A DNA stretch of 64,000 nt from Chloroflexota bacterium (lineage in GTDB: Bacteria > Chloroflexota > Anaerolineae > 4572-78 > J111): the NCBI GenBank assembly GCA_016860845.1, contig BOKF01000006.1, forward strand, positions 186,001-250,000. Direction: 5' to 3'. Made by a program: the position numbers and the translations under genes. Positions 1-64,000 of this stretch are shown here, piece after piece. A model generated the notes under the pieces. The model was not told where the DNA came from and searched no databases. It worked only from the letters and a program-made list of their open reading frames with translations. Every line of letters starts with the position of its first letter. The stretch's first letter is position 1.

Positions 1-209
1 GGTTGCATGGACAGCAGAGATTTTTTATTTCTCCCCGTTGAATTATTCATCCTAACTATTCTAGTCAGTTCAGCGACTAAGCCGTTGCCCGAAAGCATCC
101 CAACGGTTTGTTTGGCTTGGATTGCAGTTTCCTCAACCTCTGCCAAGCCTCCTGTTACTTTCTTTAATTATCCTTCCAATTCGCAAACAGCACAGCAAGG
201 CAGGTCTGT

Positions 210-3200
210 ATGAAACGTCTCCTTCGTTACCAGTACAGCCTTTATTTGTTCCTCATCCTGCTAACGACCGTCGGTATCGCCTTCGCTTTCAGTAACCACT
301 GGAGCACCCACTTCACTGGGGGCAACAGCGACCTCAACCAGTGGAGCAAGTACAAAATTGGTGCGTGCAGCGGCCAGAGCCGCTCCGTCTCCGGCAGCCA
401 GGTCCACATGTCGGCCAGCTACGGTACCGACTGCTTTGGGGCCTACTACCGGGAGAATAACAGCATCCCCGGCGCCTTTCCGCTGGACTCTGATGTTCGC
501 GTCGCCTGGCAGTGGAGGTACCCCAGGTACGAACTTTACGGCACCCAGGCCGGCCAGGTCACCAGCGCCTACGGGGTAGTGCAGTACTATGGGATGTCCG
601 CCGTAGATACACGGCAGGTCGGCGGAAACACGAGGGACGCGCACGTAGTCAGCGATGGGGAGTGGGGACGCTTTACGGTGGACAACCCCATGTGGCGCAG
701 CCAGGACAGCGATCATAATCTACACACCTCGACCTTTGACTTTATCTGCGACGGGCGCGAGCTAACCTGGTGGATGGATAATCAGCAGCTCAAACGGATC
801 ACCAACGGTACCCCCCGGCCCGTCAACGACCCTTATCGCCCCTACCAATTCTGGTTCGGCAACCTCCTGACCGGTACCCCCTCGGACGGCGGCTGGACCT
901 CGCTCGACCTCGATTACGTCTACATTTACCGGGTCGAGCGCCCCCAGATGAACACCCCGGCCCCCGGTAGCGGCGGCGCCCAACCAGTCAGCTGGAATGC
1001 GGTCCCCAACACGCAGCAACCGGACGGCTCAACCTGGGGGGTTGAATATCAAGTCCAGGCCTGCTCGAATTCCAATTGCAGCACCCCGATTGCCACGTCA
1101 GACTGGCAGGCCGGCACGAACTACACCTTCACCGGCCTGCCGTTACAACAGACCTACTATTACCGCACCCGCGCCCGCTGGGTCGGTACGCCCGAGCTCA
1201 TTACCTGCTGGGGTAACACGGTTTCGGCGCTGATGGCCGGCGAGCCGGATATTTCTCTCTCCAAGAACGCCACGGCCCAGGTCATGGTCGGCGGAACCGT
1301 ACAATACACCCTGATCCTGCGCAGTACCGGCGAAGTACCGGCCAATGGGGTCGTGGTCCGCGACCCCATCCCCCAGTATGTCTTAAGTCCCGTCAATATC
1401 AGCAATGGGGGATCGGTGCAGGGCAACCAGATCGTCTGGAATCTAGGCACGGTGGCGAATGGGCAGAGCGTTACCTTGACCTGGCAGGGCACGATTGATC
1501 CCAACACCCCCACCAGCGTCACCCAAATTGTCAACACGGCGACGGGTAACGACAACGCCGGGCACAGCGCCCAGGCCCAGGCCTCTACAGCTGTGCTCAA
1601 GCCGGTGATGGAACTCAGCAAAGCCGCCCCGGCGCAAGTGTGGCCAGGCGGTCCGGTCGTCTATACGATGACCGTGAAAAGCCTGGGGAACACCGCTCTG
1701 ACCAACGTGGTTGTGCGCGACCCCATGCCTCAATATGTGACCAATCCAACCAATATCAGCAATGGCGGCAGTGTTCAGAATGGAACGATTATCTGGAACC
1801 TGGGCAGTGTTCCCACCGGCCAAACAATTAATTTAACCTGGCAGGGGACCATCGCCACCGATATTCCCAAGACCCAGACACAAATCGTCAACCTGGTGAC
1901 CGCGACGGCGGATGGCGGGATCAATAAACAGGCCCAGGCCAGCAGCGAAGTCGGCTTTCCGGAAATTGGTGTGGCCAAAACCGGCCCGGCTGAAGTGGCC
2001 GCCGGCGCCATCATTGATTACGCGATCGCCGTGCATAATATTGGCACTGGACCAGCGGTCAACGTCGTCATTCGCGACCCGCTGCCGCCCTACATCACCA
2101 ATCCTACCAACATTAGCAACGGCGGCAACCTGGAAAACAATGAAATCATCTGGACTATCAGCATGATCAACCCGGGCGAGAGCGTCTCAGTCAACTGGCA
2201 AGGTACGGTTGATCCCGACATCCCGCTCACCCAGAACAACATCGTCAATACGGCGACCGCCTGCGATAGCACCGGTAGCTGTGACACGGCGATGGTGAGC
2301 ACCCGTGTTCTCAAACCGTCGGTCAGCCTGATCAAAAACGCCACCTCGCACGTCTATCCGCACGGCGATGTCCAGTACGAGTTAATCGTCGAGAATTCCG
2401 GTGAAACGGTGCTCAAGAACGTGGTCGTCAAGGACCCGCTCCCACAATATGTCCTGAACCCGCGCGATATCAGTAACGATGGGATCGCCGATCCTTCCCC
2501 GTTTGAAGGTAAAATAGAGGTTGTCTGGACCTTACCCGACATGGCCCCCGGCCAGGTCATCGTGCTGACCTGGCACGGAACCGTTGATCCGCTCATCCCG
2601 GACGCCGAGTTTGCCATCCGCAACGTGACTACAGTAACGACCAAAGACGTGGCCGCCCAGGCCGAGGCTTCGAGCTACGTCCTCCATCCCCGCATTCTTC
2701 TGCGTAAAAGTGCTACAGTTATGGCCGGCCCCGGCGATGCCGTCTTGTACACCTTGACCGTCGAAAACCATAGCTGGGCGCCGGCTTATGGGGTGGAAGT
2801 GCATGACCCCATCCCGCCCTACATCATTAACCAGCGCAACGCGACCGCAGGGGGCGAAGTGCGGGCCGAAGAGATTCTGTGGCGTTTCGGCATTCTAAAC
2901 CCTGGCGAAAGCCGCACCCTGATGTGGGAAGGTACTATTGATCCAACCATTCCGGTCACGGTGAAGCAGATCGCCAATACCGCGACCGCTTTTGATGGGA
3001 TGGGGCATCAGGACGAGGCTCAAGCTTATACCAATCTGCCGGGTCAAACGATGTACGCCTACAAATCCGCTTCCTACATTGTCTGGCCGGGTGGGGACAT
3101 TGACTATGCGGTCACGGTGCAGAATTTCAACCAGGCCACGCTAGAGCATGTTGAAGTGCGCGATCCGGTGCCGGACCGCATCCTCTATCCGCGCGATATT

Positions 3201-6200
3201 AGCCTGGGTGGAGTGTTCGAGGGCAATACCGAGGTCGTCTGGCATATAAATAGCATCGCTCCCGGTGAGTCGGTTGTCCTATCCTGGCGCGGGACGGTTG
3301 ACCCCAGCCTGCCCAGAACTCAAGAGACTCTCTGGAACGAAGCCCGGCTGACCACGAGTGGGGGTCTCAGTAGCACGATCCGGGCCAAAAGCTATGTCGA
3401 CTTTCCACTTATTAACCTCTACAAAATCTCCACCCCGGCCCAAGCCGGCCCGGGCGAGCCCATCACCTACACCTTGATGGCTGAAAACCCAACGAATGTG
3501 CCGGCCCTGAACCTGGTGGTACGCGACTTGATCCCAGCCCAGGTGCTGAATCCAACCAACATTAGCGATGGTGGGGTGGTCGAGACTATCCCGGCCAATC
3601 AAGTGGTCTGGAACCTCACCAGCTTGGGTGCAGGTGAGCGGCGACTCCTCAGCTGGACAGGGACCGTCAATCCTACCATTCCAGCTTCCGCCAACCAGAT
3701 TACCAACACGGCGACAGCGAAAGACCTGAGTGGCTTAAATGTCCAGGCCCAGGCCACCACGCCGGTTCTCAGGCCGGGATTAGGTTTGCGCAAATCCGCT
3801 CCGGCCGAGGTCATCCCCGGGCAGGAGGTGGCCTATACGCTGACCGTTTCTAATACGGGCCAGATGACCTTGCGACAGGTGAGCGTGGTCGATTTCGTGC
3901 CTGAGTACCTGCTGGGCCCGGTCAATATCAGCCAGGGCGGCGTCATTTCCGGCAGCCAGATCCTCTGGAATCTGGGCGACTTGATGCCGGGCGCGCGCGT
4001 AGACCTGACCTGGCAGGGTACCTTGGACAAAGCCATTCCGGTCAACACCGCTAAGCTCAGCAATCAAGCCATCGCCACCGCCTGGCCAGGGATGCAGGCG
4101 GTCGCGCTGGCAGACAGCACCATCGTCAAACCGAATCTTCTGGTGGTAAAATCTGCGCCCAGCGGGGTCCGGCCGGGCGAGATCATCGATTATCGGATTG
4201 AGGTGGTCAACCAGGGCCGCACCACCGTTTACCAACTCCAGGTAACAGATCCGATCACAACCTATCTGTCGCCTTATCAAATTAACGACGGTGGGTACGA
4301 GATGCTGGGCAACACGATCACCTGGGGCGAACTGGGCGATCTAAACCCTGGCCAGAGTCGTACTTTTAGCTGGCGAGCTAAGGTTGACCCTGCGCTGCCG
4401 CGGGAGGTGACCACTATTCGCAATGTGGTCCAGGTTAGGGGGTTGGGCGGGCTGTATGTCGAAGGGGAGGCGGTCAGCCCCGTGCTCCAGTCAGGTCTCC
4501 TCCTCTCCAAAGAGGCTGTGACCGCCACCCACGCCGGCGGCGAAATCAGCTACGTGCTGCACCTGGTCAATAATGGTCCTGGCCTATCGCGTAAAGTGGA
4601 GGTGCGCGACCCCATCCCCGGTTTTGCCCAGTACATTCCCGGCTCGGCCAATAACTACGGGCAGTATGGCGACGAAAACAAAGAGCTGGTGTGGCGCTTT
4701 GACCAGCTGCAACCTGGCCAGGCGGTAGACCTGACCTGGCGCGGGCAGGTGAATGTGGATATCCCTGAAGGAGTCCAGGCCATTATCAATGAGGCGACCG
4801 CCGCCTCCTTCGATGAACCCACGCCGATCACCGCGACGGCAGTGACGACCCTTCTGGTGCCTGTTCTGGAAGTGCAAGAAACCTGCGCCGAGTTCGCCCA
4901 GGTCGGCGACAGGATTCGCTATCAACTTCATCTGCAAAATACCGGCGGGGGCACGATGTACAGCGTCACCGCCCAGGCGCCGCTAACGACAGGCCTGGCC
5001 TATGTCCCTCATTCAGCCACGGCCGGAGGACAACTGGTCAAGGATAGCCTGGTGTGGGACCTGGGCACCATGGCGGCAGGCGCTGCGGCTGATCTGACCT
5101 TCGAGCTAGAAATCAACCCGGCCTTGACCTTTGAACAGGTAGAGAGCACCATCACCTTCTACTCGGGGGGCCGCATCGTCAGCCAAAGCACTTGTCAGAC
5201 CGGCATCACCACGCCGGCTTTGAGGTTGACCAAACTAGCGCCTCAGACGGCGCATGCCGGCGACGTGGTTGAGTATACCCTCGTCGTATCTAACACTAGC
5301 CCGGTGGTTGCTCGGGGCACGGTCGTGACCGATACCCTGTATTCAGGGGTAGATTACGTTCCCGGCAGCATCTCTGATGGCGGCCTGGTCAGCGGCTCGA
5401 CCCTGATCTGGCAGGTGGGCGACCTGGCGGCCGGGCAGAGTGCGACGCGACGCTTCAAGGCCCAGGTTTCGATTCCGCCTGATTTCGGCGACTATGATCC
5501 CGAAGGAAACGCGCGTATCTATAATGAAGCGGCTGCTTCAGCAGAGAGGGCGGCGCCGGTTCGGGACGATGTCATCATTCTGCTCCCCCGGCCGGTGCTG
5601 ACCCTGACCCGCACTGCTTTGACGGGATCAGACCGCGGCGCCGCCGCGGTTTACGCCGCGGTGACCAGCGGCGAAAGTCCCAGTGTGCTCATGGCCAAAG
5701 TTGAGTTGACCGATCAAGAAGCTGCAGCGCCATCAGGCGAGATGCTGCTGGCGGCATCGCTGGATCCGACTACCTCTCAAGCTGAAGTGGTGCCGGCGAT
5801 CCAGGTCGTGCCGGGAGATGTCATCACCTATACCCTGGTTGGCGGCAACGCCGGTCCTGGAGTGGCCAGGCAAGCGGTGTTAAGAGAATGGGTGCCGGCT
5901 GGACTCATCGTCCTGGAAAACTCCATCAGCCATGATGGTTACTACGACGCCGCTGAAAATGCGGTCGTCTGGCCGCTGGGCGATCTGAAAGAAGGTCAAG
6001 CGGTCCGACGCGTCTATGCGGCGCTGGTTCCGCAAGGGATGCGGCCGGACATGGTCGAACTGGAAGATAACCTGGCTTTCATCAGCTCGCCCGATGCGCC
6101 AACGGTCTACGCTAACGCCAGTACGGAAATTACCGGCACTTTCCGTATGTCCGGCCTAAAAACGGCCACGAATTATACCCAAAAAGGCGGCAAAATCGAT

Positions 6201-7493
6201 TATGCGGTCAAAGTGCAAAATACCAGCCCCAACCTGCTGGACCATATCGTCATCCGGGACCCCTTACCCGACTACACCGCTTATATCGATCAGAGCGCTT
6301 CCCTGCCGCCCGCCTTTGAGGACGGGGGACGAACGCTGGTCTGGAACCTGGGGGCCATGGCCGCCGGCGAGGTCAGAGAGGTCCGCTTCAGCGTGCAGGT
6401 AGCCAGCAACCTGCCGGATGTCATCGGACGCATTCTGAATAGAGCCACTATCTCATTTACCGGCGGTGAAATGTTTGAAGTGCAAGCCTACACCATGCTC
6501 CCTCCGGCCCAAATAAATCCAACGCCGACATCTTCTGCCAGCGGCTCAGGCGGAGACGGTAACGGTGGTGGGAGCGGGGCCAGTCCTGCCGCCACGCCCC
6601 TACCTGGCCGCCCGCCGGTCGTGTCGCTGCCGCCAGTACCGACCCCAACGGCGGTACCCCCCACGCCTGGTCCGACTCCGCTGCCGGCGCCGGGACTATT
6701 CAAGTCGGTTTCACCGCCAGTTGTCAAGGCGGGTCAGACCACCGCGGTGACCTGGCGGTTAACGTTTACCAACCCGACCCCACTTACGGTCAGCGGCCTG
6801 ACGATTCGGGATGTCTTGCCGGAAGGGATCGCCTACGTCAGCAGCAGTATCAGCCGGGGTAGTATCACCGTCAACCAGATGCCGCTGGCACAGCCAGTTA
6901 GCAGCGGTGCCATAACCGGGACGGCAAGCTCGACTCAGGGGGTCAGCGGGGCGCTGACGAACCTTCCGACGCCAATCGGTAACGGAGTCCAATTAAGCGC
7001 GAAGACGGCCCTGACCCAGGCGACCAGCTTGACCCAGGCGCTGCCATCAAACCCGGCCGCAGCCGTGCCACAGGCGGCCGGTCTACCCCAGGCCGCAGCG
7101 ACGACTTCATCTCAAGTAACCACGCTCACCCAGGCGATCAGTCCGGCCGCCTGGACCGAACTGATGGCTAACGTCGGTGATGTGCCGCCGAATAGCCGGG
7201 TCGAGATCATTGTGAGTACGATGGTGATCAGCGCCAGTCGTGAGATGAACTACAGCAACATCGCCACTTACAGCGCGGCCAATCTCGATCCGGGTTCATC
7301 CAATGAAGCGAAGCTCACCGTTGAAGGCGAGGCCTTCACGATACTGCCCGTGACCGGCGGCTGGCTGGATCCGCGCACGCCGCAAGGCCAGATCACCTGG
7401 AGCAGTGTCTTCTTGTTGCTGGTTTGCTTGATGATAGGGTGGCAGCGCCGGCGGTCGCGTCTAACTCAGAAAGAAGCTGATGAGTCAGCATAA
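210..7493 (+). CDS. Giant DUF11-repeat surface adhesin with LPXTG-like C-terminus
   Basis: Predicted cell-surface stalk or adhesin of 2,427 residues. It starts with a signal peptide (positive MKRLLRYQ, hydrophobic core to about residue 27). Residues about 28-245 look like a concanavalin-type beta-sandwich, followed by an FN3-like segment (about 250-345). About 15 DUF11-type Ig-like repeats of about 118 residues follow; the recurring signature is [L/S]xKxA near each start, VRDPxP mid-repeat and TWQGT[I/V]DP near the end. A Pro/Thr/Gly-rich linker lies near residues 2095-2170. The C-terminus has LPVTG at residues 2379-2383, then a hydrophobic stretch and an RRRSR tail, the layout of a sortase sorting signal. 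It lies directly upstream of T4SS genes, so a role in cell-cell contact during conjugation is inferred. The Shine-Dalgarno before ATG 210 is weak. Repeat family is confident; the ligand is unknown. Confidence 0.85.
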   Translation: MKRLLRYQYSLYLFLILLTTVGIAFAFSNHWSTHFTGGNSDLNQWSKYKIGACSGQSRSVSGSQVHMSASYGTDCFGAYYRENNSIPGAFPLDSDVRVAWQWRYPRYELYGTQAGQVTSAYGVVQYYGMSAVDTRQVGGNTRDAHVVSDGEWGRFTVDNPMWRSQDSDHNLHTSTFDFICDGRELTWWMDNQQLKRITNGTPRPVNDPYRPYQFWFGNLLTGTPSDGGWTSLDLDYVYIYRVERPQMNTPAPGSGGAQPVSWNAVPNTQQPDGSTWGVEYQVQACSNSNCSTPIATSDWQAGTNYTFTGLPLQQTYYYRTRARWVGTPELITCWGNTVSALMAGEPDISLSKNATAQVMVGGTVQYTLILRSTGEVPANGVVVRDPIPQYVLSPVNISNGGSVQGNQIVWNLGTVANGQSVTLTWQGTIDPNTPTSVTQIVNTATGNDNAGHSAQAQASTAVLKPVMELSKAAPAQVWPGGPVVYTMTVKSLGNTALTNVVVRDPMPQYVTNPTNISNGGSVQNGTIIWNLGSVPTGQTINLTWQGTIATDIPKTQTQIVNLVTATADGGINKQAQASSEVGFPEIGVAKTGPAEVAAGAIIDYAIAVHNIGTGPAVNVVIRDPLPPYITNPTNISNGGNLENNEIIWTISMINPGESVSVNWQGTVDPDIPLTQNNIVNTATACDSTGSCDTAMVSTRVLKPSVSLIKNATSHVYPHGDVQYELIVENSGETVLKNVVVKDPLPQYVLNPRDISNDGIADPSPFEGKIEVVWTLPDMAPGQVIVLTWHGTVDPLIPDAEFAIRNVTTVTTKDVAAQAEASSYVLHPRILLRKSATVMAGPGDAVLYTLTVENHSWAPAYGVEVHDPIPPYIINQRNATAGGEVRAEEILWRFGILNPGESRTLMWEGTIDPTIPVTVKQIANTATAFDGMGHQDEAQAYTNLPGQTMYAYKSASYIVWPGGDIDYAVTVQNFNQATLEHVEVRDPVPDRILYPRDISLGGVFEGNTEVVWHINSIAPGESVVLSWRGTVDPSLPRTQETLWNEARLTTSGGLSSTIRAKSYVDFPLINLYKISTPAQAGPGEPITYTLMAENPTNVPALNLVVRDLIPAQVLNPTNISDGGVVETIPANQVVWNLTSLGAGERRLLSWTGTVNPTIPASANQITNTATAKDLSGLNVQAQATTPVLRPGLGLRKSAPAEVIPGQEVAYTLTVSNTGQMTLRQVSVVDFVPEYLLGPVNISQGGVISGSQILWNLGDLMPGARVDLTWQGTLDKAIPVNTAKLSNQAIATAWPGMQAVALADSTIVKPNLLVVKSAPSGVRPGEIIDYRIEVVNQGRTTVYQLQVTDPITTYLSPYQINDGGYEMLGNTITWGELGDLNPGQSRTFSWRAKVDPALPREVTTIRNVVQVRGLGGLYVEGEAVSPVLQSGLLLSKEAVTATHAGGEISYVLHLVNNGPGLSRKVEVRDPIPGFAQYIPGSANNYGQYGDENKELVWRFDQLQPGQAVDLTWRGQVNVDIPEGVQAIINEATAASFDEPTPITATAVTTLLVPVLEVQETCAEFAQVGDRIRYQLHLQNTGGGTMYSVTAQAPLTTGLAYVPHSATAGGQLVKDSLVWDLGTMAAGAAADLTFELEINPALTFEQVESTITFYSGGRIVSQSTCQTGITTPALRLTKLAPQTAHAGDVVEYTLVVSNTSPVVARGTVVTDTLYSGVDYVPGSISDGGLVSGSTLIWQVGDLAAGQSATRRFKAQVSIPPDFGDYDPEGNARIYNEAAASAERAAPVRDDVIILLPRPVLTLTRTALTGSDRGAAAVYAAVTSGESPSVLMAKVELTDQEAAAPSGEMLLAASLDPTTSQAEVVPAIQVVPGDVITYTLVGGNAGPGVARQAVLREWVPAGLIVLENSISHDGYYDAAENAVVWPLGDLKEGQAVRRVYAALVPQGMRPDMVELEDNLAFISSPDAPTVYANASTEITGTFRMSGLKTATNYTQKGGKIDYAVKVQNTSPNLLDHIVIRDPLPDYTAYIDQSASLPPAFEDGGRTLVWNLGAMAAGEVREVRFSVQVASNLPDVIGRILNRATISFTGGEMFEVQAYTMLPPAQINPTPTSSASGSGGDGNGGGSGASPAATPLPGRPPVVSLPPVPTPTAVPPTPGPTPLPAPGLFKSVSPPVVKAGQTTAVTWRLTFTNPTPLTVSGLTIRDVLPEGIAYVSSSISRGSITVNQMPLAQPVSSGAITGTASSTQGVSGALTNLPTPIGNGVQLSAKTALTQATSLTQALPSNPAAAVPQAAGLPQAAATTSSQVTTLTQAISPAAWTELMANVGDVPPNSRVEIIVSTMVISASREMNYSNIATYSAANLDPGSSNEAKLTVEGEAFTILPVTGGWLDPRTPQGQITWSSVFLLLVCLMIGWQRRRSRLTQKEADESA

Positions 7494-7521
7494 CAGGTAA
7501 TATTTAGGAAAGGAAAATACA

Positions 7522-7622
7522 CTGCCGAGGCGGACGGCCTGCACTCGGCAGCGAGACTGGCCGTAATCCCCAAACCGGGGTGAGGAACATGCTCACCCGG
7601 CAAGGAGATTGCGGCCTTTTTT
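7522..7622 (+). promoter_or_regulatory. Structured leader/attenuator, copy 1
   Basis: Hairpin CTGCCGA (7522-7528) / TCGGCAG (7545-7551) displays the loop GGACGGCCTGCA (7532-7543). Downstream GGCCGTAATC (7559-7568) pairs with GATTGCGGCC (7607-7616), followed by six T: an intrinsic terminator with an inner stem around 7576-7600. The loop segment ACGGCC (7534-7539) is also perfectly complementary to GGCCGT (7559-7564), so loop pairing and terminator are mutually exclusive. The element ends about 37 nt before the virB6-like start. The same loop and layout recur twice near 14.1-14.4 kb. Ligand or trigger unknown. Confidence 0.7.
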
Positions 7623-7658
7623 GTTCATTCGGTGATGTAAAGTTCAGATAACTTAACT

Positions 7659-10646
7659 ATGGGCGACCTATTCGGAATCTCACGCACAATCGACCACGCG
7701 GTTTATACCATCCTTAATTCTATTGCCATCATTCTATGGCGGTTGGATGCGGCCATCATCCAGTTCTCGATGTTCAGTTACGTGACCGAGGACTGGTTGA
7801 TGGGGCATCGGGACGGCGATGGGATCTGGGCGCTGATGGACAGAATGGTCGGCTCAAACGGCATTTTTGGGCTATCGACCTGGGAAGCCTTTGTCGCCCT
7901 GGCTTTGACGATTTACGGCTTTTCCCTCCTGATCCGCCCCTTTTGGCGGATGCAGCCGGTTGATCTGGGGCGGATGTTCTTCTTCGCGGTTTTATCTTAC
8001 AGTATCATCACCGAGGGCAGCGAGCTCATGCGTGAAATAGAAAATTGGCGCGGCGAGGCCGGCGGTTATATGTACGAAGTCGTCGCCGGCAGCGGCGGCA
8101 CCGTCAACCTGGATGTTCCAGGCGGCGCGACCTCAGATGAGCCCATCTACAGCCCGGAAGACTTAGATGGACGCGCCCCGATTCGGGGTTGGGAAGCGGT
8201 GTCAACCTCGTATTTCCTGGTCAAAAGCGCCAGCGAACTCCATCAAGGCGTACCAGCGGAGGATTTTCGCCGCGAGTATTGCCTCTACGATCCCTCCGAA
8301 GAAATTGGAGAGCAAGACCAGGAAAATAGCGACGGCTGCAGCCCCAAGAAAGCCTGGGATGAGTGGGAGGAAATTCAACTCACTGCACCCATTACCCAGG
8401 TGTGGGGAATTCCTTTGCCTATAGATGTTTCGATAGAAGTACCGGTCTTTCAAGAGCATCCAGAAAACCGGCAGCTGGCGATTCGCCAGGCGCAGGAAGG
8501 GGTGGCTCGTCTGGCCCTGGGTCCCATCGTGGCGGCCTTGCCGATGATCGAGGCGAATGTGGGGCTGATGTTGGCCCTCTCCGCCGCTTTTGTTTACCTA
8601 AGTTTACCCCTGACCTTGCTGTTTGGACTTTTCCGCTACACGGAGCCGCTGGTCAATCGCCTGGTCATGCAACTCATTGGGATCATCATCCGCACGTTTA
8701 TCCTGAACGGTGTGCTGGCCATCTTCTTGATGCTGCTGGTCAGCGTTTCGGTCAACGGGAGTTTGATGGCTTATTTAGGCCTGATTGGCGTCGGGCTGGT
8801 CGGCGGCTTTTTCCTGACCAAGATGGCGACCAGCACCATGACCGAAACGGTTTCGACCTCCCTGGGCGGGCTGACGAGTATTTGGGTCGGCGCCGCGACG
8901 AGTACGCTCGGTGAAGGCGCGCGCCAACCCGCCATGGCCGCTGCCGGCGCTGTCAAATGGGGCGCCGCCGGGGCCATGCTGGGTTGGGCAGGTCGAGGCG
9001 CCTTCGATATGTGGGAGGGGGCGCGTCAGGTGGCCCGCTCCGGTTCAGAGGATTTAAGACAGGGGTCACCTGAAACCATGCAGGCGGTTGATAGTCAGCT
9101 TAATAAGACGGTTGGGGCTTTACCTGCACCCATTGCCAGGATGGCTCAACCGGCGGTCAATGAGTGGACGGCCCAACCCGCTGGTGGGCGTACCTCTAAA
9201 GGTTATACCGCGCCCAATCCATCATCAGCCGGCAACGCCTGGGTGACTGATTTGGGCGGGATGGCCGCCAGCGCAGTGGGGGGAACCTTGTTTGGTTCGA
9301 GTTTCCGTGATAACACCGATCGAAACAACCAAGCCCAGCCAGGCGGTTGGAATGAGCAGCAGACGGGAACGCCCGGAATCACTATGGGCGATGGCCGCAG
9401 CGTCGAAACCTGGGCTAATCAAGTCTACCAAACTCGTCAAACCAGTCAGGGAGAACGGCAGGTTATAGAGTCGGGTCAAGCCATCCTGGGTGAAAGTCTG
9501 GGTCAACAAGCCTACCAGGCCATGTCTCGGCATAACCGGGAAGAGACGCTGGCTGTTTTGCAAGCCGCTCGAGCGGCTGCGTCCGAAGCAGGCAGCGTCG
9601 AGCGCTTGGTTCAAGCAGACGGCGCTTTGACCGACGAAGGCTTCCAGATGGTGCGAGGCCACCTGGAGAGTAGTGTGCTAGCGGGCTTTAAGGGACAACA
9701 GGGTGAACGAGACTTGGAGGCGCTCGTCGTGGCCAGCTTACAGCCTCAGAAACGGGCCGAACCGGGCGAATTCCGCGTGGCCGCTGCCCGGGCCAAGAAA
9801 TGGGAAGGAGATGAAGCGTCCGGAAGGCTCATTCCTCGCTCGCTGGGTCTCGATCCGGTCGCCTCCGGGTCAAACTTGGCGGCCTTAAATCGATTTACCC
9901 GCTTGAGTAACCAGGCCGGTCTGGATGAAGCGCAGCGGAAACGGCTCCTGGAAGCCGTGCGGCAGGAAGGGGAAGTTTCCTCGGCGTTGCGTCGCGAGAT
10001 CGAGACATCCCTACGCCGGCAACAAGAGCGCGGGCTGGGCGCCACGCTAAAAGCAGACGATCTGATTGACAGCGCTCGAGCGCTGCCAGATACCCTGGAA
10101 GGGCCCATGCTGGTGCGCCTCTCCCGATCGAAACCGGATAGCGAAACCGGTTCGGACACTGGGGCCGTTGGCTTAAGTCAGGGCGCCGGCAAGGAGCAAA
10201 CCCATTTTCCCGGTAACTTGGCCGGACCGGAGGTTGAAGCAGGCCCGTCAGATCTCAAGAAATCCCTATCTTCCCACAGAACCGGTCGGGTAGGGCCGGA
10301 CGGAGACAAGGGTAGTCAAGTCAAGAAACCGCCCAAAACGACGGCAAACAGGTCAGACGGAATTCGTCATAAACTGACCGAAGATAGACCGGCCGAGATC
10401 CGGGGTGGGGTCGATGGCGTCAGCGGATCCGTCAAAGGCGTACCTTCTTCCTTGATCGAAGCTGAGGAAATCAAAACAAGAGCCTCAGCAGCCAAACAGA
10501 AACAAACGTTAGAACGAGAGGCTTTGCCTTCTCTGAAACTTCTCGACGAAGAGGAAAGCTTAATCAGTATGAGCATTACTACTCAGAAGAAAACTCAACC
10601 CCAAATAGACCGAACATCGACCCATTCAAGAGAAGGTGACCAATGA
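7659..10646 (+). CDS. VirB6/TrbL-like conjugation channel membrane protein
   Basis: Probable inner-membrane channel component of a type IV secretion apparatus. The N-terminal 120 residues hold about three hydrophobic segments. A soluble loop (about 125-280) precedes a second cluster of membrane helices (about 285-395, including a long Leu/Ile/Val-rich stretch and a Gly-rich GLVGGFFLTKM end). Residues 400-995 are soluble, rich in Ala, Gln, Glu and Arg, and probably partly helical or disordered; long soluble tails are common in VirB6-like proteins of monoderm-type systems. The ATG lies about 37 nt after attenuator copy 1. The stop overlaps the next start by 4 nt (ATGA), suggesting translational coupling. 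The family call rests on topology and neighbours (VirB2-, VirB4- and VirD4-like genes) because VirB6 proteins are poorly conserved. Confidence 0.6.
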   Translation: MGDLFGISRTIDHAVYTILNSIAIILWRLDAAIIQFSMFSYVTEDWLMGHRDGDGIWALMDRMVGSNGIFGLSTWEAFVALALTIYGFSLLIRPFWRMQPVDLGRMFFFAVLSYSIITEGSELMREIENWRGEAGGYMYEVVAGSGGTVNLDVPGGATSDEPIYSPEDLDGRAPIRGWEAVSTSYFLVKSASELHQGVPAEDFRREYCLYDPSEEIGEQDQENSDGCSPKKAWDEWEEIQLTAPITQVWGIPLPIDVSIEVPVFQEHPENRQLAIRQAQEGVARLALGPIVAALPMIEANVGLMLALSAAFVYLSLPLTLLFGLFRYTEPLVNRLVMQLIGIIIRTFILNGVLAIFLMLLVSVSVNGSLMAYLGLIGVGLVGGFFLTKMATSTMTETVSTSLGGLTSIWVGAATSTLGEGARQPAMAAAGAVKWGAAGAMLGWAGRGAFDMWEGARQVARSGSEDLRQGSPETMQAVDSQLNKTVGALPAPIARMAQPAVNEWTAQPAGGRTSKGYTAPNPSSAGNAWVTDLGGMAASAVGGTLFGSSFRDNTDRNNQAQPGGWNEQQTGTPGITMGDGRSVETWANQVYQTRQTSQGERQVIESGQAILGESLGQQAYQAMSRHNREETLAVLQAARAAASEAGSVERLVQADGALTDEGFQMVRGHLESSVLAGFKGQQGERDLEALVVASLQPQKRAEPGEFRVAAARAKKWEGDEASGRLIPRSLGLDPVASGSNLAALNRFTRLSNQAGLDEAQRKRLLEAVRQEGEVSSALRREIETSLRRQQERGLGATLKADDLIDSARALPDTLEGPMLVRLSRSKPDSETGSDTGAVGLSQGAGKEQTHFPGNLAGPEVEAGPSDLKKSLSSHRTGRVGPDGDKGSQVKKPPKTTANRSDGIRHKLTEDRPAEIRGGVDGVSGSVKGVPSSLIEAEEIKTRASAAKQKQTLEREALPSLKLLDEEESLISMSITTQKKTQPQIDRTSTHSREGDQ

Positions 10647-12376
10647 TGAAAAGATTAGTTTTATTGCTAATAGCTATATTCGCCGTAGCCGTAGTATTAA
10701 CCCCCATAAGAGCGCTGGCGCAGAATCCTGAAGAAACAACTCCACCAACAGAAGTATCAGCGCAGGACGAGCCGACGGTCACCCCAACTCCGACTCCTGC
10801 CAATACGTCCATCCCACCTGCGACTTCAACCTATACACCTGTTCCTACTTCGACTCCAACGAATACGCCTATCCCTCCCGCGACTCCAACTCCCTTACCT
10901 ACAGACACGCCGATCCCGACAAACCTACCGACATCGACGCCAACCGTAACGCCCATCTGGCCGACCGATACGCCGACACCCCTTCCGACCGCCACGCCGA
11001 CGTCGACGGCCGGTCCGACCTGCACTGATGCTAAGGAACCGAACGATCAACCCGGCAGTGGACCGGTGTTGACCATTAATCAACCCATCAACAATCTCAC
11101 CCTTTATCCCCTCGGCGACGTTGATTTCTTTATGTTCTGGGGCAAGGTGGGCAAATACTATAGCATTACGACCAACACCAACCAGGGTGTCGATACCCGG
11201 GTCAGAGTTTTTGATCCGGCTGGCAATTTATTGGCCGAAAATGATGATTATCTCACCGGCAACCCGGCCAGTCAGGCCTATTTTCAGGCGCCGGTGGAAG
11301 GTTGGTTTATGATCACGGCCGACTCGCGGGTTCCAACAGCCTGGGACTGCCGCCAGTATGGGATAACCGCCGTTGACGTGTCGGCCCCCACGGCCACCCC
11401 AACCCGAACCCCCGGTCCACCGCCAACGGCGACTTCACCGGCCACCGCTATCCCGGGTGAGAAGATGTTTGATCAATATGAACCCAATTATGACTTCTCG
11501 ACGGCGGCCAATATTGGAGTCGGACAGACCTTGCAGCTCAACTTTAATCCCTGGCCCGCCGGCAGCAATGAGGTCGATAACGATTATTTCCGCTTTTACG
11601 TCAAAATCGGTGAACAGCTCAAGATTGAAACCACCGGCCTGGTTCAAGGCCTGGATACGAACCTGATCCTCTTTCGCGACAATGGTCAGGTGATTGCGGG
11701 CAACGACGATTGCCAGGAAGGGGACCGGTCTAGCTGCCTCGAGTGGGCGCCGGACTACACCGGCGTCGCCTACATCGTCGCCGGACCCGTCGGGACCATT
11801 CCAGAGGGGGTATCAGCCGGAGCCCGGACGTACAACCTGGCCATCACCGATAGGGCGGGCCAAGCCGCTACCCCTGTCGCCGGAGGAGCCGGTTTCTCGA
11901 CCCCGGTGGCCAGTCTGACGCCGCAATTAGGGCTACCCTGGGCAGTCACGCCGGTGCCGGCCATCCCTATGACCCCAGTCACAACGACGATGCCTGGTCT
12001 GTCGCCGTTTGGGACGCCGACGCCAGAAGTTCAAGTGCGGCCCATTGCCGTACCCGGCCTGCCCACGCCGACGCTGCCACCCATGAAACTGGTCACCATC
12101 GGGGTGAATATCTTTTACGATGAGAACAACAATCGGGCGCCGGACGCCAGTGAAGGGGTATCCGGGATCAGTATCCGCCTTCTGGATGGGGTGAGCAACA
12201 GCATGCTGGGTCAGACCTTCACGAACAGCCAGGGACACGCTGCCTTGACGGTGACAGCGGTGGGCAAAGTGCGCTTGAGCATCCCTTACCTTGGCTACAA
12301 TCAAAGCATCGAACCGCCTGGCGAGGAAGTCTCCATCCGCCTGGCGCCCCTGCGACTCCCTAGCTTGATTCCCTAG
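10643..12376 (+). CDS. Exported protein with PPC domains and SdrB-like C-terminal domain
   Basis: Secreted or surface protein of 577 residues. It has a signal peptide (MMKRLVLLLIAIFAVAVVL, cleavage near ALAQ), then a Pro/Thr-rich spacer (about 35-125). Two pre-peptidase C-terminal (PPC) domains follow: the first starts near EPNDQ (about residue 132), the second near EPNYD (about 278); both contain the D-x-D-x-F/Y core (DVDFFMF; DNDYFRFY). After another Pro/Thr linker, the last 90 residues resemble an SdrD B/Cna-B type domain beginning NIFYDENNNRAPD. Its start overlaps the virB6-like stop by 4 nt, so it is made with the transfer apparatus. It could be a surface accessory of the conjugation machine. 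No catalytic domain is visible. Confidence 0.7.
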   Translation: MMKRLVLLLIAIFAVAVVLTPIRALAQNPEETTPPTEVSAQDEPTVTPTPTPANTSIPPATSTYTPVPTSTPTNTPIPPATPTPLPTDTPIPTNLPTSTPTVTPIWPTDTPTPLPTATPTSTAGPTCTDAKEPNDQPGSGPVLTINQPINNLTLYPLGDVDFFMFWGKVGKYYSITTNTNQGVDTRVRVFDPAGNLLAENDDYLTGNPASQAYFQAPVEGWFMITADSRVPTAWDCRQYGITAVDVSAPTATPTRTPGPPPTATSPATAIPGEKMFDQYEPNYDFSTAANIGVGQTLQLNFNPWPAGSNEVDNDYFRFYVKIGEQLKIETTGLVQGLDTNLILFRDNGQVIAGNDDCQEGDRSSCLEWAPDYTGVAYIVAGPVGTIPEGVSAGARTYNLAITDRAGQAATPVAGGAGFSTPVASLTPQLGLPWAVTPVPAIPMTPVTTTMPGLSPFGTPTPEVQVRPIAVPGLPTPTLPPMKLVTIGVNIFYDENNNRAPDASEGVSGISIRLLDGVSNSMLGQTFTNSQGHAALTVTAVGKVRLSIPYLGYNQSIEPPGEEVSIRLAPLRLPSLIP

Positions 12377-12440
12377 AGTAAGAAATAGTGTACAGAACTG
12401 TTTGATGAAAATACTAAGATGATGATTAGATTTATGGGGT

Positions 12441-14054
12441 ATGAGTATGCCTGATGTGGTTTTGACAGGTGAAGATTTAAAATTATTTGAAGAATTCTAT
12501 AATGCGCGCGTCCTTGAATCAGGTGGCGCACGAGACGATGCCGAAGAATTGGATATTGCCCGCGATATTTTGCTGGCTGTCATCAACGATGGCTTGACTC
12601 CTACCGCTGAAGGCGGCGAGTCGTTTGTGCGGCGGGGGGCCATGGACTGGTCAGACCCCTCAGCCATTCAGGCGACACAGGCCACCTCAAATAGCTATAG
12701 TGGACGTAAGCCCAAATCAATGGCAGCCGGACCGGGCGGCAAGGTCGGGGCAAAGGATATGATTCAGGGGATGCTGATGTTAGGCGCGGGACTGCTGGCG
12801 GCCCTTTGGTTTTTCTGGCCAAAGGGCGATGGAAAAGCCACCCAAGTCACGCCTGAGGTAGAGGAGACGAGCGAGGTTGCTGCTGCAAGGGTGGCAACAC
12901 CGATCCCTACCCTTGAAGCGGAACTGTTATCCGATATTGTTGACGCCGGCGTTAAGACCTCCCTGGTTGTCCCCAGAACCCTGGAGGTCAAAGGGGTCAG
13001 CTTCGTGGTGCAGCCGGTCCAGATCAAGAGCGGCGATTGGCCGCTGCCCGACGACGACCGGGCCGTGAGCTGGGTTTACGGCAGTGTGATCAATTATGCC
13101 CTGGGGATGCAGGCAACGCCGGACAACAAAGCGCTGCTCAGTTCGATCGGGCCGGGGGATACCTTCATCCTGCGCATGAGTACCGGGCCGATTTATCGTT
13201 TTGCCTTTGCCGACATGGTCCGGGTATCACCGCAATCCTCAGAGATCTTTCGCCAAAATCGGCCCGGCATGACCATCGCCTTGCTGGGCGACGAGGAAGA
13301 ATCCACCCGGGTGGTGATCCGAGGGCTCTACCTGCCGGACTCCGATTTGGGGATGGATTTCGTTGCGCCGGCCAAGAAAGCGGCGCTGGGCGAAACCGTG
13401 GTGATCGCCGATACCTTTGGACTCACACCTCTAACCAGCCATCTGGTCAATTTACCGGGCATGGAAATGGTGGGTTACACCTACCTGGCGGTAGATTATA
13501 CGGTAGAAAATAAAGGCGCTCTGCCGCTGATGACAAGTTCTTTTGTTCATAGGGTGAAGGGTACGGGCATGACCTACCCATCCGTTTCAGTTATCCCGTC
13601 GGCAGCCAGCAAATTACCTTACCCCCCCTTGCCAGATACGATTCAGACACAACAGGTCTTCACCACGACCTCGGTTTATGTCATTCCTGAAGCGGGGTTA
13701 AGCGAGAGCATGGTCTGGAGTTTTGCGCCCGATCCCTCGTCTGGAGAAGAGGTCGAGGTGCAGTTGCCGCCAAATAATAGTGCTGTGTCTCCGACAGAAG
13801 TAAGAGTTACCCGGGCGGATTTACAGGATGGGACCCTACTGGTCAACTTCTCCATTGGTAGCATGGGCCAGGATATTGAGGTTTTGGCTTCAGACATCAA
13901 GATCGAAGGGGGGACGCTTAGCCCGATTGGTAACTTCTTCCCATGGCGATTGCCAGCCGGCACTTCCAGAGAATTCTCTCTTTTATTATCGCCAGACGGC
14001 GGCCATCGGATGGTGGTCACCCTGTTGAAGCAGGCTTTCGAACTCACTTACTAA
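12441..14054 (+). CDS. Membrane-anchored protein with degenerate sortase-like domain
   Basis: Protein of 537 residues with a cytoplasmic N-terminus (about 1-108), one transmembrane helix (about 110-128, MLGAGLLAALWFFW) and an extracytoplasmic part. Residues about 195-300 resemble a class E/D-like sortase beta-barrel: a GPGDTFIL strand, an IYRFAFADMVRVSP strand, then GMTIALLGD (277-284) and STRVVIRGL with Arg290 where sortases have TLxTC...R. The catalytic Cys and His are missing: the would-be cysteine site reads LLGD and the would-be GH site reads SVINYALG. The rest (about 305-537) is beta-rich and unassigned. If right, this is a sortase-fold scaffold rather than a transpeptidase, in the same cluster as an LPVTG protein. 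The fold call is by eye only. Confidence 0.5.
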   Translation: MSMPDVVLTGEDLKLFEEFYNARVLESGGARDDAEELDIARDILLAVINDGLTPTAEGGESFVRRGAMDWSDPSAIQATQATSNSYSGRKPKSMAAGPGGKVGAKDMIQGMLMLGAGLLAALWFFWPKGDGKATQVTPEVEETSEVAAARVATPIPTLEAELLSDIVDAGVKTSLVVPRTLEVKGVSFVVQPVQIKSGDWPLPDDDRAVSWVYGSVINYALGMQATPDNKALLSSIGPGDTFILRMSTGPIYRFAFADMVRVSPQSSEIFRQNRPGMTIALLGDEEESTRVVIRGLYLPDSDLGMDFVAPAKKAALGETVVIADTFGLTPLTSHLVNLPGMEMVGYTYLAVDYTVENKGALPLMTSSFVHRVKGTGMTYPSVSVIPSAASKLPYPPLPDTIQTQQVFTTTSVYVIPEAGLSESMVWSFAPDPSSGEEVEVQLPPNNSAVSPTEVRVTRADLQDGTLLVNFSIGSMGQDIEVLASDIKIEGGTLSPIGNFFPWRLPAGTSREFSLLLSPDGGHRMVVTLLKQAFELTY

Positions 14055-14123
14055 GCCGATTAAGTGGTTTTGATAAAATGTGCAGGAGCGTAATGAATCA
14101 TTAGACAGATCAAGTAGATAATC

Positions 14124-14230
14124 TGCCACCGGTACTGGACGGCCTGCAACCGGGGCAGCGAATCTGGCCATAATTCCGCGAGGTTGACAAAAGGCGACCT
14201 GCCTTGACCGCGCGAGGAATTGCGGCTTTT
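14124..14230 (+). promoter_or_regulatory. Structured leader/attenuator, copy 2
   Basis: Stem TGCC-A-CCGGT / ACCGG-GGCA closes the same loop, GGACGGCCTGCA (14137-14148). Downstream GGCCATAATTCC (14166-14177) faces GGAATTGCGGC (14216-14226), followed by TTTTT: a terminator. Loop-to-terminator pairing is weaker than in copies 1 and 3 (GGCC core with one mismatch). It lies just after the degenerate sortase gene and before copy 3, so two elements stand in tandem ahead of the pilin gene. Confidence 0.65.
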
Positions 14231-14320
14231 TATATCTTCAACCCCGAACGAGTCAAAAGGAGCGAACAGTTATAGATCAAACCAACTTAAAATAATGAAC
14301 AGAATTTCAGAAGAAATATG

Positions 14321-14428
14321 TCGCCGGTACTGGACGGCCTGCAGCCGGCGACAACAGCGGCCGTAATTCCGAATGTCGGGTACAGATCAATCTCGTTACC
14401 CGATCTGAGGAGTTACGGCCATTTTTTT
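14321..14428 (+). promoter_or_regulatory. Structured leader/attenuator, copy 3
   Basis: Stem TCGCCGG (14321-14327) / CCGGCGA (14345-14351) around the constant loop GGACGGCCTGCA (14332-14343). GGCCGTAATTCC (14359-14370) pairs with GGAGTTACGGCC (14409-14420) and is followed by A then seven T. The loop ACGGCC can pair with GGCCGT (14359-14364). An inner stem TCGGGTA/TACCCGA sits inside the terminator. The terminator ends 44 nt before the pilin ATG, as expected for a 5'-UTR attenuator. Confidence 0.7.
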
Positions 14429-14471
14429 AGGTCTTTTATTAACCAACCTTTACTCGAATATTGGAGAAAAT

Positions 14472-14831
14472 ATGAAACTCAAAACCTTCTTCGCCAATCG
14501 AAAAGCTTCCCCTGTTACGCACCTACTGGTCCTACTCGTGGTTGGCTCCATCCTATTTACCGCCACCCCCGCTCTGGCTCAGGACGGCGTCGGCGCGGCA
14601 CTCGACAGCGTCGTCAAAGCGGTGACCGACGTGATTCAGAGTGTGGCCGTCGGCGCGGGGATCCTGGGCCTGTCGATCTGGGGTATCAGCAAAGTGGCCC
14701 GGCCCATGTTTCCGCAGATCGCCAGTGTGGCTCAAAACTATATCCCTGATCTGCTGATCGGCCTGGCGGTCATCTTTGTTGCCACCGAGGTGGTTGAAAG
14801 CCTGGCTTCGACCTTAGGGGGCGGTGGATGA
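14472..14831 (+). CDS. VirB2/TrbC-like pilin or small channel subunit
   Basis: Protein of 119 residues with the usual VirB2 layout: a long signal sequence ending near PALAQ (about residue 37), a short amphipathic stretch, and two hydrophobic helices (about 60-76, VAVGAGILGLSIWGI, and about 93-110, LLIGLAVIFVATEVVES), ending in a Gly-rich tail. In T4SSs such proteins are processed and form the pilus or membrane pore. The start has AGAAAAT just upstream, with no strong Shine-Dalgarno. The stop overlaps the VirB4 start by 4 nt (ATGA). Two attenuator-like elements precede it. Identity rests on topology and position next to virB4. Confidence 0.65.
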   Translation: MKLKTFFANRKASPVTHLLVLLVVGSILFTATPALAQDGVGAALDSVVKAVTDVIQSVAVGAGILGLSIWGISKVARPMFPQIASVAQNYIPDLLIGLAVIFVATEVVESLASTLGGGG

Positions 14832-17350
14832 GTTATTCCCAGCTCATTCAATTTAAGCGATTAGAAGAGCGCGCGTTTGTCTTTCTGAACGGCAAGCAGG
14901 TCATGCTGTTTTCCTTTGGCTTCTTCGCTGGCATGAGCGTGGCCAACCGGTTAGGCTTAAAAGGGTGGCCGGTCTGGATCACGGTGACGCTCTTTGGCAT
15001 TTTGGGTCTCGTCGTCGGAGCGCGCTACCACGGGCTGTATGGTTACCAGTATGTCCGCATCCTCCTTCGATCCCTCATGAGTCAGGAACACATCGCCCGG
15101 CCCGAGGCCCTGTACGATCGCCGTTTCGATGAGGATATGTCCTACGTGCTGGGCGCGCCGGATGGGGGGGCCTTGGTGCAGGTCATGCGCCAACCCCCCT
15201 CGTCCGGGGTCAAAGCCAAAGGGTCAAAGGGGGCCAGCGAGGATGGTTCGACGGTCTACCACCTGCGCCCGGTCGATCTCGCCCAGCACCCACCCCAAGC
15301 GATAGGCATGCTCATGCATCGCTGGGGCGGGTTCTGGGCCGGGGCCCGACCACCGGTGCGGTTCATCGTTCACTCGGAACCCTTCTTTGCCGAACAGGTG
15401 GTCGAAGAGGCACGCGCGGCCGGTCTGGTGGCCCGCGAGGGCTGGCGGGCTTATGCCCTGGCGACGTACAGCCGCTTTCTGGAAAAACTGACCCGCGAAG
15501 CAGCCATGTATCAAGCGCAGCACGATCTGGTGGTCTGGGCGAACACGGACACGGAAGCGCACGCCACGGTGAGTAGTCTGGCCAGCTTCATGGGCGTATC
15601 AGCCAGTCGAGCAGAAATAACGCCTTTGCTTGAGTGTGAATGCGAGGTCAACTTCGATCATCTCGAGCCGGCTGACCCCCGCAAACCCTACCTCATCCTG
15701 ATGGTCAGCCATGAATTCCTGGGCGAGTGGTCCTGGGCTGACCCGCTGGTGACGATCTTGCGCCAGGCTTTCCCGGTTTCAGTCGCCATCGACGTCGAGC
15801 GCAACCTGGCCCCGAATGACGCGCTCAAGGAACTGGTCAAATACGAAAACGTGCTCATGGACGTGATCGCCAACAACAAAACGGGGCGCGACCCGAAAGC
15901 CGAGGGGGCGCTGCAGGACGTGCGCCTGGCGATGGCCAAGGCCAACGCCGGGCAAAGCCTGCACTTTGCCACGGTGGTGGTCGCAATCAAAGGCAGAACC
16001 CTGGCTGAAGCCAAAGCCAACATGGCCACGGTGCGCACCTTGACCGCCGCGCGCCTGGCTCTGGTCGTTCTGGTGGGTGGGCAGGGAGAACTCCTCAAGT
16101 TCTTTACGACGACCCGCCGCAAGGCGATCAAGCTGCCGGAAATCTCCCACAACGTGACCAGTGATGGCATGGCGGCTATCAGCGGTCCGCTTGGTTTCCG
16201 CCGCCGCAGCGACACCCGCGGCGTCTTCTGGGGCATTGGCTCGTCCGGCGGTCACGACACTTACCCGATCTGGTGGAATGGGTTTGGGGAGGATGTGCAA
16301 AAACCCGCGGCTTACCACGGCTTGTTTTTGGGGAAATCCGGGTATGGCAAAACGGTTTCAATCAACGCGCTTCTCTACCGGGAGGCGCTGCGCGGCACCC
16401 AGGTGGTGTTGATGGAGCCCCAGGGGCACTCGCGCCGGCTGGCTGACCTGGTTGGGCCGGGTGGAGCGACTTACAACCCACTCTCCCTGCGCACGATGCG
16501 GCTGAACCCGCTGGATCCCATTTCGGACAATATCAACGAGCAAAAGGCCTACGAAATGAGTCTCTACCGCCTCATGCTCAAACAAGTCGACCCGGAGCGG
16601 CGGCTGACCATGCAAGAGGCCGGTCTCCTGGACGCCGCCTTGGGCACCGTGTACGACGGGATAGACGATCCGCTCAATACCCCGGCCATTCATGTGCCTC
16701 GCCTGGAGCAGCTCTGCCATGAATTACGCCGGCGGGGGGCTAAACAATTGGCCTCGGATCTGGAGTTGAACTATGTCCAGGGCAGCATGGGCAGCGTCTA
16801 CAACAAAGCCACCAATCTGGACGTAGCCCTGGAAGCAGACGTCGTGACGTACGATTTTAAAGACATCCCCAATGAGAGCCGGGCGCTGATTTATACCCTG
16901 GTGCTGGGTCGAATTCAACGCATCGTCCGCTCATTCGGCCGGGTGCGCCGGCGGGTGGTGGCCATCGACGAGTTTGGTTGGATGGCCCAGGAGCCGATGC
17001 TGGCCGAAACCGTGGCCATGTGGATCAAGACTTTCAGAACGTTTGGCTGCGGCATCTGGATGGCCGAGCAAGACCTGGTTCGCCTGACCGGCGGTATGGC
17101 CGGCGGCGACCTCTCCGGTCACTCCATTATCGGCAACAGCGTCTTTCAGTTGTTCTTCAATCACGAGCCGGCGGCGGCCGAAGTCGTGGTCAAAACCTTT
17201 CCTAACGTGGCCCCCTATCGCGATATGCTGGAAACCTTTCAGCGACCTCAGGAAACGGGTGTGGCTGAGGCGGTGCTGCGTCTCCCGGATGGGGCTTACC
17301 ACGCCTATATGCTCTTATCCGACATGGAGCGATCTTTAATCGGGAGTTAA
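14828..17350 (+). CDS. VirB4-like ATPase with N-terminal VirB3/PrgI-like membrane domain
   Basis: Conjugation motor ATPase of 840 residues. The first 75 residues carry two hydrophobic segments (about 27-45 and 50-68) in the style of VirB3/PrgI, so the protein looks like a VirB3-VirB4 fusion. The C-terminal half is an FtsK/HerA-type ATPase: Walker A GKSGYGKT at residues 502-509 and Walker B VVAIDE with D714-E715, followed by a conserved WMAEQDL segment. VirB4 proteins energise pilus biogenesis and substrate transfer at the inner membrane. It is coupled to the pilin gene and followed 4 nt later by an acidic protein. This is the firmest marker that the cluster is a T4SS. Confidence 0.85.
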   Translation: MSYSQLIQFKRLEERAFVFLNGKQVMLFSFGFFAGMSVANRLGLKGWPVWITVTLFGILGLVVGARYHGLYGYQYVRILLRSLMSQEHIARPEALYDRRFDEDMSYVLGAPDGGALVQVMRQPPSSGVKAKGSKGASEDGSTVYHLRPVDLAQHPPQAIGMLMHRWGGFWAGARPPVRFIVHSEPFFAEQVVEEARAAGLVAREGWRAYALATYSRFLEKLTREAAMYQAQHDLVVWANTDTEAHATVSSLASFMGVSASRAEITPLLECECEVNFDHLEPADPRKPYLILMVSHEFLGEWSWADPLVTILRQAFPVSVAIDVERNLAPNDALKELVKYENVLMDVIANNKTGRDPKAEGALQDVRLAMAKANAGQSLHFATVVVAIKGRTLAEAKANMATVRTLTAARLALVVLVGGQGELLKFFTTTRRKAIKLPEISHNVTSDGMAAISGPLGFRRRSDTRGVFWGIGSSGGHDTYPIWWNGFGEDVQKPAAYHGLFLGKSGYGKTVSINALLYREALRGTQVVLMEPQGHSRRLADLVGPGGATYNPLSLRTMRLNPLDPISDNINEQKAYEMSLYRLMLKQVDPERRLTMQEAGLLDAALGTVYDGIDDPLNTPAIHVPRLEQLCHELRRRGAKQLASDLELNYVQGSMGSVYNKATNLDVALEADVVTYDFKDIPNESRALIYTLVLGRIQRIVRSFGRVRRRVVAIDEFGWMAQEPMLAETVAMWIKTFRTFGCGIWMAEQDLVRLTGGMAGGDLSGHSIIGNSVFQLFFNHEPAAAEVVVKTFPNVAPYRDMLETFQRPQETGVAEAVLRLPDGAYHAYMLLSDMERSLIGS

Positions 17351-17354
17351 CGAA

Positions 17355-18530
17355 ATGAGCAAGCTGTTAAGTCTTTTTAATCGTAGGGGCAGTCAGAGCA
17401 GTACGGACGCGATTCGCCAGTCCACCTCCATGACCATGGCCTACCTGTTGGAGCAAAACCGTAAATTCGAGTTCTTTATGCGGCAAAAAGTAGAGGAGCT
17501 GGAAGGGCGGGTATCGGCGCAGCAGCAAACGCGCCAGGATCTGGAATATGGGGATGAGGCTGACTACGACTATGAAATCGATCGGGTCGAAGAAGCCGAC
17601 CAGGATCAAGGCGAGCCAACCGTGCCTGCACCGATCACTTCGGCGGACGTTGACGAACCTTTTGGGTCGGCAGTAGCTCCTCTTTCTTCTATGAGTACAA
17701 CCAGACCAATGGATGGGGGGACTGATGCCGACGCTACCAGAAAAACTGTCGTCGTCTCCGGTCAACCGGGATTTTCACCCGGTCCGCTTTCCCTTACGCC
17801 AGAAGATTTAACCGAAACGGGGTTGCCCAGCGCAGAAGATGGTCAATCTAAGACCTCGACAGATGCGCCGCTTCCCGAAGAAAGTCTGACCGGCGATGAA
17901 CTTCCAGAAAACGAACTCGAAGTATCTCCCTCACCGACGCCTGAACCGGACATCCCCGCAGAGGACCTGTGGTTAGTGATGCTGGGTGGCGAAGCCGAAG
18001 CCCCTGTCGCTTCGCCGCGGCAGCCAACTTCGTTAGTGATTTCTGAGTGGAATGCCTTCGCTGAGGCTGAAGGGAATGAAGCGGAACCGGCCGACATCGA
18101 GGATAACCGGTCAGAGGTCGAAACACGCCCATCTGAATTAGCCGAACCAGAAACTGAAGATGAATCGGCAGAAAGTGATCCGGGTGAAGAAGGGTCAACC
18201 GCAGCCGAAGCAATAGCCGAGTCGGCAGAAGTCGAGGCTACCAAAGCGGAGATGACCGAACCGGAACCAGAGGACGAGCCGAGTGAGGAAGAGTTCCGTG
18301 AAGCGTGGCCAACCGCTGAAATAGCAGCTGAGCCAGAAGCCAATGACGCGAAAATGACTGAACCGGAAACAGGGGATGAAACTGAAAATGAGAGGGTCAC
18401 CGACCCGGCTAAGAAATCTATGCCAACTGTTGGCGTAAGTAGCCAAATAAAAATGTCAGACACCCAGGCAGAAGAAGAAGATAGCGATTCGCTTCTACCG
18501 TCATGGGTGACAGCTCAACTCAAAAATTAG
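17355..18530 (+). CDS. Acidic, low-complexity protein in the T4SS cluster
   Basis: Protein of 391 residues, not recognised. The first 60 residues are basic to neutral with a probable short coiled coil (around EQNRKFEFFMRQKVEELEGR). The remainder is extremely Glu/Asp/Pro/Ser/Thr-rich, with repeating E-P-E and A-E-[A/S/V] runs, and is probably disordered. It sits between the VirB4-like and the degenerate VirD4-like genes with only 4 nt after the VirB4 stop. A scaffold or adaptor role for the motor complex is a guess from position. Confidence 0.6.
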   Translation: MSKLLSLFNRRGSQSSTDAIRQSTSMTMAYLLEQNRKFEFFMRQKVEELEGRVSAQQQTRQDLEYGDEADYDYEIDRVEEADQDQGEPTVPAPITSADVDEPFGSAVAPLSSMSTTRPMDGGTDADATRKTVVVSGQPGFSPGPLSLTPEDLTETGLPSAEDGQSKTSTDAPLPEESLTGDELPENELEVSPSPTPEPDIPAEDLWLVMLGGEAEAPVASPRQPTSLVISEWNAFAEAEGNEAEPADIEDNRSEVETRPSELAEPETEDESAESDPGEEGSTAAEAIAESAEVEATKAEMTEPEPEDEPSEEEFREAWPTAEIAAEPEANDAKMTEPETGDETENERVTDPAKKSMPTVGVSSQIKMSDTQAEEEDSDSLLPSWVTAQLKN

Positions 18531-18552
18531 CTACCACGACAAAAGATAGCCC

Positions 18553-20442
18553 ATGAGACGACGCAGCCAACGACGCCTAATCCTAATATCCCAACTGCTC
18601 ATCGTAGGTGGGCTGGGCCTGGTAGCCATCTGGAACATGATCAGCCTGCTGGCTGATCTACCCGGTCCGAGTTGGGCCGGCCTACTACTGCCCCTACCCG
18701 GTCTACTGCTCTGGTTAACTGCACTAGGAGCGCCGATTGTATTGGCCAAGGCAGGTCTTCGCTGTCATCAATCCTACCGGCTGGTCTACGACGCTTCGGC
18801 CGAATGGAAAGATAACCCGGCCAGAGCCGCCTTGCTTAACCTCATTCGCAGCGGGAGTGGGTTAGAGATCATGTGGACGCGTGATGGGGAAGGGACCGGC
18901 TGTTGGTTATCCGTCAACGAAGGTTATGAGGATGTTTTGCAGCGCCTGGTGGGTGATGTTTTTCCGGCAGGTTATGTCGAAGCTGATCAACCCCCTGAAC
19001 CGGGAGGCGGGATCGTGATCCTGCGCTTAAAAAAAGAAAGTCAAGAAATACCCAGCGCGACAGAGCTGTGTCAGATGGATGGGATCGAAGGGGTGTATTT
19101 TCGCTGGCGGGACGCCAAATCAGCCACGGTGGCTATCTGGGGATCCAAAGCAGATGAAGTCGCTCAGTCACTGGCTAAAAAGAACGATTTACTACCGGGA
19201 GAGGGTGAAACGCTGCGATATCCCAAATTCGTCGGTGATAACCCCTGGCCTGAACTGCCTCAATTCCCACCCTCGCGAACGAATCCTGGCCTGGCTGCGG
19301 TCTCCAACTTTCAACGGGTGACCCCGGCGCTGCGAGTGAATGGTTCGGCCGCTCTGGTGGTCGGGCAAGACGCTGAGAATCAGCACATTGGCTTTGCCCT
19401 GCCCGGCCTCGTGGGCATGCGGTCTCTCCATGTGTTTGGTCACGCCGCAGAAACGGTCGCTGTTAATCTGGCTCACCAGGCCGTACGAGCCGGTATCACG
19501 ACTCTGTTTCTGGACGGTCAAGGGACGGCCAGCACCTCGCTATCCCGCCGACTCATGCGAGAAGTGGCGGCCAACAAGGTTCTCATCTGCGACGTGGAAC
19601 GCCCAGCCCAAAGCCGGTTTCGCCTCAATCCTTTATGGCTGCCAGAAATGAATCACTGGCCGGCGTTATTTCCCGACATCTGGCTGGACTGGTTGCGCGA
19701 ATTAGGGGTGACTCCGGGCGGCTTGGGGCAAAACGCCTATCGCCATACCATTATGGCGACTGTTTTGACCGCTTTGGTGGCGGCAAAACGTAACCTCACT
19801 TTAGACCCCTCCGGATTACGAGATGCTTTGCAGGTGCCTGATTTTTTGACGTTAGCAGAGGGCGACCTGTCAGATATTGTCGGTCAGGATCTGTGGACCT
19901 GGTGGGTCAACGAAGGGCGAAAAATACCAAACTTTGACGTACATTTGAGACTGGGGCACTTGCGAGATCGTCTTACTGCTTTAGCGGAGATCCCGGAATA
20001 CCGCGTCTTATGGCAAGCGCCCTACCTGGATCCTCTGGCTGTGCTCAACGACGGAATCAGCCTGCTGTGGCGGTTACCTGACCCGCGTCAAAGGCTGCAA
20101 CCCTATATCACTTCGCAGCTGCTGGGGATAACGACCCTCCTCAGTATCTGGTCGGCTAACCGGCCTGTCTTAATTGTCTTGCATGAGTTGAACGCCGGCT
20201 CGTGGGTCAAACGGCTTAGGGCTTTACCGATGGCGCGGGTGGTGCTGGTTTCGGAGCAAATAACGAACCCGCCGGCCTTAAGCAAACACACTTCTCTACT
20301 GCTCTCGCGGCTCGACCGGGAAGGCGCCGAGATGATGGGTCAAATCTTAGGTATCCGGGCTGCCGACCTGCGTCGCTTACCGGCAAAACGTCTGCTGCTA
20401 CAACGTGGCGAGGTCATGGGTACCCTAGATTTGGTGGAGTAA
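18553..20442 (+). CDS. Degenerate VirD4/TraG-like ATPase (Walker motifs lost)
   Basis: Protein of 629 residues with two N-terminal membrane helices (about 12-31 and 37-58) and a soluble part resembling the VirD4-like protein encoded at 22.2 kb. Where the intact protein reads FHVIGPTGVGKST, this one reads LHVFGHAAETVAV, so the P-loop Lys and Ser/Thr are gone. The downstream landmark aligns: INPLEIP in the intact protein and LNPLWLP here. The Walker B-like strand reads VLIVLHELN. A catalytically dead partner of the coupling ATPase is the simplest reading. Paralogy is judged by eye. Confidence 0.6.
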   Translation: MRRRSQRRLILISQLLIVGGLGLVAIWNMISLLADLPGPSWAGLLLPLPGLLLWLTALGAPIVLAKAGLRCHQSYRLVYDASAEWKDNPARAALLNLIRSGSGLEIMWTRDGEGTGCWLSVNEGYEDVLQRLVGDVFPAGYVEADQPPEPGGGIVILRLKKESQEIPSATELCQMDGIEGVYFRWRDAKSATVAIWGSKADEVAQSLAKKNDLLPGEGETLRYPKFVGDNPWPELPQFPPSRTNPGLAAVSNFQRVTPALRVNGSAALVVGQDAENQHIGFALPGLVGMRSLHVFGHAAETVAVNLAHQAVRAGITTLFLDGQGTASTSLSRRLMREVAANKVLICDVERPAQSRFRLNPLWLPEMNHWPALFPDIWLDWLRELGVTPGGLGQNAYRHTIMATVLTALVAAKRNLTLDPSGLRDALQVPDFLTLAEGDLSDIVGQDLWTWWVNEGRKIPNFDVHLRLGHLRDRLTALAEIPEYRVLWQAPYLDPLAVLNDGISLLWRLPDPRQRLQPYITSQLLGITTLLSIWSANRPVLIVLHELNAGSWVKRLRALPMARVVLVSEQITNPPALSKHTSLLLSRLDREGAEMMGQILGIRAADLRRLPAKRLLLQRGEVMGTLDLVE

Positions 20443-20462
20443 ACAAAAGGGACGGACAACCA

Positions 20463-20669
20463 ATGATAACTGCACCTTTTTTAACTGTAGCCGACTGGTT
20501 GGATAGCTTCAAACGCTTCCCGGCATTTCAGCGATATATGCTAGCGGCAATTGGCTTAGGTGTGTGCTTGGTCTTGCTCGCCCTGATCTGCATACTGCTT
20601 ATTATCGGACCTTTCATCTTCTCGCACCTGGTGAGCCATCTCTATGGGCATCATCTCTTGATCCATTAA
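20463..20669 (+). CDS. Small membrane protein
   Basis: Protein of 68 residues with a short soluble N-terminus and one strongly hydrophobic segment (about residues 27-58, rich in Leu and Ile), ending in a His-rich tail. Start ATG follows a purine-rich GGGACGG sequence. It sits 20 nt after the degenerate VirD4-like gene and 17 nt before the next start. No family recognised; gene status is supported by tight operon spacing. Confidence 0.45.
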   Translation: MITAPFLTVADWLDSFKRFPAFQRYMLAAIGLGVCLVLLALICILLIIGPFIFSHLVSHLYGHHLLIH

Positions 20670-20686
20670 CTGAAAGGATTAAATCA

Positions 20687-21265
20687 ATGCGCGGGTATAC
20701 TCATGCTCTGGTAGGAGCTACCACCGTCGTCGCGGCGAATGGTATGGTCAATTTTATTCAGCCACACCCTGTCAACAGCATTCCCACGGGGGTGGTAATC
20801 TGTCTTGCCGCAGCAGTTTTAGGCGCACTTGCACCTGACATTGATACGGAAGAGGACTCGATGATCAAACGTGAGTTAGGCTTGGTGGGCGTGATTGCCT
20901 CCTTCGGGCTTAGGCTTTGTGGCGTGCAGCACCGTGGCCTGACTCATTATGGGATTGTAGCCCTTCTAGTAACCCTGCTGGGCTGGGTATTTTGGTCAAA
21001 ATTTGGGTACGGCGACGTTGGGTTGGCTTTTGGCCTGGGTTATCTCAGCCATGTGGCCATCGCCGATGCAATGACCAAGCACGGCGTGCCGTTACTCTGG
21101 CCGTTACCGGGGCAGTTCCACCTCTTACCTAAACCGTTTCGAATAAAAACAGGCGGGCCGGTGGAAACCTTGATTTTTATCGTGGTTGGGATGGCGTTCA
21201 TCGCCTTATTGCCGAACACGATCCCGCCAGAATTCATAAAACTCATCAATAAGATCCCCCATTGA
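20687..21265 (+). CDS. YdjM/DUF457-type membrane-bound metal-dependent hydrolase
   Basis: Integral membrane protein of 192 residues. The start at ATG 20687 is chosen because AAAGGA lies upstream and the protein then begins MRGYTHALVG, the family's usual N-terminal His motif. Other landmarks are LAPDIDTEED, the HRGLTHYG motif and a later YLSHVAIADAMTKHG motif, all typical of the LexA-binding/YdjM (DUF457) family of predicted metal-dependent hydrolases. About four hydrophobic segments are visible. Such proteins are common beside mobile elements, but their substrate is not known. Confidence 0.7.
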   Translation: MRGYTHALVGATTVVAANGMVNFIQPHPVNSIPTGVVICLAAAVLGALAPDIDTEEDSMIKRELGLVGVIASFGLRLCGVQHRGLTHYGIVALLVTLLGWVFWSKFGYGDVGLAFGLGYLSHVAIADAMTKHGVPLLWPLPGQFHLLPKPFRIKTGGPVETLIFIVVGMAFIALLPNTIPPEFIKLINKIPH

Positions 21266-21278
21266 GGTTTGTTAAACT

Positions 21279-22205
21279 ATGTCTGACAAAGCAGCTATCG
21301 CAATTTCAACAATCCAGATCCTGCCGGAATTTATCAGCAGGAAACAAGAAGTTAACCAGGAAACCGTAGCTAGGTATCGTGAGGTTCTCGACAATCTGCC
21401 GGAGATTGAAGTCTGGCAAGACCTGGAGACCGGCGCTGTCTGCCTACTAAACGGCCGGCATCGCCTGGAAGCCAATCGGGCCGAAAAGTACGCCGAAGTA
21501 GAGGTAGTCTTTTTCGAGGGAACTTACGAGGATGCCTTGGTGCGGGCGCGGGTCGGCAACATTGATCATGGCCTGTCCTACACCAAAAAAGAATGGCGCC
21601 AGGCGATTAAAGACGTAGTGAGAATACGTCACCGCCGGGCCAATGCCTGGATCGCTCGCGAGGCGAGTTGTAGCGCATTGACTGTTTCGCGTATACGTGG
21701 CGAATTGGAAAAAGCGGGCGAGATCCCCTGGCTGGAATTCCTGGAAACGGAAAACGGGCAAACCATCCAGCGGCGGGCCAAAGAAGAAGAGGCCGAAGAC
21801 TCATCTCCCGAAGCTACGGAAGCGCTGAACGATCCCAGCCAGGATGAACCGCAAGGCCGGGCAGGGGAGGGGGCCAATCTCGATGATGAGGTAGAGCAAG
21901 ATGAGCCAGGTCGTAATACCGATCCAGAAAGAGCAGAAGAATACGGGCCGGATGATAGTGGTTTACCCCAGGAACGAAAGATGAATGGCGTCCCGGTCAA
22001 TGTCACCCTGAAACTGGGCCAACTGGGCGAGGCGCTGGCTGCCGAAGCTGGCCTCTGGGTCGATGGTAACCTGGAACCTATTGCGGTTACCCTTCTCATC
22101 GCCGCCAATTCACCCACAGGTTTACCCGAGGCCTCGCCGGACTGCGATAACTGTTTGATCATCAGCCAGGCCGTCGCCAAGAAACTGAACCTGTTGTTTG
22201 ATTAA
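21279..22205 (+). CDS. ParB/sulfiredoxin-fold (ParB-like nuclease domain) protein
   Basis: Protein of 308 residues. The N-terminal about 95 residues are ParB/Srx-like: ISTIQILPEFISRKQEVN is followed by the CLLNGRHRLEAN box, matching the GxHR motif of ParB-type CTPase/nuclease domains. A helical, probably HTH segment follows (about 105-150, with TVSRIRGELEKAG). The middle (about 160-225) is acidic and disordered, and the last 80 residues form another small domain. It lies in the T4SS operon directly before the VirD4-like ATPase. Plasmid partition or origin-region DNA binding is plausible; no parA is visible. Confidence 0.65.
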   Translation: MSDKAAIAISTIQILPEFISRKQEVNQETVARYREVLDNLPEIEVWQDLETGAVCLLNGRHRLEANRAEKYAEVEVVFFEGTYEDALVRARVGNIDHGLSYTKKEWRQAIKDVVRIRHRRANAWIAREASCSALTVSRIRGELEKAGEIPWLEFLETENGQTIQRRAKEEEAEDSSPEATEALNDPSQDEPQGRAGEGANLDDEVEQDEPGRNTDPERAEEYGPDDSGLPQERKMNGVPVNVTLKLGQLGEALAAEAGLWVDGNLEPIAVTLLIAANSPTGLPEASPDCDNCLIISQAVAKKLNLLFD

Positions 22206-22216
22206 CTGAGGCTGAT

Positions 22217-25114
22217 ATGTTCACTCGTCTACTTGCTTCAACGTCTCTTTCGCCCAAACAGGTCTTAACCATCGTCATTGCCATCCTGTTGATCGTCGCA
22301 AGCTCAAGCTTCGGTAGTTACTACCTCTCAGAAAAGCAGCTCACCGGCCGCAAGGGGCCGATCGCCATCATCCCCCGCGAAGCCAGAAGGACGTTTATCG
22401 AATACCGCGGGCAGATCGGGGGCGGTGCAACCGTGTTGGCTCTGCTGGCTGCCGCTGGCTGGTTCAGCGCCGAAACCCTGGCCAGAACCTGGCAAAAACA
22501 GCGTAACGAAGAGTTGGCCAATAACGCCGTCCTGCTGCGGCTGGCCCCCCGCATTGACGAAAAAAGCAAGTGGAGTGCGGCCGCCGACCTGTGGGGGGCC
22601 ATCCACTCGACGATGGCCCGCTCAAATTTCCAGACCTATCTGGGGGCCGGCCTCCATTTCAGCCTGGAAATGGTGCAAGAAGCTGGAGAACGCATCAGCT
22701 TTTACCTCTGGACACCGCGCCCGGTCGCCGAAACACTCGTCCGGCAATTAAGGGCGACCTACTCAGGGTTAGAAATTGAGACTTTAATCAAAAGCAGCCG
22801 TGAAGGCGGACCCACCGACCAAATCAATGACTATCTGGATCGCGTCCCTGAAGATGGTACCTGGGCATGGGCTGATTTGGGACTAATCCGTGAACCCTGG
22901 CGTCCCCTCCGCACCGATTTCGCTTACGACCCCCTACCGTCGCTGCTCTCGCCGTTGGAAGGTATCGCGCCCGGTAACTCACTGGCCGCCGTTCATTTCG
23001 TCTTGCGCCCTGCTGCTGGCGGCTGGCAATCCGGGGGACAGCCTTTTGTCAGTAAATTGCGAGGCGATAACGTGCCACAAGGGCAGCCTCGCCCAAAAAT
23101 AACATCCCAGGATCGGGAATTGATCAAGCGCATTGAGGAGAAAGGGCGCGCGCGGGGTTATGACTTGTGCCTGCGAGTCGTCGTGGCCGGCCAGGGGGAT
23201 GTTAGCGGCAATCTCGACCGGCTCATCCGCGTCTTTGACCAGTTTGGGAACGATAACGCGCTAGAGGTGCGTAAGCGTGGCGATCAGAACGAGTTGTATC
23301 GTCTGAAGGGTCGTTTCTTCCCGGCCGGGTGGGGCAAAAGCGTGGTCAGCGAAGCGGAGTTGGCCGGGCTAGCTCACCTCCCTAACCAGGATATTACCGG
23401 GGTGGCCCTGGCCAGAGCCAGAGCGCGCATCGAGAAACCTAGCCCAACCTCATTCGTTATCCCCGGTGAGAAGCGCGTCATCATCGGTCGCTTCGTGGAT
23501 GTGCCCTCCTTCAGTAGCGAAATGACTGGGGTCGCCTACTCACTTACGGGGTTGCGCCAACTGCTCAAATTGTCTGCCCCGGCTAACGGCAATGGTAATG
23601 GAACGGTCAATGATGCAGAAACGGACCGCCCGGTCGGGATCAAGCTGATGGATGCCCGCCGCCACTTTCACGTTATTGGGCCGACCGGGGTGGGCAAATC
23701 AACCATGCTCCTGCGCATGATCTGGCAATACCTGGCGGATTTTCCCGAGGCGGCCGTCTGGCTGCAAGAGCCTCACCAGGACTTAACCCACAAGGTCGTT
23801 CATCGGGTACCGCTATGGCGGGAAAAAGACATCATCTGGCTGGATGTGATGGACCCGGTGCGGGCCATAGGCATCAACCCTTTGGAAATACCGGCAGGGG
23901 CTGAGATGGGTGCAGTGGTAGCCGATGTGATGGGGGTGATGCGCAAAGCAATGGGCGCCAGTTGGGATACGGCGGTGCAGATGCAGGAAATCCTGGAAAA
24001 CGCCCTACAGGCTGTCTTAACCGGACAACCCAGCGCCACCATGGTGCATCTGCTCAAGTTATTAACCGACGCCGATTACCGCTACGACCTGACCTCTCAA
24101 CTGAATGATCCCATTGCAGCGCCGTTCTGGCAAAGCCTGGAACAAAAGAAGGAAAAAGAGTTAGACGCCATGTTTTCCGTGCCGCGCCGCCGGATCAATG
24201 CCTTCATCCGGAATGACGTGGTGCGGCGGATCGTGGCCCAGCCGGTCAGCACGGTCAAATTTCGCCCGGCGCTCGACAGCGGCAAGATCATCCTGGTGCA
24301 GCTCGACGGGCGGATGGGCTCCAGCAACCGCGCCTTCATCGGGGCCATGATGATGTACAAGCTGTTCGGTTCGATTATGAGCCGGATGGACATCGAAGAG
24401 AAAGATCGCCGGCAGGTGGCCATCTGTGTGGACGAGTTCCAGACGTTTGTAGGGCAGAGTGGTCAGGAGTTCGCCGACATCCTGGAGCAGGCGCGGAAGA
24501 TGGGGGCCAGCTTAACCCTGGCCCACCAGCACCTGGGGCAACTCACTCAGGGAGGCGGCGACCTGATCAACTCGGTTGCTAACAACACCGGGACCAAAAT
24601 CGTCTTCCGGGCTGAAGCCGCCGACGCGCCTCAATTTTTGAAATGGCTGCCGGAGCTCAAGACGATTGAAGACTTGACCACCCTGGCCAACTTCCGCTGT
24701 TACGTGCGCCCGATGGTCAACGGTAGCCCGCAGCCGGTCTGCACGCTGTACACCTACGCGGACCCGCCGGTACCGGATCCAGAAGAAGAGTTGCGCCACG
24801 AGCGGCGCGGCGAACCCGATCCGCTGCCGCCCCATCCTGGCGAAGCAGCGCTCAAAAAACTAAAGCAAATCCAGGCCATGCCGTCTGATGAAAATAGAAA
24901 AGAATATCTCCGTAAAATGCCGGATGATGGTTGGCAAGATTACTTGATGGCCCGGCGGTACGATGACGCTGTTCGCCGCAATCAACTCATCGAACACCCG
25001 GAAAAAATACCGACCAAATTAGACCGGGTGCGTGAGCTGGTCAGGCTGGGGTACGGCACCCCGCACTACGAGACTCAAGCCCTGGTCGACAACATTCTTG
25101 GATCACCCCAATAA
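22217..25114 (+). CDS. VirD4/TraG-like coupling ATPase
   Basis: Protein of 965 residues. It has an N-terminal transmembrane helix (about 15-33) and a second hydrophobic segment (about 73-90), then a large soluble region. The ATPase core has Walker A GPTGVGKST (residues 488-496) and Walker B AICVDEF (D739-E740), followed by a conserved QARKMGASLTLAHQHLGQL segment and SVANNTGTKIVFRAEAAD, as in the TraG/TrwB/DUF87-type transfer ATPases. Such proteins bring the relaxosome or substrate to the T4SS channel at the membrane. It is 11 nt downstream of the ParB-like gene and 36 nt upstream of a replication-relaxation gene. Family membership is strong; the exact subfamily is not resolved. Confidence 0.8.
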   Translation: MFTRLLASTSLSPKQVLTIVIAILLIVASSSFGSYYLSEKQLTGRKGPIAIIPREARRTFIEYRGQIGGGATVLALLAAAGWFSAETLARTWQKQRNEELANNAVLLRLAPRIDEKSKWSAAADLWGAIHSTMARSNFQTYLGAGLHFSLEMVQEAGERISFYLWTPRPVAETLVRQLRATYSGLEIETLIKSSREGGPTDQINDYLDRVPEDGTWAWADLGLIREPWRPLRTDFAYDPLPSLLSPLEGIAPGNSLAAVHFVLRPAAGGWQSGGQPFVSKLRGDNVPQGQPRPKITSQDRELIKRIEEKGRARGYDLCLRVVVAGQGDVSGNLDRLIRVFDQFGNDNALEVRKRGDQNELYRLKGRFFPAGWGKSVVSEAELAGLAHLPNQDITGVALARARARIEKPSPTSFVIPGEKRVIIGRFVDVPSFSSEMTGVAYSLTGLRQLLKLSAPANGNGNGTVNDAETDRPVGIKLMDARRHFHVIGPTGVGKSTMLLRMIWQYLADFPEAAVWLQEPHQDLTHKVVHRVPLWREKDIIWLDVMDPVRAIGINPLEIPAGAEMGAVVADVMGVMRKAMGASWDTAVQMQEILENALQAVLTGQPSATMVHLLKLLTDADYRYDLTSQLNDPIAAPFWQSLEQKKEKELDAMFSVPRRRINAFIRNDVVRRIVAQPVSTVKFRPALDSGKIILVQLDGRMGSSNRAFIGAMMMYKLFGSIMSRMDIEEKDRRQVAICVDEFQTFVGQSGQEFADILEQARKMGASLTLAHQHLGQLTQGGGDLINSVANNTGTKIVFRAEAADAPQFLKWLPELKTIEDLTTLANFRCYVRPMVNGSPQPVCTLYTYADPPVPDPEEELRHERRGEPDPLPPHPGEAALKKLKQIQAMPSDENRKEYLRKMPDDGWQDYLMARRYDDAVRRNQLIEHPEKIPTKLDRVRELVRLGYGTPHYETQALVDNILGSPQ

Positions 25115-25150
25115 CCAAAATGAGCTTCATTTCCAGAAGGAGAACTAACA

Positions 25151-26137
25151 ATGCCGCTTATAGCCCAACAACAACCCGTTTCAGCCGAAAAGATCTACGT
25201 CACTCACCCCGATGCAAAAATAGATCGGGATGAGCTTAAGGAGAGGTTGGCCAGGTTGTCCAAAAAAGGTGGGATCACTGAGCGCGATGAACGTCTGCTT
25301 GAATACCTGCGTGAATTAAACGTGCTCAGCCTGAACCAGATCCACCGCCTGATGTTCCCAGAGGCCAAAGAGCGAACCGCCTACCAGCGCATGGTTTGTC
25401 TGGGCAAAAATATGCTGCTTGGCAGCGCCCGCATTCCGCGCAACGGGATGAAGAACTGGGGGCTGCCGGTCGGCAAAGTCTACAGTTTAGGCGCAGGCGG
25501 GCGGCTGTGGCTGAAGGACGAGGTCAATAATGACTACGTCGCCCGCTACCTCAAACGGGATCAGGTCTTGCACGATTTGCTCGTCGCCGAGTTCTGTGTC
25601 CACCTGATCGAGGCCGTCTATCGGCGGGGCGAGGCCTGGAGCTTAACCTGGGTCAATGAACGGTCGGCCAGTTATTATGCCCACGAACATGATACCTCCC
25701 CTGTCATCGCGCCGGATGGTCTGGCGATCATCCGCCAGCGACGTGGGGGTAAGGCTGCCTCCTTGCCCTTCTTTATCGAGTTAGATGCCTCGCGAGAGGC
25801 TCATGGCCGTCCCAGTTCCGATTGGGGACGCAAAGTTATTGGTTATGATCAATTTCGCGGCACGGACGAGCGATGGAAAACACACCCGCAGTTGGTAGGT
25901 ACACCCGCCTTCCCGCTGATCACCGTGATCACCCATGGGGAGCAACGGCTGCTGAACCTGGCCAGCGCCATCAACGAACATCGCCAGAACCAGGTAGTTT
26001 ATTATCTGGCCCTCTGGGAAGATTTAATGGCTGCCGAGGATATCCTGAGGGCTCCGGCCTGGTTAGTCTTGACGCCGGACGGTCAAATCAGGGGCGAAAA
26101 CAGGGCAGAGCGACAGCCGTTGTTAAGTGTAGATTAG
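25151..26137 (+). CDS. Replication-relaxation family protein
   Basis: Protein of 328 residues. The start is backed by a strong AGAAGGAG 9 nt upstream. Residues about 35-75 are a winged-helix segment (RDERLLEYLRELNVLSLNQIHRLMF), followed by KVYSLGAGGRLWL and HDLLVAEFCVHL, the landmarks of the Replic_Relax family seen on Gram-positive conjugative plasmids and Chloroflexota elements. A C-terminal restriction-nuclease-like strand pattern (FIELDASREAHGRPSSDW) is visible. It follows the VirD4-like gene, the usual place for a relaxosome component. No classical relaxase with a Tyr/HUH motif was seen in the window. Confidence 0.75.
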   Translation: MPLIAQQQPVSAEKIYVTHPDAKIDRDELKERLARLSKKGGITERDERLLEYLRELNVLSLNQIHRLMFPEAKERTAYQRMVCLGKNMLLGSARIPRNGMKNWGLPVGKVYSLGAGGRLWLKDEVNNDYVARYLKRDQVLHDLLVAEFCVHLIEAVYRRGEAWSLTWVNERSASYYAHEHDTSPVIAPDGLAIIRQRRGGKAASLPFFIELDASREAHGRPSSDWGRKVIGYDQFRGTDERWKTHPQLVGTPAFPLITVITHGEQRLLNLASAINEHRQNQVVYYLALWEDLMAAEDILRAPAWLVLTPDGQIRGENRAERQPLLSVD

Positions 26138-26190
26138 CCATATTTTACCAACTGATGATGTGGCATAGGTTGTATTTTCGCCAGGGAGTG

Positions 26191-26206
26191 TTGTTATTGA
26201 TAACAA
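26191..26206. promoter_or_regulatory. Perfect inverted repeat, possible operator
   Basis: TTGTTAT and ATAACAA separated by TG, about 100 nt upstream of the next gene. A 7-bp palindrome in an A/T-rich gap is compatible with a repressor site; the protein is unknown. The rest of the gap (26138-26303) shows no gene. Confidence 0.3.
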
Positions 26207-26303
26207 TGAGTCAGGCGGTGTCGTTCTGATATGGGAAGAAACACCGAAACTACCTGTGTGCTTCAACGATTCAAATGCAAAGTAGAACTAAGTGAGTATT
26301 ACT

Positions 26304-27386
26304 GTGGCTTGTGAGAAAAACGGCAAATCTTGCGCCCGTGCGAGTGCTAAAACTGGGATTCCCAGCCTGACCGCATTAGCTACATCGGTAATAGGCAGTA
26401 CAGCAATTGCGGCGATCTCGGCTTATGCCCTGTCAACGGCGCATTTCCAACGGCGAAAAGAAACTTATGAACGAGAATTGCCCTTGATAAGGGAAGCATC
26501 GACTAAAGTTGCCGCCGCGCTGGGCGCTTTTGCCGTTAGTGCGTTGGCTATAGGTCCAGCCCAGGATTTGACAGAAGATTATATCAAAGGACTCGCCGAA
26601 TTTACTGCCGAAAAGTACTTTGAGGCCCATGATACTCTTGATGAACTAGACGGAGCTTTATCTAAAGGTTCCATTGCTCGCATGAAGAGATATTTGAGTT
26701 TGGTTCCAATTCTTATTAGGGCTTCAAGAGCTAACAACATCCTAAATAAGATACGCACCTCACTTACCGCTCGCTCTATCCATGAACTAGCCAAAAATCC
26801 CAGCTCTATTGAACCACCTTCTCCAGAAAATCACTCTATCCGAACTGCGATTGGCGCCGGTAGCTCTATGGTGGTGTTATCAAGCGCCATAGCCGCTGCC
26901 TATTTACGCCATAAAAAACAGGAATATCAAAGTAAATCACTCGAGCACAAAAAGGCAAAGAAGTTTTGGGCTGACGTAATGGGCAGGGTAAGTGGGCAAT
27001 CTGCTAATGACTACAAAAAGGTCGCCCTGCAACGACTTACTGCCTTCTACGACAGACAAGAATTCAACCTAGAAGCCGCTCAAAGTCTGACAGATAAATT
27101 TAGCGGAACGCAGCTAAGTGAAAAGGCACTAAAAGGGACTCTTATATCACTCAACCAACCCAGCCATATTATTAAAATGGACGATAACGACACCTTCCTC
27201 CTCAATAGTCCTGACGGGCATATCTATTATGCCAGATTAGATAATAGGGTGGCTCAAATTAAATTCGTTGTACCCAGACAGGGCTGCGATGCTGCGTTAA
27301 CCAGGATTTTGGCCAGCATAAGTCCAAAGTCCTCTTCTAATTGGCGCTCCCCTTCAAAAGAACGGTTGGCATATGGCGTGCGATAA
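26304..27386 (+). CDS. Membrane-associated protein with N-terminal M-x-C-x-K-N motif (first of three)
   Basis: Not recognised as a family. The GTG at 26304 is preferred over the GTG at 26292 because the protein then begins MACEKNGK, matching the starts of the next two genes, and AAGTGAG lies 7 nt upstream. It has 360 residues. Hydrophobic segments lie near residues 25-42 (TSVIGSTAIAAISAYAL) and about 185-203; helical, charged regions fill the middle. The C-terminal third is more globular. Base composition is more A/T-rich than the T4SS genes, suggesting separate acquisition. It overlaps the next gene by 14 nt. Confidence 0.6.
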   Translation: MACEKNGKSCARASAKTGIPSLTALATSVIGSTAIAAISAYALSTAHFQRRKETYERELPLIREASTKVAAALGAFAVSALAIGPAQDLTEDYIKGLAEFTAEKYFEAHDTLDELDGALSKGSIARMKRYLSLVPILIRASRANNILNKIRTSLTARSIHELAKNPSSIEPPSPENHSIRTAIGAGSSMVVLSSAIAAAYLRHKKQEYQSKSLEHKKAKKFWADVMGRVSGQSANDYKKVALQRLTAFYDRQEFNLEAAQSLTDKFSGTQLSEKALKGTLISLNQPSHIIKMDDNDTFLLNSPDGHIYYARLDNRVAQIKFVVPRQGCDAALTRILASISPKSSSNWRSPSKERLAYGVR

Positions 27387-28389
27387 AAATCAACGAGCCG
27401 CGGCCCGAAGCGCTGAGCGGAACGGTATTTCCGAACAGTCGAGCAAATTGGGGGCAGTAGAGGCTCAAAACAAAAATGTAACCTTACCTGAGCTGCTCGC
27501 CAGCGACGATAAAAACATCCAGCGTCTGGCAGAGTTGAGAAATTCCAGGGAGCCTGTTCCTGTCAAGGATATGGCTGGATTGTTTGAAGCAGAGGTCGGC
27601 CAGCCGATCAGCGAAGCTCTTGCAGGAATCAAAGACCACTTTGGCGCGCAGACAGAGCTCGTGGTTGGCAAAAAGGCGCTTGGTATTGTCGCTGATACTG
27701 GCAACGAGCGCTACGACATCCAGGAGCTTTTTGTCCCCATACTAAAGAAAAACGGCTCAGCGGCAATCATCAAAGAAGAAACTACTGCGGACGAAGGAAA
27801 CCTGCGACGCCTCGTGGCGATCAAATCTGCGGAGGAAACTGTCCAGGGTGAAGAAATAGCCAGGTTGTTTGGGATGAAGCTTGGGCAGCAGCTTGTAGAC
27901 TCTAAAGCGATTAAAGAACGCTTTGGGGAGATGGCCAGGCTCGCGCTTGGGAAAAACGCTGTCGGGGTGATCTTTAACGCCGGCAATGACTGGTACGGGG
28001 TTCATGAGGTATTTGTCCCGGCCAAAAACGGCGCGGCTAATGAAAAGGTAACTCTAAAACCGGGGGACCATATCCGAATAGCCGCTAATACCAAACGCGC
28101 TTATGACGCGATCAAGAAAAAGAAGAATTTAATCGTGCTCTACCGGGGACCCAATGGGGTCCGGCGTTACATCTTATCTCCCTTGGACATCACTCCAGGC
28201 AAAACTGAGGGGACAAAGAAAAATCAATATTTTTGGCTGTACTCGAATCGGCACAATGCTGTCCTTTCGATGAGGATGGATAAAGTGCTGTGGACGAAAG
28301 TCAGTGACGAATCTTTTGATCCAAGCGAGGTCACTAAGACTATATTGAAAGATAAAAAACCAATCTGGACTCTACCGCGTGATTGGTGA
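27373..28389 (+). CDS. Protein with M-x-C-x-K-N start and an internal duplication (second of three)
   Basis: Protein of 338 residues starting MACDKNQR. After a 30-residue leader, two copies of an about 85-residue unit follow (about 34-118 and 124-208). Landmarks recur in order: L-x-R-L-[A/V]-x-[L/I]-[R/K], then D-x-A-G-L-F or E-I-A-R-L-F, then [I/L]-K-[D/E]-x-F-G, then GKKALGIVADTGNERYDIQELFVP against GKNAVGVIFNAGNDWYGVHEVFVP. The C-terminal about 120 residues form a separate domain. No membrane segment or catalytic motif was recognised. Tight overlap with the preceding gene implies co-expression. Confidence 0.6.
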   Translation: MACDKNQRAAARSAERNGISEQSSKLGAVEAQNKNVTLPELLASDDKNIQRLAELRNSREPVPVKDMAGLFEAEVGQPISEALAGIKDHFGAQTELVVGKKALGIVADTGNERYDIQELFVPILKKNGSAAIIKEETTADEGNLRRLVAIKSAEETVQGEEIARLFGMKLGQQLVDSKAIKERFGEMARLALGKNAVGVIFNAGNDWYGVHEVFVPAKNGAANEKVTLKPGDHIRIAANTKRAYDAIKKKKNLIVLYRGPNGVRRYILSPLDITPGKTEGTKKNQYFWLYSNRHNAVLSMRMDKVLWTKVSDESFDPSEVTKTILKDKKPIWTLPRDW

Positions 28390-28575
28390 CACGCCCAGCC
28401 TTAATATAGTCAATTGGCGCTGTGCGCACCCCACGGGACAATAGGATTGGATTCAGAGACTTTGATCCTTTTTTGAAGTAGCTGAAATGGTTGACTTTCG
28501 TTTGTGACAAGTAAAGTTACGCTATTTATTGAATTTCTGATTTTATAATTTCGTATTTTTGACGCACTGTAACTT

Positions 28576-30432
28576 ATGAGTTGTGCCAAGAATTACAAGG
28601 TTGCAGCTAAGGTAGCCTCTGTTACTGGAGGAATTCCTAACATGTCCAGTCTGGCTGGTGCGGAAGTAGGTCAAACGAGAGAAGTTTCTTATTACCTGCC
28701 CACCAGCAGGCGAAATAGGGAACAGGGGTCTCAACCCTTACCCTGGCCTCCGGCTGGCAGGCAAAGAAGGGGTTTCTGGGGCGACTATCGCCAGCGCGTC
28801 AAGGCAGCACTCCAAGCCTGGCGCTCGGAGGCCGACGATTACACCCTGGCGAGGGTGCGGGCTGAGTTAGCCAGCGATCTGGCTGACCAAGCCGCTCGTA
28901 TTCGAAAAAACAGTCACCCTGCCGGGGTTGCTGGCCAGCTGGCTGAGGAGCGGGCTGCACTATTACTTTTTCCTCCAAAATCAATCAGCGCCGCCGAGCG
29001 GGTAGAGCGGATAGCTGTATTGGATAATGCCATCGCCTTACTGCGGTTAAGGCAGGTTATCAACGAAGTTCAATATCAGGCCGCCATAGTTGATACTGTT
29101 CGTGACCTTAACAATAAGACTCGACCAAGTACCGCTCTGGTTACCTGGCTACCGGAACGCCCGGTCGGGGCCGAGACAGACTCACCCAGCTCCGTTAATC
29201 CAACCCGTAAAATCAGAACGTGCTACCGGGTTGTTGATATCTCGGAACCCATCACTTCCAATACCCTGACGGGCGAAGTCAATCCAGCCTACGACCAATC
29301 CTTACAGCCACGCCAGCGTGATCGAACTGCTTCGAGACTGCAAATTGAAGATATTGCCAAAAAGTTGGATAGCGACACCCTGCTGAAGGCAGAGGCAAAT
29401 TGGTCTGAGGGTCCCCCAGTAGTGGGCTCAGATGGCATGGTGGAAAGCGGCAATGGGCGGCTCCTAGGTTTGCGTCTGGCTGTCGAAATCAATCCCCAGG
29501 CCTATGAAGTATATCGGCGTCAACTCGTTCTGCAGGCGAATAAATTCGGTCTTGATCCGGTAGAGGTGGCTAGAATTCATCGGCCTGTTCTGGTACGCGA
29601 GCGACTTGCCGAAATGACCAGCGAAATTCGTCTTCACTTTGTCAATGAAGCCAATGCCAGTGGCGCAGCTCGCATGGGGGCAAGTGAACAGGCCAGAGCC
29701 GATGCAAAACTGATACCACCGGGCTTTTTTGCTGACCTGCACCTCGGCGAGTCTGATGATGGCCTGGCAGACGCTTTAATCAAAAAGATCAATGTGCCGG
29801 TGGTAGCCCGTTTCTTTAATCTGCTGCCGGAAACGGAACGCCCTACCTTGATGAACAGTCGAGGGGAACTCAGTATTGAAGGGATTAGAAGACTGGAGAG
29901 AGCCATATTTGCTTATGCGGTAGCAGGTGAATCAGGGGAGAGGCTGGCCCGCCTGGTATTTGACGAAGGCGAGGCGATTGATCGAGTTGGCGCTGGCTTG
30001 CGACAGTCATTGCTCAAACTTGGGCAGCTAGAAGACCTGATCAAAGCTGGTCAGCGCAGTCAGCACTTAAGCCTGGGGCATGATCTGGCTGTGGTTGTCG
30101 AAAAGATGCGCGATATTCGCCAGCAGGGTCTTAGTACGAACGACTACCTCCGGCAGTACAAAATGTTTCCAGAGTTAAACGCATTTCAGGAACAACTCTT
30201 AATCCAACTTGATGAGCGCCGCCGCTCGGCCAAAGCCGTTTCTGGGCTACTCAACGCTTATGTAAATGAGGCGATCAGAAACACCCAATCGCCTCACCAG
30301 GCAAGCATGTTTGGTCAAGAGTTTGCGCCCAGCCGCGAAGACTTACTACGCTCGGCGCTGAAAAATATTGGCGGAGTGTGGGTGGATGATCTGCATAAGT
30401 GGTCGGCAGCCCAGCGAGTCATAAAAATTTAG
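28576..30432 (+). CDS. DdrB-like ParB-superfamily protein with M-x-C-x-K-N start (third of three)
   Basis: Protein of 618 residues starting MSCAKNYK. Residues about 205-420 match the DdrB-like ParB superfamily domain found in phage and plasmid proteins: RLQIEDIAKKLD, GPPVVGSDGMVESGNGRLLGLR (the ParB-like G-N-G-R box), LVRERLAEMT and FVNEANASGAARMGASEQA. The N-terminal 200 residues are helical and Arg/Ala-rich; the C-terminal 200 residues are helical. A ParB-like CTP-binding or nuclease fold is expected, but its role in these element-borne proteins is not known. It lies 186 nt after the previous gene, in an A/T-rich gap, and its stop overlaps the end of the convergent iscB gene by 4 nt. Confidence 0.7.
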   Translation: MSCAKNYKVAAKVASVTGGIPNMSSLAGAEVGQTREVSYYLPTSRRNREQGSQPLPWPPAGRQRRGFWGDYRQRVKAALQAWRSEADDYTLARVRAELASDLADQAARIRKNSHPAGVAGQLAEERAALLLFPPKSISAAERVERIAVLDNAIALLRLRQVINEVQYQAAIVDTVRDLNNKTRPSTALVTWLPERPVGAETDSPSSVNPTRKIRTCYRVVDISEPITSNTLTGEVNPAYDQSLQPRQRDRTASRLQIEDIAKKLDSDTLLKAEANWSEGPPVVGSDGMVESGNGRLLGLRLAVEINPQAYEVYRRQLVLQANKFGLDPVEVARIHRPVLVRERLAEMTSEIRLHFVNEANASGAARMGASEQARADAKLIPPGFFADLHLGESDDGLADALIKKINVPVVARFFNLLPETERPTLMNSRGELSIEGIRRLERAIFAYAVAGESGERLARLVFDEGEAIDRVGAGLRQSLLKLGQLEDLIKAGQRSQHLSLGHDLAVVVEKMRDIRQQGLSTNDYLRQYKMFPELNAFQEQLLIQLDERRRSAKAVSGLLNAYVNEAIRNTQSPHQASMFGQEFAPSREDLLRSALKNIGGVWVDDLHKWSAAQRVIKI

Positions 30433-31775
30433 ACCCTGGAAACTCCTGAGATATTCTCAGCGGAGGAGGAGGCTTTCCCTTTCTTCCGCTCGGCTTCCAG
30501 CCGGAGTGGGTTGTAATCGTATCCATCTTGTCGCTGGATCAAGTGGCAATACTGCCAACTAATACCGTCCACCTGCCCCACTCGAAAGCTACCCTTTGCC
30601 CGTACAGCCACCCGGCCTTGATGAACACCGACTTTCTTGCCAGTTGAAACAATGGCCTTAACCAAATCACCCGTCCGAAAGCCCTTGACTTGCCGGAACT
30701 GTTTGGCCGTCGTGCGAGGAAATCCATATTTATTCATTCGACACATCTGCCTCGAACCCCACCCCATTGCCTTAACGTGAAGCGGGCTTAGTTTGGCAGG
30801 TATGATTGCAGGCTTTTCTCCGACACAGACCGCATCAATCCAGTGGTCTTTGGGATAGCCATAGGTAACTCGATTGAACTTAGTGCGGCCACCACTAAAG
30901 AATGAAACCGGCAAACCCATTGCCTTTAGCTGATTGCCAATGGCCCACCGAATCGAGTTGACTACAGCCGCAGCCTTGAGCGGCGTTTTAGCTTGGGCCA
31001 GAATTGAGCGCAACTTGTCAGGGCGGCCCGCCAGGAAATCCCGCACATCTCGATTCCCTTTGGCCTGGTTACATCGCTCGCAAGCCAAGGTCAGGTTGCT
31101 GAGCCTATCCGTTCCACCCCGACTCTTGGGGATGATGTGCTCCACCTGGAGGTGAGTATTAGTTGCTCCACAATACGCACATTTTCGCCCCCATTTTTCG
31201 AGCAAATATTCCCGCACTTCGTAGCCAAATAGCTCACCTTGCTGGTATTCAACCCCGACGATTTCAGGATTGACCATCTTATGAATGTCGAAGCGCACTG
31301 TTTCAACCGCTATCCGACTGACTGGCGCCAATCGAGTGAGCCGCCGTGCCCAGGTAAATACATTGTCAACCCGTGACCGCAGCGATGGCGCAAGCCACCC
31401 TTCCGGCCTACGCCGGTTATCGAACCGGGCCGGACGGTAACGGGTTTTGCGGTTACGACGATTACGGCGAACCAACCGGCGCCGGTCGAGCCCTGCTTTG
31501 ATAACCTGTCCTCGATGGGCCAGATTCGCCGCCCATAGCACCGTCCATCCTCGCGTAAACAAACCGACCACTGCTAGGCCGGTCGTTTTGCTGCCAGGGT
31601 CTATCCGCACCTCCACTGGCTGTCCATCCCCTCCCTCACGGTCTTTGAGGATGATCGTAAATGGCTGGCGGCGAAAGACCGCCGCCTTGCCTTCCCTGAG
31701 TAACTGCCGGGCGCGGGCCGGATGACAGGGCATGAGGGGTTTTCTATTTTTATCCAGAACCAAAACCCGTTGCAT
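30429..31775 (-). CDS. iscB: IscB RNA-guided nuclease (first copy)
   Basis: Transposon-encoded omega-RNA-guided DNA endonuclease, ancestor-like to Cas9; 448 residues. Visible landmarks: the PLMP motif (residues 13-16) of the N-terminal domain; RuvC-I RIDPGSKTTG (D59); an Arg-rich bridge helix (RRRLVRRNRRNRKTRYR); RuvC-II IAVET; an HNH domain with CAYCG...VEHIIPKSRGG...CERCNQAKGN; and RuvC-III HWIDAVCVG. All catalytic positions look intact. The C-terminal part (GFRTGDLVKAIV... and a YCHLIQRQDGYDY segment) fits the TAM-interacting region. No tnpA lies beside it. Its omega-RNA lies upstream on the same strand. It converges on the DdrB-like gene with a 4-nt overlap. Confidence 0.93.
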   Translation of the reverse strand: MQRVLVLDKNRKPLMPCHPARARQLLREGKAAVFRRQPFTIILKDREGGDGQPVEVRIDPGSKTTGLAVVGLFTRGWTVLWAANLAHRGQVIKAGLDRRRLVRRNRRNRKTRYRPARFDNRRRPEGWLAPSLRSRVDNVFTWARRLTRLAPVSRIAVETVRFDIHKMVNPEIVGVEYQQGELFGYEVREYLLEKWGRKCAYCGATNTHLQVEHIIPKSRGGTDRLSNLTLACERCNQAKGNRDVRDFLAGRPDKLRSILAQAKTPLKAAAVVNSIRWAIGNQLKAMGLPVSFFSGGRTKFNRVTYGYPKDHWIDAVCVGEKPAIIPAKLSPLHVKAMGWGSRQMCRMNKYGFPRTTAKQFRQVKGFRTGDLVKAIVSTGKKVGVHQGRVAVRAKGSFRVGQVDGISWQYCHLIQRQDGYDYNPLRLEAERKKGKASSSAENISGVSRV

Positions 31776-31789
31776 AAGTTACCTTGCTT

Positions 31790-32032
31790 CTCCCCTTGGG
31801 GGGTAAAGTGAGCCTCGCCAATGTTGGAAGGGCTTGTCAGGCCGGCCGCACCGCCCCTTACTCCGACAGGACTTTTAACGACTGGCGATAGAGCCTGGAA
31901 CTGGCTCGCGCATCCCAGGGTATCGTGACCCTCCCAACGTAGCCCTTCGATAAACTCAAGGCTTAGGCTGGTCAACCGGAGCTTGTAAGTAATCCCTCAC
32001 AAGCTCTTGGCTTCAAGCCAGGAGTGGTTGAC
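31790..32032 (-). ncRNA. Omega-RNA (HEARO-type) of the first iscB
   Basis: On the minus strand the region opens with GTCAACCACTCCTGGC and GGCTTGAAGCC hairpins, then GAGCTTGTGAGGG/ACAAGCTC pairing, and runs directly into the iscB start. Blocks shared with the second omega-RNA include TCGCCAAT[A/G]TT and CCGGC near the 3' end and an AGAGCCTGG...GGCT stem (read on the + strand). The guide would lie just outside the 5' end, at + coordinates above 32032. Confidence 0.8.
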
Positions 32033-32088
32033 TAGCGGACTTGACTTGCCGGCCTCGCAAATCCAGAAACTGACTCCTTCGCAATGAG

Positions 32089-33471
32089 TCAAAGCGATGA
32101 AAGTGGCCAATCGGACACCGCTATTTTGCCGTTGGTAGGCCACTTCTGGTAGATGCCTTTGCGCCAACACACTGGCGACACCAGGATGGTCTTCACTGGC
32201 CGAGGCAGTCCTTCCAGCTTGATGTACGCCCCATAGTTCTGCATCCCCTTCACCCGATACTTGTGGCCCTCGTAACGCACCAGATCGCCCGGTTGGAAAA
32301 GATAACGCTGCCGCCGGATACTGACCCGGCCTTTGGACACTTTCTGGCCGCGATAAACCCGCAGGTTGTCACCACTCAAGGTCTTGTTGCGGGTACGCCG
32401 GCCGCTAAAGAGTTTCTGTCCGCCAGCTTTCTGCCTGGTGCGGGCATCTATATACTGCGCATCGTAGAACTTCTGGAGCGAGCGGTTGTTGCGCCGCACC
32501 TGCTCCAGATACAGCGGGTCAGCCCGGCGCTGGGTTGTGCCTCCGGCGATGACGAAGGCATCGTTGGCGTGGCTCTTGGGCAGTCCCAGCGTTATCCGAC
32601 CGTGCTTGGTCAGATAACCAAAGGTGGCTTCGCCACCAATCTCTTTGACCAGCCGCCAGCGAACCGCATTCATAAAGGCTTCCGCCCGAAAGGTTTTGAG
32701 TTTTGGCTGCCAGCCGTACAGAAAACCGCCGGGCTGGTGGTTGGCCGGGACATGACACAAGACGCACAGGGTAATTAAGTTATCTGGTCGGTCGCTGCGG
32801 TCGCCTTGCCAGTAACCCAGATGATGGACTTGCAGCGATTTGGCCTGACCTGGATGCGGACAGTCAGGGTTCTGGCACTCGTGCTCATCCCGAAACAGGA
32901 TGTACTCTCTCAAATTCCAAAACCCGGCCTGCTCGCCCTGCTGGTAGTCAATCCCACTGATCCCCGGCGTCTTGAGCAGTTGAATATCAAAGCTGGCCAC
33001 CTCGACCATGACCCGCCTGACCGGCACGATGCCTCTGATCTTCTCGACCATCCGGATGTGGCTATCGAGCTTGTGCCGGATCGAGGGCGCTAGCCAGCCC
33101 TCCGGCTTGAATTGGCGCTGCGGACGCGAAGGCCGGTGGCGCAGCCGCGAGCGGCGCTGGCGGCGGTACATCGCTCGCTCCTTCAACCGCTCCGACGTCC
33201 CTTCCAGCAAGGTCATTTCCCCAGCTAGCACTTCCACGCTCTCGGTCACCCCAGAAAAGCCGACCGTCTCATAACCGGCATCAATCCCGACCGTCACCGG
33301 CTGAGTGTAGCCGCTGGACCCATACACCAGCTGGATGGTGTACGGCTCATAACCCGCTACTGTGGCCCGACCACTCTGACGCAAGAGCCGCGCCTTGCGC
33401 TCGGTCGTCGGCATCAGGGGGTGGCCGTGCCGGTTCAAAACGTAAACTTGACCCATTCCTACTTCTGACAT
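32089..33471 (-). CDS. iscB: IscB RNA-guided nuclease (second, diverged copy)
   Basis: Second omega-RNA-guided nuclease, 460 residues, from a different IscB lineage than its neighbour. PLMP at 18-21, RuvC-I VGIDAGYETVG (D64), an Arg-rich bridge (YRRQRRSRLRHRPSRPQRQ), RuvC-II VMVEVASFD, an HNH domain with CQNPDCP...LQVHHLGYWQGDRSDRPDNLITLCVLCH, and RuvC-III HANDAFVIAGG. The C-terminal domain contains the RYLFQPGDLVRYEGHKYRVKG beta segment. Catalytic residues look intact. A Met at residue 6 is an alternative start. It lies head-to-tail with the first iscB, and its own omega-RNA lies upstream. Confidence 0.93.
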   Translation of the reverse strand: MSEVGMGQVYVLNRHGHPLMPTTERKARLLRQSGRATVAGYEPYTIQLVYGSSGYTQPVTVGIDAGYETVGFSGVTESVEVLAGEMTLLEGTSERLKERAMYRRQRRSRLRHRPSRPQRQFKPEGWLAPSIRHKLDSHIRMVEKIRGIVPVRRVMVEVASFDIQLLKTPGISGIDYQQGEQAGFWNLREYILFRDEHECQNPDCPHPGQAKSLQVHHLGYWQGDRSDRPDNLITLCVLCHVPANHQPGGFLYGWQPKLKTFRAEAFMNAVRWRLVKEIGGEATFGYLTKHGRITLGLPKSHANDAFVIAGGTTQRRADPLYLEQVRRNNRSLQKFYDAQYIDARTRQKAGGQKLFSGRRTRNKTLSGDNLRVYRGQKVSKGRVSIRRQRYLFQPGDLVRYEGHKYRVKGMQNYGAYIKLEGLPRPVKTILVSPVCWRKGIYQKWPTNGKIAVSDWPLSSL

Positions 33472-33489
33472 AAAGGTTGCAGGCTAATA

Positions 33490-33825
33490 AGAAACCTGCC
33501 TCTCCGAAAGGAGAGTCGTCCACTTCGCCAATATTAGGCGGGGTTTGTCGTGACCGGCACTTCTCCTACCCTCAGAGATGTTTAGCCGGAACGTGACCGC
33601 CGTCCTTCCTTTTCAGCAGAGACCCACCGCGCTGCCGGGATGAGTGGAGTGTCCCGGAGCGCCTATTTGTCGGTTTTTCAACCGGCCTTCCCGCCTAATG
33701 TAGCCCGATGCGCTGTCACCAGAGCCTGGCTGAGAGGCTAATCAACCGGGCTTGCCCCAGCAAGATGATACCTTACCTCACTCTGATAAGCCCACCGCTC
33801 CCGTCAGGAGCGGTGGGTAGTTGAC
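33490..33825 (-). ncRNA. Omega-RNA (HEARO-type) of the second iscB
   Basis: The minus-strand 5' end is GTCAACTACCCACCGCTCC. The 11-bp perfect hairpin CCCACCGCTCC (33791-33801) / GGAGCGGTGGG (33807-33817) is the conspicuous terminal stem often seen at the left end of IscB/TnpB-type elements. The 3' part shares blocks with the first omega-RNA (TCGCCAATATT, TTTGTCGTGACCGGC). Length of about 335 nt fits the class. The predicted guide lies just beyond 33825. Confidence 0.8.
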
Positions 33826-33908
33826 ACAGAGGTTGTGTTAGATCATTTTGTGACACTCCGCGGCCTCTAATGGTTTTTGATTATCAAATTCGGTAATTTT
33901 ACGGTAGG

Positions 33909-33951
33909 GGTGGGGATGAGCCCCACCTCGGGCGACTACAAGGGTCGTCCC
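33909..33951. repeat. Small double-hairpin intergenic repeat
   Basis: GGTGGGG/CCCCACC (33909-33927) followed at once by GGGCGAC/GTCGTCCC (33930-33951). This two-hairpin G/C-rich unit in an A/T-rich gap looks like a dispersed REP-like element. Nothing else is seen between 33826 and 34023. Confidence 0.4.
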
Positions 33952-34023
33952 ATCGTTATCGATTTTAGTTTTCAAAATTCATGAAGCAGGTAATGAGCTT
34001 TGAGCCAGAGGGGGCAAAGATCG

Positions 34024-34335
34024 CTAACGTTTGCCATTGTTGAGCTCCTCCATTGTCTCAGTTGGTCGCAGGGTCGTTTCGTCTAGAATTTCAAACGTCG
34101 CGTCGCTTTTGACTTTGGCTTGCAGTTCGTTCCGGCAGGATTGGCAGCGTCTGACGGTGTAGGAATCGTCAGCCTCGGCTTGCAGCACTAGCTGATAGCG
34201 GGCTGGTCTGCGGCAGCGAATCAAGTAAGGGCCGTTGGGGTTAGGGTTGCGATGGTAGGCATCGCAACAGTCGTCGAGACTAAGGCGACTTAAGTCGTAA
34301 TCAGCGCTAATTAGCAGCGATGGTTGATCAGTCAT
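34024..34335 (-). CDS. Small Cys-rich, possibly zinc-binding protein
   Basis: Protein of 103 residues with cysteines arranged as DDCCDAYH, IRCRRPARY and RRCQSCRNEL: two half-sites that could bind one zinc. A GGAGGTG lies just upstream of the start. It is divergent from the XRE-type regulator and shares with it a control region of about 275 bp. No family recognised. Confidence 0.5.
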   Translation of the reverse strand: MTDQPSLLISADYDLSRLSLDDCCDAYHRNPNPNGPYLIRCRRPARYQLVLQAEADDSYTVRRCQSCRNELQAKVKSDATFEILDETTLRPTETMEELNNGKR

Positions 34336-34488
34336 CGGTGCACCTCCTGGCTGGGTTTGCCGGGTACTTGCATCAGGGAACCATTTAAGAGGATGATCGT
34401 TATAGCTTCTATTTCAGTACCTCCGTTACCGACTTGTAAGTCAGGACCGCTTAGGGTTGAGGATCACTAATACAGTTTATTTGTTAGT

Positions 34489-34588
34489 ACATCTGCTAAG
34501 AATGATAGCACAGGTTACAAATTGTGTCAAGCACATCTACTAAATTTCTTAGAATATATTGACAATTTATTAGACCGTATGCTATACT
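34489..34588 (+). promoter_or_regulatory. Sigma70-like promoter with paired upstream direct repeats
   Basis: TTGACA (34559-34564), an 18-nt spacer and TATACT (34583-34588) precede the XRE gene. Upstream, ACATCT[G/A]CTAA occurs at 34489-34499 and 34533-34543, 44 bp apart (about four helical turns). The second copy continues into TTCTTAGAA, opposite in orientation to the CTAAGAA of the first. This fits operators for the neighbouring HTH protein, perhaps controlling both divergent genes. Confidence 0.5.
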
Positions 34589-34610
34589 CAGCCTCATAGA
34601 GGTGCCGAGG

Positions 34611-34853
34611 ATGGCTATTCGTTGCAAACTTAAGTTATTGATTGCTCAAAAAGAAGTCGCTGAGGGTCGCCGGATAACTTATCGGGTCATCTTCAAAGAA
34701 ACAGGGATAGCCGAGTCTAGTTTGTCTGCTTTGGCGAACAATGAAGTCACCTTGTATGCTGCATCAACTCTAAACCGACTTTGCACGTATTTTGGATGCA
34801 AGATTGGCGATTTGCTTGAATACATACCCGATGAACAGAGGGTTCAGGGATAA
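34611..34853 (+). CDS. Cro/C1-type (XRE) HTH regulator
   Basis: Protein of 80 residues. ATG 34611 is preferred because AGAGGTG lies about 6 nt upstream and a good promoter ends 22 nt upstream. It is almost wholly an XRE/HTH_26-type domain: a leading helix KLKLLIAQKEVAEG, the turn-recognition pair TYRVIFKETGIAESSLSALAN, and a closing LNRLCTYFGCKIGDLLEY, the typical end of the family. A DNA-binding repressor, probably autoregulatory and controlling the divergent small gene. Confidence 0.8.
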   Translation: MAIRCKLKLLIAQKEVAEGRRITYRVIFKETGIAESSLSALANNEVTLYAASTLNRLCTYFGCKIGDLLEYIPDEQRVQG

Positions 34854-35199
34854 GGGGGATAAAATCGCTATAGCGACGGAAGAAGACCGCGCGGACCGCG
34901 TTACGCATTCACCCGCCCATTAGATCAAGTTTCATGAGGATTATGAAAACCGCCTCCAAGAGGAGACAGCTTCTAACTCGGCCTGCGTGTATGAAACATC
35001 TACTGGATTTGATCAAGGTCAGCCTACCCTGGAGATCAACTTAGCTAAACTCGCTTCTAATTTACCTACCCAGGTTGGGCCATCCATCCCCCGATTCTAG
35101 CCCAGCCATGGCGAGCTGCTTAATTCGCTCGGTGCCAGCTACCCTCTATGAGCTTGGCTCAAAACCTATAGAACACGCTCCAAGCTGGCAAGCTGACTG

Positions 35200-35663
35200 A
35201 CATGCGCTGGTGAAAACAATCGCTTGGATGAAACCGACCAAACGGTGGCTCAACATCTCGTCACTACTTTCGCAACCGGTGGTGGGGTTTATTTGTTTGT
35301 TACGGCGTACCCGGCTTACCGGCGACCAACAATGATCTGGAAGGTTTTTTCGGATGGCTGAAAACCAACCAGCGCCGGATTACCGGACGCAAGAGTGTCA
35401 ACAGTTTTGTCCTGCGCTATGGTGCTTATGCCACCTTAGTTGATCTGGCTGAGTCCAGAGCTGATTTGTTAGCCAGGGTACGTCAAGTGGACCGAGCCGT
35501 TTATCAACGAGAACGACAACAACTCCAACTCGTTTTAGCCGAACGGCAAGACTATCATCGCTTTTGCCATCATCTCGATGTCTTGGTTCAGACCCTCAAA
35601 GTTGAATGGCAAGCCGCCATTGAAACTGCTACTCGGTCTCTTAAAACTAAAAATTCACCTTAA
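35200..35663 (+). pseudogene. C-terminal remnant of a DDE-type transposase
   Basis: One frame from about 35200 to 35663 reads as the tail of a transposase: HYFRNRWWGLFVCYGVPG, then PATNNDLEGFFGWLK, NQRRITGRKS and NSFVLRYGAYATL, ending with a helical AESRADLLARVRQVDR... segment and a stop. The middle block (NNDLE...FFGWLK...TGRKS) is typical of transposases that carry the last acidic catalytic residue there. The 5' part is missing. Upstream 34854-35199 shows only short broken frames and no supported gene; it may hold decayed transposase sequence. Confidence 0.6.
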
Positions 35664-35768
35664 CTTACCATAAAATTTTTGTATGTTAGTTTTGCTGTAG
35701 CTAACTATAAATTATTGCAAATCGAATATAACGAATAATAGTGGAATGAAACTCTTAAGAAAAACCTA

Positions 35769-35925
35769 TTGACATATTCATCAGCTTTTGATACTATTTT
35801 CACAGCAACTTCATTTTTTCTGTAAGGCTATACTCTTGGACTGGCAATGAAGCAGATCAATAGCCCCAATAGATTCTTTTAGCTCCAACAAGCAAAGCGA
35901 TTAGCTGAAGCTGTTGGAGTTTTTT
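35769..35925 (+). promoter_or_regulatory. Promoter plus terminator-like hairpin ahead of cas10
   Basis: TTGACA (35769-35774), a 17-nt spacer and TACTAT (35792-35797) form a good promoter. Starting about 85 nt after the -10 box, CTCCAACA (35883-35890) pairs with TGTTGGAG (35912-35919), followed by six T. The transcript would be a short leader RNA of about 115-120 nt, ending 120 nt before cas10. It may act as an attenuator for the CRISPR operon or encode a small RNA. The rest of 35664-36047 holds no gene. Confidence 0.45.
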
Positions 35926-36047
35926 GTTTGTCGAAGAACTTAACCATGAAAATGCTTTGCCCCTCTAAATTGACTTGGTGATTCAGTTCTGGTGCTTAAT
36001 CTGAACTTGCTTTATCATTATTGTGTCCATCTTTGGGGAGTCATTAC

Positions 36048-37595
36048 ATGCCAACTAGATATTTCATGCGCGTTGAAGCAGTTAACCTATCGCATTTCGT
36101 CTATGATACACATGACATCAGCACTATTCGTGGTGGCAGTTATATTTTGCTGGAAGCTATCGAGAGAATAGCTAAACAATTCTCCGGTCGTTTATATGTT
36201 ATCTCAACAGCAGCCAGCCAGGGCTTATTCTTTTTTGATTGTGAGGACAACACTACTGAAGGTGATAAAGAAAAACTTCGTGCTGAAGTGCTTAAGTTTC
36301 TGCGGACAGAAACCCGAGGGCATGCAACTTTTCTAGTTGCCGTTGAAAAAGATGAACAGAACTTCCCACTAACCCTCGAAAAGCTGGAAGCTCAGATTCA
36401 TCGCCAACAATGGCGAACTCCCACGGTCATTGTTCCCAACTTTGAGAAAACAGAACAAGAGTGTTTTCTAGATGGCTGGCGACCAGGCACCCGCGAATAC
36501 AGGGCGGATATGTCGGATGTCAGAATTAGTACGACCACTAGATTTCGTCGCGACGTTGGGATAATACTTAAACGTCAATTATTTAGTATGTTGTTGAAAA
36601 GTAAGAAGTATACGGACAATTTGTGTAGTAAAAATTTAGGTGAACTGGCTCTGGATACCGACCAGGGCGTGTTAAATGGAAAAATTGCTTTCATTCACAT
36701 TGATGGAAATAGTTTTGGCGCTATTCGAAGAGATTTGTGTGTCACTCCGGAGTTACGTGAACAATTCGACAACACTATCCAGAAAAAATTTCGTGAACCC
36801 TTCCTCGAATCGCTGTTACAGCAAGCCGATAAGGATCCTGAATTTAAGACGAAAGATGAGGAGGGGCATACCGCCCTTCGACTTGAAGTTTTGCTGTGGG
36901 GCGGTGATGAAATGACTCTGATAGTACCTGCCTGGAAAGGATGGGAGGTTCTGCAATTATTTTTTAACCAGGCTCGGAACCTTACTTTTGCCGATATACC
37001 ACTGAGTCATCGGGCTGTAATTATCTTTTCTCATCACAACGCTCCCATTCTCCAAATTCGACGGTTGGCTGAAGAGTTGTTGAGTCAAACCAAGCAGGAT
37101 TTGCAAAAAAACCTGATTGATGCCTTGAGGACTCACCCGAAATTTTCACAGTGGGATGAGGCGGCCCAGAAAGAGTTAGTCACCCAGTTATCTGATCATG
37201 AATATGGAAATGCAATTCACTATCTGGTGCTTGAGTCTTTTGATATGCTCCAAGGGTCGCTATCAAATTTTCTCTCTCTCTATTACCAGGGAGTTTCCTA
37301 TCAAAGTTTATTAATCCCCGCTTATAAATTGGCTGAACTTCAGCAAAATGTCCAAAATGTCCGTCCCCATATTGCCCGAAGCAAGGTAATTGAAGTTATT
37401 AAAGCTATCCAGAAGGGACAGCCTGACCCGGTAGCGCAAGTTAAACAACAGATTTATGATTTGATCCCCAGCGATAAACGAAACGAAGTACAGGCGGCCC
37501 TTGAATCTCTTACTCAAGAGTGGGCAGGTTGGTATAAACTGGCAGATTTATGGGATTACATTCCTGAGTCACTACCTTTGCACTTTTCTAACTGA
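36048..37595 (+). CDS. cas10: Compact Cas10-like protein (two palm domains, no HD)
   Basis: Signature large subunit of a type III CRISPR effector, but only 515 residues. ATG 36048 is chosen for the GGGGAG 7 nt upstream. The N-terminal domain (about 1-150) is a first palm: RYFMRVEAVNLSHFVYDTHD, then STIRGGS and LLEA, as in Cas10 palm 1. The second palm has IAFIHIDGNSFG and, at residues 285-288, GGDE in place of the usual GGDD. The last 190 residues are helical. No N-terminal HD nuclease is present and no zinc-finger cluster is seen. Expected role: target-RNA-triggered synthesis of a cyclic nucleotide; DNA cleavage is unlikely. An IS701-like element separates it from the RAMP genes. Confidence 0.75.
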   Translation: MPTRYFMRVEAVNLSHFVYDTHDISTIRGGSYILLEAIERIAKQFSGRLYVISTAASQGLFFFDCEDNTTEGDKEKLRAEVLKFLRTETRGHATFLVAVEKDEQNFPLTLEKLEAQIHRQQWRTPTVIVPNFEKTEQECFLDGWRPGTREYRADMSDVRISTTTRFRRDVGIILKRQLFSMLLKSKKYTDNLCSKNLGELALDTDQGVLNGKIAFIHIDGNSFGAIRRDLCVTPELREQFDNTIQKKFREPFLESLLQQADKDPEFKTKDEEGHTALRLEVLLWGGDEMTLIVPAWKGWEVLQLFFNQARNLTFADIPLSHRAVIIFSHHNAPILQIRRLAEELLSQTKQDLQKNLIDALRTHPKFSQWDEAAQKELVTQLSDHEYGNAIHYLVLESFDMLQGSLSNFLSLYYQGVSYQSLLIPAYKLAELQQNVQNVRPHIARSKVIEVIKAIQKGQPDPVAQVKQQIYDLIPSDKRNEVQAALESLTQEWAGWYKLADLWDYIPESLPLHFSN

Positions 37596-37664
37596 ATATT
37601 AAAGGCATGGCCTCAATCCGAGGATAATAAGGTTTGCTGAGAACCAAAATCCCGGAGGAGAACC

Positions 37665-38960
37665 ATGCCCAAGCCAATTGTATGCATATCAACCGCCTTG
37701 TGCCAGTTTATGGAGGCGTTTCGGCCCTGTTTCAGTCAACGTCAGTGGAAGTACTTTGTGATCGTACTGCTGGGCTTGATTGAATGTGAGGGGCGACGAA
37801 CACTGAGTGGACTTCTGACCACAGTCGGGGAAAAGGTAAGCGTGTGTGGCTTGTCCCGGTTTTTTAGTTGCTGGCAGTGGTCACCGACCGAGGTGGCCCA
37901 GTGCTGGTTAGCCCACTTTCGTGAGCAAATGCAGCCGCAGGTCGAAGTTGAGCATCAGCGCCAACAAGCCCAACGGGTCAAACGCCGAGGACGTTACCGA
38001 GCAACCGTGGTGACAGGTTACTTGATTGGGGACGACTCGGTGTATGTCAAGCCCAAAGGGCGGCAGATGAAGGGCTTAGGCCGGCATTATGCCAGCAGCG
38101 AAGAGCGGGTGGTAACAGGCCATTGTCTGTTTACCGGGTTGTACGTGCTGTTAGGGCGGCGCTGTCCCTTGCAGCCGCGGCTGTATCGGCAGAAAAAGGT
38201 GTCTGACCAGGAAGGCGTCCCTTTTCAAAGTAAGATCGATTTGGCCATGGCCGAGATTGAGCAGTTTGAGCCGGTGCCAGGAACGCAGACCCATGTGCTG
38301 ATTGATAGTTGGTTTCATTGTCGGCGGGTCAGACGAGCCGCCCAAAAGCGGGGCTGGCAGGTCAGCGGGGCGCTCAAGAGTAATCGCAAACTGCGCCAGT
38401 TTGATGCCGCTGGCAATCGCACCTGGCTCGCGCTGGCCGATTATGCTGCCCAACTTCAGCCGAGCGACTGGCAAGAGGCGGTTTGGCCGTCCCAAGAAGG
38501 AGACCGACCGGTCTATGTCCACGCCGTTAAAACCTGGATCCGCAAGTTGGGGCCAACTTTGCTGCTCATCACCTGTCACGACCGCGATAACCCCGGCAAA
38601 TCTATCCGTTACTGGGGCTCCACTCTGGTTGAGGCCGAACCGCAAACGGTCATTAACCATTTAGCCGTGCGTTGGAACGTGGAGGTCTTGTTTGAAGATA
38701 ACAAAGACCTCCTGGGGGCCGACCACTATCAACTGATGAAGGCCGAGGCGATCCTCCGTTTCTGGACCCTGGTCGCTTGCCTGGGCTATTTCTTGGATGA
38801 ACAAAAAGCCCTGCGGTCCGACTGTTCGACCTGGGGTGAGGTGCGCCGTTCGTTGCAAAAGGAGCATCAAGTCAATCTTCTCGCCTGGTTGCAGGCTCAG
38901 TTCAAAACTGGCCTATCGGTCGCCCAAATCACAACCCAATTGGCTATATTCAGTTCTTAA
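37665..38960 (+). CDS. IS701/IS4-like DDE transposase
   Basis: Transposase of 431 residues with the IS701-type order: a helical N-terminus (SFQMEAFRPCFSQRQW-like, then CGLSRFFSCWQWSPTEVAQ), first Asp in GDDSVYVKPKGRQMKGLGRHY, second Asp in VLIDSWFHCRRVRR, and the last acidic residue in the RWNVEVLFEDNKDLLGADHYQ block (YREX-like region). Start has GGAGG upstream. It looks intact. It inserted between cas10 and the RAMP genes. Terminal inverted repeats were looked for between 37596-37664 and 38961-39007 but none is convincing. Confidence 0.85.
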   Translation: MPKPIVCISTALCQFMEAFRPCFSQRQWKYFVIVLLGLIECEGRRTLSGLLTTVGEKVSVCGLSRFFSCWQWSPTEVAQCWLAHFREQMQPQVEVEHQRQQAQRVKRRGRYRATVVTGYLIGDDSVYVKPKGRQMKGLGRHYASSEERVVTGHCLFTGLYVLLGRRCPLQPRLYRQKKVSDQEGVPFQSKIDLAMAEIEQFEPVPGTQTHVLIDSWFHCRRVRRAAQKRGWQVSGALKSNRKLRQFDAAGNRTWLALADYAAQLQPSDWQEAVWPSQEGDRPVYVHAVKTWIRKLGPTLLLITCHDRDNPGKSIRYWGSTLVEAEPQTVINHLAVRWNVEVLFEDNKDLLGADHYQLMKAEAILRFWTLVACLGYFLDEQKALRSDCSTWGEVRRSLQKEHQVNLLAWLQAQFKTGLSVAQITTQLAIFSS

Positions 38961-39007
38961 CGTGCAAAGTCTTAAAGTGCAAAGATAGTGCCTGAGTAAA
39001 AGGTATT

Positions 39008-40840
39008 ATGAAAAAATATATTTTACCCGTATCCTTAACGCTGTTTGGTCCATTTCTAACCACTTCAACTGGACCAGAAAGCTACGGTCTTCAAAAAGCT
39101 TTTCATCGAGATCATCAGGGCAGACCAGTCATTCCAGCCAGTCATGTCAAAGGAAAGCTCAGGATGGCGTTGGAAGAATTGGAGCAAAGTAACAGCCCAT
39201 TGCTAAAAATTGATGTTCTCCAGTGGTTTGGAAAGGAAAGCGCAGATAACAGTTATGAACCGATAGCTGGCACTTTAAAGTTTTCAGACTTTGTTTACCA
39301 GGGGGATTACCAACCGGCCAAGCGTTCTCGTATCTCTATTAATCATCAATCACTCACAGCGAACGAAAATCAACTGCGCGATGTTGAAGAGTTATTCAGG
39401 AGCGGTACAGTCATCTCATTTACTGGAACTGTTACTTTCTTTGCCAAAAACGAGGAAGATGCCCGGAACATTAAAAACGCCCTACAAGTAGGGTGGAGTT
39501 GGCTAACAAACCTGGGAGCCGAGAAAAGTGTTGGCTTTGGAAGATTATTTAAAGTTCAGATAAGTGAACCAGTCGAACAACAAGTTCAATTATCTAATAC
39601 CTCCACTTTTTCGCAGGGTGATGCGCTGCATTTACGGATTAAACCTTTAGAGCCGATTATGGTGGGAGGAGTAAAAACACCACGCACTAACTATGTTCAA
39701 TCCGAGAGAGTTTTACCAGGCGGTTTGATCAAAGGCGCTCTCGCCAGTTGCTTGAATCGGGTCCATGGCGTAGTGCCCTTTCACAGCCCGTTAGCCGCCG
39801 AAACTTCTGAAAAATTTCCTCAATTTGGAATGTTGGTTAAAAATTTCTCGGCTATTAGAGTCTCCCACGCTTTTCCTGTTCACACCAACCAGCCGCGTCC
39901 TATCAGGCTGCCTATTTCTACAGTACAGGGGGAGGATGGTTACAAGGATACAGCCCTTTCCGCAGCCCATTATCCTTTAATCAATGATAATCGTGCCCCG
40001 ACCTATTTTGTTGATTGGAAAACACCCAAAGAATTCTTGGGTGACGCCAACCCCAAAGAAGTTTTCGTTACTCGTACAGAGATTGATGATAAAACCCGCC
40101 GTTCGCTCGAAAATCGTCTCTTCACCTATTCTTTCCTTTGTCCCGAGGATGAGGCTGGCCAATCAATTGAGTGGGTTTGTAATGTGGATTTTAGCGGTAT
40201 TGCAGACCCAGTCGAGCGGCAGCATACAAAAGTTGAGTTTGCTCAAGCCGTTCAAGTCTATCTGGACCGTTTGGGTAAATTAAATCAGAGCGTTCAGGTT
40301 GAGGCGCAAGATGGTTATGTTTCATCCGCAGGTGCTACCGGAGATTTGATTGAGGATGGTCGAGTATTGATCACCCTCCAGACTGACACCATCATGTTGA
40401 ATCCTCAAGAAGTGAGCCGGCTATCCCCTGGCGATGACTTATTAAAATTATACGCAGCCTTCTGGCAGGAAATGTGTGGAGGTCAAGCAACTTCGGCTTG
40501 TTTGAAACTTGATGATTTTTACGCGCATCAAACTTTCAAAGGGGGGTATCTTTACCACCGTTACCTGGGGGCGGCTGAGCGGCAAACCAAGCCCAAGAAT
40601 TACCATCCTTATTATCTGACCTGTGCGGGTAGTGTTTTTATCTTTAGGGTCATCAACGAACAGGAAGCCCGCCGTTATTTAAAGAAATGGTTGAGTTCTG
40701 GTCTTGACTTGCCAGCCTGGGCAGTCAAAGAATACAGCCAATACCAAAAACCTTTATGGCAAAATTGTCCCTTTGTGCCACAAAATGGTTATGGTGAGAT
40801 TACCGTCAATTTGAAATGGCATTGGGATCATTCAATTTAG
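39008..40840 (+). CDS. Tandem-RAMP protein, Csx10-like
   Basis: Protein of 610 residues, a probable backbone subunit of the type III effector. The N-terminal RAMP (about 1-190) has PVIPASHVKGKLRMALE and a Gly-rich loop GAEKSVGFGRL. A second RAMP starts near residue 205 with LHLRIKPLEPIMVGG and has LPGGLIKGALASCLNRV. The C-terminal 200 residues are less clear, ending in a QNGYGEITV Gly-containing strand. Fusion of two RAMP units with the GGLIKGA motif points to the Csx10 family of type III-D systems. It is the first cas gene after the IS element and carries no obvious new promoter. Confidence 0.65.
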   Translation: MKKYILPVSLTLFGPFLTTSTGPESYGLQKAFHRDHQGRPVIPASHVKGKLRMALEELEQSNSPLLKIDVLQWFGKESADNSYEPIAGTLKFSDFVYQGDYQPAKRSRISINHQSLTANENQLRDVEELFRSGTVISFTGTVTFFAKNEEDARNIKNALQVGWSWLTNLGAEKSVGFGRLFKVQISEPVEQQVQLSNTSTFSQGDALHLRIKPLEPIMVGGVKTPRTNYVQSERVLPGGLIKGALASCLNRVHGVVPFHSPLAAETSEKFPQFGMLVKNFSAIRVSHAFPVHTNQPRPIRLPISTVQGEDGYKDTALSAAHYPLINDNRAPTYFVDWKTPKEFLGDANPKEVFVTRTEIDDKTRRSLENRLFTYSFLCPEDEAGQSIEWVCNVDFSGIADPVERQHTKVEFAQAVQVYLDRLGKLNQSVQVEAQDGYVSSAGATGDLIEDGRVLITLQTDTIMLNPQEVSRLSPGDDLLKLYAAFWQEMCGGQATSACLKLDDFYAHQTFKGGYLYHRYLGAAERQTKPKNYHPYYLTCAGSVFIFRVINEQEARRYLKKWLSSGLDLPAWAVKEYSQYQKPLWQNCPFVPQNGYGEITVNLKWHWDHSI

Positions 40841-40881
40841 TTCCAGATGCTTCAATGATACCAGATTAAGTGAGGTAGATC

Positions 40882-41838
40882 ATGGAAAAAATATTAAAAG
40901 GGGAAGACTTCGAAAACCGTTATCGCATCACAGGTCAACTCAAAACGTTGTCCCCACTTCATATCGGTACAGGCGAAGAAACTGACGCCGTGTACTCTGA
41001 GCAAGAACGCAGCAAGTTAAATGAGCGGCTTGGCAAAGCTCCATTGGTTTCTATGGTAATGAAAGATGGGGCAGGTAAGCCGATTATTCCGGGCAGCGCT
41101 TTAAAGGGAATTATGCGTCACTGGCTCCTGAATATTTTGGTGGGTATTGGTCCAGCTTGGGCGACGACCAGGGATTTTGAAAAAGAGCCCTTAGCCGACC
41201 TAAGCCAGAAGCAACAAATTGAAACGGTAAAATCCGATTTCAGTTGGCTGGAAATTCTTTTTGGGACCCCTTTTCACGAGGGTAAGATTGAAGTATGGGA
41301 TGCTTGCTGCTTAACCAAAAGCGTGGCAGCACCTGATGGCTTGTTGCATTGGAATGATAAATCTTTGACTTATATTGATACTTCAGTCGCCATTGATCCG
41401 GCGACAGGCACTGCGATAGAGCATTTACTTTATAAGACAGAAGTGGTCCCCCCGGGAGTCCTATTTGATTTTAACCTGGCCGGTCAGAATTTAAGTGAAA
41501 CAGAACTTGGTTTGATTTTGCTGGCCTTGCAAGGATTTAACTCAACGATTTACCCGATCCGTATCGGCGCTCGTGGCGGTCGTGGGTATGGGCGGGTGCA
41601 GTTTATCCCCGGCCCGGTATACCGGCTTGAAAAGGGGAATGTTAAGGATTGGATTAAAGGCGCTATTGAAGGGTTTAGTTTAAATTATAGTAATGTTGAC
41701 ACTTCGGCTTCCAAATTTGAGGGTAAAGACGCGGGTTATTATACCCTGCCGCAGCTTGGTGAAGCCGAACAGAAAAAATTGATTACTGATGTTAAAGCTG
41801 AGCTAAATAAAATACTGAGTGAGTCGGCCAAATCCTAA
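40882..41838 (+). CDS. Cas7-type RAMP (Csm3-like)
   Basis: RNA-binding backbone subunit of 318 residues. Landmarks are the opening strand ITGQLKTLSPLHIGTGEETD, PIIPGSALKGIMRHWL (the RAMP motif after strand 2), WLEILFGTPFHEGKIEVWDA, and the Gly-rich IGARGGRGYGRVQF near residue 230-245. In type III complexes Csm3/Cmr4-like subunits coat the crRNA and carry the Asp that cuts target RNA; an Asp in the HIGTGEETD loop is a candidate. AGGTAG lies upstream of the ATG. It is followed closely by the next RAMP. Confidence 0.75.
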   Translation: MEKILKGEDFENRYRITGQLKTLSPLHIGTGEETDAVYSEQERSKLNERLGKAPLVSMVMKDGAGKPIIPGSALKGIMRHWLLNILVGIGPAWATTRDFEKEPLADLSQKQQIETVKSDFSWLEILFGTPFHEGKIEVWDACCLTKSVAAPDGLLHWNDKSLTYIDTSVAIDPATGTAIEHLLYKTEVVPPGVLFDFNLAGQNLSETELGLILLALQGFNSTIYPIRIGARGGRGYGRVQFIPGPVYRLEKGNVKDWIKGAIEGFSLNYSNVDTSASKFEGKDAGYYTLPQLGEAEQKKLITDVKAELNKILSESAKS

Positions 41839-41859
41839 CCAGATAAATGAGTGGTAGTT

Positions 41860-42858
41860 ATGTATAACAATCGAATTTTCTCCGAAGGTGTCCATAGTGT
41901 TTTGCTTATTCGCTGGAACCTAAGATGCGAAACGCCTCTTGTTATTCGTAATGGGCTTTCAGTTGGATATACAGAGCCAAAAACACCTAAAAACCGGGGG
42001 CTGAATCTTAAGTTTAAATGGGCGGAGGAAACGGGTGAACATGCCGTTTCCATCCTGCATTATGGCTATGAGGTTAACGATTCAAGTATATCCGCCTATC
42101 ATTTTGTGCCGCCCAGCAGCGTCCGCGGCGCTTTGCGTTCGTGGACTCTCAATCATCTGGGCAAGGCTGATTTTCTCAGTAACATTACACCGCCTCCCCA
42201 GGAAGGTAAAATTCTGTTAGAAGCTTATCTTAATAATGTTCAGGCGGCCCTGGCCGACCGTCGCCATGGATATCAACTGGTGTTCTCTTTATTTGGCCTG
42301 GCTCTTGACACTCAAGATGCGAGCAAGAGGCTGGGAAATGCGGGCCGACTTCAACTTGAGACGGATAAATTTAATCAGGCCGAAGTGCAGCCGATTGCAG
42401 TTAACGGAATTGTTAATCAAGGCCGGGTTGGGCCAGATAACGTAAATCGCCAGATGACGGTACGTAACCCGCTTGATCGGTTAACGCAGGCCTCTAAAGA
42501 GGGTGGGCTGCATCATTTTTTGGAATTCTGTCGGGGCACGTCATTCACGGTGAGAATGTTTATTCTAAATCCGCAGGGCTGCGATCTGGGCCTCATCAGT
42601 TTGTGGCGGCAAGAAATGAATGATGGGCTGCTACGTCTGGGGGCGCTTGCTAATATCGGTCGAGGGCGAGTATGTATAAAAGAAGAGTCCTATGCTCTTT
42701 GGAAAAGGCGGGGTGCGCCAGACCTGGATGGGTTTCAACTTTTTACCTCTGCCGCCAACACTCTTGAGAATGAGGCGCTGGCAGACCTGTGGGAGGAATA
42801 TACCCTTCCGGTGGATAGGTTGGACAACTTTAAAACGTATTTAAAAGCCCATGTTTGA
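41860..42858 (+). CDS. RAMP-superfamily type III effector subunit
   Basis: Protein of 332 residues. ATG 41860 is preferred over a GTG 9 nt upstream. It opens with IRWNLRCETPLVIRNGLSVG, followed by FVPPSSVRGALRSWTLNHLG (the RAMP S-x-R-G-A-L motif), FSLFGLALD, MTVRNPLDRLT, and the closing Gly-rich LGALANIGRGRVCI. It is a Cas7-like subunit diverged from its two neighbours. The subtype-specific name cannot be fixed by eye. Confidence 0.7.
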   Translation: MYNNRIFSEGVHSVLLIRWNLRCETPLVIRNGLSVGYTEPKTPKNRGLNLKFKWAEETGEHAVSILHYGYEVNDSSISAYHFVPPSSVRGALRSWTLNHLGKADFLSNITPPPQEGKILLEAYLNNVQAALADRRHGYQLVFSLFGLALDTQDASKRLGNAGRLQLETDKFNQAEVQPIAVNGIVNQGRVGPDNVNRQMTVRNPLDRLTQASKEGGLHHFLEFCRGTSFTVRMFILNPQGCDLGLISLWRQEMNDGLLRLGALANIGRGRVCIKEESYALWKRRGAPDLDGFQLFTSAANTLENEALADLWEEYTLPVDRLDNFKTYLKAHV

Positions 42859-42869
42859 GGTAACACACT

Positions 42870-44261
42870 ATGCATAATCCCAATCCGTTCGATTTTGTGC
42901 CGTTTGCGGCTAGTGGGCCGCTATTGAGAACGCCTGACGAATATGAGGCCCTGAGTAAGCTTCGTCTGAGCGGCTATCTGGAGGTTAAGATTAAAGCTTT
43001 GACGCCGGTGCATATTGTGGGCTATCAACAAGGGGGTGAAAGCGTGGGCCAAAGCTTTTTTTACAGCCAAAACAATCAGCCTTGTATCCCGGCAGCCTCG
43101 ATACGCGGTTGCTTACGCGCCTTTATCGAAGCGCTGACATCGGGTTGGGTTTCACAGGCTAACCTGGAATATCCGAAGGAATACCAGGAACACCATGTTG
43201 GATTTAGTGCTTTTAAAACTAATCCTAAATTCGAGCCGCAAACACGGCAGGACAAAAAGATTGATGTTGCTGCTTATCTTTTTGGCCGAGTCATTGAACC
43301 AAAGAATGACGCTCAAAAAAATCACAAAGATTTGGCCCGAAAATCCAAAATATGGATTGAAGATGCTTTTATTGATAAGATGCATATAGTAGACAACAAG
43401 TATTGGATACCTGATATTGGCGGTGATGCTTTTATGGGCGGGGCCAAACCAAGTGCCTCAAACTGGTGGTATTTGCAGCCCCGTGAAATCTGGCAACGTG
43501 ACTCTCCTGGGGGTAAAACAGCGGAGTTCATTGGAGATAAGTTCTGGGGCCGCAAATTTTACTTTCATCAAGACCCTTTGAAATGTGTAAAGTATTATGA
43601 TCCTGCTACTCAGAACTGGTCTTATCGAAAAAAGAGTCCTTTTTATCGTGTTCAGTTAGAATGCCTGGAACAGGATGTAATAACTGATTCTTTTCGTATC
43701 TATTTTGATAAAGTGCCTGAACCATTGGTCACATTGTTCGTTTTATGCCTGCTGCCCGGTAAAAATATCCGCCATAAATTGGGTTATGGCAAAGCTTTTG
43801 GCTATGGTTCCATTGAATTTTCGCTTGAAGCAGCCCGCCTTCGTAATGATAATGCCAAATCACGTATTCCCGCTCCTCTGACAGATTTAACGAATGTGAT
43901 TCGTGGTTTGAGCGAACATGCCTGGGACAAGGCAAAATTGAAGACATCAAACCTCGATGAGACCTTAATTGACTGGGAAGCCCTCGAACACCTGGCCCGA
44001 GTCCTGGGCTGGCAGGATTACGACAAACTGTTGTTTACTTATCCACCATTTAAAGAAGGTTATTTCGCGACGCCTGTTAAATTTAAGGAATTTATAAGTA
44101 ATGTGCCTGCAGGAGTTACAACTACGCCTCCTGTTAGCGTGACTTCTGACCAGGCGTGGCAAATTGCCGAAAAATTATTTAATAAAAAAAAGCCACTCCA
44201 CTTCCACTACTACCAAGAAAACGCTGAGGGGTGGTCTATCATTTCTGATCGTAAACCCTGA
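42870..44261 (+). CDS. Large RAMP-superfamily type III effector subunit
   Basis: Protein of 463 residues. After a 35-residue N-terminal extension it has LEVKIKALTPVHIVGYQQGG, PCIPAASIRGCLRAFIEAL and, near residue 300-320, HKLGYGKAFGYGSIEF, the Gly-rich RAMP loop. A long insertion with several Trp, Lys and Gly residues (about 95-260) separates these and a 130-residue C-terminal extension follows. The size and insertions resemble the large RAMPs of type III-D-like loci. It ends 4 nt before the S-4TM effector gene. Confidence 0.7.
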   Translation: MHNPNPFDFVPFAASGPLLRTPDEYEALSKLRLSGYLEVKIKALTPVHIVGYQQGGESVGQSFFYSQNNQPCIPAASIRGCLRAFIEALTSGWVSQANLEYPKEYQEHHVGFSAFKTNPKFEPQTRQDKKIDVAAYLFGRVIEPKNDAQKNHKDLARKSKIWIEDAFIDKMHIVDNKYWIPDIGGDAFMGGAKPSASNWWYLQPREIWQRDSPGGKTAEFIGDKFWGRKFYFHQDPLKCVKYYDPATQNWSYRKKSPFYRVQLECLEQDVITDSFRIYFDKVPEPLVTLFVLCLLPGKNIRHKLGYGKAFGYGSIEFSLEAARLRNDNAKSRIPAPLTDLTNVIRGLSEHAWDKAKLKTSNLDETLIDWEALEHLARVLGWQDYDKLLFTYPPFKEGYFATPVKFKEFISNVPAGVTTTPPVSVTSDQAWQIAEKLFNKKKPLHFHYYQENAEGWSIISDRKP

Positions 44262-44265
44262 AACC

Positions 44266-45393
44266 ATGCCATCTAAAACTGATCTGCAAAATTTAATCAT
44301 GACCCACCATCGCCGCTTGCAGAAGCTCAAGCAGCAAGAAGCTCTGTCAGGTAGGTCTACCGAACCCGAAATCCTGATCGAAATAGAAGATATTGAAAAA
44401 ACGCTGGCAGAGTTGCAAGGGGAGCTAAAAGAAATAGAAGATGCTGATCGGATAGAGGCAAATGGAGATTTAACACCGCTGTCTGATACTGATGACCAAT
44501 CAAGCGATCGAAATCTAAATCAGATCCCCTCGCGTCAAAATCAAAAACAATTTCTGCAATATCTTGCCGCGCAGCGCCAGCTTTACGACGAAGAAAAACG
44601 ATGGATGGGTGTCTGGACGACGGTCACCGTTGGTGCGGCTATTTTTGGAACCGGCGCGCTGGCAATTTTTGTGCCGTTCACACCCTATATCACCCTGATT
44701 GCGGTGTTGTTGATAGTGGGTGAATTTTGGGTGCTGTCATTTATAAAAAAATGTGGACAGGATGCTGCTAAAATCCAGGAAGTTTTTGACTGCGAGCTGC
44801 TTGAAATGCCCTGGAATGAGGTATTGGGGGCTAAGCCAAAACCGCAAACAATTTTGGCTGCTGTTGAGCGCTTTGATAAACAGAGAAATCCTTCAGAATG
44901 GAAAAAGCTAAAGAATTGGTATACCCCGTCTGTGGGCACTTTACCTTTTGTTCAGGCTCGGGTTGCTTGCCAGAAAGAAAATATTTGGTGGGACTCGCAA
45001 CTGCGCCGTGAATACGCCCGCTGGGTATATTTGGCAACTACAATAATTCTTATTGTTATTGTTTTAATTGGCATTATTGCCAATTGGAATTTGCAGCAAT
45101 TTTTTCAAGGACCGCTGCTGCTGGTATTACCTGTTTTAGCCACCGGATTCAAACTTGCTTACGATCATCAAAAAGCTGCGGAAAGATTGGATGATCTCCA
45201 TGAATTTAGCGAACATTTGTGGCAAGAAGCCTCTTCTGAAACCGCCAACCAGGATACAATCACACAACGTTCGCGCCAATTACAAGATGAAATTTTTCGC
45301 CATCGAGCTGAGGATCCCCCTGTTCCCTCCTGGTTTTATAAATTGCGAAAAAAAATATATGAGGATTGGATAAAAAAAATACTGGGCAAGTAA
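44266..45393 (+). CDS. S-4TM family putative pore-forming effector
   Basis: Membrane effector of 375 residues. The start at ATG 44266 follows the RAMP stop by 4 nt. The N-terminus is a charged coiled coil (about 15-60). Four hydrophobic segments lie near residues 107-128, 131-150, 255-277 and 283-300. Between pairs lies the landmark of SMODS-associating 4TM proteins: YLAAQRQLYDEEKR before the first pair, and NWYTPSVGTLPF, then ARVACQKENIWWD and SQLRREYARW before the third helix. S-4TM proteins are predicted to form pores and kill or arrest cells when a nucleotide second messenger is made. No CARF-domain protein is visible in the locus, so this is the likely output arm of Cas10 signalling. Confidence 0.78.
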   Translation: MPSKTDLQNLIMTHHRRLQKLKQQEALSGRSTEPEILIEIEDIEKTLAELQGELKEIEDADRIEANGDLTPLSDTDDQSSDRNLNQIPSRQNQKQFLQYLAAQRQLYDEEKRWMGVWTTVTVGAAIFGTGALAIFVPFTPYITLIAVLLIVGEFWVLSFIKKCGQDAAKIQEVFDCELLEMPWNEVLGAKPKPQTILAAVERFDKQRNPSEWKKLKNWYTPSVGTLPFVQARVACQKENIWWDSQLRREYARWVYLATTIILIVIVLIGIIANWNLQQFFQGPLLLVLPVLATGFKLAYDHQKAAERLDDLHEFSEHLWQEASSETANQDTITQRSRQLQDEIFRHRAEDPPVPSWFYKLRKKIYEDWIKKILGK

Positions 45394-45426
45394 CAGAATG
45401 ATTGAACGATTTAAATGTGATGTTTT

Positions 45427-46464
45427 ATGACAACCAATCCACAGCAGATAAGCCAACCAGAGAGTAACAAGTTGATTCATGTCCCCCTATCACAATTCAT
45501 CCCTACAAAATTTTCTCTGGCCCGGTATGAACTAACCTTAGAAGCCTTGCAGTTGCTGCAACTTTCTCCCCTTAAGGGGACCTCCTTACGCAGCGGTTTT
45601 GGACGTACCCTCAAAAAGCTGGTTTGTTGTCATCCCCGTTTATGCAAGAAAACATGCACATTGGGTAAGTCTTGTCCTTATAGTTATATTTTTGAAACAG
45701 CGCCTCCCGTTAACGCCGAAGTTCTGGCAAATCTTAGTGAAATCCCTCGTCCCTTCGTAATTCAATCTTCCCATGATTTGAAAACTACTATCGTCCCCGG
45801 TGAGCAATTCGTATTCGGCTTAACCTTAATTGGAACGGGTATCAAATATCTTCCTCTTTTTTTTCACGTATTTTACGAGTTAGGTAAAGTTGGTTTGGGA
45901 TATACACAAGGGCAGTATCGATTGCTTTCCGTAGAGACCATTTTTTCTAATGGTCAGATAAAATCTATTTACAACGCCACTGACCAATCAATTTGGGGCG
46001 TCGACTCTACTATGTATGCAGAAGCAATCATTGCCCGCGCCGCTACCTTGCCTACCGATCGTATTACACTCAATTTTCTCACCCCAACGCGATTAAAACA
46101 TCAAGGGAAGTGGATAGAGCAAGGACCCCCTTTTCAGGCGTTAATCAAAGTTTTGTTAGGGCGAATTTCTTCACTCAGCTATTTCCATTGCGATGAACGA
46201 TTGAATGTTGATTTTCGAGGTCTGATTGACCGAGCAGCCCAGGTCCAGGTGGTAAACTGTGAAACTCATTGGGAGGATTGGACGCGCTTTTCAATGAGAC
46301 AACATCAGGAGATAGAAATAGGTGGTCTTGTGGGTATGATTACATATGAAGGTGATTTGCGAGATTACTTACCCTTCTTAGCTCTGGGTGAACTGATCCA
46401 CGTGGGCAAAGGAGCCGTTTTTGGCAATGGCCGGTATCAGATTATTGACCCAGCCAAAATTTGA
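45427..46464 (+). CDS. cas6: Cas6-family pre-crRNA endoribonuclease
   Basis: Protein of 345 residues. It has an N-terminal RAMP half with SLRSGFGRTLKKLVCCHPRLC and a Cys cluster (CCHPRLCKKTC, KSCPYSYIFET), a middle SLSYFHCDERLN segment with a His, and the C-terminal Gly-rich loop VGKGAVFGNGRYQI. This layout is typical of the Cas6 variant common in Chloroflexota and other thermophile-related lineages. It processes precursor crRNA within repeats. No CRISPR array lies in the window, so the array must be elsewhere. Confidence 0.82.
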   Translation: MTTNPQQISQPESNKLIHVPLSQFIPTKFSLARYELTLEALQLLQLSPLKGTSLRSGFGRTLKKLVCCHPRLCKKTCTLGKSCPYSYIFETAPPVNAEVLANLSEIPRPFVIQSSHDLKTTIVPGEQFVFGLTLIGTGIKYLPLFFHVFYELGKVGLGYTQGQYRLLSVETIFSNGQIKSIYNATDQSIWGVDSTMYAEAIIARAATLPTDRITLNFLTPTRLKHQGKWIEQGPPFQALIKVLLGRISSLSYFHCDERLNVDFRGLIDRAAQVQVVNCETHWEDWTRFSMRQHQEIEIGGLVGMITYEGDLRDYLPFLALGELIHVGKGAVFGNGRYQIIDPAKI

Positions 46465-46512
46465 AAGGTGACTATAGCTTGACTATAGTGTTATTATAAG
46501 GGGGAACGAGAA

Positions 46513-46794
46513 ATGATGTCAATTAAATTCAGTGGAAGCTCACGTCAGCCTGAGCCTCAGGTGATTGAAGTTGAAGCTTTGAAAAAACTTTATGCCGAGT
46601 ATTTAAAAGAAGTATCCCCAGACTGGAGTGAGGAACGTATTTACATGGAAGTGAACGAGGTTTTTGCGGAACAAAACCTGGAACATTCCCTATCACAGCG
46701 GCGAAAATTTCACAAACGACTCACTCAAAAACTGGATAAAATAAAACGCCATCCCACGGACTGGTTTTTTCATGAGGATAATCATCACCTTTAG
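46513..46794 (+). CDS. Small helical protein after cas6
   Basis: Protein of 93 residues, highly charged and helical (EALKKLYAEYLKEVSPDWSEERIYMEVNE...), ending in a Lys/His-rich tail. AAGGGGG lies upstream of the start. Not recognised. It follows cas6 on the same strand by 48 nt and ends 4 nt inside the convergent regulator gene, so it may belong to the CRISPR operon as a small subunit, but no sequence motif supports this. Confidence 0.5.
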   Translation: MMSIKFSGSSRQPEPQVIEVEALKKLYAEYLKEVSPDWSEERIYMEVNEVFAEQNLEHSLSQRRKFHKRLTQKLDKIKRHPTDWFFHEDNHHL

Positions 46795-47849
46795 GCCGCC
46801 CGCTGGTTGACGAAATTTTGAAGATATTTTTCGTATCTGACATAACCATTATCGCGGGCCAGCCAAAGGCTCTCCTCTAGCCGCGATTGCCCTCTCTGTT
46901 TATCCCCCAGATCAAAATATTGCCCTACTTCAAGTTCGCTTCGGGTAAGTTGCACATGGCGCATAGGCAGCTTGTTGATGGGCGATTTCACTTTCGTATA
47001 CATTCGCCAGCCTTCCTCTAAGGTATCAAAGGCCTCAGGCAGTTTAAGGATGCCTTGACCGCGCCCCATCCCTTCGAGGGCCATACAGATAAAGTGATCA
47101 TTGACAAAAATTCCCCGTCCGAGCAGATCTTTTATCCGGCCTTCCATTTCTTTGAATTTTGCCAGTTCGCCCAGATAGGCCCAATTCAGGGCCAGATAGC
47201 GCAGTGAACTGAGTTTGTAATCGTCAGTTCTTACAAACCCCAAGGCTTCGGTGAAAGCCTTGATCGCTTTGGCTCGTTGTCCGCTGAGATAATAGGCCAG
47301 CCCTGATCCATAAGCAGCCAAGCCGTACAGGTCCTGGTCGCCACACTCAGTGGCAATGGTTCGAATTTGAGTAATAAGCTCTTGAGCCAACGGCCGGATG
47401 GCTGGGGGCATGACCACTTCAAAATGCGCAATCAGACGCTCGAACAAAATCCGGCCCAGATTCCCCAGGATCGGCTGGAGTATTTTGGCTGAACAGTTCC
47501 AGCGGTAAATTTCCTCTTGCAGCCTGGTTGCTGCCTGTTCCGCCCAAATCATAGCCAGCCGGGCATTGCCGTTGATCCTCACTTGGCGGACCTGTTGAAG
47601 GTGGGCATCACTTTGCTCCTTTAGGAGCCGGTACGAGGTAACCCACGCCGCCGCCTCAGCTCGGTTCTTGACCCCGATTTTTCGAAAAATACCGCGATCA
47701 TCATCTTTTACACTGAGCATATGCTCAATGGTCTTCTCCGCTAAAAAGACCTCTCGAGCAATCTCTTTATTCTTTAGCCCCTTACTCACCATTTGCAGCA
47801 CAGCAAACTCACGCGGAGTTAAACCTAGATCCTCTTTGGCCAAGCTCAT
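46791..47849 (-). CDS. LuxR-type HTH regulator with TPR-like C-terminus
   Basis: Protein of 352 residues. The LuxR/FixJ-type HTH is at the N-terminus (about 8-70): LTPREFAVLQMVSKGLKNKEIAREVFLAEKTIEHMLS, followed by RKIGVKNRAEAAAW. The remainder is all-helical and resembles TPR-type repeats (for example LAAYGSGLAYYLSGQRAKAIKAF). The arrangement HTH-first then TPRs is seen in several Chloroflexota regulators. It lies on the opposite strand between the CRISPR effector genes and the vWA/tubulin module and is divergent from the latter, so it may control it. Confidence 0.75.
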   Translation of the reverse strand: MSLAKEDLGLTPREFAVLQMVSKGLKNKEIAREVFLAEKTIEHMLSVKDDDRGIFRKIGVKNRAEAAAWVTSYRLLKEQSDAHLQQVRQVRINGNARLAMIWAEQAATRLQEEIYRWNCSAKILQPILGNLGRILFERLIAHFEVVMPPAIRPLAQELITQIRTIATECGDQDLYGLAAYGSGLAYYLSGQRAKAIKAFTEALGFVRTDDYKLSSLRYLALNWAYLGELAKFKEMEGRIKDLLGRGIFVNDHFICMALEGMGRGQGILKLPEAFDTLEEGWRMYTKVKSPINKLPMRHVQLTRSELEVGQYFDLGDKQRGQSRLEESLWLARDNGYVRYEKYLQNFVNQRAA

Positions 47850-47888
47850 GGTTTTACCCTACCCTTCTTCAAAACCTACTTGCTGAAA

Positions 47889-47973
47889 GTAGGGGGAGTT
47901 CCCCCTACAAGCCGCCGAAGGTATAGGCCATAATTATAAAAAACGTCTATGGCGTTATTTTCACCATAGACGT
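47889..47973. promoter_or_regulatory. Two perfect inverted repeats between luxR-type gene and vWA gene
   Basis: GTAGGGGGA (47889-47897) / TCCCCCTAC (47900-47908), spaced by 2 nt, is an operator-like palindrome 40 nt upstream of the regulator start. ACGTCTATGG (47943-47952) / CCATAGACGT (47964-47973), flanked by A and T runs on both sides, can act as a bidirectional terminator or large operator. The remaining 47974-48186 shows no gene. Confidence 0.5.
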
Positions 47974-48186
47974 TTTGTAGGGAGGAAACGTTTAAGAACA
48001 GGTCGGTCGGGCCTACACCATGCCATGTGTTTATACCTCACCGTGTAAATATATTTAACGCATCGCTTTGTATCTGGCATCATCATCGTCTACTGGCTCC
48101 CGAAAATCTCAGCCGGAGTTACCGACTTTATCAATTAATTAAACACGCCTGGTTGGTTAAAGATACGGCCTGCAGAGGAGGAATCA

Positions 48187-49974
48187 ATGATAAATCTATG
48201 GCGATATTTTAGCTTAGGCGCCCGTTTCCGTCGAGTCAAACGACGACTTTTTGGTTGTTGTTTGCTCATTTTGTTTTGTTTTATTCTGGCCTGCGCGCTC
48301 CTGGTCGGGCTATCACTATATCTGGCTCAAATAGCCGCGGCCCAAGAAACTGCGGCGGCGCCAAATCAGGTCATGCTGGTCATTGATAATAGCAATTCAA
48401 TGTACGAAAAAAATGGCCAAGGGAGTGATCCCGATTTACTCCGTATCGAAGCGGCCCGTTTATTTATCACCTACCTGGGCGCTGATGACCAGTTGGTGCA
48501 TCAACTCGGTGTGATTTTTTTCGGCGGTGAGAGTCATCTTATCGCTCCGTTTACCCCTCTCGCCGATGAAAACCGTCGGATGGAACTGGCTCGTCTCATC
48601 GCCAACCCCACCCGATTGAAGTGGACGAACCAGCAAGCAGCGCTTGAACTGGCGGAACAAACCTTTCAGAAAGCTGCAACCACGCCGGGACGACGGGCGG
48701 TGATTCTGCTCACCGACGGCAAACCCGAATGGAGCAACCAGCCTACCGCTTTGGAAAAGATGGCAATCATCGCCGGGTTGCGTGAAACCGCTCGGCGATT
48801 GGTCGCCCAGAATATTGCCGTTTTTGTCATCCTGCTTCAAAACGAGTCCACTGATGCGGACCCGGAGATTGAAACTATCTATGTTCCTCTCTGGCAGGAA
48901 TTGGCAGCTCAAACCCCGCCCGGCCGCTTTTATCGTGCCCGACAAAGTAATGAACTGCTGGACATCTACCATGATATTGTCGTTACGCTGACCGGGCGGG
49001 CAACTGCCGGAATTATTGTCCAAACTCAGGTGCAAACCGAGACAGTCGAGCCGGTCACGGTTGAAGCTGGCCTGGCCCAAATAACATTTGTCATCCGCAA
49101 GAGTGATCCAGCGCTGCAGGCCGAGATCATTTCTCCTGGCGGGCAACGCCTCGATTCTAACGGGGCCGGGGTGCAACACGCGGGGCAACCTGGCCAGAGC
49201 CATGAGGAAATTTGGGCGATGAGTTATCCCCCAGCCGGAACCTGGTATGTGCGCCTGAGCGGCCAGGGCACGGTGACGGTTTGGAAAGATTTCCTCCCTG
49301 CTCCGGCCACCCCCACCTTTACTCCCAGCGCAACCGCCACCTCTCTTCCCACCTCGTCCCCTACTGTTACACCCACTGCAACCTTAACCCCTACGCCGAC
49401 GGTTATCCCGCCGACTCCCACGCCAACCCTCACGCCCCAACCAACCTCCACTCGCGCTGCCACCCCTACGTCCAGTCCTACCCCGATCCCCTTAAAGCCG
49501 GCTTCTCACACCTCATTGGCCTGGTGGGTTTTGCTGCCCGTGGCAGTTTTGGCCGTTGGGGGCGGAGGTTGGCTCTGGCTCCAATATCACCAGCCCAAGC
49601 TTTTTTTGACGGGTACATTGCGCCCCCTGGCAGGCGAGGCCAGTTATCCGGCCCGGCTGGACCTTGATAGTTTGGATCGTTGGGAGATCACCCTGGGAGC
49701 AATTCCCCCTGCCGATATTCACCTGCCCCATACGCCAGATCAACTCACCCCGTCAGCTCGCCTCACGGCCCGTCTTGACGCCGATGATCAAACGGGGGTG
49801 GTCCTGACGCCTCTGCCTGGCGAAGCATCTGTTGCGGCGGTAAAGGTCAATAATATGGCGGTCAGTCAGGAGTGGTTCTTGCGTGACGGCGATGTAATTA
49901 CCCTGGGAGGCTATCGCTTTAAATATGAAAATCTACGCCAGCGGGGTAACTGGAAGTATGAAGTAAGGAAGTAG
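48187..49974 (+). CDS. Membrane-anchored vWA protein with C-terminal FHA-like domain
   Basis: Protein of 595 residues. A basic N-terminus precedes a hydrophobic anchor (about 24-47). A von Willebrand A domain follows with MIDAS DNSNS (67-71) and a TDG motif (ILLTDGKPEW). After about 130 further residues comes a Pro/Thr-rich linker, then a second transmembrane helix (about 440-458, WWVLLPVAVLAVGGGGWLWL). The C-terminal about 130 residues end in VKVNNMAVSQEWFLRDGDVITLGGYRFKYEN, the terminal strands of an FHA-like domain, presumably cytoplasmic. A surface sensor-type protein that hands signals to a phosphothreonine-binding or protein-binding domain is a fair guess. It heads a + strand run continuing to the GTPase. 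Confidence 0.7.
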   Translation: MINLWRYFSLGARFRRVKRRLFGCCLLILFCFILACALLVGLSLYLAQIAAAQETAAAPNQVMLVIDNSNSMYEKNGQGSDPDLLRIEAARLFITYLGADDQLVHQLGVIFFGGESHLIAPFTPLADENRRMELARLIANPTRLKWTNQQAALELAEQTFQKAATTPGRRAVILLTDGKPEWSNQPTALEKMAIIAGLRETARRLVAQNIAVFVILLQNESTDADPEIETIYVPLWQELAAQTPPGRFYRARQSNELLDIYHDIVVTLTGRATAGIIVQTQVQTETVEPVTVEAGLAQITFVIRKSDPALQAEIISPGGQRLDSNGAGVQHAGQPGQSHEEIWAMSYPPAGTWYVRLSGQGTVTVWKDFLPAPATPTFTPSATATSLPTSSPTVTPTATLTPTPTVIPPTPTPTLTPQPTSTRAATPTSSPTPIPLKPASHTSLAWWVLLPVAVLAVGGGGWLWLQYHQPKLFLTGTLRPLAGEASYPARLDLDSLDRWEITLGAIPPADIHLPHTPDQLTPSARLTARLDADDQTGVVLTPLPGEASVAAVKVNNMAVSQEWFLRDGDVITLGGYRFKYENLRQRGNWKYEVRK

Positions 49975-50095
49975 GGAGTAGGGAAGTAACAAGGGATGTA
50001 CCCTGTCTACTGTCTACGCCCTTTCCCCCTTCGGGGACGCCCGAAGGGGCGCGGCCAGCACCCGAAGGGGTGCCGTCTACTATTTTCAGGAGATA
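49975..50095. repeat. Heptamer tract and G/C hairpins
   Basis: Begins with AGTAGGG-type heptamers, continues with an inverted CTACTGTCTACGCCC tract, then CCCCTTCGGG/CCCGAAGGGG copies that fold into hairpins. Same repeat class as in the gaps near 58.6, 59.7 and 60.7 kb. Confidence 0.5.
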
Positions 50096-50099
50096 TGTG

Positions 50100-52865
50100 A
50101 TGGAAACACAAACAAATCCAACCGAAAAATTAATACGATTGCGCCCAACGCTGGTTGTTGGGCTGGGTGGAACCGGTCACCGCATTACGGTACGGCTAAA
50201 GAGCTTGATCGAGCAGAATTGGAACAACGAGCAGGTCAAGCAGTGGGTAAAGTTCCTGGTATTTGATACCGCTCAAGAAGAGGTGGTAGAAAATCAGCAG
50301 GGGCGCATTGTCAGGCTGGAACCGGGCAGCGAGTTCCATGATATAGGGCAAACACCGGTTGCCAATATCAAACGCAACCTGGCTCGCCAATCTGCTATTC
50401 AGGAACGGTTGGGCAGCGTCATGGCCAGTCTGTCGCCAACCTTTCTTCGCAACGGGGCCAAGCAGTTGCGGCCATTGGGCCTGCTGGCCTTATTGTGGCG
50501 CTATGCCGACGTGGAAACCTATTTACGCGAGACCATTTGGGCTTTGGCCGGCCGCCAGCACGACGAAAGACGGGAAGGCATTAATGTCATCATCGTTAGC
50601 TCGTTGGTAGGCGGCACCGGCTCCAGTACCTTTCTTGATATAGCTTACATCATTCGTGATTTGTTCGATGAATTGGGCACACTGGCCGACTTCTGTTACA
50701 TCACCGGGGTCGGGGTGCTGCCGCGGGCTTTTCACGGGGTAAATGGGCCTAACCTGGTGCCCAACGCCGTAGCCTCACTCAAGGAGTTGAATCATTGCAT
50801 GCTCCACGGCGGCTTCAGCGCCCGTTATCCCACCGGGCGTACGATTTCCACCGAGCAGCCTCCTTTCAATATTTATTATCTGGTAGACGGAATTGACGAA
50901 CGAGGCCATACCTGGAATGGCCTGGGCGATGTGTGCCGGCTGGCGGCCGAGGCCATTTTTTTACAGATTGGGTCACAGGTAGGCCAAAAACACGAAAATG
51001 ATTTCGATAATCTCGACGAGGTCCTGGTCCGGCAGACAGAAGAAGGCGATGGCACCTTTTACGGCAGCTTTGGTCTGGCTTCGCTCGTTTTTCCGGCAGC
51101 GGCCCTGGCTCGCGCCTGCGCCGCCCAACAAGCAATCCGGGTCATTGAGGGAGGTTTGCTCGTTCCTGCCTCAAACCATTGCCAGGCCCTTATCAAACAG
51201 GTTGATGATTTCATCGTATCCGCCGAACTCGAGCCGGCTCGCCTGATGGAGCGGTTGGCCAGTGATGACCAGGGCGGTCCACTGGTCGTAGATTTAATCG
51301 TTCCCGGTTGGGTTAACCGCTTATCGGCTCCGGCGATCCCCGGCGAGTTAGTGCGCTACGTGCGCGATTATGAACAGGCCCGTTTGGGCACGGATTTCAA
51401 ACGCTGGTTGGTACAAAATGAGGCTCGCCTGGCCGGCCGCGCCGCCGGCATGCTGAATGACACTATGGCCCGGCTGGCCCGGCAAGCTGGCCTGCCGGCT
51501 GTAGAGCAATTTATCACCCATCTGCTTGACAGGTTGGACACCAGCAGGAGCCAGTTGAGCGCAGCTCAGATGGAACGGGAGAGCCAGCAGGTTGCCTTGG
51601 GCCAGGAGCTGGGCCATCTGGAGACCGTCTTTCTGCAAGCCGGGGAAAGTAATTTTTTGTGGCGGGGTCAACGAGTTGCCCGCGCCCAACATGCTTACTT
51701 TACGGCGGCCCAGCATCTATTTACCCTGCGCTGGCAAAGCCAGGTTACGGCCGGGATGCTGACCATTTTTAACCATGTAACTCGGACAGTTCAAACGGGC
51801 CTGGCTGCCTGTCAAGCTGTTACCAGCCGCCTCAAAGCGGTGCAGCGGACATTGCAGGTTATTGAAAATAACGACAAGCAAGGTCTGGGGGTGACCGGAG
51901 TGACCACTCAATCCCTGGCCAGCCCGACTCTGATGACGCGCCTGTTTGAGCTTCACGCGCCGCCCGTCGCCGATACCATGGCTACCCTCTTCAATGAGGT
52001 GGTCTCGCCGCTGGATTGGCACGATACCGCTCCCGCCGAGCTGGAACAACGCTTATTGACCGCCTGTCAACCCGCTTTTGCGCCCTTGACTGTCATGACC
52101 GTCGAGCAGGTCATTGCTTTGCAGGCCGCTGAAACCCCCATTGAGAATTACTATACCTGGCTGCTCACCCAGGCCACTCCCTCGTGGAATCTGGACCGGG
52201 CACGCCTGCCGGAGGGAGGAGCGGCCCTGCACCGGCTGGAAGTGTTGGGAGTGCCCAACGAAACCGACTCGCTCTATCGCCGCCACCTGCGCAGCCTGGT
52301 TTCCACAGGCGATCCCGCCCGGATTACGGCTTTTGTGGCCCATATTGGCGCGGCTCATACCGCATTGCAGCAGTGGGACAGTTATCAAGCCGTGTATGAA
52401 CAAGTTCGGGGACATATCCCGCTACATATTCTGCCTCATTTCCAGGCAGATAACGAACGAGCGCGCCAGACTTTCGCTCTGGGGTCTTTGTTCGGTTTTA
52501 TTATCAACCAGGGCGCTTACTTTTATTATATCCCGGCCGACCCGTTAGCCCGACCCGTCAAACTGGCCCAGGGGTTAGCCAACAGCCTGAATATCTTTAT
52601 CGGCAAAGATAACCTGGTTGTAGAAGTCAGAGAGCGGGTTGAACAGGTTGTCGCTCAACGAGGGGTTGAGGCGACCTTACGCACCCTCAGCCGGCATTAT
52701 GAAGCCGCTCATTCCAACGGCCGTTTTCAGGCGGACGAGTTAGTTCTGGAATTAAAACGTCTGGTGCGGGCCTATGCGGACGAACTGCGCCAAATCCACC
52801 AATTTTCAACGTTGAACTGGACCACTGCGGAGGGCGATCAAGCCCGGCCTGAATTATCTCATTAA
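50100..52865 (+). CDS. Tubulin-like (FtsZ/tubulin superfamily) GTPase
   Basis: Protein of 921 residues. ATG 50100 is chosen for the CAGGAG 7 nt upstream. The N-terminal domain has VVGLGGTGHRITVRL near residues 20-35 and the nucleotide-loop signature VGGTGSSTFLD at 170-180, matching the GGGTGS tubulin/FtsZ motif. FLVFDTAQEE and YYLVDGIDERG are further landmarks of the large 'tubulin-like' family found beside vWA or other signalling genes. The remaining about 550 residues are helical, perhaps a polymer-partner or membrane-related region. It is tightly linked to the next gene (13 nt). A role in membrane-associated assembly or conflict response is inferred from family context. Confidence 0.72.
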   Translation: METQTNPTEKLIRLRPTLVVGLGGTGHRITVRLKSLIEQNWNNEQVKQWVKFLVFDTAQEEVVENQQGRIVRLEPGSEFHDIGQTPVANIKRNLARQSAIQERLGSVMASLSPTFLRNGAKQLRPLGLLALLWRYADVETYLRETIWALAGRQHDERREGINVIIVSSLVGGTGSSTFLDIAYIIRDLFDELGTLADFCYITGVGVLPRAFHGVNGPNLVPNAVASLKELNHCMLHGGFSARYPTGRTISTEQPPFNIYYLVDGIDERGHTWNGLGDVCRLAAEAIFLQIGSQVGQKHENDFDNLDEVLVRQTEEGDGTFYGSFGLASLVFPAAALARACAAQQAIRVIEGGLLVPASNHCQALIKQVDDFIVSAELEPARLMERLASDDQGGPLVVDLIVPGWVNRLSAPAIPGELVRYVRDYEQARLGTDFKRWLVQNEARLAGRAAGMLNDTMARLARQAGLPAVEQFITHLLDRLDTSRSQLSAAQMERESQQVALGQELGHLETVFLQAGESNFLWRGQRVARAQHAYFTAAQHLFTLRWQSQVTAGMLTIFNHVTRTVQTGLAACQAVTSRLKAVQRTLQVIENNDKQGLGVTGVTTQSLASPTLMTRLFELHAPPVADTMATLFNEVVSPLDWHDTAPAELEQRLLTACQPAFAPLTVMTVEQVIALQAAETPIENYYTWLLTQATPSWNLDRARLPEGGAALHRLEVLGVPNETDSLYRRHLRSLVSTGDPARITAFVAHIGAAHTALQQWDSYQAVYEQVRGHIPLHILPHFQADNERARQTFALGSLFGFIINQGAYFYYIPADPLARPVKLAQGLANSLNIFIGKDNLVVEVRERVEQVVAQRGVEATLRTLSRHYEAAHSNGRFQADELVLELKRLVRAYADELRQIHQFSTLNWTTAEGDQARPELSH

Positions 52866-52878
52866 AGGAGCGAGGCTT

Positions 52879-54987
52879 ATGGCGAATATCCAAATGCAGC
52901 GAACCTTGCTGATCGGCCTGGGCAAAGCCGGAGCCAAAACAAATGAGGCTCTGCTGGCCGAATTGGCCCACCGGTTTGGGGAGGTGATGATTATTCAAGG
53001 CGTGGCGGTAGTGACCGAAGAAATTGCAGCCACACCCTTGTTAATCTCGCCAGAAGCAGGTTTTACCGCCTGGCAGGACGACTTTGACCGGCGGGTAAAG
53101 TCAGCCTTGGGCCAGATCTCTCAACTTAACCATCTGCCTCACTTGCTCCGTCTGGGTGTTAACCTGCGCCGGCCTGAGGAAATCCATATCATCGTGGTTG
53201 CAGACCTGACTGAAACCTGGACATGGCCTGTCATTGCTCAACTAACAGATAGACTGCGCGACACCGTGGAACGCACCCTGGCCTGCTTGGCGGGTATCAC
53301 GGGAGTATTGCTCTACCCTGGCCCGCTTGAACCCGACGAAATGGGGGCAAGTGAGCCGGGGGAGGTAGCTACTCTCGCCAGACACTTTGATCGTGGCTGC
53401 TTTCTGGCCGGGATGACGAATGAGGTTGGATTAATTATTGGCGATGCCAATGGCCTCATTGAGGCCACAGCCGGTTTTCTGGTCCTACTCCTTACCGAGG
53501 CCCCGGCCGCCGGGTTAGACTGGGAAGAGAACAGTCTCGGCGATTGGGACACGACCCTATCCAGTTTTGGCTTTGCCGGTGTACGCTGGCCTGATGATGA
53601 CCTGATTAGAATTTTGAGCGCGCGGTGGAGTGAGGCTTTGCTTCAGCAGATGTTCACCCCGCCCCAAGACTCGCCGCAAAAAGGCGACCTGGCCCAGCAG
53701 GCCAGAGAGAGCGTTCAGCAGTGGTTGATCGGCCAGAAATTAAGCCCCCCTGTACTACTTGAACGACTGGCTGCCGTCATGCCGTCCCTACCGAATTATC
53801 TATCCAACCTGGTGGCTGACCCGCCATGGCCGTGGCTGCTGGTTAATACCCAGGCCGACCTTGAACACGCCGCCCAACGCTGGCAGGATGAGTGGCTGGT
53901 GGTCAGCAGAGAGAGACTCATCCCGGCTTTGACAGAACTACGGGCAGCGTGGCTTGAACAGGCTGAAACCTGGCTGGCCCAACCCCTGGCTCAAAATCGC
54001 CCAGGCGCAGTTCTGATTGCTCAGAGTTATCTGGCGGAGATGAGCGATATGCTGGAGGCTTTTATTGAAGGCGTGGAGCAAAAAAAGGAAGAAGCCGAAA
54101 TGGACCTGGCCGACCTTGACCAGCAGCTAGGTCAAGCGGCCGAAACTATGGCTCAAAGCGTGGCTGGCTTTCCTGCTTCCCCGCTCAGTATGTTTTTCTT
54201 CTGGAGCAGCCGTCCTTTGAAATGGCCGCATTATTGGCTCAGATGCCGGCAGGCTCAAACCAGCGCCCGCAGCTTTGCTCATCTAAACCGGGGACGCTTG
54301 ATTACCTGGCAAATGGTTTCCTATTACGAAGAGTTATTGCCCTTTTATCGGCAGCTTTTGGCGGATTGGCGTGAGCTGGTCGAAAAATGGAGCCGCACTT
54401 GCCAGCAGGTGGTCAAAGCCTCAACCTCCGCCAGCCTGACCGATTGGCCCGAACAATTGGAACGTTGTTTAGAGAGATCAAGCGGTCCCTGGGATCAACT
54501 GTTGATAGCAGCCCTATACCAGGAGACGCTTGAGTTTGACTCCAAACGGGTACAGGAGCAGATGGGAACGCTGAACGAATGGGTCGTCGAGGCGATGCAG
54601 GCCGAAACCATCCTGGCTCGTTTACTTGAACAGACGGCCCAGGCGCTTACGCCGGTGATAAAGATGGCGGTAGATCAAGCGGTAATCCGGCAGTTACCGG
54701 ATGAAAGAGCCAGGGCCAATTGGTTAGCTGGCCTGGTAGAGCTGGCGCGTCCTTTTTGGCGCTACGATGAAACAACACTGGTCGAGCGTTCGCGCGTCCA
54801 GGTCCGCCTGGAAAGCTGGCTCCTCCTACCCGGCGGGGAGGCCTCACCCCTGGCTCCACTGGCTCAGACGCTCAGCCAGCCCCCTAGGTTGCTGCCCAGC
54901 CGCCAACCTGGGGAGTTAGGGCTGGTCACGCTGCGGCGAATACAGTGGGGGATGGAGATGAAGGAGGTGGATACCCTGGAACGGTAA
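52879..54987 (+). CDS. Tubulin-module partner protein
   Basis: Protein of 702 residues. It begins with LLIGLGKAGAKTNEALLAEL, a Rossmann-like loop comparable to the GLGGTG loop of the preceding tubulin-like protein, then HIIVVADLTETW. No GGTGS signature follows, so it may be a diverged tubulin-like partner without GTPase activity. The C-terminal half is helical, with a coiled coil around EGVEQKKEEAEMDLADLDQQLG. It sits 13 nt after the tubulin-like gene and 71 nt before the GTPase. Not assigned to a named family. Confidence 0.55.
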   Translation: MANIQMQRTLLIGLGKAGAKTNEALLAELAHRFGEVMIIQGVAVVTEEIAATPLLISPEAGFTAWQDDFDRRVKSALGQISQLNHLPHLLRLGVNLRRPEEIHIIVVADLTETWTWPVIAQLTDRLRDTVERTLACLAGITGVLLYPGPLEPDEMGASEPGEVATLARHFDRGCFLAGMTNEVGLIIGDANGLIEATAGFLVLLLTEAPAAGLDWEENSLGDWDTTLSSFGFAGVRWPDDDLIRILSARWSEALLQQMFTPPQDSPQKGDLAQQARESVQQWLIGQKLSPPVLLERLAAVMPSLPNYLSNLVADPPWPWLLVNTQADLEHAAQRWQDEWLVVSRERLIPALTELRAAWLEQAETWLAQPLAQNRPGAVLIAQSYLAEMSDMLEAFIEGVEQKKEEAEMDLADLDQQLGQAAETMAQSVAGFPASPLSMFFFWSSRPLKWPHYWLRCRQAQTSARSFAHLNRGRLITWQMVSYYEELLPFYRQLLADWRELVEKWSRTCQQVVKASTSASLTDWPEQLERCLERSSGPWDQLLIAALYQETLEFDSKRVQEQMGTLNEWVVEAMQAETILARLLEQTAQALTPVIKMAVDQAVIRQLPDERARANWLAGLVELARPFWRYDETTLVERSRVQVRLESWLLLPGGEASPLAPLAQTLSQPPRLLPSRQPGELGLVTLRRIQWGMEMKEVDTLER

Positions 54988-55058
54988 CAAGGTCGCATCA
55001 TTTATCTTTCGGCGGTCGGCGGTCAGCCGTCGGCGGTCTATTTTCTAAGGAGGTTTCT

Positions 55059-56303
55059 ATGATGTCGGAAAAACTTAAAAAAAACTGGCCCGGTTTAACC
55101 AACTGGTTGAATAATCTTGATCTGGAACAAACCCGCGAGAGCGTACACCAGGAGAGTCAAGCCCGGATTGTGCTGCTGGGTCTGGCCGGAGCCGGAAAAT
55201 CTTCATTATTCAACCATTTATGCGGCTGGACTGTGTCAACTCCACAGACCGGCCAGGCTAACGGTTCAAACTTTGGGGCCAGGTTAGCCGAGCCAATTGA
55301 AGATTTTGGCCTGTTTTGCCTGGTAGATTTGCCGGAGGATTTGAGTGAGTATGGCCAAACGGGTCTGTTTAATTTTGGCCGGCCTGATGGGTTCAGTTTC
55401 GGCTTACCGGAAAATGGCTTTGGTTACAACCCCGGCCTGGCTGGAACAATACCGCTGGGCACGCCGGATTCACTCATTTTGGCCGAAGGTGCTAACCTGT
55501 TGATCTATGTTTTAGATGGTGCAGCCGGGCTGCAGCCGGCCGATTATCGCTGGATAGGCCGCTTGCGGCGGTTGGGTGTACCGCTGCTCATTGTTTTGAA
55601 CAAGAGCGACTTGATTGAAACCGATTTGCCCGGCCGCCAGACCGAGATCGAGTCGCGCCTGGGGGCGCGGGTCCTGCCCGTTTCGGCCTTGACCGGGGCC
55701 AACATATCGGATTCATTGCTATCGAAAATGATGCATCTGTGTCCCAATCTTACTGTGGCTTTGGGGCGGGAATTACGCGGTTTTCGCAGTCAGGCAGCTG
55801 AACGATTGATCGGGCAGGCCGCTTTGGTCAATGGCCTGGTAGCCCTGGAGCCAATTCCTCTGGTAGACCTGCCTGTTCAGATTATAAACCTGGCCGGATT
55901 GATGCTGCGTATTGCCACTTTATACGACCGCCCGGCTAATAATTTGCGCCGGCGCGAAGTGGTCATCGCTATCGCCGGGGGACTGGCTGGGCGCTACGCT
56001 GCTCAACAGGTGGCCAAACTGATCCCGGTGGTCGGCTGGGCAGCCAGCGGCTTGATTGGCTGGTCCTGTACCTGGGGGTTGGGCCGGGCGGCAATAGCTT
56101 ATTTTGAAGCGGAAGGAGACAGCCTGATGGATAAACAGTGGCATGGAACCAAAAATCGAATAAGCCAGATTTGCCGGAGCGTTTATGGACGCTGGCAGAG
56201 CCGGCCCCGGCTACGGGTAGAAATCGTGCGGGCCGATTCGGAGAAGTCGTCACCGAAAGTTGAAGCAGGTAAAGAACCTGAAAAGGAGGCAAGAGGCGGA
56301 TAG
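55059..56303 (+). CDS. P-loop GTPase with C-terminal DUF697-like membrane domain
   Basis: Protein of 414 residues. ATG 55059 is preferred because AAGGAGG lies 6 nt upstream. G1 GLAGAGKSS (41-49), G3 DLPED, G4 NKSD (181-184), G5 SALTG. This is a TRAFAC/Era-like GTPase. After it, a C-terminal region with LPVQIINLAGLMLRIATLYDRP and AIAGGLAGRYAAQQVAKLIPVVG resembles the DUF697 membrane-associated helical domain of YcjF-type GTPases. Expected to act at the inner membrane. It closes the vWA-tubulin-partner series and precedes the reverse transcriptase by 137 nt. Confidence 0.78.
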   Translation: MMSEKLKKNWPGLTNWLNNLDLEQTRESVHQESQARIVLLGLAGAGKSSLFNHLCGWTVSTPQTGQANGSNFGARLAEPIEDFGLFCLVDLPEDLSEYGQTGLFNFGRPDGFSFGLPENGFGYNPGLAGTIPLGTPDSLILAEGANLLIYVLDGAAGLQPADYRWIGRLRRLGVPLLIVLNKSDLIETDLPGRQTEIESRLGARVLPVSALTGANISDSLLSKMMHLCPNLTVALGRELRGFRSQAAERLIGQAALVNGLVALEPIPLVDLPVQIINLAGLMLRIATLYDRPANNLRRREVVIAIAGGLAGRYAAQQVAKLIPVVGWAASGLIGWSCTWGLGRAAIAYFEAEGDSLMDKQWHGTKNRISQICRSVYGRWQSRPRLRVEIVRADSEKSSPKVEAGKEPEKEARGG

Positions 56304-56331
56304 TCCCACTGAGACAACACCAACAATGAAA

Positions 56332-56413
56332 ATGTCATTGCTAGGCTGTAGGCCGAAGCAATCCTCGGATCGCGGATCGGAGACTGCTTCGACCTTCGGT
56401 CTCGCACTGACAT
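56332..56413. repeat. Mobile palindromic repeat with ATGTCA/TGACAT ends
   Basis: Begins ATGTCATTG and ends CACTGACAT, with internal GAAGCAATCCTCGGATC / GATCGGAGACTGCTTC pairing. The form (ATGTCATTGC...GAAGCAATC...GATTGCTTC...GACAT) is that of a widespread bacterial intergenic repeat. It fills most of the gap between the GTPase and the reverse transcriptase. Confidence 0.6.
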
Positions 56414-56440
56414 GACACTTATTTTCAAGGAGGATTTCTT

Positions 56441-57361
56441 ATGCCTAAATCTCTTTTCTTACCGGCGCCGGCTGAAGCGCAGTTGCTGGCCCACCCGCGC
56501 GGCCTGTTGAAGCAGGTTAAGCCGGATGTGTTGTTTTCTATGGAAGCGTTGCGGCGGGCCTGGCTTAGAGTGAGAGCGGCCGGGGGAGGGGCCGGGGTGG
56601 ATGGCGTGACCATTGAACAGTTTGAGGCCAACCTGGAAGCTAACCTGGTAGACCTGCAAAAAGAACTGTTGGGGGGACGCTACCGGCCCCGCCCGGTCAA
56701 ACGCTTGTTAGCCCCAAAACCCAATGGGGGTTTGCGTCCCCTGGCCTTGTGGACGCTGCGCGACAAGGTGGTGCAGCGGGTGGTACACGATTGTATCGAA
56801 CCATATTTTGAACGCCACTTTCTGCCGTGCAGCTTTGGCTACCGGCCGGGCCGGAATATTGCTCAGGTGGTTGAGGTGGTGATGGCGCACCGGCAGGCGC
56901 ACCGGCGCTGGGTGGCGAATATAGATATCAAGGATTGTTTTGATAGCCTCGACTCAGACCTGCTGCTCCATTTTGTGCGGCAGCAGGTTGCCGACCCCTT
57001 GATTTTGAAGCTGATCAAAGCCTGGCTGAATGCCCGAATTTTTAACGAGTTGTACGGGTTGAAGGCCACTGCCGGCGCTTCGCAGGGGGCGGTGATCTCG
57101 CCGCTGTTGTCCAACATTTATTTGCATCAGGTTGATCTGCTCCTGGTTCAGCAGCAGCATGCCCTGATTCGCTATGCCGACAATATGCTAATTTTTTGCC
57201 GCCATAAAGGAGAAGCTGAGCAAGCGTTGCAGACTGCGGCGGCAGTGCTGCAACAAGTGCGGCTGGAGATCAATCCGCATAAGTCGGGCGTCGTCCATTT
57301 TGACCAGGGGTTCCAGTTTTTAGGCGTTTTCTTTTTACGGAATGAATATTTTCAATTGTAG
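56441..57361 (+). CDS. Stand-alone CRISPR-associated reverse transcriptase (YADN)
   Basis: Group II-intron-like reverse transcriptase of 306 residues, with fingers/palm only. Start has GGAGG upstream. Landmarks: GVDGVTIEQFE, KPNGGLRPLALWTLRDKVVQ, FGYRPGR, motif A VANIDIKDCFD (D162), ASQGAVISPLLSNIYL, the catalytic box YADN (245-248) and NPHKSGVVHFDQGFQFLG. There is no maturase (X) or endonuclease domain. The second Asp of the usual YADD is Asn, which would be expected to weaken catalysis. Located directly before cas1 (an IS630 element now intervenes), it fits the RTs that allow spacer capture from RNA. Confidence 0.82.
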   Translation: MPKSLFLPAPAEAQLLAHPRGLLKQVKPDVLFSMEALRRAWLRVRAAGGGAGVDGVTIEQFEANLEANLVDLQKELLGGRYRPRPVKRLLAPKPNGGLRPLALWTLRDKVVQRVVHDCIEPYFERHFLPCSFGYRPGRNIAQVVEVVMAHRQAHRRWVANIDIKDCFDSLDSDLLLHFVRQQVADPLILKLIKAWLNARIFNELYGLKATAGASQGAVISPLLSNIYLHQVDLLLVQQQHALIRYADNMLIFCRHKGEAEQALQTAAAVLQQVRLEINPHKSGVVHFDQGFQFLGVFFLRNEYFQL

Positions 57362-58567
57362 TAATGCTCAGTTAAGTTAGATTTTACTTAATTTACCAAA
57401 GGGCATAAGCTTATGCCCATGAGCAAACATAGAAGAGTTACCTTAATAACCGAAGATAGAGAACGTCTGGAACAGATCATCCATAGTGGCGATGAACCGG
57501 CTCGAACGCAAATGCGAGCACGGATACTGTTACTGACGGATTACAGTCAAGGAAACCATTGGACCGATGAGGCCATCGCGGCGGCCTTGCTGTGTAGCCA
57601 GAAAACGGTGGTCAATGTGCGGCAACGATATGTCGAGGAAGGCTTGGAGGCAGCGTTGTACGACAAACCTCGACCGGGACAGACCCCCAAACTAACCGGG
57701 GAGGTAGAAGCTAAACTGATCCTGCTGGCCTGTAGTGATCCGCCCGAAGGCTATGCCCGCTGGACGATGCGGCTGTTGGCCGATAAACTGGTGGAACTAG
57801 AGGTGGTGGAAGAAATCAGCCACGTGGCAGTCTGGGAGCGGTTAAAAAAAACGAACTGCACCCCTGGCGGGTAAAAAGCTGGTGTATTGGGCAACCCTCG
57901 GCTCGATTTGTGGCCAAGATGGAAGATGTCTTGGAGGTGTATCATCGGCCTTATGACCCCAAACGTCCGGTGGTTGCTTTAGATGAAATCAGCAAAACCC
58001 TGCACGATACGCCGCAGGGCACGTTACCGATGGAGCCGGGTCAAGTGGTTCGCCAGGATTATCAATTCACCCGCAATGGTAGTATCAACCTGTTTATGAA
58101 AGTTGAACCCCTGCGAGGCTGGCGGAAAGTCCGGGTGACGGATCGGCGCACCAGTCTCGATTTTGCCGAGGAGTTACGCAGTTTGGTGGATGAGGATTAT
58201 CCCCAGGCTGACAGGGTCGTGCTGCTCACGGATAACCTTAACACTCATAGCCCGGCTTGCCTGTACGAAGCTTTCCCACCGACTGAAGCCCGCCGGATTA
58301 CTGCCAACCTTGAGTGGCATTACACCCCTGAGCACGGTTCCTGGCTCAATGTGGCCGAATGTGAACTGTCAGTCTTGGCGCGTCAGTGCTTAAATCGCCG
58401 TATCCCGGATAAGGAGACCCTTATTCCTGAAGTGGCCGCCTGGGAGCAAAAGCGAAATGCCGCACAGGTAACCATCCAGTGGCAATTCACCACCGATGAT
58501 GCTCGCATCAAACTTAGACGTCTCTATCCAGTTATTAAAGAGCAAAATTCAACTTAACTGAGCAGTA
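57362..58567 (+). mobile_element. IS630-family insertion sequence
   Basis: Perfect 14-bp terminal inverted repeats TGCTCAGTTAAGTT (57365-57378) and AACTTAACTGAGCA (58551-58564), one base inside flanking TA dinucleotides (57362-57363 and 58566-58567), the TA target duplication expected of IS630/Tc1-mariner. It landed in the heptamer tract between the reverse transcriptase and cas1, immediately after the RT stop codon, so neither gene is broken. Confidence 0.92.
57413..58557 (+). CDS. IS630-family transposase, made by -1 frameshift
   Basis: Two overlapping frames encode one transposase. The first (57413-57874) has the N-terminal HTH part (IAAALLCSQKTVVNVRQRYVEEG). The second (57910-58557, one frame back) has the DDE core: VVALDE (first Asp), VVLLTDNLNTH (second Asp) and WHYTPEHGSWLNVAE (last Glu), the IS630 pattern. 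The frames join at a run of eight A (57844-57851): slipping back one base after TTA AAA AAA gives NELHPWR, the expected continuation. This fits programmed -1 frameshifting, common in IS630, so the element may be active. Confidence 0.85.
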
Positions 58568-58640
58568 AGGAGTAAGAAGTAGGGAGTAAGGAGTAGGGAA
58601 TGAATTTCTGACCCCCTTACTCCCTACTACCTACTCCGAA
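58568..58640. repeat. Inverted heptamer tract upstream of cas1
   Basis: AGTAAGG/AGTAGGG-type heptamers, a short spacer, then the reverse complement TTACTCCCTACTACCTACTCC. It can fold as a long hairpin just before the cas1 Shine-Dalgarno. The IS630 inserted at its left edge. Confidence 0.6.
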
Positions 58641-58651
58641 ATGGAGGTAAA

Positions 58652-59656
58652 ATGGCTCCAGTTTATGTGCGAGAACAGGGCGCGGTGGTGCGGCGGCGGG
58701 GCGAGCGGCTGGTGGTGACCCGCGAGCAGAAGGAGCTGCTGGATTTGCCGTTGATTCACCTGGATCAGTTGGTTCTATTTGGTAATGTGCAGGTAACTTC
58801 GTCCGCAGTGGCGATGCTGCTGCAGGCTGAAGTGGATGTGGTTTTTTTGTCGCTCTACGGCAAGTTTAGAGGCCGGTTGATGCACACCGGCTCCAAGTTT
58901 GCCCAGTTACGCCATGCTCAACTAAAAAAAATGAGCCACGAGCCGGCTAATCTGGCTATTGCCCGCCAGGTGGTGGTGGGCAAAGTGCATAATCAACGAG
59001 GACTGTTGCAGGCCCGGTTGGGGGAGGCGAGCAGCGTTATGCCGGTTCAGCAAGCCATTAGCAGTTTGGGCCGCCTGGTAGGGCAGGCGCAACAGGCGCA
59101 ATCCCTGGACTCGCTGCGCGGGTTTGAAGGGAGCGCCGGGGCTGTTTATTGGGGCGCTTTTCAACGCTTGCTGAAAGCCAACCTGGGGTTTCAAGGGCGT
59201 AAATACTTTCCGCCGCCCGACCCGGTAAATGCTTTGTTGAGTTTTGGTTACAGTTTGCTGTTAAAGGATGTTACGGCTGCGGTGCAGTTGGTAGGGCTGG
59301 ACCCTTTTCTGGGGTTTTTTCATACCATTGATTATGGCCGTCCCTCGCTGGCGCTGGATATGATGGAGGAGTTTCGTCCGGTGCTGGTGGATGGGCTGGT
59401 GTTGGGCTTGGTGAATGAGGGCCAGATGACCGCCGCCAGTTTTGAACAAACGGCCAACCCCAAGTTGCCGCTGCGCTTAACCGAGGCGGCGATAGACCGG
59501 CTGATCGAAGTGTATGAAAAACGCCTGGGCGAACCCGTAGCGCATCCAGACGCGGGTGGACAGACCTCGTATCGGCGTGCGATTGAACTGCAAGTGCGCC
59601 GCCTGGCCCGGGTGGTATTGGGTAAGGCAAAAGATTATGAACCGTTTGTGGTGTAG
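58652..59656 (+). CDS. cas1: Cas1 integrase
   Basis: CRISPR spacer integrase of 334 residues. The start follows GGAGGTAAA. The N-terminal beta-domain (1-90) opens VYVREQGAVVRRRGERLVV, then LVLFGNVQVTSSAVAMLL. The catalytic helical domain carries E159 in RGFEGSAGAVYW, H224 in GFFHTIDYGRPS, and D236/E239 in LALDMMEEFRP; these are the conserved metal-binding residues. It looks fully intact and is not fused to the reverse transcriptase. The genes on either side (RT, RNase H-like, Cas2) suggest a type III RT-linked adaptation module. Confidence 0.95.
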   Translation: MAPVYVREQGAVVRRRGERLVVTREQKELLDLPLIHLDQLVLFGNVQVTSSAVAMLLQAEVDVVFLSLYGKFRGRLMHTGSKFAQLRHAQLKKMSHEPANLAIARQVVVGKVHNQRGLLQARLGEASSVMPVQQAISSLGRLVGQAQQAQSLDSLRGFEGSAGAVYWGAFQRLLKANLGFQGRKYFPPPDPVNALLSFGYSLLLKDVTAAVQLVGLDPFLGFFHTIDYGRPSLALDMMEEFRPVLVDGLVLGLVNEGQMTAASFEQTANPKLPLRLTEAAIDRLIEVYEKRLGEPVAHPDAGGQTSYRRAIELQVRRLARVVLGKAKDYEPFVV

Positions 59657-59795
59657 TAGGGAGTAGGGAGTAAGGAGTAGGGAGTAGGGCGCAGGCAGAA
59701 ATCAGTGGCCAGATTGCTACCCTGCTACTTGTTACCCTGCGCCTCTGCGACCTTGTTACCCTGCTACTTTGCGACCTTGCTACGCTGCCATTTAA
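59657..59795. repeat. Heptamer tracts (AGTAGGG and CTACCTTG-like)
   Basis: Five successive AGTAGGG/AGTAAGG units follow the cas1 stop at once. Later the gap holds CTACCCTG/CTACTTG/CTGCGACCTTG units. No gene seen. Confidence 0.6.
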
Positions 59796-59807
59796 AAGGA
59801 CAAAGCG

Positions 59808-60245
59808 ATGAATGCAACGATCGAGAGACGACCTGATTATTTATCTATCTATTGTGATGGGGCGATTGGTGAGAGGAGACGAGCTACGGGGCTGGGGGTG
59901 ATCATCCGAAATGAGCAAAATGAGATTGTCGGGTTGGTCAAACGGAGTATGCCGGCCATGAAGAGTGTTGAGGCAGAATATGCGGCTCTGGTTTTGGCCC
60001 TGGAAACGGTCCAGTCCTTTCAACCGCGTTATTTACAGGTTTATATGGATTGCCAGGTAGTCATTGGGCAGATGCAGGGCCGCTATGCGGTAAACAGCCC
60101 TAACCTCAAGCGCTGGCACATTCAAGCCTGCCGCCTGGCGCACCGCTATCCAACCATCACTTACCATTTTATCCCCCGCGAGGCCAACCGCCTGGCCGAT
60201 GCCCTGGCGAACGAGGCGTTAATGGAACGTCTGAGCAGCAGCTAG
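59808..60245 (+). CDS. RNase HI-like ribonuclease in the adaptation module
   Basis: Protein of 145 residues with the RNase HI (RVT_3-type) fold and all four acidic catalytic residues: D17 in YCDGA, E57 in SVEAEYAAL, D81 in VYMDCQVV and D131 in NRLADALA. Strand YLSIYCDGA and the GLGVIIRNEQNEIVG turn are typical. RNase HI cuts the RNA strand of RNA-DNA hybrids. Lying between cas1 and cas2 and downstream of a reverse transcriptase, it is well placed to clear RNA from RT products before integration. It is not fused to another domain. A housekeeping RNase H that happens to lie here cannot be excluded. Confidence 0.85.
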   Translation: MNATIERRPDYLSIYCDGAIGERRRATGLGVIIRNEQNEIVGLVKRSMPAMKSVEAEYAALVLALETVQSFQPRYLQVYMDCQVVIGQMQGRYAVNSPNLKRWHIQACRLAHRYPTITYHFIPREANRLADALANEALMERLSSS

Positions 60246-60258
60246 TACACTGTCAGTG

Positions 60259-60354
60259 TTCAGTAGATCACAGATTTAAGCTCAGAGGGGGTCTGCGACC
60301 CCCGGACGCCGGTCGCAGACCGGCTTGGAGCGAACAAAATTGTGATCTGCTGAA
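60259..60354. repeat. MITE-like element with 14-bp inverted ends
   Basis: TTCAGTAGATCACA (60259-60272) and TGTGATCTGCTGAA (60341-60354) are inverted repeats with one mismatch. Inside, GGTCTGCGACC (60290-60300) and GGTCGCAGACC (60311-60321) are mutually inverted, giving nested hairpins. The 96-bp unit is in the gap between the RNase H-like gene and cas2. Confidence 0.6.
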
Positions 60355-60382
60355 TTTACGATTTACGATTAAGAAGATAAGT

Positions 60383-60682
60383 ATGTTTGTTGTGATCAGT
60401 TATGATATTCCTGATGATAAACGCCGGAATGAGGTCTTTAAAACCCTCAAGGATTATGGGGCGCATGTTCAGTACAGTGTGTTTGAGTGTGACCTGAAGC
60501 CGGAGGTGTTTCGCAAACTGCGTCAGGAATTGAAGGAGATTATCAATAAAGAGGAAGATAATGTTCGCTTTTATGTGTTATCGGAAGAAGACCTGAAGAA
60601 GCGCCGGATCTGGGGACAAGAGCGGACCGAGGCAGAGGTGCGGCCGTTTTATCTGGTGCGGAGTTCCGGGAGTAAGGAGTAA
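60383..60682 (+). CDS. cas2: Cas2
   Basis: Small adaptation protein of 99 residues with the ferredoxin-like Cas2 fold: MFVVISYDIPDDKRRNEVFK (D8 in the first strand), YGAHVQYSVFECDL, and FYVLSEEDLKKRRIWG. Cas2 dimers bridge two Cas1 dimers in the spacer integration complex. Length is typical. It closes the adaptation module; a heptamer tract and a small-RNA promoter follow. Confidence 0.95.
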   Translation: MFVVISYDIPDDKRRNEVFKTLKDYGAHVQYSVFECDLKPEVFRKLRQELKEIINKEEDNVRFYVLSEEDLKKRRIWGQERTEAEVRPFYLVRSSGSKE

Positions 60683-60757
60683 GAAGTAAGGAGTAGGAAG
60701 TAAGGGGAAAGCTCTTTTTACCCTACCTACTCCCTACTTCCTACTTCCTACTCCCCC
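60683..60757. repeat. Inverted heptamer tract after cas2
   Basis: AGTAAGG/AGTAGGA units, an AAAGCTCTTTTT centre, then the reverse-complement series CTACCTACTCCCTACTTCC. The hairpin with its central T run may end cas2 transcription. Confidence 0.55.
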
Positions 60758-60760
60758 TTT

Positions 60761-60788
60761 TTGACAGTGTTCCCCTAAGTGCTATAGT
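60761..60788 (+). promoter_or_regulatory. Strong sigma70-like promoter
   Basis: TTGACA (60761-60766), a 16-nt spacer and TATAGT (60783-60788). It lies directly ahead of the candidate small RNA. Confidence 0.6.
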
Positions 60789-60795
60789 ATCTGCA

Positions 60796-60957
60796 AATTA
60801 AATTGCCAGACAAAAGCGAAACCCGGCGGATGCGCTAACATCGGCCGGGTCTCTGACCCCCTCCCTGCACTACCAGGGTGGTGGCTGTTCGGTATTATAT
60901 TCTGTTGTTGCCTTTTGCCAAACAGCGCCCCCGGTTCATCTTGGGGGCGCTGCTTTT
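60796..60957 (+). ncRNA. Candidate structured small RNA
   Basis: About 160 nt between a good promoter and a perfect terminator. The first hairpin is ACCCGGC-G-GATG / CATC-G-GCCGGGT (60821-60850) with loop CGCTAA. A second small stem is CCCTG/CAGGG. The terminator is CAGCGCCCCC (60923-60932) / GGGGGCGCTG (60943-60952) followed by CTTTT. No open reading frame fills it. It is not recognised as a known family; 6S-like or CRISPR-linked RNA are possibilities. The gap 60683-61091 otherwise holds only repeats. Confidence 0.5.
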
Positions 60958-60967
60958 GTGTGGCTTC

Positions 60968-61079
60968 AGGCAAAGTAGCAGGTAGCAAGATAGCAGGTAA
61001 CAAGGTAGCAGGTAGCAGGTTTTAAACTGCGACTTTGCGACCCTGCAACCTTGCGACTCTGCACCCTGCAACCGTACAA
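60968..61079. repeat. Inverted AGGTAGC-type heptamer tract
   Basis: AGTAGC-AGGTAGC-AAGATAGC-AGGTAAC units, then an opposite-sense GCGACTTTGCGACCCTGCAACC series. It ends just before the Shine-Dalgarno of the next small gene. Confidence 0.55.
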
Positions 61080-61091
61080 GGAGCTGCAACG

Positions 61092-61403
61092 ATGGAAGAT
61101 GAAACCGATTCAAGCAAACCTCAACCGAATGGCTGGTATCAGCGCCAACTGTGGCGCGAACCTTTTCCAGCCGACCGGACACGGGCGGCGCAGGTTCGCC
61201 GGACGCTGGCCAGCTTATGTCTTTATCCCCGCCGCGATTTAGCCCAAAACTCCAACCTGGGGGTTATGGAAGCCAATCACCGGGCTGCTCTGCCCGAAAT
61301 TATGGCCGAACTGGATCGTTCGGACCTGGCGGCCCTTTTGTATGTCGCCCGGCTCTTGGCTACCGTGCCGCGTGAGGCTGACTGGTTTGAGCAAGGCAGC
61401 TAA
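61092..61403 (+). CDS. Small hypothetical protein
   Basis: Protein of 103 residues. ATG 61092 is chosen because AAGGAG lies 9 nt upstream; an upstream extension would run into repeat sequence. It is hydrophilic at the N-terminus, then helical (ALPEIMAELDRSDLAALLYVARLLATVP). Not recognised. It lies after the cas2/small-RNA region and converges on the WYL-type gene. Confidence 0.45.
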   Translation: MEDETDSSKPQPNGWYQRQLWREPFPADRTRAAQVRRTLASLCLYPRRDLAQNSNLGVMEANHRAALPEIMAELDRSDLAALLYVARLLATVPREADWFEQGS

Positions 61404-61449
61404 GGGAATTGAGGGAACTCGTAGAAACTGAGGGCAAGCGGAAGAGTTG

Positions 61450-61493
61450 GGAAGATTGGAGGATTGGCAGGCTGGTTAAATGTCCAATCTTCC
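61450..61493. terminator. Inverted repeat between convergent genes
   Basis: GGAAGATTGGA (61450-61460) and TCCAATCTTCC (61483-61493) form a perfect 11-bp stem between two convergent genes. It could act as a terminator for both, although no T run follows it. Confidence 0.4.
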
Positions 61494-61539
61494 AGCCCTC
61501 CAACCCTTCTTGTTTGAATTGTTTAACCAGGTTGTTGTT

Positions 61540-64000
61540 TCAGTCTTCCCAGGTTTGACCGTCTTCGTCGGGGCGAGGAACCAGGGTTATCTCCTGAATG
61601 CGATCCAGGCGAAAGACCCGCTCGGCCTGAGCAGTGTGGCAAAAGCCGACGAGATAGGGAATGCCCGATTTTGGATTTACGATTTTGGATTTCGCTTTGC
61701 GCGCCTCCGGCGGATTTACGATTTCAGACATCGTGCCCTTTGGGTATTTACGATTGCTGTCTTCCATCCTCCATCCACTATCTTCTATCTTCTGCTTCCT
61801 CGCCTCTTCGCCTCCTCGCCACTCCAGGCGATAGGGTTCGACGACCCGTCGGGCGAGCCGGTCAGTCCCGGCAGTGTAGTACAGCAGGTCAAGATTTTGG
61901 GCCGAAGCCAGCGCTGTCTGAATAAGGGGAACAGTTTCTTCAAGCGGCAGACCGGCTTCGGGCCAGGCCGGAAAAATGGCTCGCCCCTCGATCACCTGCT
62001 GCAGCTCGGCCAGAACTTGCCCGGCAGCGCTCTCAGCAGCGCTTAAATTGGCGGAATCGGCCAGGCCGGCGACCTGATCGAGCAACGCCTGCGGCAGGCG
62101 AACCGGCAGGCGGAGAAAGCGACCCAACTCCTGGTAGACCCGGCAGGTGAGCCAGAGGAAGGATGAAGGATAAAGAGTTTCATCCTTCATCCTTCTGACT
62201 TCATCCTTTGGCGGGACGCCTTCCTGTTCGGTTAAACGGTTGACTAGCTGATTGAGCCGGGCCGGATCAACCACAATGACGCGGGGGGACAGAGTTTGCC
62301 GGATGAGGGCGCGGCCTCGCCGGGTTGAGGCCAGACGGGTAATAATGGCCGGATCGCTCGTTTCCAGCAGCGTGGCAGGGCGGATGGTGACGCGTTCAGC
62401 CAGGTCGGCCCAAACATGGAGCAGGGTTATTTCCTGGGGGGTTAAAGGTCGTTCCACCAGCCGGTTAAGCGCATCGAGCAGGGCCGGGGGCGACCAGTTG
62501 CGTTGGAGGACATTGATAAAACTGATGGCGGTAATTTGATAGCAGAGGCGCAGCCCCACGGGGAGGCTTCGCTCGGGAGCAGGGGGGCAGGGGCGATTTC
62601 TCCTCTGCTCTTCTGCCTCCCTACTTCCTACCTCCATGGCCACCATCAAATCCAACGGCTCCGGCAGGCCGTTTTCGATGGTCATGGTAAAGGTGCTGTC
62701 GAGCGGGTCGGACTGCAAATTGCTTTGAAGCCGGAATTTGGTGTAGGGCGGTGGTGCTGGGGAGAGGGGGTGGGTGAAGGGTGAAGGATGAAGGATGAAG
62801 GATGAAAAAACTCCGCCTTCCGCCTTCATCCTTCCGCCTTCATCCTTTAATAGAACTCCCAGCCAGACCAGAGGACCGGTGAGAAGTTGTTCAATTGTCT
62901 CGACCAGCGTTTTAATAGGGTCAAGTAGATTGGCCGGAACCAGTTCAAGCAGTGCAGGGGTACGCATCAGGAGGGTACGGGCAAAGTGAATGGGGTCGGT
63001 GAGGTCCAGTTCAATCAGGGCTTGATGGAGGGGGTCCAGCAAGCGAACCGGATTGGCCAGCCACTCGTGTCCGGGCAGGCGGTAGGCCCGCCATAATTCC
63101 GGTTGGGGAGCGCTCCAGGTTTGCCAGAGCTGCCGTAGCCGCGCTTCTCGTCCGGCTTGAAGCCAGAGCCAGGTGGCAGGGGTGGGGGTCAGTAGGGGCG
63201 GGGGGTCAAGGGCCGGGGGCCGAATATCGGCAGCCGGTTTCTGACCCCCCGCCCCTGACCCCTGACCCCCAATCCAGCCGGCGCTTTCGGCCAGGTAGTG
63301 GATGAAACGGCGGCGGCCGGTTTGCAGTTCGCTGCGGGCCGCGGGTGAGGTGGGTGGAACGGCGCAGCATTGACCCCATTCTTGCAACAGGCCGGGCGGC
63401 AGCCAGCGCCCGTGCCAGGGCCGGACATCAGCGGTTTGGAATAGCGCCAGCAGACAGGTCAGATCGTGGCAGAACATGTCAACGGGGGGGAAGGGGAGGC
63501 GAGGAGACGAGGAGGCGTGAGGCGAGGAGGCGAGGGAACTCTCTTTCTTCGCGTCCCCGCGTCCTCGCGCCCTCGCCTCCTCCTCACTGGCCTGGGCCAG
63601 GATGTTCCGAAGGGGTGGGATGAGGTCGGTGGGAATAAAAATTTCCTGGGTAGGGCGATGGTGAAAAATCAGGCCCAGGGCGCGCAGTCGTTCTAACGGT
63701 GAAAGGGGCGGGATGCCGGCGGCTGCGGCGGCAGGAATGGTCCGGGCGGGATAATGGGTCGGAAGCTGGCGGAAGGACCGAAGTGAACCGTAGAAAGGCT
63801 GCAAGTAACGCAGCGGGACGCTGCCTCCGGCGGTGAGCAGGCCGACCAGGGCCTGGCGTTCTTCTAACGGCAGGCCGGTCAGGCAGGTCTCCAGGTCGGA
63901 CGGATCGGGTAAGTGAGCGGACAGGCGTTCAACCAGATCGGCTTTGCTGATCTTAGAGGAGAGCGAGAGCCCCCGCTGTCGGCCTATGAACAGGAGTAAG
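61540..64000 (-). CDS. WYL / XPB-N-like domain protein, 5' part outside the window
   Basis: The frame is open from the right window edge (it reads ...SKISKADLVERLSAHL... there) to the stop at 61540, so at least 820 residues are present and the start lies beyond 64000. A TTG at 63804 is not a likely start because coding sequence continues upstream. The C-terminal part (about the last 150 residues) has LDLLYYTAGTDRLARRVVEPYRLEW and YLVGFCHTAQAERVFRLDRIQEITLV, the WYL-domain layout. The middle (TRLASTRRGRALIRQTLSPRVIVVD) resembles the XPB/Ssl2 N-terminal helicase-associated domain. Several low-complexity insertions made of heptamer or inverted repeats interrupt the protein without breaking the frame. 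WYL proteins usually sense ligands and regulate transcription. Confidence 0.72.
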   Translation of the reverse strand, partial: LLLFIGRQRGLSLSSKISKADLVERLSAHLPDPSDLETCLTGLPLEERQALVGLLTAGGSVPLRYLQPFYGSLRSFRQLPTHYPARTIPAAAAAGIPPLSPLERLRALGLIFHHRPTQEIFIPTDLIPPLRNILAQASEEEARARGRGDAKKESSLASSPHASSSPRLPFPPVDMFCHDLTCLLALFQTADVRPWHGRWLPPGLLQEWGQCCAVPPTSPAARSELQTGRRRFIHYLAESAGWIGGQGSGAGGQKPAADIRPPALDPPPLLTPTPATWLWLQAGREARLRQLWQTWSAPQPELWRAYRLPGHEWLANPVRLLDPLHQALIELDLTDPIHFARTLLMRTPALLELVPANLLDPIKTLVETIEQLLTGPLVWLGVLLKDEGGRMKAEGGVFSSFILHPSPFTHPLSPAPPPYTKFRLQSNLQSDPLDSTFTMTIENGLPEPLDLMVAMEVGSREAEEQRRNRPCPPAPERSLPVGLRLCYQITAISFINVLQRNWSPPALLDALNRLVERPLTPQEITLLHVWADLAERVTIRPATLLETSDPAIITRLASTRRGRALIRQTLSPRVIVVDPARLNQLVNRLTEQEGVPPKDEVRRMKDETLYPSSFLWLTCRVYQELGRFLRLPVRLPQALLDQVAGLADSANLSAAESAAGQVLAELQQVIEGRAIFPAWPEAGLPLEETVPLIQTALASAQNLDLLYYTAGTDRLARRVVEPYRLEWRGGEEARKQKIEDSGWRMEDSNRKYPKGTMSEIVNPPEARKAKSKIVNPKSGIPYLVGFCHTAQAERVFRLDRIQEITLVPRPDEDGQTWED
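61659..63596. repeat. Repeat insertions inside the WYL-type gene
   Basis: Separate tracts lie within the reading frame at about 61665-61830 (GATTTTG/GATTTAC and TATCTTC heptamers), 62156-62210 (GAAGGAT and its complement), 62571-62640 (inverted, ends in CCTCCCTACTTCCTACC), 62765-62850 ([A/G]TGAAGG then the complement CGCCTTC/ATCCTTC), 63181-63272 (GGGGTCA/TGACCCC) and 63486-63590 (GAGGCGA-type and complement). Each is inverted or tandem with a 7-nt period, and all keep the frame open. Confidence 0.65.

What the first reader, a model, noticed from the sequence alone, without database searches (positions are those of the whole stretch)
56441..60682. RT - Cas1 - RNase H - Cas2: a complete RNA-to-spacer adaptation set
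A stand-alone RT, Cas1, an RNase HI-like enzyme with all four catalytic acids (D17, E57, D81, D131) and Cas2 lie in order. RT-Cas1 systems acquire spacers from RNA, and removing the RNA strand after cDNA synthesis is an unassigned step; an RNase H in the operon would supply it.
Basis: partly seen in the sequence, partly recalled or inferred. Interest (0 to 1): 0.85.

Follow-up and report, generated by a model that had tools for sequence, protein, structure and literature searches.

The report
RNase H built into RNA-sourced CRISPR memory
A lineage of Chloroflexota CRISPR systems keeps an RNase H gene beside a reverse transcriptase, cas1 and cas2, which suggests that this enzyme helps turn captured RNA into new CRISPR memories.

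Summary
RT (56441-57361), Cas1, an RNase HI-type protein with D17/E57/D81/D131 and Cas2 lie in order on the + strand. An unmentioned IS630 (57362-58567) sits between RT and cas1, and the RT motif reads YADN (YADD, FADD or YVDD in all other readable relatives but one).

The association recurs. From Cas1, I examined 112 places in 396 genomes: 26 with RT and RNase H, 19 RT only, 1 RNase H only (contig begins inside cas1), 66 neither. All RNase H carriers in the Cas1 tree fall in one clade: 33 of 43 rows, or 27 of 36 counting Cas1-first places only; outside it 0 of 83. Two gene orders occur. The RNase H co-diverges with Cas1 and RT and is under purifying selection.

The locus is larger: type III RAMPs, Cas6, a 4TM effector, and VWA, Tubulin_2, DUF697-GTPase and WYL genes. 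No CRISPR array was found in the window.

Most likely the enzyme removes RNA from RNA/cDNA duplexes during spacer acquisition: inferred, not shown. Other RT-cas1 groups searched lack it, so it is not universally needed. A 2022 hot-spring Cas1 survey lists RNase H-like, DUF697 and DUF370 neighbours in passing; the passages seen do not mention RT.

The parts
56441..57361 (+). stand-alone reverse transcriptase, 306 aa, group II intron-like, motif YADN
57362..58567 (+). IS630-family element between RT and cas1; 27-nt inverted ends, transposase in two frames (57413-57874, 57910-58557)
58652..59656 (+). Cas1, 334 aa
59808..60245 (+). RNase HI-type protein, 145 aa, D17/E57/D81/D131
60383..60682 (+). 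Cas2, 99 aa
54945..56303 (+). GTPase with DUF697 domain, conserved upstream of RT in part of this clade
52879..54987 (+). 702-aa protein without Pfam match; relatives in L001 and L143
50070..52865 (+). Tubulin_2 (PF13809) protein, conserved in part of this clade
48187..49974 (+). VWA-domain protein, conserved in part of this clade
61540..63804 (-). WYL-domain protein, relatives near the cas genes in part of the clade
45427..46464 (+). Cas6
44164..45393 (+). S_4TM effector-domain protein (domain from residue 119; true start probably later)
39008..44261 (+). four type III RAMP genes (39008-40840, 40882-41838, 41851-42858, 42870-44261)
36000..37595 (+). possible divergent Cas10 (reads GGDE; Cas10-Cmr2_palm2 only E 0.024, below cut-off); the ORF is stop to stop

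Best explanation
This is the adaptation module of a type III, RT-using CRISPR-Cas system, probably of a Chloroflexota bacterium by its kin, and the RNase H is a dedicated, inherited part of it. Most likely the RT copies captured RNA (or RNA already joined to the leader-repeat end by Cas1-Cas2) into cDNA; the RNase H cuts and removes the RNA strand of the hybrid; the RT or a host polymerase makes the second DNA strand; and Cas1-Cas2 completes insertion as double-stranded DNA. Shown by sequence: membership of the module, intact catalytic acids and predicted fold, co-inheritance with Cas1 and RT, purifying selection. Inferred: hybrid cleavage, its timing before or after integration, RNA-derived spacers, and that the YADN RT of this copy still works. 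I put membership of the module at about 0.95 and the RNA-removal mechanism at about 0.55-0.6.
For: (1) Recurrence: 35 loci with RNase H in an RT locus, counting the window and three RT contigs outside the Cas1 tree (L009, L011, L263). (2) Cas1-first survey, 112 places: RT+RNH+ 26, RT+RNH- 19, RT-RNH+ 1, RT-RNH- 66. (3) Cas1 tree of 126 rows: one clade of 43 rows (SH-aLRT 99) holds all 33 RNase H carriers; none of 83 rows outside it. Part of the 43 had been found through the RNase H; Cas1-first places alone give 27 of 36 in the clade. (4) Two arrangements: between cas1 and cas2, or upstream of RT, there mostly with a RemA-like gene between. (5) Tight packing: in L001 the RNase H domain begins 5 nt after the cas1 domain and ends 9 nt before that of cas2; in L014 it overlaps cas2. 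(6) Distance correlation Cas1-RNH r 0.83, RT-RNH r 0.78 over 32 loci. (7) dN/dS of RNase H 0.06-0.19 in eight of nine pairs run, one without an estimate; pairs share members and two of the eight have high dS, 1.8-2.5. (8) Catalytic acids invariant in 61 of 61. In 38 locus copies (36 linked, plus L005 and L010) E57 and D81 are kept in 38, D131 in 37, D17 in 33 with 5 trimmed, of which four show a D. (9) Type III RAMP genes in the same window and in 33 of 40 related genomes searched, on the cas1 contig in at least 14 by my reading of a cut list.
Against: The RT-RNase H link is essentially one lineage, so the Fisher p of 2.6e-12 counts kin; the independent-pairs test gave no support (2 usable pairs that differ in RT, none with a difference in RNase H). 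The second RT+ clade (10 RT+ rows) and 11 of 11 RT-cas1 places of another phylum have no such RNase H in the DNA held. Inside the clade four rows lack it with its usual place visible: L145 and L148 (a RemA-like gene stands there), L165, and L244 (RT and cas1 look broken). Of these genomes two have no profile match anywhere, two only weak ones elsewhere. In the L005 genome it lies 16.5 kb off and on the other strand. PMC11014452 argues that pre-integration RNase H would yield spacers without the dN tails that its enzyme needs (passage). The window's RT reads YADN and an IS630 splits the gene run. No spacer source was found: 207 spacers gave one 24-nt partial match in held loci once copies of the same place were set aside, and one L007 array none in phages.
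Confidence: 0.58

Rival explanations
1. The RNase H acts on R-loops: it clears RNA:DNA hybrids at the transcribed array leader or on invader DNA, so that Cas1-Cas2 can reach DNA. It would help adaptation from DNA and not serve the RT product itself.
For: RNase HI enzymes cut RNA/DNA hybrids in general (family knowledge); RemA-like genes, a DNA-binding family by recall, often lie beside the RNase H.
Against: Places without a relative of this RT almost never carry it: 1 of 67, and that contig begins inside cas1. A general leader role would predict it there too.
Confidence: 0.17
2. The RNase H is a prespacer trimmer: it shortens the RNA part of RNA-DNA chimeras or hybrids to set spacer length, in the place of Cas4 or DnaQ-type trimmers.
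For: Spacers beside RNase H-positive loci lie in a narrow range, 34-43 nt, median 37, in 207 spacers. Whether Cas4 is present was not searched.
Against: RNase HI is an endonuclease that needs a hybrid; it does not measure length by itself (family knowledge). No data separate this from full RNA removal.
Confidence: 0.12
3. The RNase H belongs to the neighbouring VWA - Tubulin_2 - DUF697 GTPase gene group, and its seat in the adaptation operon is a matter of inheritance.
For: DUF697 in 26, Tubulin_2 in 23, VWA in 15, WYL in 16 of 42 clade rows other than the window; 0 of 83 rows outside.
Against: In both gene orders the RNase H stays inside or beside RT-cas1-cas2, and several RNase H loci show no Tubulin_2, VWA or DUF697 relative in the DNA held (L002, L004, L008, L180, L207), though some of those contigs are short and single-sequence searches can miss relatives.
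Confidence: 0.08
4. A housekeeping RNase H gene that lies beside cas genes by chance.
For: 200 of 400 genomes of the phylum hold a similar RNase H; 26 of the 30 best matches show no RT or cas gene in their short flanks.
Against: 27 of 112 cas1 places against roughly 0.3 expected; co-divergence; linked copies group apart from 25 of 26 putative housekeeping rows, on a weakly supported split (75/95). The 26th, L105, proved to be linked too (L263).
Confidence: 0.02

Closest known systems
RT-Cas1 adaptation modules of type III CRISPR (Marinomonas mediterranea RT-Cas1; Thiomicrospira Cas6-RT-Cas1, 7kft)
   Same: RT of the group II intron lineage with Cas1 and Cas2; type III RAMP genes and Cas6 in the same window
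   Different: RT is a separate gene; an RNase HI gene sits in the module; GTPase, Tubulin_2 and VWA neighbours, and RemA-like genes in relatives
RT-CRISPR-9 group (Chloroflexi, RT unfused) of Toro 2017, PMC5541045 (passages seen)
   Same: phylum of the relatives and unfused RT
   Different: 3 RTs listed; a word search of that text finds 'ribonuclease H' only in a reference title; whether this RT belongs to that group was not tested
Hot-spring unclassified Cas1 clades, PMC9755687 (passages seen)
   Same: reports RNase H-like (26 ORFs), DUF697 and DUF370 genes as prevalent non-cas neighbours
   Different: no link to RT and no mechanism in the passages; its supplementary tables were not seen
RNase H1 of LC11 (3u3g, 4h8k) and the Rv2228c RNase H domain (3hst)
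   Same: fold and the four catalytic positions
   Different: not CRISPR-linked so far as known to me; about 28-33% identity in the structure matches
Retroviral RT with RNase H domain
   Same: works like it: RT and RNase H in one pathway; Foldseek also finds the HIV-1 RNase H domain
   Different: separate genes, different RT lineage; an analogy, not a membership

Membership tests
Ribonuclease HI (type 1 RNase H) | D-E-D-D active site | tested here: met
   (61 of 61 for all four); locus copies; L014 has H at position 131
Ribonuclease HI (type 1 RNase H) | RNase H fold | tested here: met
   predicted model
Ribonuclease HI (type 1 RNase H) | cleaves RNA in RNA/DNA hybrids | not testable with these tools
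   biochemistry needed
RT-associated CRISPR adaptation module | group II-like RT fused or adjacent to cas1, with cas2 | tested here: met
   an IS630 lies between RT and cas1 in the window, while L001 and L143 leave no room for one there
RT-associated CRISPR adaptation module | YxDD catalytic motif in RT | tested here: inconclusive
   window YADN; L154 YADN; all other readable relatives YADD, FADD or YVDD
RT-associated CRISPR adaptation module | CRISPR array nearby | tested here: not met
   none found in the window, which ends 3.3 kb after cas2; arrays lie on the same contig in many RNase H-positive relatives
RT-associated CRISPR adaptation module | spacers taken from RNA | not testable with these tools
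   no useful protospacer matches
Type III CRISPR-Cas | RAMP (Cas7/Cas5) genes and Cas6 | tested here: met
Type III CRISPR-Cas | Cas10 | tested here: inconclusive
   36000-37595 reads GGDE; Pfam palm2 E 0.024, below cut-off
Subtype III-D | subtype-specific RAMP set | tested here: inconclusive
   best PADLOC models are Csm4 of III-D and Csm3 of III-A/III-D
RT-CRISPR-9 (Toro 2017) | RT falls in that clade | not tested
   I had no sequences of that group at hand

The most novel reading that the evidence does not exclude
A CRISPR adaptation machine that makes double-stranded DNA spacers from RNA by its own RT and RNase H cycle, as retroviruses do, with a RemA-like protein in many relatives as a possible DNA-shaping factor at the leader, and with a Tubulin_2 - VWA - GTPase apparatus of unknown role attached to it: a distinct lineage of RNA-sourced CRISPR memory in Chloroflexota.
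Probability: 0.45. Interest if true: 0.9.

Novelty: new variant of a known kind. Interest (0 to 1): 0.77.

Why it matters
How RNA captured by RT-Cas1 systems ends up as double-stranded DNA in the array is unsettled; PMC11014452 lists RNase H digestion plus second-strand synthesis as a route not completely excluded (passage). A lineage that keeps an RNase H inside the RT-cas1-cas2 locus makes that route testable with point mutants, and might give a better RNA recorder than RT-Cas1 alone. The conserved Tubulin_2, VWA, GTPase and RemA-like neighbours add a second open question.

Tried and rejected
Chance neighbour: rejected. Inactive RNase H: rejected for the family by conserved acids and dN/dS. 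RNase H as a general cas1 partner: rejected (1 of 67 places without a relative of this RT, a cut contig). Two independent recruitments of the RNase H: not shown; the linked copies form one group in the tree, but its deep branches are weak and four Bacillota rows on a long branch fall inside it. RT truncated by the IS630: rejected; the stop codon precedes the element and several kin RTs are 291-308 aa between stops. Independent-pairs test for RT and RNase H: too few RT changes to say anything. Spacer source: one L007 array against phages gave none; 207 spacers against held loci gave one 24-nt partial match once copies of the same place were set aside. RNase H against phage records gave none; viral contigs gave two weak relatives without RT or cas. 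Cas1 against plasmid records at E 1e-60 gave one Rhodothermus record, not looked into. Literature: 10 searches; in the listings and passages that I saw no paper reports an RNase H gene at RT-cas1 loci. Word searches in PMC5513706 and PMC6013744 found no RNase H; one paper looked for by DOI is not held. Several listed papers were not opened (among them PMC11127173, PMC5576922, PMC6361761, PMC8649781, PMC4782391), so absence from print is not shown.
Full report
What was checked. The RNase H is a 145-aa type 1 enzyme. Its 119 relatives split into a coherent set (P0001-P0096, 42% identity or more to the query, some of them fragments) and distant ones (36% or less). In an alignment of the window copy and 60 of these relatives D17, E57, D81 and D131 are invariant. 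The AlphaFold2 model has mean pLDDT 93.5 and its best PDB matches are RNases H, among them one solved with an RNA/DNA hybrid (4h8k).

What the finding does not mention. An IS630-family element with 27-nt inverted ends fills the space between RT and cas1 (57362-58567). It begins directly after the RT stop codon, so the RT is not cut; several kin RTs are 291-308 aa between stops. The RT motif is YADN; of the other readable relatives only L154 shares this. No CRISPR array was found in the window. Upstream lie four type III RAMP genes, a protein with an S_4TM effector domain, Cas6 and a possible divergent Cas10 whose Pfam match is below cut-off. Between these and the RT lie VWA, Tubulin_2, an unassigned 702-aa protein and a DUF697 GTPase.

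Recurrence, RNase H first. Of the 13 highest-ranking loci other than Bacillota (L001-L012, L014; twelve from Chloroflexota by record title or taxonomy, and L010), 11 have an RT in the same locus; L005 and L010 do not. In L005's genome the RNase H lies about 16.5 kb from cas2, on the other strand, on the same contig as RT-cas1-cas2 and RAMP genes. The other rows, mostly Bacillota, have no such neighbours (L022 has cas1 and cas2 8 kb away).

Recurrence, Cas1 first. To avoid choosing by RNase H, the window's Cas1 was searched in 396 genomes of the class of G001, drawn from a larger group, with at most five candidates scored per genome: 112 places in 98 genomes at E 1e-60. All 112 were fetched with up to 9 kb on each side, and RT, Cas1, Cas2 and RNase H were scored by profile (the RT profile was built from relatives of the window's RT, so unrelated RTs would be missed). 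Counts: RT+RNH+ 26, RT+RNH- 19, RT-RNH+ 1 (L159, whose contig starts inside cas1), RT-RNH- 66; Fisher p 2.6e-12. Four of the 98 genomes (G001, G008, G012, G013) had also come up in the RNase H-first scan. With at least 3 kb on both sides of cas1 the counts are 10, 3, 0 and 24 of 37.

How far kinship explains this. A tree of 126 Cas1 rows holds the window, the RNase H-first loci, the 112 places less four copies, and eight weaker or further Cas1 of the named genomes. All 33 RNase H carriers fall in one clade of 43 rows (SH-aLRT 99). Counting only the Cas1-first places, the clade has 36, of which 27 carry RNase H. Of the ten rows without it, five contigs end where the gene would lie (L149, L162, L168, L211, L221), one is the L005 genome (row L257), and four are absences with the place visible (L145, L148, L165, L244). 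A second clade has 10 RT+ rows and no RNase H. RT changes on the tree are only 3, so RT and RNase H cannot be tested as independent traits, and the Fisher p must not be read as such. What the tree does show is retention across deep divergence: median identity 44% for Cas1 and 38% for RNase H over 32 loci.

Signs of joint function. Two gene orders occur: 23 rows after cas1 and 12 before RT in the tree set, plus L263 before RT. The surveyed places keep one strand for cas1, RT and RNase H. Distances of RNase H follow those of Cas1 (r 0.83) and RT (r 0.78; each reached by none of 999 permutations). dN/dS of RNase H is 0.06-0.19 in eight of nine pairs run; one pair gave no estimate, and dS is high (1.8-2.5) in two of the eight. 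In 38 copies (36 linked, plus L005 and the unlinked L010) E57 and D81 are kept in 38 and D131 in 37 (L014 has H); D17 is seen in 33, and in the five where the match was trimmed a D can be read in four (L154, L157, L160, L161) while L012 has a frame break there.

A wider locus. A RemA-like (DUF370, PF04025) gene lies beside the RNase H in many loci: between RNase H and RT in 10 of 13 loci of the second order, and between cas1 and RNase H in part of the first; in L145 and L148 it stands there without RNase H (four of these small ORFs were confirmed by Pfam). None was found in the window by that search. Among the 42 clade rows other than the window, relatives of the window's DUF697 protein are found in 26, Tubulin_2 in 23, WYL in 16 and VWA in 15; among 83 rows outside, in none (flanks differ in length). 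RAMP genes are in 33 of 40 related genomes searched, and in at least 14 on the same contig as cas1 by my reading of a cut list. Arrays beside RNase H-positive loci have repeats of about 37 nt and spacers of 34-43 nt.

Outside this phylum. In 297 genomes of the phylum of G010, 10 genomes hold 11 strong RT-Cas1 places, mostly fused. All 11 were checked with the flanks that their contigs allow, some of them short: none has this RNase H. So the partnership looks specific to one lineage, within the limits of what was searched. No other phyla were searched from the RT or Cas1 side, apart from plasmid records.

Mechanism. [quoted passage not shown] PMC11014452 (passages) names RNase H digestion with second-strand synthesis as a route that cannot be completely excluded, and argues against it for Marinomonas because such spacers would lack the 3'-dN tails. 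A lineage that carries its own RNase H is where that route should be tested. [quoted passage not shown] R-loop removal and prespacer trimming remain open rivals.

Prior notice. PMC9755687 (passages) lists RNase H-like (26 ORFs), DUF697 and DUF370 genes as prevalent non-cas neighbours of unclassified Cas1 clades in hot springs, which fits this locus closely, but in the passages seen it draws no link to RT. PMC5541045 (passages) describes RT-CRISPR-9, three unfused RTs of Chloroflexi. The ten paper searches listed nothing nearer; not every listed paper was opened, and subscription papers are mostly not in that library.

Noticed in passing
window 56441-57361; L154: RT motif reads YADN instead of YADD in the window and in L154, while close kin of both read YADD; either tolerated or a sign of decay.
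   Followed up: partly
window 44164-45393: S_4TM effector domain (PF18159, E 1.4e-73; PADLOC '4TM' effector) directly after type III RAMP genes and before Cas6; it could be a membrane effector of this type III system.
   Followed up: partly
window 36000-39000: Possible divergent Cas10 (GGDE) followed by a DDE_5 transposase ORF (37641-38960, stop to stop) before the RAMP genes.
   Followed up: partly
window 48187-56303: VWA, Tubulin_2, 702-aa and DUF697 GTPase genes in a row; relatives found only with this Cas1 clade in the set examined.
   Followed up: partly
L007 10384-10650, L003 10405-10653, L145 8659-8985 and others: RemA-like (DUF370) gene next to the RNase H in both gene orders; in L145 and L148 it stands between cas1 and cas2 without RNase H.
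   Followed up: partly
window 14828-26137: Conjugation-type genes (TrwB-like coupling protein, Replic_Relax, and a TraG P-loop match below its cut-off) upstream of the CRISPR locus: perhaps an integrated conjugative element.
   Followed up: no
window 30429-33471: Two RRXRR-HNH (IscB-like, by recall) genes with a HEARO RNA (31803-32032, minus strand) between them.
   Followed up: no
window 58557-58600, 59655-59696, 60657-60712: Seven-base repeats (AGTAAGG/AGTAGGG type) follow the IS630, cas1 and cas2; also seen at 49952-49988.
   Followed up: no
L012 9561-10312: The RNase H start lies in another frame than its body: a frame break or an assembly error.
   Followed up: no
L014 8360-8797: The Thermoflexus copy has H at the fourth catalytic position; by recall RNase HI tolerates changes there.
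   Followed up: no
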